32,355 nucleotides of DNA. Source: a virus. Positions 1-32,355 of the stretch are shown piece by piece. Where the stretch lies: positions 1 to 32,355 of the IMG/VR virus record IMGVR_UViG_3300042914_003035, one strand, 5' to 3'. The first letter of the stretch is position 1. Each line of letters starts with the position of its first letter. Under the pieces are notes generated by a model. That model was given only the letters and a program-made list of their open reading frames with translations. It ran no database searches and had not been told where the DNA came from. Made by a program: the position numbers and the translations under genes.

Positions 1-122
1 ACAACTATACTTGGGAATGTGTAAGTGAGATACTTACCAAAATTTCAGAGATAGAGGGCTTTGAAGAGGCGACCGATACTGCGGTTCGTGAATATGTTTA
101 TGAAGCTATGGAGGGTGTGTGA
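1..122 (+). CDS. hypothetical protein, 3' end only
   Basis: The last 39 codons of a gene that begins before the window, read in the frame starting at base 3 and ending with TGA at 120-122. The visible tail is acidic and looks helical. The stop overlaps the next start as ATGA, so the two genes are probably translationally coupled. Too little remains to assign a family. Confidence 0.6.
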   Translation, partial: NYTWECVSEILTKISEIEGFEEATDTAVREYVYEAMEGV

Positions 123-355
123 TGAGCAATTTACAGTGGGAATATCAGGCATACGGTAATTACAAAGACGAGATTCTTGAAGATGTAAAAGAATCACTCA
201 CCTACAAACTTTCTGGTCCCGGTATGGTAATCGCAAGTTATCTATCCGATGCACAAGAATTGATTGCGGTCAACGATTCCGAACGGGCTCGTCAGTATAT
301 CAATATCGCAAAAATGTTGATGATGGAATTTGAACTAGGATTCAACCCACGATGA
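122..355 (+). CDS. hypothetical protein, 77 aa
   Basis: The start is taken at ATG 122 and not at GTG 119, because GGAGGG at 110-115 is spaced 6 nt from the ATG and the ATG overlaps the upstream stop. The protein is acidic and probably mostly helical, with no membrane segment and no motif I recognise. It belongs to a run of small overlapping accessory genes. Function unknown. Confidence 0.7.
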   Translation: MSNLQWEYQAYGNYKDEILEDVKESLTYKLSGPGMVIASYLSDAQELIAVNDSERARQYINIAKMLMMEFELGFNPR

Positions 356-438
356 TACAATATCTTTTTTCCTTTATCGGTGTGGTCGCTATTATAGCGG
401 CCATTTATCTTTTGGAACGACTAAAAAATGATGTATGA
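352..438 (+). CDS. micro membrane protein, 28 aa
   Basis: A 28-residue open frame overlapping the upstream gene by ATGA at 352-355. It consists almost entirely of one hydrophobic helix (SFIGVVAIIAAIYLL) followed by a charged tail, ERLKNDV. It is one of several one-helix micro-proteins in this window, all placed at gene junctions. That repeated design supports it as a real gene. Role unknown; insertion in the inner membrane is inferred from hydrophobicity. Confidence 0.55.
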   Translation: MIQYLFSFIGVVAIIAAIYLLERLKNDV

Positions 439-661
439 TGAGCCATTCTATATTGTTGCGGGCACAAGAAAAGAGTTTGAAGATTTTGTGATACGCAAGA
501 ACATGATGGGATTATACTACAATTGGAAATATGTGTGGAATGCCGATATGTTGCGTGGATTGAATAGAATTCGTGGTTTTTATGTCGGTACATATGAGGA
601 GCGTGAAGATTGGCCACAGATTGAACTTGCTATTCAGACAATAAAATCAAAAGGTGGCTGA
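428..661 (+). CDS. hypothetical protein, 76-77 aa
   Basis: A soluble, aromatic-rich small protein (PFYIVAGTRKEFEDFVIRKN near the N terminus). The opening resembles the YIVAGxxxEaxxF pattern of a common small phage family, also visible in the protein at 5068-5451 (WIVAGSFAEYLDY). The start is ATG 428 or the adjacent ATG 431, with no strong ribosome site to choose between them. It overlaps the micro membrane gene upstream by 11 nt. Function unknown. Confidence 0.65.
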   Translation: MMYDEPFYIVAGTRKEFEDFVIRKNMMGLYYNWKYVWNADMLRGLNRIRGFYVGTYEEREDWPQIELAIQTIKSKGG

Positions 662-662
662 C

Positions 663-691
663 TTGACAAAGATTGTCGGTATTGATATAAT
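663..691 (+). promoter_or_regulatory. sigma70-type promoter
   Basis: TTGACA at 663-668, a 17-bp spacer, then TATAAT at 686-691: a perfect consensus. It drives the gene starting at 722 and is the first of 15 similar promoters in the window. Confidence 0.85.
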
Positions 692-721
692 TATTTTTGT
701 TTCTTTGATATGGAGATTGTT

Positions 722-910
722 ATGAGTGGCCCTGGTTTGACTGAAGATGAAATTAATGAACTAGCCAAAGAATTGGCTGAAATTACACTGACTGAAGATA
801 TTGAAGCCGAGTTTGAAGCGTACATGGATGCTGCATGGGCAGAGCACGAATTACAAATGTATGCCGCCAATTCATACGACAATGATGCGATTGCATACGG
901 TGAGTTCTAA
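722..910 (+). CDS. acidic hypothetical protein, 62 aa
   Basis: The start is set at ATG 722 because GGAG at 712-715 lies 6 nt upstream; the in-frame ATG at 710 overlaps this ribosome site. The protein is very acidic, with a helical heptad-like middle (EDEINELAKELAEITLTED). It is the first gene after the consensus promoter at 663-691 and ends in TAATG, coupling it to the next gene. Family not recognised. Confidence 0.7.
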   Translation: MSGPGLTEDEINELAKELAEITLTEDIEAEFEAYMDAAWAEHELQMYAANSYDNDAIAYGEF

Positions 911-1134
911 TGAAACTTTGCAAGGACTGCAAATACTTTACTGAAGCCTCCAATAAAGAGGCTTTTTGTTTACATTCAGAATCGGTGATATATGATGATC
1001 CCGTATATGGTGAACATTCAAAACGAACTTGCCGTGAAATGCGATTAGGTATTCCAGAACGTGCTGCATTATGTGGCAGAACTGGTAAATTATGGGTTGC
1101 ATCTGCTGCGTTTGTGCCTAATGAAAGAGTTTGA
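910..1134 (+). CDS. cysteine-rich zinc-binding-like protein, 74 aa
   Basis: It starts at ATG 910 within TAATG. Cysteines occur as MKLCKDCKYF at the N terminus, then FCLH, TCREMR and LCGRTGKLW. This arrangement is typical of small phage and plasmid metal-cluster proteins that open with CKDCKYF. Zinc binding is inferred from spacing only. It overlaps the next gene by 14 nt. Confidence 0.7.
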   Translation: MKLCKDCKYFTEASNKEAFCLHSESVIYDDPVYGEHSKRTCREMRLGIPERAALCGRTGKLWVASAAFVPNERV

Positions 1135-1582
1135 TTACAATCTGGATTATAAGATACTAGACTTCACCAAACCATCGGTGCGTAAGATGTACCGCATTGG
1201 TCGTGGTGAGCAAGGTGTGCTACTGGTGCGTCCATATACAAATGATATTTGTAAATACTGGCGATTCAAAACGCCGAGTGAGGCACAGATATCAGCGACT
1301 AAAATATATGCCATGTTCCTTGATTATTTGGATACCGATGACTTTATTGGTGCTGACATGGCACGAAAGTTTTTAGAGATGGGATTTACACGGGCAAGAC
1401 GATATGCAAATCATCACTCTGGTAAAAAATATGATGAGCGTGGTAATGTGCGACCACAAGAAAAAGACCATGCAACATGCCATTATGCTGAGTCTGCATC
1501 AATCTTTTTAGAGTATCGGCGCACTGCTGCTGCACACCCAAAGTATCAATCTTTACGCAAACAATGGAGAAATAATGAATAA
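1121..1582 (+). CDS. DUF4385 family protein, 153 aa
   Basis: From ATG 1121 the sequence matches my memory of the DUF4385 family: an N-terminal FDYNLDYKILDF, then YRIGRGEQGVLLV, WRFKTPSEAQ, FIGADMARKFLEMGFTRARR and a C-terminal AESASIFLEYRR. The family occurs in bacteria and T4-type phages, is cytosolic and has no established reaction. Length is in the usual range. A longer reading from ATG 1061 would only overlap the cysteine-rich gene and is not preferred. Confidence 0.8.
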   Translation: MKEFDYNLDYKILDFTKPSVRKMYRIGRGEQGVLLVRPYTNDICKYWRFKTPSEAQISATKIYAMFLDYLDTDDFIGADMARKFLEMGFTRARRYANHHSGKKYDERGNVRPQEKDHATCHYAESASIFLEYRRTAAAHPKYQSLRKQWRNNE

Positions 1583-1724
1583 ATTGATTATACTATTTTT
1601 GATGCCTTTGTCCATTATCGTGACTGGCTGTAATACTACTGCTGGTCTACTGACTGGTGCTGGTAAAGATTTACAGACTGCTGGTGATTGGATGAGTCCA
1701 AAAGAAAAAGTGCCACTGAAATGA
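1575..1724 (+). CDS. entericidin-like lipoprotein, 49 aa
   Basis: ATG 1575 follows TGGAG in ACAATGGAGAAATA. The protein has a hydrophobic signal peptide and a lipobox ending at Cys19 (IVTGC), then NTTAGLLTGAGKDLQTAGDW. The CNTTxGxGKDLQxAG pattern after the lipidated cysteine is the hallmark of the small entericidin A/B lipoproteins, of which EcnB is toxic in Escherichia coli. It would be exported and lipid-anchored. A role in envelope stress or lysis is inference. It overlaps both neighbours. Confidence 0.7.
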   Translation: MNKLIILFLMPLSIIVTGCNTTAGLLTGAGKDLQTAGDWMSPKEKVPLK

Positions 1725-1960
1725 AATATTGGTCTATTTCCTATCTTGATCATAATGCATTGGGTGAAATATATGTTCACCACGAAACATTATCAGATAA
1801 AGAGATTTTGGATGCATTTTGGGTGCAATGGTTTACTCATATGATTGAAGCAAAACGCCCAGATTTTGAATTGACACCCGAAAATTGTATTGATGATTGG
1901 TGTCTGTTGTATCATGCCGAGCGTAATCATTGGCGTGAGATAAAGGAATATTATGAGTGA
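1721..1960 (+). CDS. hypothetical protein, 79 aa
   Basis: ATG 1721 overlaps the lipoprotein stop as ATGA. The protein is rich in aromatic residues and histidine (WSISYLDHNALGEIYVHHET) with acidic stretches. No motif is recognised and there is no membrane segment. It ends 8 nt inside the following gene, suggesting coupled translation. Confidence 0.65.
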   Translation: MKYWSISYLDHNALGEIYVHHETLSDKEILDAFWVQWFTHMIEAKRPDFELTPENCIDDWCLLYHAERNHWREIKEYYE

Positions 1961-2186
1961 TTTTCCAGACTTTGACCAAGCATACAAAACTGTACTGGTA
2001 AAAGACCTTGAGGATAAGTTTGAAGCATTGGCTGCAAATGCAAATTTCAATATCTACCATAGTGATATCTGGCGTGGTACTGCCCGTAAGTTTGCAGAAT
2101 CAATTGTGCGTGAATGTGTATCATGTTGTGGATCACAAGCCGATAAACAAAATCTACTGAAACATTTTGGAATAACTAATGATTGA
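1953..2186 (+). CDS. small phage protein with IVRECxxC...KHFGI tail, 77 aa
   Basis: The C-terminal half carries RKFAESIVRECVSCCGSQ followed by LLKHFGITND. The same layout, RFAELIVQECA plus IKQHFGVE, is found in the gene at 9222-9425, so the two are diverged paralogues. It is a common small phage family of unknown function. The protein is probably helical. It overlaps the genes on both sides by 8 nt. Confidence 0.65.
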   Translation: MSDFPDFDQAYKTVLVKDLEDKFEALAANANFNIYHSDIWRGTARKFAESIVRECVSCCGSQADKQNLLKHFGITND

Positions 2187-2355
2187 TGAAGATAAAGTAA
2201 TTGATGCGATTCGGCAAGAATATGCGACAAGTCTACTGGCTTTCACACCCGGACTGGAAAAACTACTTCGTTCAGTGTATCGTGCCGGTTATAAACAGCG
2301 TGAAATTGAAGAACTAGAACAAAAGATAAAAGAACTACAGGAGAAAAGTGAATGA
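2179..2355 (+). CDS. coiled-coil hypothetical protein, 58 aa
   Basis: ATG 2179 overlaps the upstream stop by 8 nt. The C-terminal third (REIEELEQKIKELQEKSE) is a clear heptad coiled coil, while the N-terminal part is a mixed helix. It ends with ATGA into the next gene. Probably a small oligomeric or partner-binding protein. Family unknown. Confidence 0.6.
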   Translation: MIDEDKVIDAIRQEYATSLLAFTPGLEKLLRSVYRAGYKQREIEELEQKIKELQEKSE

Positions 2356-2492
2356 TTGTCCTGATATTAGTATTGGTATTTCTATTTGCAGGTGAGCCTG
2401 ATTTGTGGGATAATCTACATGATTGGGCTATGCGGTCAACTTCACCAAATACAACCAATGTTACCATTGTGAATGGAGACTGTAAAAAATGA
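2352..2492 (+). CDS. small membrane-anchored protein, 46 aa
   Basis: ATG 2352 is in an ATGA overlap. The first 13 residues (MIVLILVLVFLFA) form a signal-anchor helix, followed by a polar tail with a lone cysteine near the end (VNGDCKK). Topology suggests an inner-membrane anchor with a short exported tail. It lies directly before the MazG-like gene, with which it overlaps. Function unknown. Confidence 0.6.
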   Translation: MIVLILVLVFLFAGEPDLWDNLHDWAMRSTSPNTTNVTIVNGDCKK

Positions 2493-2731
2493 AAGAGATT
2501 TTGACGATATTACAGGAAGAGTGTGCCGAAGTAATTCAGATTGCATCAAAGATACACCGATTTGGCCATCATCCTGACAATATGAAACGGCTAGCAGAAG
2601 AACTAGGCGACCTACAGTGCATGATTGATTTGTGTGTTGAACATGACTTGGTTGATGCGACAAAGTTACAAATATACAGCCAAGAGAAAAGACAAAAACT
2701 GAAAGTGTGGAGTAACATAGACGCATTATGA
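2489..2731 (+). CDS. MazG-like nucleotide pyrophosphohydrolase, 80 aa
   Basis: The protein has the helical signature of the MazG/all-alpha NTP-PPase superfamily: EECAEV at residues 10-15 and EELGDLQ at 37-43, giving the paired acidic metal-binding residues E10, E11, E14, E38 and D41. Such enzymes hydrolyse NTPs or dNTPs to NMP and pyrophosphate. In phages they may clean or reshape nucleotide pools. At 80 residues it is a single compact domain. Substrate cannot be told from sequence. Confidence 0.75.
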   Translation: MKEILTILQEECAEVIQIASKIHRFGHHPDNMKRLAEELGDLQCMIDLCVEHDLVDATKLQIYSQEKRQKLKVWSNIDAL

Positions 2732-2910
2732 CCTACAAATACGATTTGGTGTACCGCCTACGCAAACGAGCAGAGATACGCCGTCAAATACCAGGACGCA
2801 AATCAGTGGAAGAGGGTAAGCCTGACCGTATTGCTGATCTATTGGAAGAAGCCGCAAATGAAATTGAACGGCTGCGTGAATATGAATGGATGTATAAGGA
2901 TTTAGAATAA
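2728..2910 (+). CDS. small helical phage protein, 60 aa
   Basis: ATG 2728 overlaps the MazG-like stop. The protein is highly charged, with DRIADLLEEAANEIERLREY near the C terminus, a helical/coiled-coil segment recurring in many small phage proteins. No enzymatic motif is seen. Probably cytosolic and self-associating. Confidence 0.65.
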   Translation: MTYKYDLVYRLRKRAEIRRQIPGRKSVEEGKPDRIADLLEEAANEIERLREYEWMYKDLE

Positions 2911-2950
2911 ATAGTGATATGATTCGGTGATAAACCAATCCATACCAAAT

Positions 2951-3154
2951 ATGTCCGATCCAAAAGAAGAACTCAAAAAGCACAGACCCAAAAAGAAAAA
3001 GATGACGGTACCAGCCGAATTCTTACAAGAAGCAAAATCCTACGATGACAAATTAGTTCTGGTAAAAACACTGACCGAGATGGAAAAAGGTCGTGTGCTA
3101 TTGATCATAAAGGGTATGTTATCTGATGCTGTAAAGGCCAGAGACAAAAAATGA
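2951..3154 (+). CDS. basic hypothetical protein, 67 aa
   Basis: The ATG at 2951 (MSDPKEELKK) is preferred over the in-frame GTG 2927. Neither has a clear ribosome site. The N-terminal third is strongly basic (KHRPKKKKMTVPAEF) and the rest is helical (KTLTEMEKGRVLLIIKGML). It overlaps the next gene by ATGA. The composition would fit a nucleic-acid-binding or adaptor protein, but no family is recognised. Confidence 0.6.
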   Translation: MSDPKEELKKHRPKKKKMTVPAEFLQEAKSYDDKLVLVKTLTEMEKGRVLLIIKGMLSDAVKARDKK

Positions 3155-3414
3155 AGCAACTATTGGAAATGTTACCGAAAATCTTGGGCATGATGCCTGA
3201 GATAGTAAAGTACATAAAATACTTTCCAATTCTAATGATAATGGGCGGCATTGGCTATGGTGTGTACTATGTGGCGCAAAACTACAAAGACCCATACAAG
3301 TGCTATAATAATCAATTGTTCCAACAAAAGTCCATTGATTCCAATGTGTATGTTTTTGTTGGTGATGTATGTGTGAGTGGCGATGAAAAACCTACTGAAC
3401 AAACTGAAGAATAA
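3151..3414 (+). CDS. membrane protein, 87 aa
   Basis: An amphipathic start (MKQLLEMLPKILGMMPEIV) leads into one membrane helix around residues 24-42 (YFPILMIMGGIGYGVYYVA). An exported or cytosolic polar domain follows with two cysteines and an acidic tail. It is the first of three consecutive small membrane proteins at 3151-3672, which may act together at the envelope. Function unknown. Confidence 0.65.
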   Translation: MKQLLEMLPKILGMMPEIVKYIKYFPILMIMGGIGYGVYYVAQNYKDPYKCYNNQLFQQKSIDSNVYVFVGDVCVSGDEKPTEQTEE

Positions 3415-3598
3415 TACCAGTAATATTATAGTGTGGAGTAGTTATCTTGTACTATTCATTGCAAGTGCTACTGCATACACAATTATCCGAGACAAGCGCC
3501 TAGACGCCCAGGACCACTGTGAGCGATACCATGGCGTCCTATTCACTGATCGTACCGGTGCCTATATCTGTATCAAGGAGAAGTCCATAGTAAAATGA
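3383..3598 (+). CDS. membrane protein, 71 aa
   Basis: ATG 3383 is taken as start; GTG 3377 is two codons upstream in the same frame. A single membrane helix (IIVWSSYLVLFIASATAYTI) follows a short basic N terminus. The tail contains two cysteines (HCERYH and YICIKE) that could form a disulphide if exported. It overlaps both neighbours. Function unknown. Confidence 0.6.
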   Translation: MKNLLNKLKNNTSNIIVWSSYLVLFIASATAYTIIRDKRLDAQDHCERYHGVLFTDRTGAYICIKEKSIVK

Positions 3599-3672
3599 TA
3601 ATTGTTCTCATTGGACAGTGTGCTATCATTTTGTTATGTATTGCCATCCTGATATCTTCCTCCGAGGAATAA
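3595..3672 (+). CDS. micro membrane protein, 25 aa
   Basis: ATG 3595 overlaps the stop of the upstream membrane gene. The product is one hydrophobic helix with two cysteines (GQCAIILLCIAILI) and an acidic end, SSSEE. It has the same design as the micro-proteins at 352, 5513, 7950 and 9911. It ends 5 nt before the -35 box of the next promoter. Confidence 0.5.
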   Translation: MIIVLIGQCAIILLCIAILISSSEE

Positions 3673-3677
3673 ATTAC

Positions 3678-3706
3678 TTGACATTCCAGCCAGTCTTTGA
3701 TACTAT
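3678..3706 (+). promoter_or_regulatory. sigma70-type promoter
   Basis: TTGACA at 3678-3683, a 17-bp spacer, TACTAT at 3701-3706. The leader continues as TGATTGATATGGAG, the shared ribosome-binding cassette, into the gene at 3737. Confidence 0.8.
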
Positions 3707-3736
3707 ATCACTGTGATGATTGATATGGAGATGGTG

Positions 3737-3925
3737 ATGTTTACTGCTGCTGAATTGAGTCTGGCCTACGCTTCTTACAAAGGGCCTGTGGTTGTTGCTA
3801 AAATGGCAAAACCCCGTCCGTCTGAAAAAACTTTCCGAAATAACAAATACAGTATTTACAATATTGGTCGTGTGGCTGCTGCTGTAAAAGGCCGTGGTAT
3901 GTTTGCTACTATTGATAGGATATAA
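3737..3925 (+). CDS. basic hypothetical protein, 62 aa
   Basis: The start is ATG 3737, 6 nt after GGAG at 3727-3730; earlier in-frame starts at 3713 and 3716 lie upstream of this site and are not favoured. The protein is basic and alanine-rich with no membrane helix. It is the first gene after the promoter at 3678-3706 and is followed 2 nt later by the next gene. No family recognised. Confidence 0.65.
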   Translation: MFTAAELSLAYASYKGPVVVAKMAKPRPSEKTFRNNKYSIYNIGRVAAAVKGRGMFATIDRI

Positions 3926-3927
3926 TT

Positions 3928-4128
3928 ATGTGGAATCTTGAAGGTAAGCGTGTTATTGGTATGTACATGGGTGAGTTCCCTGTTGCTGGTGTCGTGCGCC
4001 TGTCACGTGTAAAATACGGTGGTGGTGTGAGCCATCATGTTGAATTAGATAAACCCATCAAAGTCTACAATGCGGTCCGTGATCGTGTTATTCTTGATGA
4101 ACCTGAAGTGAAGGGAGTTGAGGTATGA
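3928..4128 (+). CDS. beta-rich hypothetical protein, 66 aa
   Basis: A small beta-strand-rich sequence (GKRVIGMYMGEFPVAGVVRLSRV then HHVELDKPIKVYN) consistent with a small beta-barrel. The family is not certain, but the pattern of G-x-F-P-V-x-G-x-V recurs in small T4-type phage proteins. It ends in an ATGA overlap with the gene at 4125. Confidence 0.65.
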   Translation: MWNLEGKRVIGMYMGEFPVAGVVRLSRVKYGGGVSHHVELDKPIKVYNAVRDRVILDEPEVKGVEV

Positions 4129-4280
4129 GCCGTAAACACTTTGAATCGTTGGCAAAGTATATTCGTGGTATAATGGATTCTCATGCTCGGTTGCAGGCAT
4201 CCATTGCTGTAGCATCGGCTTGCAAAGAAGCAAACCCGAGATTTGATACCGAGAAATTTTTTAAAGCTTGTGGAGTTTGA
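4125..4280 (+). CDS. small phage protein ending in KACGV, 51 aa
   Basis: ATG 4125 has AGGT just upstream and overlaps the previous stop. It matches a widespread tiny phage/plasmid family that opens MSRKHFESLAK and ends NPRFDTEKFFKACGV. In that family only the ends are well conserved. It is helical and cytosolic, with no known reaction. Confidence 0.7.
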   Translation: MSRKHFESLAKYIRGIMDSHARLQASIAVASACKEANPRFDTEKFFKACGV

Positions 4281-4281
4281 T

Positions 4282-4512
4282 ATGTATACAGTGAATTTTG
4301 GTTTGGTGCGTATTGTCTGTGAAGGCAGTCCGTTTGATGTAACCTACGATGTCCGTGTAGAATGGCTTCGTGATGATGAATGGAAACTATTTCAAGGTTT
4401 CAATAGTCTGTCCGATGACTATGCTATGACCAATGCACGTGAGGCAGCAGGTCGTGCCGTAGCGAAAATTGCTGCTGAAAAAGCAGCCAATCTTCCTGGG
4501 GTGCCAGCCTGA
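4282..4512 (+). CDS. hypothetical protein, 76 aa
   Basis: ATG 4282 lies 7 nt after GGAG at 4271-4274, inside the end of the previous gene. The N-terminal two thirds look like beta strands (VRIVCEGSPFDVTYDVRVEWL) and the C-terminal third is an alanine-rich helix. It is coupled to the exonuclease gene by sharing base 4512. Function unknown. Confidence 0.65.
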   Translation: MYTVNFGLVRIVCEGSPFDVTYDVRVEWLRDDEWKLFQGFNSLSDDYAMTNAREAAGRAVAKIAAEKAANLPGVPA

Positions 4513-5096
4513 TGTTCATGTTCGATATTGAAACATTAGGGATAGAATCCACTTCGGTGATTCTATCCCTTTCTTGTATATACTTCCGTTCTGAAGATAA
4601 GCCTACCTATCAGCAATTAAAACAGGATGCATTCTTTGTTAAGTTTGATGCCAAGGATCAAGCCACACGCCTGAATAGGAAGATTGACAAAGGCACCCTG
4701 GAGTGGTGGAATAAACAATGTGATATGGTCAAGGATGTATCATACAAGCCAACCAAGGATGATTACAAGCTAGAGGACGGACTGAAATTATTCCATGACT
4801 GGGTAAAAACAAAGAATGATGATGAATGTTGGATATGGGCACGTGGCAGCCTGGACCAGGTGATACTCCAATCATGTGAACGTGCTGTAGGACTTGAGAC
4901 CATATTTCCACATAACCAATGGCGTGATGTCCGAACGGCTATAGATTTGCTGTATGGTGCGGTCAATGGCTATTGTGATGTAGACCATCCTGATTTTCTG
5001 TATGACCGTGATGTATATAAGCACAATCCCATTGATGACTGCGCCCTGGATATTATGATGCTGATATATGGCAAAGAAAAGACGCCCGCTGCCTAA
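4512..5096 (+). CDS. DexA-like 3'-5' exonuclease (DEDD superfamily), 194 aa
   Basis: The protein has the exonuclease I motif DIETLG at residues 5-10, a GTLEWW segment at 61-66 as in T4 DexA, the central ARGSLDQVIL at 110-119 and a C-terminal HNPIDDC at 171-177 supplying the DEDDh-type His and Asp. These enzymes degrade DNA from 3' ends with two metal ions. In T4, DexA is non-essential and acts in DNA metabolism. Length is close to the family norm. The last 29 nt overlap the next gene. Confidence 0.82.
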   Translation: MFMFDIETLGIESTSVILSLSCIYFRSEDKPTYQQLKQDAFFVKFDAKDQATRLNRKIDKGTLEWWNKQCDMVKDVSYKPTKDDYKLEDGLKLFHDWVKTKNDDECWIWARGSLDQVILQSCERAVGLETIFPHNQWRDVRTAIDLLYGAVNGYCDVDHPDFLYDRDVYKHNPIDDCALDIMMLIYGKEKTPAA

Positions 5097-5451
5097 TCCT
5101 ACACCTGTACCGCATCATTCACCATGGAAAAATATTTGGATTGACGATATGGACCAAAATATTGTAGACAATACCGTATGGATCGTGGCTGGCTCTTTTG
5201 CTGAATATTTGGACTATTACCACGAATACGGTGGTGCAGCCCGTTTTCAGGGCAAAACCTTCTGTTATGTTGATAATCCTGATGTATTAAATGGCGTCAA
5301 AAATCCTCATGGTTTATGCATTGGAGACTGGAAAAATCACCCAAAAGCAATAGAAATCATACAAAAATTGCATGATTGCCACAATGCTAATAATCCTGCA
5401 ATCCATAAGCTATACACTGAAATATTAGCACATACCCTCAAGGGCGTATAA
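5068..5451 (+). CDS. hypothetical protein with WIVAGSFxEY motif, 127 aa
   Basis: A soluble protein with a basic proline-rich N terminus, then NTVWIVAGSFAEYLDYYHE, FCYVDNPDVLNGVKNPHG and GDWKNHPKAIEIIQKL. It matches a family I recall from T4-type phages as unannotated. It shares the VAG motif with the protein at 428-661. It starts inside the exonuclease gene and is the last gene before the next promoter. Confidence 0.7.
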   Translation: MAKKRRPLPNPTPVPHHSPWKNIWIDDMDQNIVDNTVWIVAGSFAEYLDYYHEYGGAARFQGKTFCYVDNPDVLNGVKNPHGLCIGDWKNHPKAIEIIQKLHDCHNANNPAIHKLYTEILAHTLKGV

Positions 5452-5454
5452 TAC

Positions 5455-5483
5455 TTGACTTAACCACCGATTCCTGCGATAAT
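5455..5483 (+). promoter_or_regulatory. sigma70-type promoter
   Basis: TTGACT at 5455-5460, a 17-bp spacer, GATAAT at 5478-5483. The spacer contains ACCGATTCCTG, also seen in part in the promoters at 6685 and 7890. The leader carries GATGATATGGAGGTTG before ATG 5513. Confidence 0.8.
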
Positions 5484-5512
5484 ATAAATGTGGTGATGAT
5501 ATGGAGGTTGAA

Positions 5513-5578
5513 ATGTTCTGGTTTCTTATAGTTTTGGCAATTATTGTCTGGATTGTAACTCTTCCCAAAGGTGAGTAA
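5513..5578 (+). CDS. micro membrane protein, 21 aa
   Basis: ATG 5513 follows GGAGG at 5503-5507. The product is one membrane helix (MFWFLIVLAIIVWIVTL) plus PKGE. It is the first gene behind a strong promoter with a near-perfect ribosome site, so it is likely well expressed despite its size. Function unknown. Confidence 0.55.
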   Translation: MFWFLIVLAIIVWIVTLPKGE

Positions 5579-5579
5579 A

Positions 5580-5831
5580 ATGAAAGCTATGTTCTCGGAC
5601 GCTGATGTAGCCCTGGCTGTGACTGATGCAATTAAGACTGGTGACGTGACCCATGTCCGTATCAAGCCCAATAAAGTTCCCAAGGATGCATATTACCCTA
5701 ACATGGGTACGATAGGTCAACGGATTCGGCGTAAGGCATTCAAAGCTGGTACTGATGGCTTTTCAATGGCATATCCTAAAAATGATATGATGAGCAAGTT
5801 TAAAAATCACAAAAGTATTGGACACTATTGA
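5580..5831 (+). CDS. hypothetical protein, 83 aa
   Basis: The start at ATG 5580 has AAGGTG about 7 nt upstream; GTG 5571 is an alternative three codons earlier. It is a basic soluble protein with RIRRKAFKAGTDGFSMAYPK in the C-terminal half. A similar GFAVGYPRK stretch occurs in the protein at 8382-8585, so the two may be related. Function unknown. Confidence 0.65.
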   Translation: MKAMFSDADVALAVTDAIKTGDVTHVRIKPNKVPKDAYYPNMGTIGQRIRRKAFKAGTDGFSMAYPKNDMMSKFKNHKSIGHY

Positions 5832-5843
5832 CAGGAGATTATT

Positions 5844-6041
5844 ATGCCTGAGGTGAAAATTAAAGGTGCATTGTATAAAGTCACAATCACTGAATATGAT
5901 GACGGCGCACAAAGGCCATGGGGCGAAAAATACTTTGATAATGAGGCTGAAGCTAAGGCCTATTGTGAAACATATAACCGTGAGAATCGTGGCATACCTA
6001 GTTGGTACACACGTGCCAGTTACTATAAGGTGAAAGCATGA
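5844..6041 (+). CDS. hypothetical protein, 65 aa
   Basis: A strong ribosome site (CAGGAG) precedes ATG 5844. The small beta-alpha protein has YKVTITEYDDG then FDNEAEAKAYCETYNRE. It resembles other tiny proteins here built as strands followed by a helix with EAEA/EEEA (6269, 7290). It overlaps the next gene by ATGA. Confidence 0.65.
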   Translation: MPEVKIKGALYKVTITEYDDGAQRPWGEKYFDNEAEAKAYCETYNRENRGIPSWYTRASYYKVKA

Positions 6042-6268
6042 CATATGCAATTGGACAAAAATTTCAGAATACGGGTATGTTCCCTGAGGTGTACGTTCTA
6101 GCCCAGGTAGCATTCAAACAAGTCGGACTGGTGAGTATTGATTCTGGCAATCGTTGGTATGACCCTGTAAATGTCGTTGATGTAACGGAGATAACCGATA
6201 TTGAGTTTGAAGTTATCGCTGGTGATACACCCGAACAATTTGAGTTAATTACAAAGGAAACAAATTAA
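6038..6268 (+). CDS. small phage protein with YVLAQV...GNRW motif, 76 aa
   Basis: The sequence MTYAIGQKFQ, VYVLAQVAFKQVGLVSIDSGNRW fits a common T4-type phage small protein in which YxLAQV and GNRW are the constant elements. It is predicted beta-rich and cytosolic. No function has been assigned to the family as far as I know. It is coupled to the upstream gene by ATGA. Confidence 0.7.
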   Translation: MTYAIGQKFQNTGMFPEVYVLAQVAFKQVGLVSIDSGNRWYDPVNVVDVTEITDIEFEVIAGDTPEQFELITKETN

Positions 6269-6445
6269 ATGCAAACATATTACATTAAAGGAGAACGAAC
6301 CAGCGGTGAGGTGGAAACACTAGGTACCTACAATACTGAGGAAGAAGCCCTGGCCCAACTGGAAATTGAAAAGTCCAAACGAACCATTGATGGTGTATGT
6401 ACATGGACAATTTGGATTGAAAATGTAAAAGACGTCCTGAGTTAA
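6269..6445 (+). CDS. hypothetical protein, 58 aa
   Basis: ATG 6269 abuts the previous stop, and AAAGGA lies 14 nt upstream within that gene. The protein reads as strand-strand-helix-strand with YNTEEEALAQLEIEKSKR as the helix. The design is similar to the proteins at 5844, 6915 and 7290. No catalytic motif is seen. Confidence 0.6.
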   Translation: MQTYYIKGERTSGEVETLGTYNTEEEALAQLEIEKSKRTIDGVCTWTIWIENVKDVLS

Positions 6446-6448
6446 TCA

Positions 6449-6688
6449 ATGAGCCGTGATGTAATATACTGGCACCGCATGGAAAAGACGGACATACCAG
6501 ATGATCCGTATTGCCGAGTGCCATTTAACATGGACCGAGCTACCGAGATTTCCATGCAAATATTTAATGGTGGTACGGCTGCTGTGCAGGAAAGACTCCA
6601 GAAGGCTGTATCCACTCGTGGTTATCATATTGTAAACATAGACTGGATGCGAAAAGAGTTGCAATTGGTGCAACAAAAAAATACTTGA
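6449..6688 (+). CDS. hypothetical protein, 79 aa (paralogue of 7460-7699)
   Basis: The sequence aligns along its length with the protein at 7460-7699: VIYWHRM/ILYFNHM, YCRVPF/YKIPF, QERLQKA/WERMHIA, GYHIVNIDW/GFRLVSVRW. This suggests an internal duplication. The protein is mixed alpha-beta, of unknown function. Its last bases carry the -35 box of the following promoter (6685-6690). Confidence 0.65.
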   Translation: MSRDVIYWHRMEKTDIPDDPYCRVPFNMDRATEISMQIFNGGTAAVQERLQKAVSTRGYHIVNIDWMRKELQLVQQKNT

Positions 6689-6713
6689 CTTAAGTACCGA
6701 TTCCATCTATACT
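6685..6713 (+). promoter_or_regulatory. sigma70-type promoter
   Basis: TTGACT at 6685-6690, a 17-bp spacer containing ACCGATTCC, TATACT at 6708-6713. It overlaps the end of the upstream gene and drives the gene at 6748. Confidence 0.8.
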
Positions 6714-6747
6714 AGAACCATAGAGAAACGAACTGAAGGAGTGAATT

Positions 6748-6918
6748 ATGAAAGTAACAACAATTTCTGTGGTGGGTGGATGGCAAACCGCTGTGATTTT
6801 TGCAGATGGTACACAATCCCTGGTAGGTCCTGTATGCAATAAATGTTCCGACACCTGGGACTGGCAGCGAGCCAACCTTTTCAATGTCGCATCCGAATAT
6901 GTAATGGTGAAACTATGA
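6748..6918 (+). CDS. small CxxC protein, 56 aa
   Basis: ATG 6748 follows AAGGAG. The protein begins with strands (MKVTTISVVGGWQTAVIFADG) and has one CNKC pair around residue 31-34, which could bind metal or be redox-active but is too little to assign a family. It is the first gene after the promoter at 6685-6713 and overlaps the next gene by ATGA. Confidence 0.6.
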   Translation: MKVTTISVVGGWQTAVIFADGTQSLVGPVCNKCSDTWDWQRANLFNVASEYVMVKL

Positions 6919-7073
6919 ACAAAGTTTTTATAGTAGTAGAATGTGAAGCCTACGAGGGAGATACCGTTCTCCGTGTATTCTCGAAGTATAATGAGGCTAT
7001 AGCATACGGTGAGTCCCTGGTGTTTGACGGTACTATTACCGAGTATGATGTATATGAGCGTGAAGTTTACTGA
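6915..7073 (+). CDS. hypothetical protein, 52 aa
   Basis: ATG 6915 is in an ATGA overlap. The short beta-alpha-beta protein (KVFIVVECEAYEGD, KYNEAIAYGESLV, ITEYDVYEREVY) resembles other tiny strand-helix-strand proteins nearby. Probably soluble. Function unknown. Confidence 0.6.
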   Translation: MNKVFIVVECEAYEGDTVLRVFSKYNEAIAYGESLVFDGTITEYDVYEREVY

Positions 7074-7089
7074 ACTCTGAGGTGTACTA

Positions 7090-7260
7090 ATGAATGCATA
7101 TGAAATTCTCCGTGAAGCACAAAATTTCGTGCATCCCGATGATGTAGATTATTTCCGTCAATATTATACAATGAATCGCCAGTTTTATAATGTAAAAACT
7201 TCAGTGTATCTAACCCTAGACTATATGGATCTCCTAGACGATTTTCTAGAGTTAGTATAA
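7090..7260 (+). CDS. hypothetical protein, 56 aa
   Basis: ATG 7090 has GAGG about 11 nt upstream. It is a helical, tyrosine-rich acidic protein (DDVDYFRQYYTMNRQFYN and LDYMDLLDDFLELV). No motif known. It lies in a continuous run of small genes. Confidence 0.55.
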   Translation: MNAYEILREAQNFVHPDDVDYFRQYYTMNRQFYNVKTSVYLTLDYMDLLDDFLELV

Positions 7261-7289
7261 ATGACCATGAGCACCAGAAGGAGCAAAAA

Positions 7290-7460
7290 ATGGACAAGGC
7301 AATATATGTAATCGAGGGCGTCGGCGAGTATGGCCTAGACTTAGACCATAGCCCAGGCGTAGGTGGCTATTACGTGAAACTGTACGATGGCTCCTATGAT
7401 GCCTCAGGATTTGACACTGAAAAAGAAGCCCGAGAGGAACTAGAATATCTGGTATCATAA
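7290..7460 (+). CDS. hypothetical protein, 56 aa
   Basis: ATG 7290 has AAGGAG 7 nt upstream. It is an acidic strand-rich protein (AIYVIEGVGEYGLDL, YYVKLYDGSYDASGF) ending in a helix, DTEKEAREELEYL. It shares the EKEAREEL helix style with the proteins at 5844 and 6269. It is coupled to the next gene through TAATG. Confidence 0.6.
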   Translation: MDKAIYVIEGVGEYGLDLDHSPGVGGYYVKLYDGSYDASGFDTEKEAREELEYLVS

Positions 7461-7699
7461 TGAGTACCGAATTCAAGGACATTCTATACTTCAATCACAT
7501 GCTAGAGATGGCTGGCATTGACCGCATGTATAAGATACCGTTCACGACATCCAAACATTCCGATATGATTCAATATGCCACAGTAAACGGGCGAAGCCAG
7601 CTATGGGAACGGATGCACATAGCCTGCGCCAAACAAGGCTTTAGGCTAGTATCAGTCCGCTGGGAAGAAAATGTTGCAATAGTGCAGAAAATACCATAA
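7460..7699 (+). CDS. hypothetical protein, 79 aa (paralogue of 6449-6688)
   Basis: A diverged copy of the protein at 6449-6688 with identical length and matching hydrophobic pattern (ILYFNHML, MYKIPF, LWERMHIACAKQGFRLVSVRW). The copies flank a block of four other small genes, so this is not a simple tandem repeat. Function unknown. Confidence 0.65.
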   Translation: MSTEFKDILYFNHMLEMAGIDRMYKIPFTTSKHSDMIQYATVNGRSQLWERMHIACAKQGFRLVSVRWEENVAIVQKIP

Positions 7700-7794
7700 T
7701 GGCAATAAATCCAATACTATTGATGGTGATCCGCTGATAGTTTTTAGCTATTGCATTCGCACTAGGTCCAGGGATGCTATTTAGTCAACCCTCC
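7699..7794 (+). pseudogene. possible broken one-helix membrane gene
   Basis: ATG 7699, overlapping the previous stop, opens MAINPILLMVIR and then meets TGA TAG in tandem. The same frame continues as FLAIAFALGPGMLFSQPS and a final TGA. Joined, the two halves would give a 30-residue one-helix protein like others here. It is either a decayed gene, a 12-codon gene, or chance. Confidence 0.3.
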
Positions 7795-7889
7795 TGAGTA
7801 CCCGAATCTGCCCTCTATCGGCCACCGATCCGCACTGTTGCTCAAACGCAACGGGACCGGGCACCACTCCACAATCATTACCGCACCGC
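7795..7889 (+). other. intergenic stretch, hairpin only
   Basis: Between the broken micro-gene and the next promoter. It is richer in G+C than its surroundings and holds a 7-bp hairpin, 7835-7841 with 7848-7854 (GTTGC / GCAAC core, loop TCAAAC), but no T-run. It could be a weak terminator or transcript end. No coding frame is convincing. Confidence 0.3.
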
Positions 7890-7918
7890 TTGACAAAGGT
7901 ACCGATGCCCGTTATACT
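7890..7918 (+). promoter_or_regulatory. sigma70-type promoter
   Basis: TTGACA at 7890-7895, a 17-bp spacer with GTACCGATGCC, TATACT at 7913-7918. It drives the micro-protein at 7950. Confidence 0.85.
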
Positions 7919-7949
7919 GTAGTTAATGAGTGATTGATTGGAGTTTGAA

Positions 7950-8042
7950 ATGGCTTTGGAACTGATTGACTGGATTTTCATTATAGCAACACCGCTGGCT
8001 TGTGTGTATATTCTGTGGGATGCAGTAATGGATCGGAGTTAA
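7950..8042 (+). CDS. micro membrane protein, 30 aa
   Basis: ATG 7950 lies after TTGGAG in the promoter-linked leader. One membrane helix (LIDWIFIIATPLACVYILW) is followed by DAVMDRS. It is the first gene of its transcript with a good ribosome site. It is of the same class as the 21-29 aa membrane micro-proteins elsewhere in the window. Confidence 0.55.
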   Translation: MALELIDWIFIIATPLACVYILWDAVMDRS

Positions 8043-8045
8043 TAA

Positions 8046-8216
8046 ATGTATAACGTGCTATTTCCCTCCGGTCGTGTGCTAGAATTATGTTCCCTGGAGC
8101 TGGCAGAGATGTATTGCAAAGCTTATAATGGCTCACTTTTACCGAGCGTGACACTTGACACAGAGGCAGCACCTTGTTATAATGCTTCTGTGGTGAATGA
8201 TATGGAGGTTATATGA
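8046..8216 (+). CDS. hypothetical protein, 56 aa, overlapping a promoter
   Basis: ATG 8046 follows the previous stop by 3 nt without a clear ribosome site. The N-terminal part (MYNVLFPSGRVLELCSLELA) looks like a normal small protein. The last 20 or so codons are made of the promoter and leader cassette (8155-8216), so the C terminus may have been replaced when the cassette arrived. Function unknown. Confidence 0.5.
   Translation: MYNVLFPSGRVLELCSLELAEMYCKAYNGSLLPSVTLDTEAAPCYNASVVNDMEVI
8155..8183 (+). promoter_or_regulatory. sigma70-type promoter inside a coding frame
   Basis: TTGACA at 8155-8160, a 17-bp spacer, TATAAT at 8178-8183: a perfect consensus. It lies within the 3' end of the upstream frame. 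The leader GATATGGAGGTTAT precedes ATG 8213. Confidence 0.85.
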
Positions 8217-8371
8217 TTGTCCAAAAAGAAACACTGAACCGTATTGCTGAACTCCGTTACCTTGGCTATGGTATTCAGTCCATTGCTGCAATACTGAACC
8301 TTGCTGTGGCTGATGTAGCAGGCGCAATTAAGGCTTATAAGTTTATTTCTTGGTCCGAACGACCACTGTAA
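8213..8371 (+). CDS. HTH-like small protein, 52 aa
   Basis: ATG 8213 is preceded by GGAGG. The sequence RIAELRYLGYGIQSIAAILNL then VADVAGAIKAYKF has the helix-turn-helix spacing of sigma-region-4/resolvase-type motifs. It suggests a DNA-binding protein, as does the protein at 8703-8849. Basic regions beyond the HTH are short, so target and role are unknown. Confidence 0.6.
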   Translation: MIVQKETLNRIAELRYLGYGIQSIAAILNLAVADVAGAIKAYKFISWSERPL

Positions 8372-8381
8372 GGAGTATATA

Positions 8382-8585
8382 ATGAGAGAATCAATAGCAC
8401 AATTCAGCAAAGCAGAGTCCGCAGTGGCCGTCAATCAGGCCGTTCTGTGGCGCACTGTACCCGTGGAGACTATTAAGGCACGTAAGCGTAAGGTCAAGCG
8501 TGTAGCAGTGGCAAAGCAGTCCAGAGGCTATATTAAAGGCTCTGCTGGTTTTGCAGTAGGCTATCCACGAAAGGTTTTCATCTAA
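8382..8585 (+). CDS. basic hypothetical protein, 67 aa
   Basis: AAGGAG lies 6-11 nt before ATG 8382. The protein is strongly basic in the middle (IKARKRKVKRVAVAKQSRG) and ends GSAGFAVGYPRKVFI, similar to the end of the protein at 5580-5831. Nucleic-acid binding is plausible from charge alone. It is coupled by TAATG to the next gene. Confidence 0.65.
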   Translation: MRESIAQFSKAESAVAVNQAVLWRTVPVETIKARKRKVKRVAVAKQSRGYIKGSAGFAVGYPRKVFI

Positions 8586-8764
8586 TGCGTTTCACTCATG
8601 AGGAACTAGCCGCTGCTGTGGCTGAGTTTGAAGCAAAGGCGGCAGTCCGTGTGGCGCCTGGTTTTGGGCATAACAAGGACATTACAATCTACGGAGCAGA
8701 GAATGTCACAATTCAAAAGACTAGTGCAGGAGATTCTGGACCTAACGAGCCTGGGACTGAGTGA
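8585..8764 (+). CDS. hypothetical protein, 59 aa
   Basis: ATG 8585 overlaps the upstream stop. An alanine-rich helix (HEELAAAVAEFEAKAAVRV) is followed by a short strand region and a proline-glycine tail that overlaps the next gene by 62 nt in another frame. The overlap is long for this window, so the true end may be functional only up to about residue 40. Function unknown. Confidence 0.5.
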   Translation: MRFTHEELAAAVAEFEAKAAVRVAPGFGHNKDITIYGAENVTIQKTSAGDSGPNEPGTE

Positions 8765-8849
8765 GCTGGAAGTAGCCAATGCAGTAGGCGTTAGCCGTGG
8801 TGTAGTGGACTATGTGGTGGAGATGTACGGGTGTGGTACCATGGCATAG
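8703..8849 (+). CDS. HTH DNA-binding-like protein, 48 aa
   Basis: ATG 8703 (MSQFKRLVQEIL) is preferred over the in-frame ATG 8628, which would lie deeper in the upstream gene; GGAG in the sequence GGAGCAGAGA precedes it. Residues 17-40 (LGLSELEVANAVGVSRGVVD) are a textbook helix-turn-helix. It is probably a very small transcription or replication regulator. Confidence 0.6.
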   Translation: MSQFKRLVQEILDLTSLGLSELEVANAVGVSRGVVDYVVEMYGCGTMA

Positions 8850-8980
8850 CATAGAGGGCTTATGTTATATTATAGGCAAAAGCTACAATCAAAGGAACAT
8901 GCTATTTCAAAGCAACCTTATTGAGAGAAAACTCAGGTTCATCTATTGACCTGCACCAAAATTTTTTTCGGAGTATAAAA
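8850..8980 (+). other. intergenic stretch
   Basis: This 131-nt gap contains TGTTATATT, an extended -10-like element near 8864-8873, but no matching -35 box. A GGAG at 8970-8973 serves the next gene. No convincing hairpin terminator or coding frame is seen. Confidence 0.3.
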
Positions 8981-9190
8981 ATGGTCCAACTACGATGGTA
9001 TTCCAGCCACAATAAGCCACAGAGACTTCAGTATAGGCAGCTATACAATACTACAGTCTATGCTGGGATGCCCACGGAGATGCAAAAATTGGAGTCTGCT
9101 AAGTTTGAGTGGTCAGAGTGGATGGACGTTCCTGAGGTAAAAGAAGCCACTGAAAATTTTTTTCTGGCCAAAAATCATGGCCACCCTTGA
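8981..9190 (+). CDS. small conserved phage protein (LQYR...WSEWxDVP), 69 aa
   Basis: GGAG at 8970-8973 lies 7 nt before ATG 8981. The protein opens VQLRWYSSHN, has RLQYRQLYNTTVYAGM and ends WSEWMDVPEVKE. The LQYR and WSEWxDVP elements recur in a phage family of unknown function. Predicted beta-rich and soluble. Confidence 0.7.
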   Translation: MVQLRWYSSHNKPQRLQYRQLYNTTVYAGMPTEMQKLESAKFEWSEWMDVPEVKEATENFFLAKNHGHP

Positions 9191-9221
9191 TGGACCTCGG
9201 AACGACCTTGGAGGTAATACT

Positions 9222-9425
9222 ATGAACGAACGAATTCAAGAACTTGCTGAACAGTCTGGTGCAGGTTGGGATCACAAATATCATTGGTATGTGGGTTCAG
9301 TGGTGATGGAAAGATTCGCTGAGTTGATTGTGCAAGAATGTGCTGGCGTTGATTTATATTGGTTGAGCGAACAGGATCGGAAAGCGGTCGCTGAAAAGAT
9401 CAAACAACATTTTGGAGTAGAATAA
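9222..9425 (+). CDS. small phage protein with IVQEC...KQHFGVE tail, 67 aa
   Basis: GGAGG precedes ATG 9222. The protein has MNERIQELAEQSG, ERFAELIVQECAG and KIKQHFGVE. It belongs to the same family as the gene at 1953-2186, and the protein at 13723-13953 has a similar N terminus and KHF tail. It is a common phage family, function unknown. The gene ends in TAATG with the next. Confidence 0.7.
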   Translation: MNERIQELAEQSGAGWDHKYHWYVGSVVMERFAELIVQECAGVDLYWLSEQDRKAVAEKIKQHFGVE

Positions 9426-9745
9426 TGTCTCAACTATACACATATTACTATATTCCTAATCACTTTGGTTATGGTGAGCCAAATGTAGAGGATGCTTATG
9501 AGTTTAAGTTCAGTTCTGACATTTCGGCTGTTGGTGGTGGCTATGATGATTTTGAGGCTCGCTGGTTGATAGAAGAAATTGCTAAGGACTGGTATTGTAA
9601 TCGTGATGGCTGGGAGATTGGTAATTCTTGGAATGGCAGCTATCGTGACTTCGCATTATGGGATACAAATAAGCAGTTCGTTGGAGTCTTTGAAGTGATG
9701 TTGGAGTATGAACCGAGTTTTAGTGCTTATAGGAAAGATAAATGA
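9425..9745 (+). CDS. hypothetical protein, 106 aa
   Basis: An aromatic, acidic, strand-rich protein (YTYYYIPNHFGYGEP, FEARWLIEEIAKDWYCNRDGWE, WNGSYRDFALWD) ending in a short basic tail. I recall similar short proteins in phages but no named family. Cytosolic. It is coupled to its neighbours by single-codon overlaps. Confidence 0.65.
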   Translation: MSQLYTYYYIPNHFGYGEPNVEDAYEFKFSSDISAVGGGYDDFEARWLIEEIAKDWYCNRDGWEIGNSWNGSYRDFALWDTNKQFVGVFEVMLEYEPSFSAYRKDK

Positions 9746-9909
9746 TAATCCTTGAAAAAGAATATGATGGTCATAGCATCGTTGATATGTCTAGGGATAT
9801 CTATGAGTCCTTTGATGACCGATTTAATCCTGTGATTACTGAGATACCGGTAGATAAACACGGGTTCCAGACTGGTACTTTTACTGTAACAATCACTTGG
9901 AGTGCATAA
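9742..9909 (+). CDS. hypothetical protein, 55 aa
   Basis: ATG 9742 overlaps the previous stop. It is a small acidic protein ending in strands (GFQTGTFTVTITWSA). No motif and no membrane segment. The next start follows almost immediately. Confidence 0.55.
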   Translation: MIILEKEYDGHSIVDMSRDIYESFDDRFNPVITEIPVDKHGFQTGTFTVTITWSA

Positions 9910-9910
9910 A

Positions 9911-10000
9911 ATGCCCTGGATATCGCTGATTCTTTTCATTTTTGCATTTAGTCTGGGTGCTTTTGTTGCTACTTTGATAATAAAATCGTTAGAATCTTAG
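9911..10000 (+). CDS. micro membrane protein, 29 aa
   Basis: ATG 9911 starts one base after the previous stop. A single long hydrophobic helix (ISLILFIFAFSLGAFVATLII) is followed by KSLES. It resembles the other one-helix micro-proteins. It is the last gene before the promoter at 10051. Confidence 0.5.
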   Translation: MPWISLILFIFAFSLGAFVATLIIKSLES

Positions 10001-10050
10001 CATTTTGAGACAAAACCGATGGGAATCTTCTATTTTTCAGACAAAAATGC

Positions 10051-10079
10051 TTGACGTAGGGCTGAATTTCGCTTATAAT
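10051..10079 (+). promoter_or_regulatory. sigma70-type promoter
   Basis: TTGACG at 10051-10056, a 17-bp spacer, TATAAT at 10074-10079. It drives 10113 onward, including the AAA+ ATPase gene. Confidence 0.85.
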
Positions 10080-10112
10080 CTGTACATACACTGAGATTTG
10101 GAGAAAAAAATC

Positions 10113-10436
10113 ATGAAAACTACTGTGAATTCTGATCTGGCTACGGCTCTGATTGCTTATAAAGATGTTATCATCGCTGATTATGAGAAACGGTTGTCAT
10201 GCCGTGATGAGGATGGCAATCTCCGCTTCGGAATTGAGTTTGAAGAAGGCTCAAAATACGTAAAAGTTGTCTCTTTGTCATGGTCCTCACGCTCGGTTCA
10301 CTCTTTTGTCGAAAAAGCAACGGGTGATATCTGGAGAGCAGCGTCATGGAAGGCGCCTGCACGTAATTTCGCACGTGGAAACGTGTTTGCTCCTACTACC
10401 TACGTGAATCGCACGTCCTGGACGGGCGTAGTATGA
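10113..10436 (+). CDS. conserved T4-type phage protein (SRSVHSF...NFARGN), 107 aa
   Basis: The start is ATG 10113 with TTGGAG upstream. Key segments are FEEGSKYVKVVS, SRSVHSFV and SWKAPARNFARGNVF, ending TSWTGVV. This matches a conserved protein of T4-type phages whose constant core is the SRSVHSF and AxNFARGN motifs. Function is unknown. It is the first gene of the promoter at 10051-10079. Confidence 0.7.
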   Translation: MKTTVNSDLATALIAYKDVIIADYEKRLSCRDEDGNLRFGIEFEEGSKYVKVVSLSWSSRSVHSFVEKATGDIWRAASWKAPARNFARGNVFAPTTYVNRTSWTGVV

Positions 10437-10681
10437 TAAAACGCTATGCTTGGAAAGAAATTTCATACAAATTTTACTACTATGACACAGAAATCGGCAA
10501 AATCGTCGGTTTTTGTGCTAAACATGCAAACTCCGATGTTTGGTTTGCAGTTGTTTACATAGGTGAATACACTTTTACACTCGATACTGAAAAACACCTT
10601 GGTCTTTATGTCGATTTTGACTCGGCCAAGGCTGCTGTAGCACATTTTTGGGATATTTCTAACCGTACACTGATAGAATAA
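10433..10681 (+). CDS. hypothetical protein, 82 aa
   Basis: ATGA overlap at 10433. An aromatic strand-rich protein (YKFYYYDTEIGKIVGF, VWFAVVYIGEYTFTL) ends with a helix DFDSAKAAVAHFW. It looks like a small beta-sheet domain with one packing helix. No known family. It precedes the AAA+ ATPase by 13 nt. Confidence 0.65.
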   Translation: MIKRYAWKEISYKFYYYDTEIGKIVGFCAKHANSDVWFAVVYIGEYTFTLDTEKHLGLYVDFDSAKAAVAHFWDISNRTLIE

Positions 10682-10694
10682 AGAGGATTATGTA

Positions 10695-11780
10695 ATGAGT
10701 CATTTTTTGCGTTCTGGTAATACTTGGAAAGTTGCTGATGAACGAGCCGTGGAAGTTGCTGACAAGCTTCCTCCCGGCAATTATGTCATTAAGCAAGATC
10801 CATTTGGTAACCTATTTCTTGAGGAAATAGAAAAGTTTGAATTCAAGGGTAAAAAGTACGGTGATAACGACAAAAATCGTGACCGCATCTTTTCTACCTT
10901 CCTGAGCCGAAATGTTTCTACTGGTGTAATGCTCACTGGTGAAAAAGGTTCTGGTAAAACATTACTGGCAAAAACTTTGACAATGAAATGTCATGAAGAA
11001 GGCATTCCTTGCATCGTAATTAATTCACCTTGGCGTGGTGATGATTTTAATAAACTTTTGCAAGATATCTCACAACCTTGCATGGTGTTGTTCGATGAAT
11101 TTGAGAAAGTTTACGATTCCGATCAACAAGAAGATATGTTGACTTTGCTTGATGGTGTATTTCCGAGCAAAAAATTGTTTGTGCTGACTTGTAATGATAA
11201 ATGGCGTGTGGATCGTCACATGCGTAATCGTCCCGGTCGTATTTTCTACATGCTAGACTTCAAAGGTCTATCGCCTGAGTTTATTGAAGAATATTGCTGG
11301 GACAATCTGAAAAACACTGACAATATTCAGTCTGTTGTCAATGTCGGTGCTATGTTCACAGAATTCAACTTTGATATGCTCAAAGCATTGGTCGAAGAAA
11401 TGAATCGGTATAATGAAACTGCACAGGAATCGATGCGTATGCTAAATGCCCGTCCTGAATTTGACGATGGTGGTGCATATGATGTTTTTCTGACTCCGGT
11501 GGGCCAGCACACACCGTTGGACAAAAATATGCTGGAGGAGGACTCTTACAAAGGCAATCCATTAACAAGCAATCAGTTCAGCCTGTGTTACAAGCAAATA
11601 GACAAAGACGAAGAAACGGGGGACGAGGATTGGAGTTGGGAATACCTGCGGTTCTCTCAAACAAACTTAAAGCACTTGGACGCCAAAAGAGGTGAGTTTA
11701 CATTCATCAATGAAGATGGTGACAAGCTTGTGCTGGTTCGTCAAAAAGTTAAAAATTATTCTTATTGGGGAGCATTCTGA
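10695..11780 (+). CDS. AAA+ ATPase, 361 aa
   Basis: An N-terminal 65-residue segment precedes an AAA+ core with Walker A GEKGSGKT at residues 82-89, Walker B VLFDEFE at 131-137, sensor-1 TCND at 165-168 and an arginine-finger-like RNRPGRIFY at 177-185. The C-terminal 100 residues include an acidic insertion (EETGDEDWSWEYL). This ATPase type is widespread in T4-type phages with no settled role. It could remodel protein or nucleoprotein complexes. A good ribosome site (AGAGGA) precedes ATG 10695. Confidence 0.85.
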   Translation: MSHFLRSGNTWKVADERAVEVADKLPPGNYVIKQDPFGNLFLEEIEKFEFKGKKYGDNDKNRDRIFSTFLSRNVSTGVMLTGEKGSGKTLLAKTLTMKCHEEGIPCIVINSPWRGDDFNKLLQDISQPCMVLFDEFEKVYDSDQQEDMLTLLDGVFPSKKLFVLTCNDKWRVDRHMRNRPGRIFYMLDFKGLSPEFIEEYCWDNLKNTDNIQSVVNVGAMFTEFNFDMLKALVEEMNRYNETAQESMRMLNARPEFDDGGAYDVFLTPVGQHTPLDKNMLEEDSYKGNPLTSNQFSLCYKQIDKDEETGDEDWSWEYLRFSQTNLKHLDAKRGEFTFINEDGDKLVLVRQKVKNYSYWGAF

Positions 11781-11932
11781 TGTGGCGTAATCGTATTCGT
11801 ACTGGATTGAGAATTGTCTTTGGCATTGGCATGGCAATTGCATGTTTTGGTAATCGTTTTGATGTTGCAAGTTATGCGGTGCTGATGCTAATTCTGATGG
11901 AACTTGAGGATATTAATGAGTCCAGAACTTGA
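11780..11932 (+). CDS. small membrane protein, 50 aa
   Basis: ATGA overlap with the ATPase stop. The basic N terminus MWRNRIRTGLR precedes one or two hydrophobic helices (IVFGIGMAIACF and SYAVLMLILMEL). By the positive-inside rule the N terminus is cytosolic. It overlaps the next gene by 17 nt. Function unknown. Confidence 0.55.
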   Translation: MWRNRIRTGLRIVFGIGMAIACFGNRFDVASYAVLMLILMELEDINESRT

Positions 11933-12311
11933 CCAAAAACTATGTGAGAAATACCCACTAATCATGGCAGAGCGTCGTCTTGGTGCAATGGAAACTGCCA
12001 TGTGTTGGGGTTTTGAGCATGGTGACGGCTGGTACAATCTGCTGGATTCTGCTATGCGGCTCGTCCAGTCGCATATTGATATGGTGAATCGTCGTGGTTA
12101 TGAAATTGAGCAAGTTGTATTTGAGCAAGTCAAAGAAAAGTTTGGCATGTTGACGATTTATCATCGTGGCGGTAATTCTTACACTGAAGGCGTTCTCCGC
12201 ATGGCAGAAGAAATGAGTCGCCATGTCTGTGAAGAGTGTGGTGACGTTGGATATCCAAACGATAAAGGATGGATTCGAACACTTTGCGATGAACATCATG
12301 CAAAAGTGTGA
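11916..12311 (+). CDS. conserved phage protein with C-terminal zinc-like CxxC...CxxxH, 131 aa
   Basis: The start is ATG 11916 after GAGG. The protein has GDGWYNLLDSAM, then VVFEQVKEKFGMLTIYH and a C-terminal CEECGDVGYPN, GWIRTLCDEHH. This layout is common in phages and prophages: CGDGW, QVKEKFG and a terminal CxxCG...TLCxxH zinc-binding cluster. Probably a small metal-binding cytosolic protein of unknown function. Confidence 0.75.
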   Translation: MSPELDQKLCEKYPLIMAERRLGAMETAMCWGFEHGDGWYNLLDSAMRLVQSHIDMVNRRGYEIEQVVFEQVKEKFGMLTIYHRGGNSYTEGVLRMAEEMSRHVCEECGDVGYPNDKGWIRTLCDEHHAKV

Positions 12312-12337
12312 TACATAATTTTATTTTAGGAGACAAA

Positions 12338-12535
12338 ATGGACTTAGCAAGAGCAAGAAATATTGCAGAAACTTCTGCGCCTTCACTTTCAACAATTTCT
12401 GATACCGAATTGGCTGCGTACACAGAAGCAATTCTACGTGATGCTGCATCATGGCTTCATCCTCATCTGACTGGTATGATCAGCCGTGAAAAAGCAGTTG
12501 AGGTAGTTCTTGAGAGATTTAGTATAGAACCGTGA
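12338..12535 (+). CDS. hypothetical protein, 65 aa
   Basis: TAGGAG lies before ATG 12338. The protein is helical and alanine-rich (ARNIAETSAPSLSTISDTEL, AILRDAASWLHPHL, EKAVEVVLERF). No motif is recognised. It overlaps the next start (GTG 12532). Confidence 0.6.
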   Translation: MDLARARNIAETSAPSLSTISDTELAAYTEAILRDAASWLHPHLTGMISREKAVEVVLERFSIEP

Positions 12536-12675
12536 TATTTCTTAATGTACTTTTGGCTGTACTGTTTTGGACTATGGTTGATGAGGCTGTAGCCGATGAT
12601 CGCCCCGGTTGGGGTTTTCTTTATCTTTTTGTTTCTGCCATGAACGGTGCTTCTGTCATGGCAGAACTTTTTTAG
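12532..12675 (+). CDS. small membrane protein with GTG start, 47 aa
   Basis: GTG 12532 overlaps the previous TGA (GTGA). Two hydrophobic segments (IFLNVLLAVLFW and GWGFLYLFVSAM) flank a short acidic loop with DDRPG. The unusual start codon is favoured because the frame is uninterrupted and coupled. Likely a hairpin inner-membrane protein. Function unknown. Confidence 0.5.
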   Translation: MIFLNVLLAVLFWTMVDEAVADDRPGWGFLYLFVSAMNGASVMAELF

Positions 12676-12684
12676 GAGTGTAAA

Positions 12685-12846
12685 ATGGATTTGAAAGAAA
12701 CTTTAGTAGTTATTGGTGGTATTCTGTTATTTTTTGGTATGTTGTTTTTCACGACCATCTATGAAGCAACAATGAAAGAAGAATGCCGACTTGCTGCTAT
12801 TGAGCAAGGATATGCTGCTGTTGAAGTCCAAGCAATTTGTAAATAA
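12685..12846 (+). CDS. small membrane protein, 53 aa
   Basis: TAGGAG precedes ATG 12685. One membrane helix (VVIGGILLFFGMLFFTTIY) is followed by a helical tail with two cysteines (EECRLAAIEQGYAAVEVQAIC). It follows directly after another membrane gene, and the pair may be co-inserted. Function unknown. Confidence 0.6.
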   Translation: MDLKETLVVIGGILLFFGMLFFTTIYEATMKEECRLAAIEQGYAAVEVQAICK

Positions 12847-12855
12847 GGAGATATC

Positions 12856-13380
12856 ATGCCTAATTGGTGCGACAATACGCTACACTTGCGTAATTCAGAC
12901 AAAGCAAAACTTGATGCTGTTGAAGCGGTTCTTGCAGATAGAGAAAATCAAGAACTATTCAAACATTTGCGCCCATACGAAGGTGAATGGGACTATGGCT
13001 GGTGTTGCGAAAATTGGGGCACCAAATGGGAATCACGGATCATTGATTTTGACCGTCCTGATGACAATGAGATAACTGTTTATTTTGAAACTGCGTGGGG
13101 CCCGCCTGTCGTTCTGTATTCATACTTACATGAATTGAATGAAGGCTGGGAAGTGGAAGCATACTATCACGAACCGGGTATGTGCTTTGCTGGCATATGG
13201 CGTGATGGTGAAGATGATTATTATGAATATTCAGATTTGAGTCCTGAAGAAATTGAAGAAGAATTACCTTCAGTTTTGGATGAAATGTACGGTATTGCTG
13301 ATTACAAGCGTGATTGGCTGTCCGAACAAGATGAAGAAGATGAAGAACTTGAATGGCCTGAGCCAAAAGAAAAAGAATGA
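12856..13380 (+). CDS. Api92/YubB-like ferredoxin-fold protein, 174 aa
   Basis: The opening MPNWCDNTLHL and the later YGWCCENWGTKWES with WGPP and GWEVEAYYHEPGMCFAGIW match the Api92-like (DUF1281/YubB) family found in phages and plasmids, which has a ferredoxin-like fold. The C-terminal 50 residues are very acidic (DEEDEELEWPEPKEKE). No biochemical role is established. AAGGAG precedes ATG 12856. The ATGA end is coupled to the phosphatase-like gene. Confidence 0.75.
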   Translation: MPNWCDNTLHLRNSDKAKLDAVEAVLADRENQELFKHLRPYEGEWDYGWCCENWGTKWESRIIDFDRPDDNEITVYFETAWGPPVVLYSYLHELNEGWEVEAYYHEPGMCFAGIWRDGEDDYYEYSDLSPEEIEEELPSVLDEMYGIADYKRDWLSEQDEEDEELEWPEPKEKE

Positions 13381-13757
13381 GTTACGGAATATACTCAAAT
13401 TCGTATCAAGGTGACTACAAACGTGTTTTGACAGTTTGTTCTGCAAACATGTTGCGGTCGCCTACGATGGCGCACGTGCTTTCTGCTGAACCGTACAATT
13501 TCAACACACGGTCAGCCGGCACTGCTGGATTTGCTTTAATTCCTGTAACTGAAGATTTGCTGATGTGGGCTGATGAGGTTGTATGTGCTGATACTGAACA
13601 TGCAATGTGGATCCGTGACAAGATGATGGAATGGATGCTGGATAAGCCCGTCATCAATTTGAATATCCCTGATATCTACGAATATCGCAATCCAGAACTG
13701 ATTGAACTAATTAAGGAGCGTTATGAACAACGAACTGCTGGAACAACTGGCGCTTAG
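13377..13757 (+). CDS. low-molecular-weight protein-tyrosine-phosphatase-like protein, 126 aa
   Basis: The phosphatase loop CX5R is present as CSANMLRSPT (Cys21, Arg27, Ser28) directly after a strand KRVLTV. NTRSAGT follows at 43-49, and a candidate general acid Asp99 sits in IPDIYEY. These are the LMW-PTP landmarks, although the domain is shorter than the usual roughly 150 residues. It could dephosphorylate tyrosine or other phosphates. Small phosphatase-like proteins of this form occur in T4-type phages. Activity is not proven. Confidence 0.7.
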   Translation: MSYGIYSNSYQGDYKRVLTVCSANMLRSPTMAHVLSAEPYNFNTRSAGTAGFALIPVTEDLLMWADEVVCADTEHAMWIRDKMMEWMLDKPVINLNIPDIYEYRNPELIELIKERYEQRTAGTTGA

Positions 13758-13953
13758 AACTGGCGGAAGTTACTTTCCGTCAGTTTTTCATCATTATCAA
13801 AGAGACTATGTTCTCCATGTGTTGTCAGAAATACATCAAGTGTTTCAAAAACAACAATTTGACGGATATGCAATAGATTTCTGGGATGATATCGTGAAAC
13901 ACTTTGCCCTGGATAGTTACGAAATTGATAAGTTGCAAAAAAACGACACTTGA
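13723..13953 (+). CDS. small phage protein, 76 aa
   Basis: AAGGAG precedes ATG 13723, inside the end of the phosphatase-like gene. The N terminus MNNELLEQLALRTGG and the later DDIVKHFALD resemble the family of 9222-9425, with a different middle. It overlaps the following -35 box by a few bases. Function unknown. Confidence 0.6.
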   Translation: MNNELLEQLALRTGGSYFPSVFHHYQRDYVLHVLSEIHQVFQKQQFDGYAIDFWDDIVKHFALDSYEIDKLQKNDT

Positions 13954-13978
13954 CAAAGTTCGGAGCTCCTGAGATAAT
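13950..13978 (+). promoter_or_regulatory. sigma70-type promoter
   Basis: TTGACA at 13950-13955, a 17-bp spacer, GATAAT at 13973-13978. The AAAGTT and TCCTG spacer elements are shared with the tRNA promoter at 15129. The leader contains TTATGGAGGTTTGTG before ATG 14011. Confidence 0.85.
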
Positions 13979-14010
13979 ATCTTTACTGATTGATTTTATG
14001 GAGGTTTGTG

Positions 14011-14400
14011 ATGGCTTATGTATCTCAAGAATTGAAGTCTAAATTGGCGCCTACTATCAAGGCAATTTGCAAAAAGTATGGCGTGAAGGCTAGCCTTGCT
14101 GTACGTAATCATTCTACGCTGGTGCTGAATGTAAAATCTGGTAAAGTTGATTTTATCGGCGATTATGGTAGCACTCCTGAATCACGTGCTGATGCTGAAA
14201 AGTTCGGCATTCAAGTGAATCCTTATCACTACAAAAGCCACTTCATCGGTGATTCGTATTTCTTTTTGTCAGAAGTTATTCCTGCAATGAATGCTGGCAA
14301 CTGGGACAAATCTGATGCACAAGTTGATTATTTCAATGTCGGCTGGTACATTGATGTAAATATTGGTAAGTGGAACAAACCCTACACTCTGGAGGCATAA
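14011..14400 (+). CDS. conserved phage protein (AYVSQELKxKLAP), 129 aa
   Basis: ATG 14011 follows GGAGG. The segments AYVSQELKSKLAPTIKAICKK, YGVKASLAVRNHSTLVLNV and VGWYIDVNIGKW are typical of a family seen in many phages and some bacteria, with a mixed alpha-beta fold and no assigned role. It is first in a three-gene transcript from the promoter at 13950-13978. Confidence 0.75.
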   Translation: MAYVSQELKSKLAPTIKAICKKYGVKASLAVRNHSTLVLNVKSGKVDFIGDYGSTPESRADAEKFGIQVNPYHYKSHFIGDSYFFLSEVIPAMNAGNWDKSDAQVDYFNVGWYIDVNIGKWNKPYTLEA

Positions 14401-14402
14401 TC

Positions 14403-14570
14403 ATGGATCAAGTATCTAAAATCATGGCGTTTGAATCTGGTGAACTGGATTTTGATGCTACTGTTGAATTGTTTCAAGAATTGATTGATTCTGGCCTTGT
14501 GTGGCAGTTGCAAGGTTCGTATGGTCGTATGGCCAATTCTCTGATTGAGAACGGATATTGTAATGCTTAG
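14403..14570 (+). CDS. small phage protein, 55 aa
   Basis: ATG 14403 starts soon after the previous stop, with GGAGG at its upstream end. The sequence FDATVELFQELIDSGLVWQLQGSYGR and ANSLIENGYC is characteristic of a widespread tiny phage/plasmid protein whose core is LFQELIDSGLVWxLQGxYGR. Function unknown. Confidence 0.75.
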   Translation: MDQVSKIMAFESGELDFDATVELFQELIDSGLVWQLQGSYGRMANSLIENGYCNA

Positions 14571-14946
14571 TGAAGAAAAAATTGTTGCGAATCGTATTCG
14601 TACACCCGACGGTACGATTCTTGAATCAAAGCACCGCCACGACTATGTAACATATACCGATGCAAATGGTAAACAGTACATGGTTGATGGCGGTACTGAC
14701 TATCTGCGCCGTATTGTGCATGATGATGCACCATATGAAGAATTGTCGGTGTATGCCGATGCGCCTCATGCCGTAATTCGTGAAGTATTCAAATGGGGTA
14801 CACGTGGCAAAGATGGTAAGCAACCACTGAAATTCGTGGTGCTAAAAGATATGACCACGGATCACATTGAAGCAATTTTGGAAACACAAAATCTGCCAAG
14901 TTACATGCGAAAAATATTTTTGGACGAATTAGATTTTTTAGAATAA
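14563..14946 (+). CDS. conserved phage protein (NRIRTPDGTILES), 127 aa
   Basis: The start is ATG 14563, overlapping the previous gene by 8 nt. It contains NRIRTPDGTILESKHRHDY, MVDGGTDYLRR, WGTRGKDG and HIEAILETQ, the conserved elements of a phage family of unknown role. The motif-rich surface suggests an enzyme or binding protein, but no catalytic triad is evident. It is the last gene before the tRNA region terminator. Confidence 0.75.
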   Translation: MLSEEKIVANRIRTPDGTILESKHRHDYVTYTDANGKQYMVDGGTDYLRRIVHDDAPYEELSVYADAPHAVIREVFKWGTRGKDGKQPLKFVVLKDMTTDHIEAILETQNLPSYMRKIFLDELDFLE

Positions 14947-15085
14947 GTTGCATATATACTAATATGGACAAACTAATACACATTACGAAGCAGGCTCCCG
15001 AATATCGCACATTTAGCGATAATGGATCATGGGCGCCATCGTCGGAGGTTTGTGTATAGTTTGTAAACGTTAGCAGATATACAAC
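14947..15085 (+). other. intergenic stretch before the tRNA region
   Basis: No convincing gene. A 31-codon frame from ATG 14964 lacks a ribosome site. GCATATATACTAAT near 14950 is AT-rich but has no -35 partner. The stretch ends in the terminator at 15086. Confidence 0.35.
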
Positions 15086-15124
15086 AAACCCCGAAGCCCA
15101 AAAAGTTTCGGGGTTTTGTTTTTT
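15086..15124 (+). terminator. Rho-independent terminator
   Basis: A 10-bp stem AAACCCCGAA (15086-15095) pairs with TTCGGGGTTT (15107-15116), with an 11-nt loop and a downstream T-rich run to 15124. It separates the protein operon from the tRNA promoter 5 nt later. Confidence 0.85.
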
Positions 15125-15128
15125 GTGC

Positions 15129-15157
15129 TTGACAAAGTTTTGAAGTCCTGCGATAAT
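15129..15157 (+). promoter_or_regulatory. sigma70-type promoter of the tRNA array
   Basis: TTGACA at 15129-15134, a 17-bp spacer, GATAAT at 15152-15157. It sits between the terminator and tRNA-Pro. The leader CTGTTGAGTGATTG resembles that of the next promoter. Confidence 0.85.
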
Positions 15158-15203
15158 ACATTCTGTTGAGTGATTGTTCTTTTACAAATTGATAACTTTT
15201 TAT

Positions 15204-15280
<77 letters not shown>

Positions 15281-15293
15281 GATAAAAAAATAC

Positions 15294-15322
15294 TTGACAG
15301 AGTTTTGAAATTAGATTAGAAT
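15294..15322 (+). promoter_or_regulatory. sigma70-type promoter, second in the tRNA array
   Basis: TTGACA at 15294-15299, a 17-bp spacer, TAGAAT at 15317-15322. It lies between tRNA-Pro and a 234-nt non-coding leader before tRNA-Glu. Confidence 0.8.
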
Positions 15323-15556
15323 GATTTCTGTTGAGTGAGTGAGAAAAAAAACGGAAGTGAGCGATCCGACTCTGAGAAGAGTTCAGCAAGGGTTGATGCG
15401 GTAGGGCAGCTTCGGCATCTGTAATAGCGATTCCTTGTTAGTTCTTAAATTTATTACAACACGACAACGCATCAGGGCTTGGCCCTCCTCTGCGACACAA
15501 AAGAAACGGCACACCAGGATTCGTTCCTTCTCTGTGCTATTGAATAGTATAACTAT
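15323..15556 (+). ncRNA. structured non-coding leader or small RNA
   Basis: The 234 nt between a promoter and tRNA-Glu have no credible coding frame. Nested pairings are visible: CAAGG 15387-15391 with CCTTG 15433-15437, enclosing GATGC 15395-15399 with GCATC 15415-15419. Next comes CGCA 15468-15471 with TGCG 15491-15494, enclosing AGGGC with GCCCT. It may be a stable RNA like the T4 RNAs C and D of the T4 tRNA cluster. Identity unknown. Confidence 0.45.
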
Positions 15557-15632
15557 GCACCCATCGTCTAGAGGCCTAGGACATTGCCCTTTCACGGCAG
15601 TAACACCGGTTCGAATCCGGTTGGGTGTGCCA
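15557..15632 (+). tRNA. tRNA-Glu(TTC)
   Basis: GCACCCA/TGGGTGT acceptor with G discriminator and CCA. The anticodon stem TTGCC/GGCAG carries loop CTTTCAC. T arm CCGG TTCGAAT CCGG. Confidence 0.93.
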
Positions 15633-15654
15633 AGTTTTTAATAGGAGACCTGTC

Positions 15655-15693
15655 ATGGATAGTGACAAGAGTGGTAAGATGAAGGGAGTATAG
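15655..15693 (+). CDS. possible 12-codon leader peptide with three Lys codons
   Basis: AGGAG at 15643-15647 is ideally spaced from ATG 15655. The frame reads MDSDKSGKMKGV and stops at 15691-15693 inside tRNA-Lys. Three of twelve codons are AAG, and the downstream RNA has competing hairpins. It may be a leader peptide, or chance. Confidence 0.35.
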   Translation: MDSDKSGKMKGV

Positions 15694-15759
15694 TCAAACG
15701 GTTAAGACAGCGGACTTTTAATCCGTCAGGTCAGGGTTCGAATCCCTGTGCTCCCACCA
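15684..15759 (+). tRNA. tRNA-Lys(TTT)
   Basis: GGGAGTA/TGCTCCC acceptor with A discriminator and CCA. The anticodon stem GCGGA/TCCGT has loop CTTTTAA. Its 3' ACCA also forms part of the inverted repeat at 15756-15775. Confidence 0.93.
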
Positions 15760-15901
15760 TATAAAAACACATTAGTTCTAAGGGTTGTTCCGAAGGTAAT
15801 TATCTTCCATGAAGTCCTAGTGTGTTTCTATATGGTAGCAGTGAAGATGTGGCCGAAACGTAAAATGAAGCCAAACCCCTGGCTGTTACCATGCTTTTTT
15901 A
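15756..15901 (+). ncRNA. competing-hairpin RNA element, attenuator-like
   Basis: Arm 15756-15775 pairs with 15817-15836 (20 positions: 18 Watson-Crick, one G-U, one A-C mismatch). ATGGTAGCAG at 15832-15841 can instead pair with CTGTTACCAT at 15883-15892, which is followed by GC and six T at 15895-15900. The two pairings share 15832-15836 and so exclude one another, as in attenuators. The first arm begins in the 3' end of tRNA-Lys. No coding frame is present. Confidence 0.5.
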
Positions 15902-15902
15902 T

Positions 15903-15980
15903 GGCACTTTAGCATAGTTGGCCTAATGCGCTGCCCTGTCACGGCAGAGATCACGGGTTCGAATCCCGTAAGTGTCGCCA
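15903..15980 (+). tRNA. tRNA-Asp(GTC)
   Basis: GGCACTT/AAGTGTC acceptor, G discriminator, CCA. The anticodon stem CTGCC/GGCAG has loop CTGTCAC. T arm CGGG TTCGAAT CCCG. Confidence 0.92.
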
Positions 15981-15987
15981 GAATTAT

Positions 15988-16063
15988 TGCTCAGTAGATC
16001 AGTCGGTAGATCAGCGGACTGTTAATCCGTGTGTCGTTGGTTCGAGCCCAACCTGAGCAGCCA
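15988..16063 (+). tRNA. tRNA-Asn(GTT)
   Basis: TGCTCAG/CTGAGCA acceptor, G discriminator, CCA. The anticodon stem GCGGA/TCCGT has loop CTGTTAA. T arm TTGG TTCGAGC CCAA. Confidence 0.92.
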
Positions 16064-16078
16064 GTTTTGTATAACTGT

Positions 16079-16154
16079 TGGGAGTTCGCCAAGTTGGTAA
16101 GGCATCGGATTTTGATTCCGACATGCACAGGTTCGAGTCCTGTACTCCCTGCCA
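16079..16154 (+). tRNA. tRNA-Gln(TTG)
   Basis: TGGGAGT/ACTCCCT acceptor with an unpaired 1-72 position, a weak end pair being usual for Gln tRNAs. G discriminator, CCA. The anticodon stem TCGGA/TCCGA has loop TTTTGAT. Confidence 0.9.
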
Positions 16155-16163
16155 GAATAATCT

Positions 16164-16245
16164 GGGTTGGATGCTCTAATGGTAGGGCAGCGGACTGTAA
16201 ATCCGTGGCTTCGGCAAGTAGGTTCGATCCCTACCCAACCCACCA
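16164..16245 (+). tRNA. tRNA-Tyr(GTA)
   Basis: GGGTTGG/CCAACCC acceptor, A discriminator, CCA. The anticodon stem GCGGA/TCCGT has loop CTGTAAA. The variable arm with GGCTTCGGC is long, as expected for a bacterial-type Tyr tRNA. Confidence 0.92.
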
Positions 16246-16253
16246 GTAACGAT

Positions 16254-16329
16254 GGTGTCTATAGTGTAGTGGTCTGCATAGGGTGCTGTGAACGCCTTGG
16301 TATGAGTTCGATCCTCATTAGACACCCCA
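16254..16329 (+). tRNA. tRNA-His(GTG)
   Basis: The acceptor has the extra G at -1 facing C73 that defines His tRNAs (GGTGTCTA / TAGACACC, then CCA). The anticodon stem GGGTG/CGCCT has loop CTGTGAA. Confidence 0.92.
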
Positions 16330-16504
16330 AATAACTTGAGTTGTGGCAAGTATAGTCCACAAACAGGAGTGTAACCTGATTCATACAAATACTAAGTATG
16401 AAACGTGAATGAGCCATCTTTTGACCGTGTTCTTTAGGCAGGAAACACATAAGAAAACGGCAGGCGTTAAACGTGATTACAATCGCCTAGGTAATCAAAG
16501 TATT
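16330..16504 (+). ncRNA. structured non-coding RNA between tRNA-His and tRNA-Arg
   Basis: Three hairpins follow one another: TTGTGG/CCACAA (16341-16346, 16357-16362), CAGG/CCTG (16364-16367, 16375-16378) and TTCATAC/GTATGAA (16380-16386, 16396-16402). Then AGGCG/CGCCT (16462-16466, 16484-16488) interleaves with TGATTAC/GTAATCA (16474-16480, 16491-16497), a pseudoknot or switch. No coding frame. Candidate stable phage RNA. Confidence 0.5.
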
Positions 16505-16579
16505 CGGTCTTTAGTAAAATGGATATTACGGTGGGCTACGGACCCGCAAGTGGGAGTTCGATTCTCTCAGGACCGGCCA
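16505..16579 (+). tRNA. tRNA-Arg(ACG)
   Basis: CGGTCTT/AGGACCG acceptor, G discriminator, CCA. The anticodon stem GTGGG/CCCGC has loop CTACGGA. Reading several CGN codons requires host TadA to convert A34 to inosine. Confidence 0.9.
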
Positions 16580-16585
16580 TATTAT

Positions 16586-16661
16586 GGGGTTGTAGCTCAG
16601 TTGGGAGAGCAATTGCTTTGCAAGCAAAAGGTCGTCGGTTCGATTCCGTCCAGCTCCACCA
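16586..16661 (+). tRNA. tRNA-Ala(TGC)
   Basis: GGGGTTG/CAGCTCC acceptor containing the G3-U70 pair that is the alanine identity element. A discriminator, CCA. Anticodon loop TTTGCAA. Confidence 0.93.
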
Positions 16662-16667
16662 GATTTT

Positions 16668-16741
16668 GCCCGTTTAGTTAAATGGTATAACAGTTGATTT
16701 GTAATCATCTATTGGCAGTTCGATTCTGTCAACGGGCACCA
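16668..16741 (+). tRNA. tRNA-Thr(TGT)
   Basis: GCCCGTT/AACGGGC acceptor, A discriminator, CCA. The anticodon stem GTTGA/TCATC has one T-T mismatch, with loop TTTGTAA. Compact 74-nt cloverleaf. Confidence 0.9.
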
Positions 16742-16748
16742 GTTTTAT

Positions 16749-16824
16749 CGCAGAGTATGGAAGTGGTCATCCGCTTGGTCTCATAAGCCGAGAATCGCAG
16801 GTTCGAATCCTGCCTCTGCAACCA
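16749..16824 (+). tRNA. tRNA-Met(CAT), initiator-like
   Basis: The acceptor CGCAGAG/CTCTGCA has a C1-A72 mismatch, the hallmark of bacterial initiator tRNA, followed by ACCA. Anticodon loop CTCATAA. Of the three G-C pairs diagnostic of initiators at 29-31/39-41, two are present and the third is T-G. The D stem has G11-C24, not A11-U24. Confidence 0.85.
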
Positions 16825-16838
16825 TTTACAGGTGACTT

Positions 16839-17309
16839 ATGTTCAAAAAAGAAATTGACTTGAATGAAGTGGCTGCATTTCTTGATACATGTGGTCCTGA
16901 TACAAAAGTTTATGTTGGAGCAGACTCAGAACGTTTTCAAATAAACGGTGAATGGTTTGCCGATTACATTTTAGCAGTTGTGATACATATTGATGGACGA
17001 CACGGTTGCAAAATATTCGGTGCAGTTCAACGTGAACGTGATTTTGAAGCAAAGAAAAATCGTCCACGTTTTCGTTTGATGAATGAAGTTTATAAAGTTT
17101 CAGAATTGTATTTGAAACTGTATGATGCAATACCACACGATATTCAGATTCATTTGGATATCAACCCAAGTGAAATGCATGGTAGTTCGTGTGTGGTAAA
17201 TGAAGCGATTGGTTATATCAAAGGTACATGTAATGTGATACCATTGATCAAACCAAAAGCATTTGCAGCATCATATGCGGCTGATCGTTTCAAAACTTTA
17301 GTAGCATAA
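16839..17309 (+). CDS. DUF458/YkuK-like RNase H-fold protein, 156 aa
   Basis: The core pattern VYVGADSERFQ, YILAVVIHIDG, LHLD-like IQIHLDINPSEMHGSS and a terminal KAFAASYAADRF fits the DUF458 (YkuK) family, predicted to have an RNase H-like fold with acidic metal ligands (the D in GADS and in HLDINP). Cellular role unknown, possibly nucleic-acid processing. It lies within the tRNA array, directly after the initiator-like tRNA and 1 nt before tRNA-Gly. AGGTG precedes ATG 16839. Confidence 0.75.
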   Translation: MFKKEIDLNEVAAFLDTCGPDTKVYVGADSERFQINGEWFADYILAVVIHIDGRHGCKIFGAVQRERDFEAKKNRPRFRLMNEVYKVSELYLKLYDAIPHDIQIHLDINPSEMHGSSCVVNEAIGYIKGTCNVIPLIKPKAFAASYAADRFKTLVA

Positions 17310-17310
17310 T

Positions 17311-17386
17311 GCGGGTATAATTCAGTTGGTAGAATGCTTCCTTGCCAAGGAAAATGTCGTCGGTTCGAGTCCGACTACCCGCTCCA
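17311..17386 (+). tRNA. tRNA-Gly(GCC)
   Basis: GCGGGTA/TACCCGC acceptor, T discriminator, CCA. The anticodon stem CTTCC/GGAAA has loop TTGCCAA. It starts one base after the upstream stop codon. Confidence 0.93.
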
Positions 17387-17390
17387 GTAT

Positions 17391-17464
17391 TACGGTGTGG
17401 CGTAATGGCAGCGCAGGAGTCTCCAAAACTCTTAGTGGGGGTTCGATTCCCTCCACCGTAGCCA
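17391..17464 (+). tRNA. tRNA-Trp(CCA)
   Basis: TACGGTG/CACCGTA acceptor, G discriminator, CCA. The anticodon stem GGAGT/ACTCT has loop CTCCAAA. Confidence 0.92.
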
Positions 17465-17489
17465 TAATAAAAACTTATAAAGGACTTTT

Positions 17490-17630
17490 ATGAAAGTGTA
17501 CATTTGCGAAGTGTGTGGTCATACACACGATGAATCTGTAGAAGGTAAACTGGAAGATTTGCCAGCATATGCGAATTGTCCAGAATGTGGCAGTGATGCC
17601 AGAGAAGTTTATAAAGAGGCGCAGTGGTAA
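17490..17630 (+). CDS. rubredoxin-like protein, 46 aa
   Basis: The small protein has two rubredoxin knuckles: YICEVCGH (Cys6, Cys9) and NCPECGSD (Cys30, Cys33), with a LPAYANCP bridge resembling the LPxxWxCP of rubredoxins. It is slightly shorter than classical rubredoxin (about 52 residues). It could bind one Fe or Zn. If it is an iron rubredoxin, it could donate electrons to the rubrerythrin at 20013-20444, which lacks its own rubredoxin domain. AAGGA at 17480-17484 precedes ATG 17490. A zinc-ribbon role is the alternative. Confidence 0.7.
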   Translation: MKVYICEVCGHTHDESVEGKLEDLPAYANCPECGSDAREVYKEAQW

Positions 17631-17638
17631 TAAAGATT

Positions 17639-17714
17639 GGTGCTTTAGCTGATGTGGTCATAGCGGTGGCCTGAAGAGCCATGGAAGTTAGTTCGATTCT
17701 AACAGGCACCACCA
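17639..17714 (+). tRNA. tRNA-Phe(GAA)
   Basis: GGTGCTT/AGGCACC acceptor, A discriminator, CCA. The anticodon stem GTGGC/GCCAT has loop CTGAAGA. Confidence 0.9.
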
Positions 17715-17715
17715 T

Positions 17716-17789
17716 TGTCCTGTAGTTAAATGGTATAACTGTCGATTGATAATCGACCATTACAAGTTCAATTCTTGTCGGGACAACCA
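17716..17789 (+). tRNA. tRNA-Ile(GAT)
   Basis: TGTCCTG/CGGGACA acceptor, A discriminator, CCA. A perfect anticodon stem GTCGA/TCGAC with loop TTGATAA. Confidence 0.92.
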
Positions 17790-17794
17790 GAATT

Positions 17795-17869
17795 GGTAAT
17801 GTAGCACAATGGTAGTGCAGCACCTTCATACGGTGTGTGTTGGGAGTTCGAGTCTCTCCATTACCACCA
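17795..17869 (+). tRNA. tRNA-Met(CAT), elongator or Ile2
   Basis: GGTAATG/CATTACC acceptor fully paired, A discriminator, CCA. The anticodon stem GCACC/GGTGT has loop TTCATAC. A CAT anticodon can also belong to Ile2 after lysidine modification, which sequence alone cannot settle. Confidence 0.88.
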
Positions 17870-17870
17870 T

Positions 17871-17946
17871 GCGCCGGTGACGGAACGGTATACGTGTTGG
17901 TCTTAGAAACCAAATTTTGGGAGTTCGACTCTCCCCTGGCGCACCA
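17871..17946 (+). tRNA. tRNA-Leu(TAG) with short variable arm
   Basis: GCGCCGG/CTGGCGC acceptor, A discriminator, CCA. The anticodon stem TTGGT/ACCAA has loop CTTAGAA. The variable region is only ATTTT, whereas bacterial Leu tRNAs normally carry a long paired arm. Confidence 0.88.
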
Positions 17947-17957
17947 AACACTCACCC

Positions 17958-17993
17958 TTGTATACGGTGTATAATAGGACAAGTAGTATACAA
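17958..17993 (+). repeat. 8-bp inverted repeat between tRNA-Leu and tRNA-Val
   Basis: TTGTATAC at 17958-17965 and GTATACAA at 17986-17993 form a perfect stem. CTCAC (17951) and GTGAG further out could extend it. Possibly an RNase processing hairpin. Confidence 0.45.
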
Positions 17994-18014
17994 ACGAATT
18001 GCGTGTGAGGCGAT

Positions 18015-18089
18015 GCATCGTTAGCTCAGTGGTAGAGTCCCTGCCTTACAAGCAGGTTGTCGTTGGTTCGAATCCAGCACGATGCACCA
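18015..18089 (+). tRNA. tRNA-Val(TAC)
   Basis: GCATCGT/ACGATGC acceptor, A discriminator, CCA. Anticodon stem CTGC/GCAG with loop CTTACAA. Confidence 0.93.
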
Positions 18090-18096
18090 GTATTAC

Positions 18097-18174
18097 GGTA
18101 AGGTGGCAGAGAGGTCCAATGCAAGGGTCTGCAAAACCCTAAAGCCGTCGGTTCAAATCCGACCCTTACCTCCA
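18097..18174 (+). tRNA. tRNA-Cys(GCA)
   Basis: GGTAAGG/CCTTACC acceptor, T discriminator, CCA. A perfect anticodon stem AGGGT/ACCCT with loop CTGCAAA. Confidence 0.92.
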
Positions 18175-18179
18175 AACGT

Positions 18180-18267
18180 GGAAGTGTGGATGAGTGGTTT
18201 AAATCAGCAGTCTTGAAAACTGCCGACTGTAAAAGGTCCGTGAGTTCGAATCTCACCGCTTCCGCCA
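18180..18267 (+). tRNA. tRNA-Ser(TGA)
   Basis: GGAAGTG/CGCTTCC acceptor, G discriminator, CCA. The anticodon stem GCAGT/ACTGC has loop CTTGAAA, with a long class II variable region. Confidence 0.92.
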
Positions 18268-18281
18268 AATAGGAGAAAAAA

Positions 18282-18443
18282 ATGTTGATACTTACGACAT
18301 TGCTAACAATGGTATTTTATTGGATATTGTTTGGTGTTGCTGTAACGGCATTTTTATTTTTGATGTATGGTATAGCATTAATCTCTGGAGTGTTGGCCGA
18401 GTTGGTCGAAGGCACTTTCCTGCTAAGAAAGCATACCTCATAA
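18282..18443 (+). CDS. membrane protein running into tRNA-Ser, 53 aa
   Basis: AGGAG at 18271-18275 precedes ATG 18282. The first 36 residues are hydrophobic (two helices, TLLTMVFYWILFGVAVTAFL and the following segment). The frame then continues into tRNA-Ser(GCT), which encodes its last 18 or so residues and the stop TAA at 18441-18443. tRNA processing would cut the message, so translation and maturation compete. It may be a truncated gene whose stop was supplied by the tRNA. Confidence 0.5.
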   Translation: MLILTTLLTMVFYWILFGVAVTAFLFLMYGIALISGVLAELVEGTFLLRKHTS

Positions 18444-18478
18444 GGGTATCATTGGTTCGAATCCAATACACTCCGCCA
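18387..18478 (+). tRNA. tRNA-Ser(GCT)
   Basis: GGAGTGT/ACACTCC acceptor, G discriminator, CCA. A perfect anticodon stem CTTTC/GAAAG with loop CTGCTAA, and a long class II variable arm. It overlaps the upstream membrane gene. Confidence 0.93.
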
Positions 18479-18479
18479 C

Positions 18480-18508
18480 TTGACAAAGTTTTTTGTTTGA
18501 CGTATAAT
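18480..18508 (+). promoter_or_regulatory. sigma70-type promoter
   Basis: TTGACA at 18480-18485, a 17-bp spacer, TATAAT at 18503-18508: a perfect consensus. It starts 2 nt after tRNA-Ser and drives the genes from 18533. Confidence 0.87.
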
Positions 18509-18532
18509 GTTTACTATTACTTGGAGAACGAA

Positions 18533-18682
18533 GTGAAAACAAAGACAAACAAATTAAACAAACCACGAAATTTTGTGGCAAAAGATTTGTTTACTCCGAA
18601 GTATCGTATGAAAGTAGAAGTAAATTCTTACAACCGTGCTTCCGAAAAACAAACTTTGCGAAAACAAAATGTCTATATTTAA
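18533..18682 (+). CDS. basic small protein with GTG start, 49 aa
   Basis: GTG 18533 is placed 7 nt after TTGGAG. The protein is very basic and asparagine-rich (KTKTNKLNKPRNFVAKDLF, then TPKYRMKVEVNSYNRASEKQ). This resembles short basic proteins common in T4-type phages. Nucleic-acid or ribosome binding is a guess from charge. It overlaps the next gene by 14 nt. Confidence 0.6.
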   Translation: MKTKTNKLNKPRNFVAKDLFTPKYRMKVEVNSYNRASEKQTLRKQNVYI

Positions 18683-19106
18683 GAAAAAAACTGAAGAAGC
18701 CGTCACACCTGCCATCTCTGGTAATGAAATGGAAGATTTTGACGGCTTTTATTTCGTTCCCGATAATGATGACTTTGATAACAATTACAAAATGATATTT
18801 TTCAACATGAAAGATGAGTATTCAAACTCAAAACCAGTTGAAAGTTCACATATGGGCTTGAAATATCATTTGTGTTTTTTCAAAACGGATGAGAATGGCG
18901 CACCTGTATTTGATGATGCATTTGAAGCGATACTTGTTGATCCTTTGGCATACATCAAAAATATGACGGGCACAGGTATCGGTGGTTGTGTACTGAAGAA
19001 AACTGAAAAGTCAGATGCATGGTGGACAGACTACTTGGATTATATTACAGGTGGTGAATTTAAGCAAAAAGTGAAAGAAGCATTTGGTTCTATTGCAAAC
19101 AATTGA
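18669..19106 (+). CDS. hypothetical protein, 145 aa
   Basis: The start is ATG 18669 (MSIFKKKTEEAV); ATG 18636 is an in-frame alternative and neither has a clear ribosome site. An acidic soluble protein with FYFVPDNDDFDNNYKMIFF, LKYHLCFFKTDENGAPVFD and a C-terminal WWTDYLDYITGGEFKQKVKEAF. No family recognised. It is followed by a GGAG site for the next gene. Confidence 0.65.
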   Translation: MSIFKKKTEEAVTPAISGNEMEDFDGFYFVPDNDDFDNNYKMIFFNMKDEYSNSKPVESSHMGLKYHLCFFKTDENGAPVFDDAFEAILVDPLAYIKNMTGTGIGGCVLKKTEKSDAWWTDYLDYITGGEFKQKVKEAFGSIANN

Positions 19107-19118
19107 TGGAGATTTATT

Positions 19119-19409
19119 ATGGAACATATATTTTCTGGTGACACTAAAGATGGAAAACATGGTCGTAAATGGTTACTCGGTTTGCTAGAAACTGAAATCG
19201 TTGAAATTGAGTTCACAAAAAAAGATGGTACCGATCGTGTAATGAAATGCACACTGCAAGAAGATTACTTGCCTGAATATGGAGTGATTGAGATTGACAA
19301 AGATCGTTGGAAGAAAGATTCTCTTGCAGTCTTTGACATTGAAAAAGAAGGTTGGCGTTCATTCCGTTGGGATTCTGTAAAAGCAGTACGCTTTACTCTT
19401 GGAGATTAA
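19119..19409 (+). CDS. SH3-fold protein (DUF2693-like), 96 aa
   Basis: GGAG precedes ATG 19119. The pattern VEIEFTKKDGTDRVMKCTLQEDYLP, then SLAVFDIEKEGWRSFRWDSV matches a small SH3-like beta-barrel family frequent in T4-type phages (DUF2693-like). It is inferred to bind nucleic acid or protein. The fold rests on remembered family resemblance. Confidence 0.7.
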   Translation: MEHIFSGDTKDGKHGRKWLLGLLETEIVEIEFTKKDGTDRVMKCTLQEDYLPEYGVIEIDKDRWKKDSLAVFDIEKEGWRSFRWDSVKAVRFTLGD

Positions 19410-19410
19410 T

Positions 19411-19701
19411 ATGCCCAAATATATCGTAGAACAAATTTCTGTTCACCGTAACGTTTATGTTGTAGAAGCAGAAAATCAAGATGAAGCAAAGAAAGTTGCA
19501 GCCGTTGCTGATGATAACTGGCAAGAATGGCTTGGTCAACTTGATGTTGATGTGAATGAGTATTCCGAAGAAAGAATTGCATACTTTAAACACAAAGATT
19601 ATTTCTGGGCAGGCACTTCATACAAAGACACTGATGGATATCTTGCATACATACATCCATCAGGTGAACACATTGAACGTAAAGAAATTGTTGTCAGATA
19701 A
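19411..19701 (+). CDS. hypothetical protein, 96 aa
   Basis: The start is ATG 19411 because TTGGAG lies at its upstream side; ATG 19399 is in frame but precedes that site. The protein reads as a beta-alpha domain (KYIVEQISVHRNVYVVEAEN, QDEAKKVAA), the shape of a small phage family starting MxxYxVxxxxxxxxxVxVEAEN. Function unknown. Confidence 0.65.
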   Translation: MPKYIVEQISVHRNVYVVEAENQDEAKKVAAVADDNWQEWLGQLDVDVNEYSEERIAYFKHKDYFWAGTSYKDTDGYLAYIHPSGEHIERKEIVVR

Positions 19702-19707
19702 ATCAAT

Positions 19708-19783
19708 GCGGGTGTAACTCAGTTGGTAGAGTGTTTGCCTTCCAAGCAAAATGTCGTCGGTTCGAGCCCGATCACCCGCTCCA
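19708..19783 (+). tRNA. tRNA-Gly(TCC)
   Basis: GCGGGTG/TCACCCGC ends with T discriminator and CCA. The anticodon stem TTTGC/GCAAA has loop CTTCCAA. It is the second Gly tRNA and the last of the array, separated from the others by four protein genes. Confidence 0.93.
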
Positions 19784-19793
19784 AAGGTTAATT

Positions 19794-19982
19794 ATGAAAT
19801 CTTGGACCTTAGAAGTAAAACAACTAGAAGATGGTGATTACATTCTAGAATTCAATGATGAAATTCTGGCTGAAACTGGCTGGAAAGAAGGTGACAATCT
19901 AACATGGATTGACAATGGTAATGGTTCTTGGACGCTAAAAAAATTAGACGAGAATCATGAAAATACTGAGCAAAATCAATAG
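19794..19982 (+). CDS. AbrB/SpoVT-like small protein, 62 aa
   Basis: AAAGGT precedes ATG 19794. The sequence DYILEFNDEILAETGWKEGDNL and WIDNGNGSWTLKKL follows the swapped-hairpin AbrB pattern (strand, L-x-x-x-G-W-x-E-G-D-x-L, strand) seen in phage proteins, though the basic DNA-contact residues are sparse. It could be a small transcription factor or antitoxin-like protein. Confidence 0.65.
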   Translation: MKSWTLEVKQLEDGDYILEFNDEILAETGWKEGDNLTWIDNGNGSWTLKKLDENHENTEQNQ

Positions 19983-20012
19983 TAGTTTTTTTTAAATATA
20001 ATAGGAGACATT

Positions 20013-20444
20013 ATGAGTTTAAAAGGCACAAAAACCGCTGAGTGCTTAAAAGAGGCTTTTGCGGGTGAATCAATGGCAAATCGTCGTTATTTGTATTTCG
20101 CAAATCAGTGCGATATTTCTGGTGAGAATGAACTAGCAGCATTGTTCCGTTCTACAGCAGAGGGTGAAACTGGTCACGCACATGGTCATATGGAATATTT
20201 GATCGAAGGTGGTGCAGGTGAGCCTGGTACTGGTATGCCAGCAAAAACTGGTAAAGAGATGTTAGAAGCAGCAATTAGTGGCGAAACACACGAATACTCT
20301 GACATGTATCCTGGTATGGCAAAGATTGCACGTGAAGAGGGTTTTGATGAAGTCGCAGATTGGTTTGAAACTCTTGCGAAAGCAGAACGCTCACACGCCA
20401 ATCGTTATCAAAAAGCATTAGACAAACATCTTTCTGAACAATAA
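20013..20444 (+). CDS. rubrerythrin (erythrin domain only), 143 aa
   Basis: A ferritin-like four-helix di-iron protein. Metal ligands are in place: Glu19, ExxH at 52-55, Glu91, Glu94 and ExxH at 125-128. Key stretches are [28 protein letters not shown] and [11 protein letters not shown]. Rubrerythrins reduce hydrogen peroxide in the cytosol with electrons from rubredoxin. The C-terminal rubredoxin domain of classical members is absent, as in the short bacterial form. AGGAG precedes ATG 20013. It lies 10 nt before pqqA and probably shares its transcript. The sequence resembles proteobacterial homologues, hence likely acquired from a host. Confidence 0.88.
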
Positions 20445-20454
20445 GGAGATTCAA

Positions 20455-20529
20455 ATGGCTTGGACTACACCCGCAGCACAAGATATGCGTTTTGGTTTTG
20501 AAATCACAATGTATATTGCAAATCGTTAA
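20455..20529 (+). CDS. pqqA: PqqA, PQQ precursor peptide, 24 aa
   Basis: AAGGAG precedes ATG 20455 by 8 nt. The peptide has MAWTTPA, then MRFGFEITMYIANR at the end. This matches PqqA (usually 22-24 residues), whose conserved Glu and Tyr, here Glu16 and Tyr20 in E-x3-Y, are cross-linked by the radical-SAM enzyme PqqE to make pyrroloquinoline quinone. The start W-x-x-P and the ending YxxNR also fit proteobacterial PqqA. pqqB-E are absent, so host enzymes would be needed. It follows the rubrerythrin gene and ends just before a terminator. Confidence 0.85.
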   Translation: MAWTTPAAQDMRFGFEITMYIANR

Positions 20530-20532
20530 AAC

Positions 20533-20558
20533 AAAAGCGGCTACCAAGCCGCTTTTTT
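20533..20558. terminator. Bidirectional Rho-independent terminator
   Basis: The stem AAAAGCGGCT (20533-20542) pairs with AGCCGCTTTT (20547-20556) around loop ACCA, with a T-run on + and a matching A-run on the other side. It ends the rubrerythrin-pqqA transcript and the converging minus-strand pair. Confidence 0.9.
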
Positions 20559-20726
20559 ATTCTTTAATACTTTTATTCTAAATTCAGAATCATTCGTCAT
20601 ATTTTTCAAAGCAGCATTTACTTGAACTGCTAATTTACAATCTTTGGTGACAAGAATTAGATTATTACCTTTGTTGGTGTAGATATAGTAAACATCTTCA
20701 TCTTCATCTTTTTCAACATACATCAT
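20541..20726 (-). CDS. hypothetical protein, 61 aa
   Basis: It starts at the complement of 20724-20726, overlapping the stop of the upstream minus-strand gene by ATGA, and ends inside the shared terminator. An acidic N terminus (MYVEKDEDEDVYYIYTNKG) is followed by a strand-helix (NLILVTKDCKLAVQVNAALK) and a basic C terminus. No family is recognised. It is likely co-transcribed with 20723-21496. Confidence 0.65.
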   Translation of the reverse strand: MMYVEKDEDEDVYYIYTNKGNNLILVTKDCKLAVQVNAALKNMTNDSEFRIKVLKNKKAAW

Positions 20727-21496
20727 TTTGGTATCTCACAGTCAATCCATTTCAAATTTTGATAATAATCATAACCCCATGTTCCTTTAGGTAACAAACA
20801 ACGACCGAGTTCTGGTTTATTCTCAATTCTTATTTGAACAACTGCCCAAATTAACCAAATTATGTAAATTGATAGAACTGTTGCTATTCCATACTTCCAT
20901 GCATTGCAACGAATATGAGCGATTCTTTTTTGTCTTTTGATTGCAGCAATTCTATCGGATTCCCTTTTCTTTGCCCATGCTACTGCTTGCTCTTTTTTCA
21001 TTTTCTCCATCATTTTCTCTACACGGGTGTAGAGATCACCTAATTCTGAAGGACAATTATAAACCATAAGTTCACGCAACTCAGCCTGCATAGCAGTTAG
21101 TCTGCTTTGCATGAGAACACGTTGAAGAGCACGTTTACCAAGACTTGCTTCACCAGTATAAACTTCTTGGGCACGTTTTTCTTCATCTTCAAAGATGGCA
21201 GTACACTTTGCAAAGTTTTCAAAGTAAACGCCCAACTCCTCACCTATCTTTGTGTAGATATCATCGGGTTGTTGATTTTTGAGTTCAAGAATGCGGTTCT
21301 TTTCCGCAATGTACTGATTCTTCTCAGCAATTGTGGCAGGCTTATCTTTGTGTTTTAGATGAAACTGATCCTCAAGGTCTTTTAGTACACCTTGAACGTC
21401 GCCAGCAACACTGGATATTTCTTTGTAGAGTTCGCAGCCTTTTTTGACTGCTTGAACAGCACCATTTGCAAGTGCAAACAGGGTTAGGGGATCCAT
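20723..21496 (-). CDS. conserved T4-type phage protein (MDPLTLFALANGAV), 257 aa
   Basis: The start at the complement of 21494-21496 has AAAGGA just upstream; a longer frame to 21559 is less likely. The opening MDPLTLFALANGAVQAVKKG, the ASLGKRALQRVLMQSRL region, a long charged coiled coil and a C-terminal membrane helix (YGIATVLSIYIIWLIWAV) match a protein family of unknown role shared by T4-type phages of aquatic bacteria. It would be inner-membrane anchored at its C-terminal part. Confidence 0.75.
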   Translation of the reverse strand: MDPLTLFALANGAVQAVKKGCELYKEISSVAGDVQGVLKDLEDQFHLKHKDKPATIAEKNQYIAEKNRILELKNQQPDDIYTKIGEELGVYFENFAKCTAIFEDEEKRAQEVYTGEASLGKRALQRVLMQSRLTAMQAELRELMVYNCPSELGDLYTRVEKMMEKMKKEQAVAWAKKRESDRIAAIKRQKRIAHIRCNAWKYGIATVLSIYIIWLIWAVVQIRIENKPELGRCLLPKGTWGYDYYQNLKWIDCEIPK

Positions 21497-21552
21497 TATC
21501 CTTTCTGTAACATTTCCTATAAGAAACATGAAAACGTTCAAAAAAGACAATC

Positions 21553-21582
21553 TTGACAATCACCCTGTATTTATGTTATACT
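21553..21582 (+). promoter_or_regulatory. sigma70-type promoter, 18-bp spacer
   Basis: TTGACA at 21553-21558 and TATACT at 21577-21582, 18 bp apart. It lies between the divergent genes and drives 21617 onward. The leader has ATCATGGAG before ATG 21617. Confidence 0.82.
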
Positions 21583-21616
21583 GGAAGTTCGTGAATAAAT
21601 ACATCATGGAGATGTT

Positions 21617-22684
21617 ATGAGCAAAGCAATTGATGTTAAGGCAATATTATCAAACAACAAAGAACCCAAATTTTCGGGTGAATTGTCACAATCGCAACTT
21701 ACTCAAGCCCTGAGTTGGTACGCTCAGAATCGTGATAACAAAGATGCAATAAAGTACGCTACCGAATACTTCAAAAAGAAACTCAAAATCCCGGCTCCGG
21801 ACGCTCTAAAATCCCAGCCCAGTACATTTGGGTTCATCTGTCGAATTGTGAGCAATGGCGGTCTCCTAAACGCTTCCAACACTACTTGGTTCAATGAAAC
21901 AATCAGCAAACTCAAGCAGTCAGTTTCAGTTGTCAAAACAGCAACCACAAATGTCGTATCAATTCAAGATCACATTAAAAGAAAAGCAAGTGATTGTATC
22001 GGAGAACTGGAAGGTCAAATTGACGAACTGATAACATCAGAGTTCAAAGCAAATGTTTCACCTTATGCAACAATGACTGGTATGGAAGTCAAGGGTGCAC
22101 ATACAAAATTTATAATTGAACATTTCAAAACACGCCGTACAGAATATGATGATGTTTTGACAACAACTGATGCTGATGTCAAAGAAGCATATTCTAACTT
22201 TACAAAAACACAACTAAAAAAACTGATAGCATATTGTGATCAGGTAATTGTTGATGGTATGAAACTTGCTGGTGAAGCGGTGAAAACACGTAAGCCACGC
22301 AAACGTAAGGCAAAGTCTGCTGATCAACTTGTTGCTAAGATGAATTACGCAAAAGACTTTGCCGAATTGAAACTTGTGTCGATTGATCCTAAAACAATCA
22401 TCGGTGCATCATCACTGTGGGTGTATAATACCAAAACACGAAAACTTGGTGTTTATCATGCACTTGATGCTGTTGGTCTTGGCATCAAAGGCTCTACGAT
22501 ACAAAATTTTGCCGAAAGTAAGTCTATTAGCAAAACACTCCGTAAACCGGCTGTGACTTTACCAGAAGTTCTGAAAGGTGGTAAAGTTGCATTGCGGAAT
22601 ATACTAAACGACATTCGTGCCGCAGAAACACAGTTGACAGGCCGAATAAACAATGATACAATTCTGTTGAGAACTGTAAAATGA
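21617..22684 (+). CDS. conserved hypothetical phage protein, 355 aa
   Basis: GGAG at 21608-21611 precedes ATG 21617. A helical N-terminal half (SQSQLTQALSWYAQNRDNKD, AIKYATEYFKKKLK) is followed by a basic linker (KTRKPRKRKAKSADQ) and a C-terminal domain with SLWVYNTKTRKLGVYHA. The family sits next to RNase H in T4-type phages. The DNA-metabolism context is suggestive, but no activity is known. It overlaps RNase H by ATGA. Confidence 0.7.
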   Translation: MSKAIDVKAILSNNKEPKFSGELSQSQLTQALSWYAQNRDNKDAIKYATEYFKKKLKIPAPDALKSQPSTFGFICRIVSNGGLLNASNTTWFNETISKLKQSVSVVKTATTNVVSIQDHIKRKASDCIGELEGQIDELITSEFKANVSPYATMTGMEVKGAHTKFIIEHFKTRRTEYDDVLTTTDADVKEAYSNFTKTQLKKLIAYCDQVIVDGMKLAGEAVKTRKPRKRKAKSADQLVAKMNYAKDFAELKLVSIDPKTIIGASSLWVYNTKTRKLGVYHALDAVGLGIKGSTIQNFAESKSISKTLRKPAVTLPEVLKGGKVALRNILNDIRAAETQLTGRINNDTILLRTVK

Positions 22685-23529
22685 TAATCTTTGACTACAA
22701 TCAAGTAGCCATCTCTACATTGATGGAACAAATCGGTTCATCTAAGAAACCGGTTGAAGAAGCATTGGTACGCCATATGATACTCAATGTGATTCGGACA
22801 TATGTAAAGAAATTCAAGGCTACACATGGACCAGAAGTGGTAATTGCGTGTGATAATCGTAATTACTGGCGCCGTGAATTTTTTCCACAATACAAAGCAT
22901 CACGTAAGAAAGCACGTGAGTCCTCTGGTCATGACTGGAATTCCATCTTTGAATGTTTACACAAAATCAAAGAAGAACTGAAAGATCATTCACCATACAA
23001 AGTGATTGATGTTGATACCGCTGAGGCTGATGACATTATTGCCACACTGACGATTCGTAATTCTGTACACCAGAAAATTATGATATTATCGTCAGACAAA
23101 GACTTTGCACAATTGCAAAAGTTTCCAAATGTTGAACAGTATTCACCGATACTGAAAAAGTTCATCAAAGAACCTTTGCCAGCAGTGCAACTGAAGCAGA
23201 TGATTATTCGTGGTGACAAAGGCGATGGTATACCAAACATTCTATCGACCGATGATTCTATCATCAATGGTATTCGTCAGAAGCCTATCACAGAAGCAAA
23301 GATCATCAATTGGCTGAATCAAGCACCAGAAGAATTCTGTGAAGGTGAAATGCTGCGTAATTACAAGCGCAATGAAATGATGATTGACCTAACAAAAGTG
23401 CCAGAAACACTTCAGCAATCTATTATAGATACATATGATGCTGCTACTGGTCATACCAAACAGCATTTTATGAATTATATGATTGCCAATAAACTTAAAA
23501 ACCTACTGGAAGTTATCGATGAGTTCTGA
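22681..23529 (+). CDS. rnh: T4-type RNase H (5'-3' exonuclease, FEN family), 282 aa
   Basis: The FEN/5' nuclease landmarks are all present: D5 in IIFDYN, ACDNRNYWRREFFPQYKASR around residues 56-75, AEADDIIATL at 114-123, SSDKDF at 137-142 and the metal-binding GDKGDGIPN at 178-186. In T4 this enzyme removes RNA primers and nearby DNA from lagging-strand fragments. The T4 protein has 305 residues, so length fits. ATG 22681 overlaps the previous stop. Confidence 0.9.
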   Translation: MIIFDYNQVAISTLMEQIGSSKKPVEEALVRHMILNVIRTYVKKFKATHGPEVVIACDNRNYWRREFFPQYKASRKKARESSGHDWNSIFECLHKIKEELKDHSPYKVIDVDTAEADDIIATLTIRNSVHQKIMILSSDKDFAQLQKFPNVEQYSPILKKFIKEPLPAVQLKQMIIRGDKGDGIPNILSTDDSIINGIRQKPITEAKIINWLNQAPEEFCEGEMLRNYKRNEMMIDLTKVPETLQQSIIDTYDAATGHTKQHFMNYMIANKLKNLLEVIDEF

Positions 23530-23950
23530 GAAACTATACTCCGAAATATTTGAGGAGTTTGAAAAAGCAACAACCAAACAAGAACGAATAAACATTTTAC
23601 GCCGTGAAGGTGATGAACGTTTTCGTTTCTTTCTACAATTGGTGTTCAATCCTGCAATTGAGTTTGACATTGCACTGCCTGATAGATACAGGCCAGCAAA
23701 AGAACCTGCAGGATTGAACTATGCATATCTTGATACACAGATGCCAAAGATGTATCGGTTCATCAAGAATCATCCGATGCGTCCCGAAGGTTTTACCGCA
23801 GAAAAAACTACACAACAAATCTTAGTTATGGTAGAATCATTACACAAAGATGAGGCTGCTATTATACTTGATGTTCTGCAAAAAAGATTCAAAGTAAAAC
23901 ATTTAACTGCTAATTTAGTCAAAGAAGCATTTCCTGATTTAGTGATATGA
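23519..23950 (+). CDS. conserved T4-type phage protein (possibly DUF6433), 143 aa
   Basis: ATG 23519 (MSSEKLYSEIFEEF) overlaps the RNase H stop. The pattern KATTKQERINILRREGDERFRFFLQLVFNPAIEFD, a short proline-rich stretch and the C-terminal LTANLVKEAFPDLV belong to a family next to rnh in many T4-type phages, which I think is DUF6433. It is helical and cytosolic. A partner role for RNase H is inference from position. ATGA overlap with the next gene. Confidence 0.75.
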   Translation: MSSEKLYSEIFEEFEKATTKQERINILRREGDERFRFFLQLVFNPAIEFDIALPDRYRPAKEPAGLNYAYLDTQMPKMYRFIKNHPMRPEGFTAEKTTQQILVMVESLHKDEAAIILDVLQKRFKVKHLTANLVKEAFPDLVI

Positions 23951-24456
23951 GAATAGTTGTCGTATCTGGTGGATTCGACCCCATCCATTCTGGTCATCTT
24001 GCGATGCTGCGTGAAGCGGCAGGTATGGGTGACAAACTTATCGTTGGTGTAAACTCAGACATTTGGCTAACACGCAAGAAAGGCAAACCGTTCATGAACA
24101 TATATGAACGCAAGGCCATTCTACAAGCAATTCGTTGGGTAGATGAAGTGTGGGAGTTTGACGATTCTGACGGTACAGCATGTGAATTGCTTGAACGAGT
24201 GATGTCACATTATACGACACGAATATATGAAAGTAATGAATTTGTCTTTGCGAATGGCGGAGACAGAAATGCAGAAAACAATGCTGAAGCAAATGTACCA
24301 GGTTGGGAATTTGCGTATGGTGTTGGTGGCAGTGATAAAAGAAATTCATCATCTTGGTTATTAAGGAGCTGGAATGAAAGTAGCGGTAGTGACACCGACC
24401 ATAGGTTCAGATTATTTGGCGAAGTGCGTAGAGTCAATTCAGAATCAGACTTATGA
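23947..24456 (+). CDS. HxGH nucleotidyltransferase (RfaE2/TagD-like), 169 aa
   Basis: The cytidylyltransferase-type fold shows VVVSGGFDPIHSGHL with HSGH at residues 14-17, LIVGVNSDIWL and a late SSSWLL that replaces the usual ISSS-I motif. Such enzymes activate phosphorylated sugars or alcohols as CDP or ADP derivatives for surface glycans. The last 27 residues overlap the next gene in another frame by 83 nt and may be an extension after loss of a stop codon. Confidence 0.78.
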   Translation: MRIVVVSGGFDPIHSGHLAMLREAAGMGDKLIVGVNSDIWLTRKKGKPFMNIYERKAILQAIRWVDEVWEFDDSDGTACELLERVMSHYTTRIYESNEFVFANGGDRNAENNAEANVPGWEFAYGVGGSDKRNSSSWLLRSWNESSGSDTDHRFRLFGEVRRVNSESDL

Positions 24457-25132
24457 AAATCTAACACATTATATTTTTGTTGATGGTGACGAATATACAG
24501 ACAAAGTTATAGAAGTCACAAAAAATATTTCTGATAATAAAATAAAAGGAGTATTTCTTGAAGAGAATGTTGGTAAAGGTTGGTACGGGCATCGTGTATA
24601 TGCTGCATGTGGCTTTCTTGTCAATGCTGATGCTGTATGTTACCTTGACGAAGATAATTGGTTTGAGCCTAATCACATTGAGAAACTTGTGGAGAGAATC
24701 CAAAAGGGCGTTGATTGGGCATACTCACTGAGAAAAGTCGTTGACAAAGAAGGTAATTATGTTTGCGATGATAACTGTGAATCATTAGGCCAATGGCCAA
24801 TCTATTTCAATAAAGACGCATATCATATTGATACTTCATCATATATGGTGAAGATTGACATTGCACGTAAACTTGGCGCAGCATGGTATGGTCAATGGGG
24901 TGCAGATAGACAATTCTTCAATGCACTGAAACAATACTTTCCTAATTTTTCTTGTTCAAAACAATATTCACTGAACTATCGTTTGGATGCAAATCCTAAT
25001 TCCGTAAATGCAGAGTTCTTTGAAAAAGGTAATGCAGAAAATGCCAAACAATATCCAGACGGCTTTCCTTGGCAGAAGCAATACTCGGAAGAGTATGTTG
25101 TTGGTCCTGGTATTACTATCGTGAGTGGATAA
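24374..25132 (+). CDS. family 2 glycosyltransferase, 252 aa
   Basis: AAGGAG precedes ATG 24374. The GT-A start VAVVTPTIGSDYLAKCVESIQNQTYENL and the metal-binding LDEDNWFEP (D92, D94) with W-x-GADRQFF are typical of GT2 enzymes. It would transfer a sugar from a nucleotide donor to an acceptor such as LPS, phage protein or modified DNA. Donor and acceptor are unknown. It sits with activating and epimerising enzymes. It ends in TAATG with the DUF2061 gene. Confidence 0.82.
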   Translation: MKVAVVTPTIGSDYLAKCVESIQNQTYENLTHYIFVDGDEYTDKVIEVTKNISDNKIKGVFLEENVGKGWYGHRVYAACGFLVNADAVCYLDEDNWFEPNHIEKLVERIQKGVDWAYSLRKVVDKEGNYVCDDNCESLGQWPIYFNKDAYHIDTSSYMVKIDIARKLGAAWYGQWGADRQFFNALKQYFPNFSCSKQYSLNYRLDANPNSVNAEFFEKGNAENAKQYPDGFPWQKQYSEEYVVGPGITIVSG

Positions 25133-25332
25133 TGACAGAAACACATAAGAGAACGATTGTACGTGCAATCAGTTGGCGCATCGTAGCAACACTTGTAACC
25201 GCAGCATTTACAGGATTATCTGGTGCAATTATTATCAACATATGGATGACTATTGCACATTACATTCATGAGAGAGCATGGTTGAAATTGGATTGGGGTA
25301 AAATAAATGAAAATAGAGAACACAGCGATTGA
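25132..25332 (+). CDS. DUF2061 membrane protein, 66 aa
   Basis: The opening THKRTIVRAISWRIVATLVTAAFTG and the later MTIAHYIHERAWLKLDWG fit the DUF2061 family: two membrane helices flanked by KR-x-x-x-R and H-E-R-x-W motifs. In bacteria it is often found beside sulphate or sugar activation genes. Its place inside the glycan cluster matches that tendency. Function unknown. Confidence 0.8.
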   Translation: MTETHKRTIVRAISWRIVATLVTAAFTGLSGAIIINIWMTIAHYIHERAWLKLDWGKINENREHSD

Positions 25333-25801
25333 AGGTTTAAAAATCGTTAAGCCGGAGTCACATGAAGATTTTCGTGGCACGAATTTTGAGAGTTACAATA
25401 AAAAATATTATGACATTGGGTTTGATATTGATTTTGTTGTAGATAGTATCTCAACATCACGTAAGCATGTTCTACGTGGTATTCATGGTGATCACAGAAC
25501 AACAAAACTTGTTTCGTGTTTGTATGGCACCATATACATGGTTGTACTTGATTTGAGACAAGACTCAAAAACTTATGGTATGTGGCAATCGTTTACACTA
25601 TCAGATAGAAATAAACATCAATTATTGATACCACCAGGCTGTGGCAATGCACACTTGGTAATGTCTGATGAATGTGTATTCAGTTACAAACTTGATCAAT
25701 ACTATGATCGTGAATCACAGTTCACAATCAAGTGGAATGATCCGATGTATGCAATTCCATGGCCAATTAAAAATCCTATTTTGTCTGAAAGAGATAGATG
25801 A
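25307..25801 (+). CDS. RmlC-like dTDP-sugar 3,5-epimerase, 164 aa
   Basis: The cupin fold contains VLRGIHGD at 55-62 (His60 base position), LLIPPGCGNAHLV at 107-118 and FSYKLDQYYD with Tyr127 or Tyr132 in the region of the catalytic tyrosine. RmlC enzymes epimerise 4-keto-6-deoxy sugars for rhamnose-type donors. It starts inside the DUF2061 gene. Substrate uncertain. Confidence 0.82.
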   Translation: MKIENTAIEGLKIVKPESHEDFRGTNFESYNKKYYDIGFDIDFVVDSISTSRKHVLRGIHGDHRTTKLVSCLYGTIYMVVLDLRQDSKTYGMWQSFTLSDRNKHQLLIPPGCGNAHLVMSDECVFSYKLDQYYDRESQFTIKWNDPMYAIPWPIKNPILSERDR

Positions 25802-26769
25802 GAACAGCATTTGTAACAGGCGGTGCAGGTTATCTTGGATCACACTTAGCAAAAGCACTTAAACAAGCGGGTTATTATACCTTCTGTTTTGATTTGATGC
25901 TTCCAGAAAATGAAAAGTATTGGGACAATTATACAGTTGGTGATGTCCGAAATTTAGACGATTTGTATGAAGCATTTGAACTTCAAAGAATTAATGGAAT
26001 AAAGTCTGATGTGGTGTTTCATCTTGCGGGTCTAATTGAAGTTGGTGAATCTGTTCACAAACCAGAAAAATATTGGCAAGTAAACGTAGGTGGTACTTGC
26101 AATCTACTTAATGTAATGAGGGAACTTGATGTTAGGAATATTGTTTATTCTTCTACTGCCGGTTTATATCGTTCTACTGGCACGGACCTCTCCGAAAAAG
26201 ATCAAATAGCAGAGAACAATCCGTATGCAAACAGTAAGTATGCTGCGGAATGTGCAATTCGTAATTCAACATTGAATTATATTATCTTTAGATTCTTCAA
26301 TCTTGCTGGTGCTGATCCTGATGGTGAGATGGGTGAATGTCATGAGCCAGAATCACACTTGATTCCGCTGATGTTTGAAAATCTAAATAACTTTGTTATC
26401 AATGGTGATGGCTACAACACGATTGATGGTACATGCGTTCGTGATTATGTGCATGTATCTGATGTTGCAGATGCACACATACTAGCCGACAACTATCTAC
26501 AAACAAAATTACAGAATGAACCTAGACTATTCAATCTAGGTACAGGAAAAGGTCACACAATTCTACAAGTGATTGACACTGCTGAAAAAGAATTGGACAT
26601 CAAAGTCAACTATTCGTTTGGTGCAAGAAGAGAGGGTGATCCTCCACGACTTGTTGCTATTCCAGACTTGGCCAAACGCTATCTAAATTTCAAACCTAAA
26701 CATAATCTGAAGTCTATTTTGAGAACTGCGTATAATTGGTATGAGCACAGACACAGAAATTCCATTTGA
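25798..26769 (+). CDS. NAD-dependent sugar-nucleotide epimerase (GalE-like), 323 aa
   Basis: An extended SDR enzyme with the NAD motif GGAGYLGSH at 8-16, SSTAGLY at 118-124 and catalytic Tyr143/Lys147 in YANSK. The later FRFFNLAGADPDGEMGE and VRDYVHVSDVADAH are typical of GalE. It likely interconverts UDP-glucose and UDP-galactose or related sugars at C4. Cytosolic. It overlaps RmlC by ATGA and the ClpP gene by 29 nt. Confidence 0.85.
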   Translation: MRTAFVTGGAGYLGSHLAKALKQAGYYTFCFDLMLPENEKYWDNYTVGDVRNLDDLYEAFELQRINGIKSDVVFHLAGLIEVGESVHKPEKYWQVNVGGTCNLLNVMRELDVRNIVYSSTAGLYRSTGTDLSEKDQIAENNPYANSKYAAECAIRNSTLNYIIFRFFNLAGADPDGEMGECHEPESHLIPLMFENLNNFVINGDGYNTIDGTCVRDYVHVSDVADAHILADNYLQTKLQNEPRLFNLGTGKGHTILQVIDTAEKELDIKVNYSFGARREGDPPRLVAIPDLAKRYLNFKPKHNLKSILRTAYNWYEHRHRNSI

Positions 26770-27271
26770 AACATATGCACACTTTTTATCTGGCAATATT
26801 GAGCCGATGAATATTGAAGCAGCATCACGATGGTTACTGTATGCAAAATTCAACAAGATTGAAAAGCCACTCACACTTCACGTAAACTCTGAAGGTGGTG
26901 ATTTGGGTGATGCCATCGGTCTTGTTGACTTGATGCGTGGGCTTGGTGTAACCGTCAGGACGCTTGGATACGGTAATGTAATGAGTGCTGGATTCATGAT
27001 ATTTGCTGCTGGTCAAAAAGGCTATCGGGCTATAGGCAAAAACACGACAATCATGATTCACCAGTTCAACGATGGATTTGACGGTAAGTATCATGACATG
27101 AAAGCGTATGCTAAAGAGTGTGACAGATACAACAAAAAGATGGAGCAGATTTTATCAGAATGTTCTAATCTTACTGTCAAAGATGTAAGAACTAAACTTC
27201 TAAAGTCAACTGATGTCTGGTTGTCTGCTGAAGAATTAGTAGAATATGGTATTGCGGATATTATCTTTTAG
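26741..27271 (+). CDS. ClpP-like serine protease, 176 aa
   Basis: The ClpP fold has the oxyanion stretch VNSEGGDLGDA at 48-58, nucleophile Ser82 in NVMSAGF, His107 in MIHQF and Asp158 in STDVWLSAEEL. Length is slightly below the bacterial norm (about 190-200). Phage ClpP-like proteins often process head proteins, but here it sits after glycan enzymes, so a host-protein target is possible. No ClpX-type ATPase is in the window. Confidence 0.85.
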   Translation: MSTDTEIPFETYAHFLSGNIEPMNIEAASRWLLYAKFNKIEKPLTLHVNSEGGDLGDAIGLVDLMRGLGVTVRTLGYGNVMSAGFMIFAAGQKGYRAIGKNTTIMIHQFNDGFDGKYHDMKAYAKECDRYNKKMEQILSECSNLTVKDVRTKLLKSTDVWLSAEELVEYGIADIIF

Positions 27272-27282
27272 GAGTAATAAAT

Positions 27283-27459
27283 ATGTTGTCTGGCGGTAAA
27301 AAGTATCAGAAGCCAAAAAAGACCAAATTTCACAAAAACCATGAGAGCGATGAGTATCGTAATTTGAAGCAACACAAACATCATGATAAGACGATGTATC
27401 GCCTGCTAAAACAGGAAAACGATTATGTCTTACAAGGACGAGCTAAAGAAGCAGATTGA
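27283..27459 (+). CDS. basic hypothetical protein, 58 aa
   Basis: TAGGAG precedes ATG 27283 by 8 nt. The protein is very basic with many Lys and His (GGKKYQKPKKTKFHKNH, KQHKHHDKTMYR). It could bind nucleic acid or metal. Its 3' part overlaps the next gene by 35 nt. No family known. Confidence 0.55.
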   Translation: MLSGGKKYQKPKKTKFHKNHESDEYRNLKQHKHHDKTMYRLLKQENDYVLQGRAKEAD

Positions 27460-27586
27460 GCAGTTAGAACACCAAACAGATTCCAACAAACTACGCCTTC
27501 AGCAACTCTACCGTGAGTTGGCTGATGTTCAACTCAAAGAAAGAATTGGTGAGCAGCCAGTAAGCGTACAATTACTGCAAGGGTAA
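27425..27586 (+). CDS. coiled-coil small protein, 53 aa
   Basis: ATG 27425 lies in the previous gene after GAAAACG. Nearly the entire sequence is a heptad coiled coil (KDELKKQIEQLEHQTDSNK and QQLYRELADVQLKERIG). It could be a chaperone or small tail-associated factor for the adhesin downstream, but that is inference from position only. Confidence 0.55.
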   Translation: MSYKDELKKQIEQLEHQTDSNKLRLQQLYRELADVQLKERIGEQPVSVQLLQG

Positions 27587-27592
27587 TTCTAC

Positions 27593-29203
27593 ATGCCACC
27601 TATTCTCGGCTCATTTGGAGCAGCTTCATTATCATCATTTGGTTTTTCTAGAGGATTAGCTGTAAGAAGCACAGTCATATTGACTTTTAGTGGCACAACT
27701 GTCTGGACAATTCCGCCAGGAGTTACATCATTAGAATATCTGATCGTCGCTGGTGGCGGTGGTGCAATGAGTGGCGTTGGTGGTGGTGGTGGAGCAGGAG
27801 GTGTTCGTTCTGGAGCAGGATTTTCAGTAACGCCATCAACAACATATACGATATCTATTGGTGCGGGTGGCAGTGGTGTTGGAAATCAAGATGGTCTTGC
27901 TTCGAATGGAACAAATTCAGGTTTGTTCATAACATCAACAGGATTAAATTCATTATGGTCATCTGGGGGCGGTAGAGGTGGTGGTTATGGTCCAGGTGGA
28001 ACAGGACCATTAAATGGTATGTCTGGTGGATCAGGTGGTGGTGGCGGAACATTAGGAACTGGATCAGGAAGTGCTTCTGGAGGATTAGGCACACCTGGTC
28101 AAGGATTTAATGGTGGAGCATCAAATGGTAATGCTGGTGGCGGTGGTGGTGGCGCTTCTTCTGCTGGTGTTTCTGCTCCGGCTGCAGGTAATGGAGGCAT
28201 AGCAGTATTTTCCACAATTTCAGGCTCGAATGTAGCATACGCTGGTGGCGGTGGAGGCGCATTTGGTTACGGATTCTTCCCCGGTGCAAATGGAGCATTT
28301 GGTGATCCTGACAGCGGAAGATCCGCAAATAACAATACTGGTGGTGGAGGCGGTGGCGGTAGAGGTGCTACTGGTGCAGGTGGTTCAGGTGGTTCTGGAA
28401 TAATTATTTTAAAGTTTGTTCCATCTTCCGGACCCACAATACAAAATGTTATTGTTTTTGGTGCATCATCATCATGGCTTGTTCCAACTGGAGCAACAAC
28501 TGCTGACATGATGATTGTCGCTGGCGGAGGTGCTGGCGGTGGCGGTGCTGGTGCCGGTGGTGGTGGAGGTGGAGCTGGAGGACTAAGATTTATTTCAGCA
28601 TATCCTGTTACTCCAGGTATTCGTTACACAATTTCAATTGGTGGAGGTGGTGTTGGAACTGGTGGTTATGGAGCATCTGGTAGCAACTCAGGCATTTTTA
28701 ATGTGTCAAACTCTATATGGTCAACTGGTGGTGGAGGTGGTGGATCGGGAGAATCTGGAAACAGAAATGGCGCATCCGGTGGATCTGGTGGTGGTGGAGG
28801 TGAATTAAATCCAGCAGCTGGTGGTGGCGGTGCGGGTACACCCGGACAGGGCAACAATGGCGGAAATGCCGCATTTGGTGGTGGCGGCGGTGGTGGAGGC
28901 GGCGGCGGTGCTAATGCTGCTGGCACAAACGCAACATCAGGGCAAGGACATGGCGGCAGAGGTGGTTATTACACTCTAGACGGATCAAACACAGCATATG
29001 CTGGTGGTGGAGGCGGTGGCGCAGAATCTTCACCTAATGGATTGGGTGGTGAAGGTGGAGGTGGAAACGGTGCACCACCTCCGGGCGGTGGTGGTAGCCC
29101 CGGAACTGCAAATAAAGGAGGCGGTGGCGGCGGTGCTGCAAGATTTTCTGGTGCTCCCGGTGGAAGCGGAGGCTCTGGTATTTTGATTCTTAGATATTCT
29201 TAA
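27593..29203 (+). CDS. glycine-rich tail-fibre adhesin-like protein, two tandem domains, 536 aa
   Basis: Two copies of the same domain follow a 27-residue leader. Copy 1 runs from VILTFSGTTVWTIPPGVTS to SGIIILKF and copy 2 from VIVFGASSSWLVPTGATT to SGILILRYS. Each has a strand IVAGGGG, a YTISIG strand and long Gly runs (up to 11) separated by Asn, Ala and Ser. Such glycine-rich domains in T4-type phage adhesins form polyglycine-II brushes on tail fibre tips and recognise host surfaces. Placement after the glycan cluster fits a receptor-binding role. Confidence 0.75.
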   Translation: MPPILGSFGAASLSSFGFSRGLAVRSTVILTFSGTTVWTIPPGVTSLEYLIVAGGGGAMSGVGGGGGAGGVRSGAGFSVTPSTTYTISIGAGGSGVGNQDGLASNGTNSGLFITSTGLNSLWSSGGGRGGGYGPGGTGPLNGMSGGSGGGGGTLGTGSGSASGGLGTPGQGFNGGASNGNAGGGGGGASSAGVSAPAAGNGGIAVFSTISGSNVAYAGGGGGAFGYGFFPGANGAFGDPDSGRSANNNTGGGGGGGRGATGAGGSGGSGIIILKFVPSSGPTIQNVIVFGASSSWLVPTGATTADMMIVAGGGAGGGGAGAGGGGGGAGGLRFISAYPVTPGIRYTISIGGGGVGTGGYGASGSNSGIFNVSNSIWSTGGGGGGSGESGNRNGASGGSGGGGGELNPAAGGGGAGTPGQGNNGGNAAFGGGGGGGGGGGANAAGTNATSGQGHGGRGGYYTLDGSNTAYAGGGGGGAESSPNGLGGEGGGGNGAPPPGGGGSPGTANKGGGGGGAARFSGAPGGSGGSGILILRYS

Positions 29204-29221
29204 TGTTGTAAAAATACAACA
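29204..29221 (+). repeat. 7-bp hairpin before promoter
   Basis: TGTTGTA (29204-29210), loop AAAA, TACAACA (29215-29221), 3 nt before the -35 box at 29225. There is no T-run, so it is a weak terminator or a promoter-adjacent stem-loop. Confidence 0.5.
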
Positions 29222-29224
29222 CAC

Positions 29225-29253
29225 TTGACAAAGATAGACTGATCTAGTATAAT
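29225..29253 (+). promoter_or_regulatory. sigma70-type promoter
   Basis: TTGACA at 29225-29230, a 17-bp spacer, TATAAT at 29248-29253: a perfect consensus. The predicted start site, about 29260, is only some 3 nt before ATG 29263. Confidence 0.86.
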
Positions 29254-29262
29254 GAATATACT

Positions 29263-29619
29263 ATGAAAAGTCTGCCCAATGTCGGTTCAACAATTTCCGT
29301 AAATTGTCAATATTACACTGGTCCTGCCGAGTTCACTGGCGTGGTCGTCAATCCTTACCGTTGGCTCAATGACGGTGAGTTCTGTTTACAAACTGGCAAT
29401 CCCGCTTTCCCGGTGTCAGTTATCAATTTGAAAAATGTTGTTGATTTGAAAATACTTAAAGGTTCAACAACAAACATCCGTAAGTTCAAAGTCGCAGGTT
29501 CAAAAGGTGAATATATTGTAACATTGTCAGGTAAGCATTATTCGTGTTCCTGCATTGGTTTCAAATATCACAACAAGTGTAAGCATATCACATCGGTGAA
29601 AAATAAGATTACCACTTGA
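29263..29619 (+). CDS. SWIM zinc-finger-like protein, 118 aa
   Basis: The C-terminal metal site reads YSCSCIGFKYHNKCKH (Cys95, Cys97, Cys106, His108), the CxCx(n)CxH pattern of SWIM domains that bind DNA or protein. The N-terminal 80 residues are beta-rich. The gene starts right at the predicted transcription start, so the mRNA would be leaderless. Possible role in nucleic-acid interactions. Confidence 0.72.
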   Translation: MKSLPNVGSTISVNCQYYTGPAEFTGVVVNPYRWLNDGEFCLQTGNPAFPVSVINLKNVVDLKILKGSTTNIRKFKVAGSKGEYIVTLSGKHYSCSCIGFKYHNKCKHITSVKNKITT

Positions 29620-29626
29620 CAAGTGG
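29612..29626 (+). promoter_or_regulatory. operator-like palindrome over a -35 box
   Basis: CCACTTG-A-CAAGTGG is a perfect inverted repeat and includes most of the TTGACA at 29616-29621. A dimeric regulator could block the promoter here. No similar palindrome was noticed at the other promoters. Confidence 0.45.
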
Positions 29627-29644
29627 CTCATTCCTTGATATAAT
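29616..29644 (+). promoter_or_regulatory. sigma70-type promoter
   Basis: TTGACA at 29616-29621, a 17-bp spacer, TATAAT at 29639-29644. The predicted start is about 29651, about 3 nt before ATG 29654. Confidence 0.86.
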
Positions 29645-29653
29645 GGTGTTGTT

Positions 29654-30049
29654 ATGATGATCAGAATATATTCCAGTTCGAAGAAAAAGAAGTTGACGAA
29701 GAAGCAATTGCAAGAACAGCAAGACTTCATTTCGTCAATCAACAAGATACCACTGCCGTCTGGCGGCAAGTATCCTGCTGTTGCGCCCAAAAAAGTGCAA
29801 AAAGCAAAACCAGTGTTTTCGTACAAACCTCCACGTGAGACTGTTCGTGCACCGTCTTTGCCAGATACTCACAAAGGTGCTTTGACTAAAACTGGTATCA
29901 TGAAAGATTATCACAAACTCTCATCCTCCGACCGTGAGATTGTGAACGATGTTGCATCTTGTACGGCTCCTATCCACAAGAGTAGCTATACCTATGTTAC
30001 TCCTGGTATGGATCCTGCAAGTCTTGGTCGGAAAAACGAGGTATTGTAA
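29654..30049 (+). CDS. hypothetical protein, 130-131 aa
   Basis: ATG 29654 is followed immediately by another ATG at 29657. The predicted transcription start sits 3 nt upstream, so initiation is probably leaderless. The N terminus is extremely basic (SSKKKKLTKKQLQEQQ), the middle is proline-lysine rich and the C terminus polar (DREIVNDVASCTAP). Possibly nucleic-acid binding. No family known. Confidence 0.6.
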   Translation: MMIRIYSSSKKKKLTKKQLQEQQDFISSINKIPLPSGGKYPAVAPKKVQKAKPVFSYKPPRETVRAPSLPDTHKGALTKTGIMKDYHKLSSSDREIVNDVASCTAPIHKSSYTYVTPGMDPASLGRKNEVL

Positions 30050-30052
30050 TGC

Positions 30053-30081
30053 TTGACAATCTTGCCAAGTCATGCTATACT
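30053..30081 (+). promoter_or_regulatory. sigma70-type promoter
   Basis: TTGACA at 30053-30058, a 17-bp spacer, TATACT at 30076-30081. The leader ends TATTATGGAGTTTTGTT before ATG 30113, the shared ribosome-binding cassette. Confidence 0.86.
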
Positions 30082-30112
30082 ATTATTTCTATTGTTATTA
30101 TGGAGTTTTGTT

Positions 30113-30535
30113 ATGAGTAATAAATCTGTTGACTATTGGTCAAAACGTAAGGGCAACAAATCTGGTAAACCAGTTCGTTGGGAACGTCTGTTGATGGTTC
30201 TCGGCAATGGTGGTGTTGTGACTCTGAAAGAAATTCAAGACACAATGCAGTATGATACAATGTATCGTATCGGTGCTGAGATTCTTACGCTAAAGTACAA
30301 CGGCGGTGTGGTAAAAGCACACAAGAATGGTCGTAATGTTATCGGTTACGAACTTATCAACTTCAAGCAGATGGTTGATACAAAACTTACACCACGTGGT
30401 TTCTCTGTGACACCAATCGTCGGTCGTGATGCTGGCATCGACAATCTTGCTGCACTGAACGCTAAACCTGCAAAAGCAGCAAAAGCGCCTAAAGCACCTG
30501 TGATTGAGGACGAAGTAACTGAAATCACTGAATAA
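30113..30535 (+). CDS. winged-helix-like hypothetical protein, 140 aa
   Basis: The start is ATG 30113, placed by GGAG upstream; an earlier ATG at 30053 overlaps the promoter. RWERLLMVLGNGGVVTLKEIQDTM and GAEILTLKYNGGVVKAHKNGRNVIGYEL resemble a small winged-helix domain. The tail is Ala-Lys-Pro rich with an acidic end (EDEVTEITE). Probably DNA-binding. Not assigned to a named family. Confidence 0.6.
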   Translation: MSNKSVDYWSKRKGNKSGKPVRWERLLMVLGNGGVVTLKEIQDTMQYDTMYRIGAEILTLKYNGGVVKAHKNGRNVIGYELINFKQMVDTKLTPRGFSVTPIVGRDAGIDNLAALNAKPAKAAKAPKAPVIEDEVTEITE

Positions 30536-30539
30536 TCGG

Positions 30540-30608
30540 TTCCGGGGTATCGGCAGCGTTGCCGATATTAAAAGACAAAGACTGTCGGGAGACAGCCAGT
30601 GCGCCCCA
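30540..30608 (+). ncRNA. structured RNA element between genes
   Basis: Two adjacent hairpins are enclosed by a possible outer pair. TATCGGCA/TGCCGATA (30548-30555, 30560-30567, loop GCGT) and CTGTC/GACAG (30582-30586, 30591-30595) with a GGGA tetraloop of GNRA type; GGGG at 30544-30547 could pair with CCCC at 30604-30607. There is no T-run, so it is not an ordinary terminator. Possibly a regulatory or processing element before the gene at 30626. Confidence 0.5.
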
Positions 30609-30625
30609 CTTTTATAAGGTGAATT

Positions 30626-30862
30626 ATGTCTAAACTTAAAGAATGGTTTGCTGCCAAATATCTACAGATTGAGGCGCAAGCCATTAAGTCTATTGATACA
30701 GCAAATTTTTATAGTGATCTATTTACAGAACGACAAAAGTTCTATATGATTGTCACGTTCATGGCACTTCTTGCCACGACTGGCGCATATGGTGCTGTTC
30801 AGTTTATAGGTCTTGTTTATATTATGTCTAAATTAACACCCGAGGACAAAGATGAAAACTAA
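30626..30862 (+). CDS. membrane protein, 78 aa
   Basis: AAGGTG precedes ATG 30626. An amphipathic N-terminal half (KEWFAAKYLQIEAQAIKSI) leads to a membrane region around residues 41-67 (MIVTFMALLATTGAYGAVQFIGLVYIM). It precedes and overlaps a lipoprotein gene, so the two may form an envelope pair. Function unknown. Confidence 0.65.
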   Translation: MSKLKEWFAAKYLQIEAQAIKSIDTANFYSDLFTERQKFYMIVTFMALLATTGAYGAVQFIGLVYIMSKLTPEDKDEN

Positions 30863-31124
30863 GTTTCTTATTCTTGTGCCGTTGCTTGCGTTGACTGCTT
30901 GCGTATCTGCGCCAGCACATAAAGACCCTGTTCATAATCCACAAGGACTAAACAGCGACGATTTGATTCGTACACAAATTGCAAAGATGGAAGCCATGCA
31001 GCGTGACATGGAACGCCGTGAGCAAGAACTAAAGATGCAACATCTCAAAGAGTTGCACACAATGCAACTGCAACAAAAAGCACCACACACAGTAAATACC
31101 AACTGCAAATTTTTCTGTTTCTAA
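30852..31124 (+). CDS. small lipoprotein with coiled-coil tail, 90 aa
   Basis: Signal peptide MKTKFLILVPLLALTAC with lipobox LTAC and Cys17. A heptad helix follows (IAKMEAMQRDMERREQELKM and onward), ending in FFCF. Outer-membrane anchoring in a Gram-negative host is inferred. An o-spanin-like lysis role was considered, but no matching inner-membrane partner with an N-terminal anchor and periplasmic coiled coil is obvious next to it. Confidence 0.65.
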   Translation: MKTKFLILVPLLALTACVSAPAHKDPVHNPQGLNSDDLIRTQIAKMEAMQRDMERREQELKMQHLKELHTMQLQQKAPHTVNTNCKFFCF

Positions 31125-31705
31125 TGAATATTTTCTATCTTGACCACGATGTTACGAAATGTGCAGAGATGCACAACGACAAGCACGCGGTCAAAATGAT
31201 TCTTGAGTATGCACAACTTCTATCTACCGCTCACCGTATTCTTGATGGTATTGCTGAGTCTGGTCTATCTAAAACTGGACGAAAGAAAACAGTTTATCGT
31301 TTGCCTGACAGCCGTGATAGTATATTGTATGGTGCTACTCACATACATCATCCATCTGCTGTTTGGGTGAGACAGTCTCGTCACAATTACATTTGGTTGG
31401 CAAATCTTTTGGTTGCTTTGTGTGAAGAATACACATATCGTTATGGCAAAACTCACAAAGTAGTTCGTGACGGTTTGTGTTACGCACTATTAAACGTTAT
31501 TCCAACGAATATTCCAGACAAACCATTTACAGAGCCTACACCAGCAATGCCTGATGATGTCAAAATACTAAAAGAAATTCATACCGATCGGTATACACTT
31601 GATTCGTTAGCATCATATCGGAATTACTATATAAAGAATAAGACACATTTAGCCAAGTGGAAGAATCGACCGATTCCTGCTTGGTATACTGAAAACACTA
31701 TTTGA
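31124..31705 (+). CDS. conserved T4-type phage protein (IFYLDHDVTKCAEMHNDKH), 193 aa
   Basis: The signature IFYLDHD, CAEMHNDKHAVKMILEYAQLLSTAHR, HPSAVWVRQSRHNYIWL and PIPAWY marks a family frequent in T4-type phages, at times annotated near pyrimidine-dimer glycosylases. No direct likeness to T4 DenV is seen. The many conserved His and Asp residues hint at an enzyme. The gene overlaps its neighbours by a few bases. Confidence 0.72.
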   Translation: MNIFYLDHDVTKCAEMHNDKHAVKMILEYAQLLSTAHRILDGIAESGLSKTGRKKTVYRLPDSRDSILYGATHIHHPSAVWVRQSRHNYIWLANLLVALCEEYTYRYGKTHKVVRDGLCYALLNVIPTNIPDKPFTEPTPAMPDDVKILKEIHTDRYTLDSLASYRNYYIKNKTHLAKWKNRPIPAWYTENTI

Positions 31706-32010
31706 TGCCTACATACGATTTTTTAAATACTGAAACAGGTGAGACATTTGAGAAACTTCTGAGCCTTTCCGGCAAAGAAGAATATCTCAAAGAAAATCCA
31801 CACATTCAACAAGTTCATCTCGGCGCCATGTCAATTGTCAGTGGCGTATCAATTACTGGTAAAGTACCAGATGGTTTCAAAGAAGTCCTAGCAAAAGTTT
31901 CCGAGAATCACAAACAATCTTCCGTGGCTAATCGTCATGGTAAGAAAGGAATCAAAGAATCTCAGACACAGAGAATCGTTGATAAACATTTAGGTAAATT
32001 TGGGCAGTAA
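31705..32010 (+). CDS. conserved T4-type phage protein (MPTYDFxNTETGE), 101 aa
   Basis: The start is ATG 31705 in TGATG; the in-frame TTG 31702 is less likely. The opening MPTYDFLNTETGETFEKLL resembles FmdB-type proteins at their start, but the zinc-ribbon cysteines are missing. VPDGFKEVLAKVSENH follows. The same architecture is frequent in T4-type phages, function unknown. Confidence 0.72.
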   Translation: MPTYDFLNTETGETFEKLLSLSGKEEYLKENPHIQQVHLGAMSIVSGVSITGKVPDGFKEVLAKVSENHKQSSVANRHGKKGIKESQTQRIVDKHLGKFGQ

Positions 32011-32045
32011 CTTTGTTATGCTAACTTGTCTTAAAAGGAGCAGGT

Positions 32046-32219
32046 ATGGCAAAACGTTCGATGCAGAAAAAAGTAGCACTACTGAATGAATACATCACAA
32101 AAGAATTAGAGCGTGAAATAAAAACAGAAATAACTCAGATTGAAAAAGAACACTCAACTGCAAAGAACGAAAAGAAGTTTATAAGACCATACTTTAGTAG
32201 GAATCATTACTTTACATAA
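32046..32219 (+). CDS. basic coiled-coil small protein, 57 aa
   Basis: AAAGGAG precedes ATG 32046. A charged helix (NEYITKELEREIKTEITQIE) and a basic aromatic tail (KKFIRPYFSRNHYFT). No family known. It overlaps the next start by one base (TAATG), which suggests coupled expression with the nuclease-like gene. Confidence 0.6.
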   Translation: MAKRSMQKKVALLNEYITKELEREIKTEITQIEKEHSTAKNEKKFIRPYFSRNHYFT

Positions 32220-32355
32220 TGCGAATATTTGAACACGTAAAATTACCACAGTTACAATTTGATCTAACTGCTGAAACTACCGATAGTGGTAGACTTTATA
32301 CTACGCCAGAGGGCAACAAGTATAAGTCTATCACTACGGTGCTTTCTAATTACAA
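32219..32355 (+). CDS. PD-(D/E)XK (RecB-like) nuclease, 5' end only
   Basis: The first 45 or so codons run off the window end. MRIFEHVKLPQLQFDL, then LYTTPEGNKYKSITTVLSNY. The TPEGxKYxSITTVL motif opens many phage RecB-like/PD-(D/E)XK exonucleases, which process DNA ends. The catalytic residues would lie beyond the window, so this is by N-terminal likeness only. Confidence 0.6.
   Translation, partial: MRIFEHVKLPQLQFDLTAETTDSGRLYTTPEGNKYKSITTVLSNY

Follow-up and report, generated by a model that had tools for sequence, protein, structure and literature searches.

Why would a T4-like phage carry a gene of only 24 codons for a peptide resembling PqqA, the precursor of the cofactor PQQ? The answer preferred here, with a probability of approximately 0.77, is that phage pqqA is an auxiliary metabolic gene sustaining the PQQ supply of the host during infection; this functional reading is drawn from sequence analysis.

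The gene lies in a freshwater virus record of 32,355 bp, analysed at its full length and called the window below. The window contains T4-type genes, including RNase H (46% identity to Methylophilales phage Melnitz, 49% to cyanophage S-CAM3), an exonuclease and a prohead-protease-like protein, together with 23 tRNA genes. The first-pass annotation took pqqA to be phage-borne unless the DNA proved to be a bacterial chromosome; the genes just listed and the virus record itself place it in a real phage genome, not in host contamination. The tRNA genes cover most amino acids and occupy a 4.6-kb stretch (15204-19783) just upstream of the rubrerythrin-pqqA unit. Sugar-nucleotide genes are found beside T4-type replication genes (23947-26769); they encode heptose adenylyltransferase-like and glycosyltransferase-like proteins, dTDP-4-dehydrorhamnose 3,5-epimerase and a nucleotide-sugar epimerase.

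The pqqA locus of the window has the following features:

20013-20444, plus strand: rubrerythrin gene, 143 amino acids (PF02915, 90.2 bits), directly upstream of pqqA, with its stop codon 10 nt before it
20443-20449, plus strand: ribosome-binding site AAGGAGA, 5 nt before the ATG of pqqA, overlapping the rubrerythrin stop codon
20455-20529, plus strand: pqqA, 24 codons, ATG start and TAA stop, product MAWTTPAAQDMRFGFEITMYIANR with Glu16 and Tyr20 at the cross-linked positions (TIGR02107, PF08042, ORF list)
20533-20560, plus strand: intrinsic terminator, a 10-bp hairpin with a U-run (-14.4 kcal/mol, z -5.45), directly 3' of the pqqA stop codon
20541-20726, minus strand: convergent gene of 61 amino acids, the conserved right flank of carriers and empty sites (tblastn to L304-L341, L309-L311, L328)

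The alignment to PqqA profiles proposed in the first-pass annotation gave 39.1 bits with the equivalog TIGR02107 (E 4.7e-10, cut-off 20) and 38.8 bits with PF08042 (E 8.4e-10, cut-off 21.1), so that both curated cut-offs are exceeded. The translation has E16 and Y20 in E-x3-Y, the two residues from which PQQ is built; the joining of the PqqA glutamate and tyrosine by PqqE is established (PMC9851590). A degenerate DNA pattern for the PqqA core has a single match in the window and none in 100 dinucleotide-preserving shuffles. Given the profile scores, the two residues and the single core match, the ORF is, as judged from its sequence, a true PqqA, and a chance resemblance is excluded. The short frame, its strong ribosome site and its PqqA pattern were thus correctly recognised at first sight. 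No match to the peptide was found among PDB chains. The product agrees with the bacterial PqqA family in length, in the W-x2-P motif, in the R-x-G-x-E-x-T-x-Y core and in the cross-linked positions. However, unlike the gene in bacterial pqq operons, pqqA of the window stands alone in a virus, in one unit with rubrerythrin and with no pqqB-E nearby.

Judged by their arrangement, rubrerythrin, pqqA and the strong terminator form one unit. The rubrerythrin scores 119.8 bits with the model NF045767, under its cut-off of 200. The gene order of the window (rubrerythrin, pqqA, terminator, convergent gene) recurs in relatives (L304, L319-L323, L327, L341). In other close relatives both flanking genes are kept and pqqA is absent: in L309, L310 and L311 the window hairpin (AAAAGCGGCTACCAAGCCGCTTTT) directly follows the rubrerythrin stop codon, and in L328 a variant of this hairpin does. 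As these empty sites retain the same rubrerythrin and terminator, comparison of the loci identifies pqqA as an optional cassette inserted between the two, and one that is dispensable. In the rubrerythrin tree the carriers are interrupted by empty sites at two separate points, and thus pqqA was probably gained or lost more than once in the window family. The T4 late promoter TATAAATA was not found in the window, and a sigma-70 promoter scan of the window performed no better than shuffles.

The proposed search of other phages and viral contigs yielded full-length pqqA in at least 120 IMG/VR contigs, identified by a scan with a degenerate DNA pattern, and in nine isolate records. Since the pattern fixed Glu and Tyr, the invariance of these residues in the first viral set is circular and was not counted; a profile constructed only from bacterial PqqA sequences was used instead. 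All of the 150 viral copies examined (pattern matches, rubrerythrin-selected loci and isolates) start with ATG, and 143 are preceded by a motif resembling a ribosome site. Among 50,697 deposited phage records, pqqA was found in Melnitz (four records), P19250A, Venkman, MEP301, MEP401 and MEP402, all of them phages of Methylophilales, and in one metagenomic relative. The two remaining matches, both named 'Acinetobacter phage MD-2021a', were set aside as probable bacterial DNA. The one that was opened (L005, CAKLQF020000010.1) contains a full pqqABCDE operon and the polyphosphate kinase gene ppk, and is therefore probably mislabelled. Some members of Klebsiella and Pseudomonas make PQQ; no match was observed in phages named after either genus among the same records. 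A Methylorubrum-type PqqA query produced only weak Melnitz matches in phages.

In the cultured methylophages the gene is either unannotated or hidden under an annotated antisense ORF, as in two of the records:

L002 (Melnitz-1), 3967-4062, minus strand: annotated hypothetical ORF antisense over the real pqqA
L004 (MW202481), 2067-2195, minus strand: annotated hypothetical ORF antisense over the real pqqA

In the publications describing Melnitz and MEP401, pqqA goes unmentioned. This bears out the initial remark that genes of this length escape annotation.

The isolates form at least three unrelated groups: Melnitz, T4-like as the window; P19250A, Venkman, MEP301 and ctXG6705; and MEP401 and MEP402 (Zobellviridae). 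Apart from short matches fitting PqqA itself, no shared proteins were observed between the groups in the flanks examined. Grouping used thresholds of 2-4 shared proteins, because single linkage by shared genes lumped nearly all contigs together. The groups comprise the methylophages that surfaced among the matches; MEP431-434 and Venkman EXVC038S, listed in the taxonomy, are not among these and may lie outside the collection searched. Like the window, the cultured methylophages each have one pqqA, standing alone and preceded by a ribosome site, but as a set they represent different phage lineages and peptide types.

The distribution bears on the role of the neighbouring gene. Rubrerythrin handles peroxide and adjoins pqqA in the window family, and PQQ made from phage PqqA might act mainly with it in redox protection, and not for dehydrogenases. 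However, rubrerythrin is also found where pqqA is lacking, an adjoining rubrerythrin is absent from most pqqA phages (e.g. P19250A, Venkman, MEP301, MEP402), and in the phage collection rubrerythrin was found in one pelagiphage and in no methylophage. We consider this the least probable of the explanations discussed here.

Four genomes of 1.3-1.4 Mb that encode HPS, a ribulose-monophosphate enzyme, contain three copies of pqqA apiece, and seven are present in a relative of 2.4 Mb; the small genomes are probably streamlined Methylophilaceae. Some PqqA peptides are identical between phages and these genomes. Members of Methylophilaceae are reported to have 3-12 copies of pqqA, with the other pqq genes typically present as a single set (PMC4109929), as expected if the peptide is a consumable input. 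Thus hosts and phages both multiply the precursor gene only. The difference is that the Methylophilaceae copies are chromosomal and reside in cells that also hold pqqBCDE. In an OM43 isolate, the xoxF methanol dehydrogenase mRNA is the most abundant transcript (PMC5120137).

For the window itself the host signals are of several kinds. The PqqA core is identical at 20 of 22 positions to Comamonadaceae and Oxalobacteraceae records and shares 16 of 22 with the streamlined methylotroph type. For the tRNA-Pro of the window, the best match is by a narrow margin to the 1.3-Mb HPS-positive genomes (93%, with many others at 92%). Nucleotide comparison with 300 order-level genomes gave no matches beyond tRNA, rubrerythrin and a few genes at low identity.

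The many stand-alone host copies could be captured easily, and pqqA is present in some and absent from other close relatives, as might be expected of functionless fragments carried along by the phages. The coding sequences argue against this. The pN/pS ratio is 0.22 across 134 distinct viral sequences, with mainly synonymous variation; it is 0.10 in the methylophage-like group and 0.21 in 29 window-like sequences, falling to 0.135 in close pairs of the latter (0.08-0.135 over close pairs of viral pqqA). At the DNA level, the core peptide WTTPAATEMRFGFEVTMYVMNK is represented by 17 different sequences. With the bacterial-only profile, neither viral copies lacking Glu or Tyr nor decayed copies were found. 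These patterns indicate that viral pqqA is maintained under purifying selection. The genes moreover have ribosome sites of their own, the cassette is precisely joined to a terminator, and the gene recurs in at least three unrelated isolate lineages. A functionless passenger thus seems very unlikely, if slightly less so than the other two alternatives, and we return to a maintained metabolic function.

No viral locus was found to provide the enzymes that act on the peptide. None of pqqB-E was found beside the 201 viral pqqA loci, the window included, and none of the 49 long viral records contains PqqE scoring over the cut-off; 36 of these 49 have exactly one pqqA. One candidate near pqqA, in the record G317, was rejected as PqqE (25.5 bits against a cut-off of 381):

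L420 (G317:C1:74000-86500), 3202-4311, minus strand: radical-SAM protein of 369 amino acids, approximately 350 nt downstream of the phage pqqA

The models nearest to it are TrsS-like and tetraether-synthase-like, and it scores far under their cut-offs.

One of the 49 long records, a 72-kb T4-like record (G342), contains both pqqA and a PQQ methanol dehydrogenase (TIGR03075, 608 bits, cut-off 480). It also contains a formate dehydrogenase (TIGR01591, 885 bits, cut-off 666), a ribonucleotide reductase and GroEL:

L421 (G342:C1:30000-44000), 3990-5864 and 5944-8784: PQQ methanol dehydrogenase and formate dehydrogenase alpha subunit, adjacent and complete, about 6-8 kb from pqqA

A single phage thus encodes two oxidative steps of methanol metabolism. 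G342 resembles the Lake Baikal populations VP_139 and VP_266, from which a 2020 study reported methanol dehydrogenase and PqqA (PMC7678222).

A substrate-like peptide delivered without its enzymes could also compete with the host peptide. Phage PqqA would then occupy PqqD and PqqE of the host and lower or divert PQQ synthesis, for instance stopping periplasmic oxidation or a PQQ-linked defence; in one study, a PqqA-annotated peptide family is co-expressed with defence systems (PMC11118758). However, the phage peptides keep Glu, Tyr and the whole core, many are identical to peptides of the probable hosts, and some phages pair pqqA with a methanol dehydrogenase that itself requires PQQ. Such a decoy is, in our estimate, improbable, ranking between the passenger and the redox explanations. 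All three fit less well than a supply function with the intact active residues, the selection and the co-carriage of methanol dehydrogenase.

The supply function may be pictured as follows. During infection the phage would express PqqA, probably on one transcript with rubrerythrin. Host PqqD would present the phage peptide, and the host radical-SAM enzyme PqqE would join Glu16 to Tyr20, provided that both accept it. A protease would then trim the cross-linked peptide, and PqqB and PqqC of the host would complete PQQ. In this scheme one PqqA peptide is spent per PQQ and the pqq enzymes are reusable, so that the phage would need to bring only the consumable part. PQQ-dependent dehydrogenases, such as methanol dehydrogenase in methylotroph hosts, would stay charged while host gene expression falls. 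We infer that PqqA becomes limiting during infection and that the phage benefits from its supply; engineering reports on which pqq gene is limiting are mixed. Of the initial proposal that the phage boosts or redirects host PQQ supply, boosting is the best-supported mechanism as far as the sequences suggest, and no support for redirection was observed here.

Phage pqqA is not new in itself. The first-pass annotation knew of no described case, but one is contained in a Lake Baikal T4-like population published in 2020 (PMC7678222), and a reservoir study of 2026 lists virus-encoded pqqA (PMC13188868). VP_266 is, like the window, a T4-like virus with a PqqA gene, for which the same role was proposed; its predicted host belongs to Methylophilaceae. 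The difference is that this metagenomic virus also has methanol dehydrogenase, whereas the window family pairs pqqA with rubrerythrin. In the literature searched we did not find descriptions of pqqA in every methylophage group surfacing here, spanning at least three unrelated lineages, or of the empty-site cassette with rubrerythrin.

A wider generalisation is offered tentatively, as we place it somewhat below an even chance: pqqA may be a near-universal, repeatedly acquired gene of methylotroph phages, overlooked because of its length, with unrelated viruses converging on the consumable precursor only. Were this the case, the amount of PqqA available would be limiting when phages infect the abundant methanol oxidisers of fresh and coastal water. 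Published virus-host pairs exist for several of these phages: Venkman and Melnitz on H5P1, MEP301 on FZCC2181, and MEP401 and MEP402 on FZCC0133. Genes of 20-25 codons merit inclusion in catalogues of auxiliary metabolic genes. If the mechanism holds, methylotroph phages control a cofactor simply by providing its only expendable component, an economical solution missed by standard gene calling, and viral infection would be linked to the oxidation of methanol in lakes and coastal seas.
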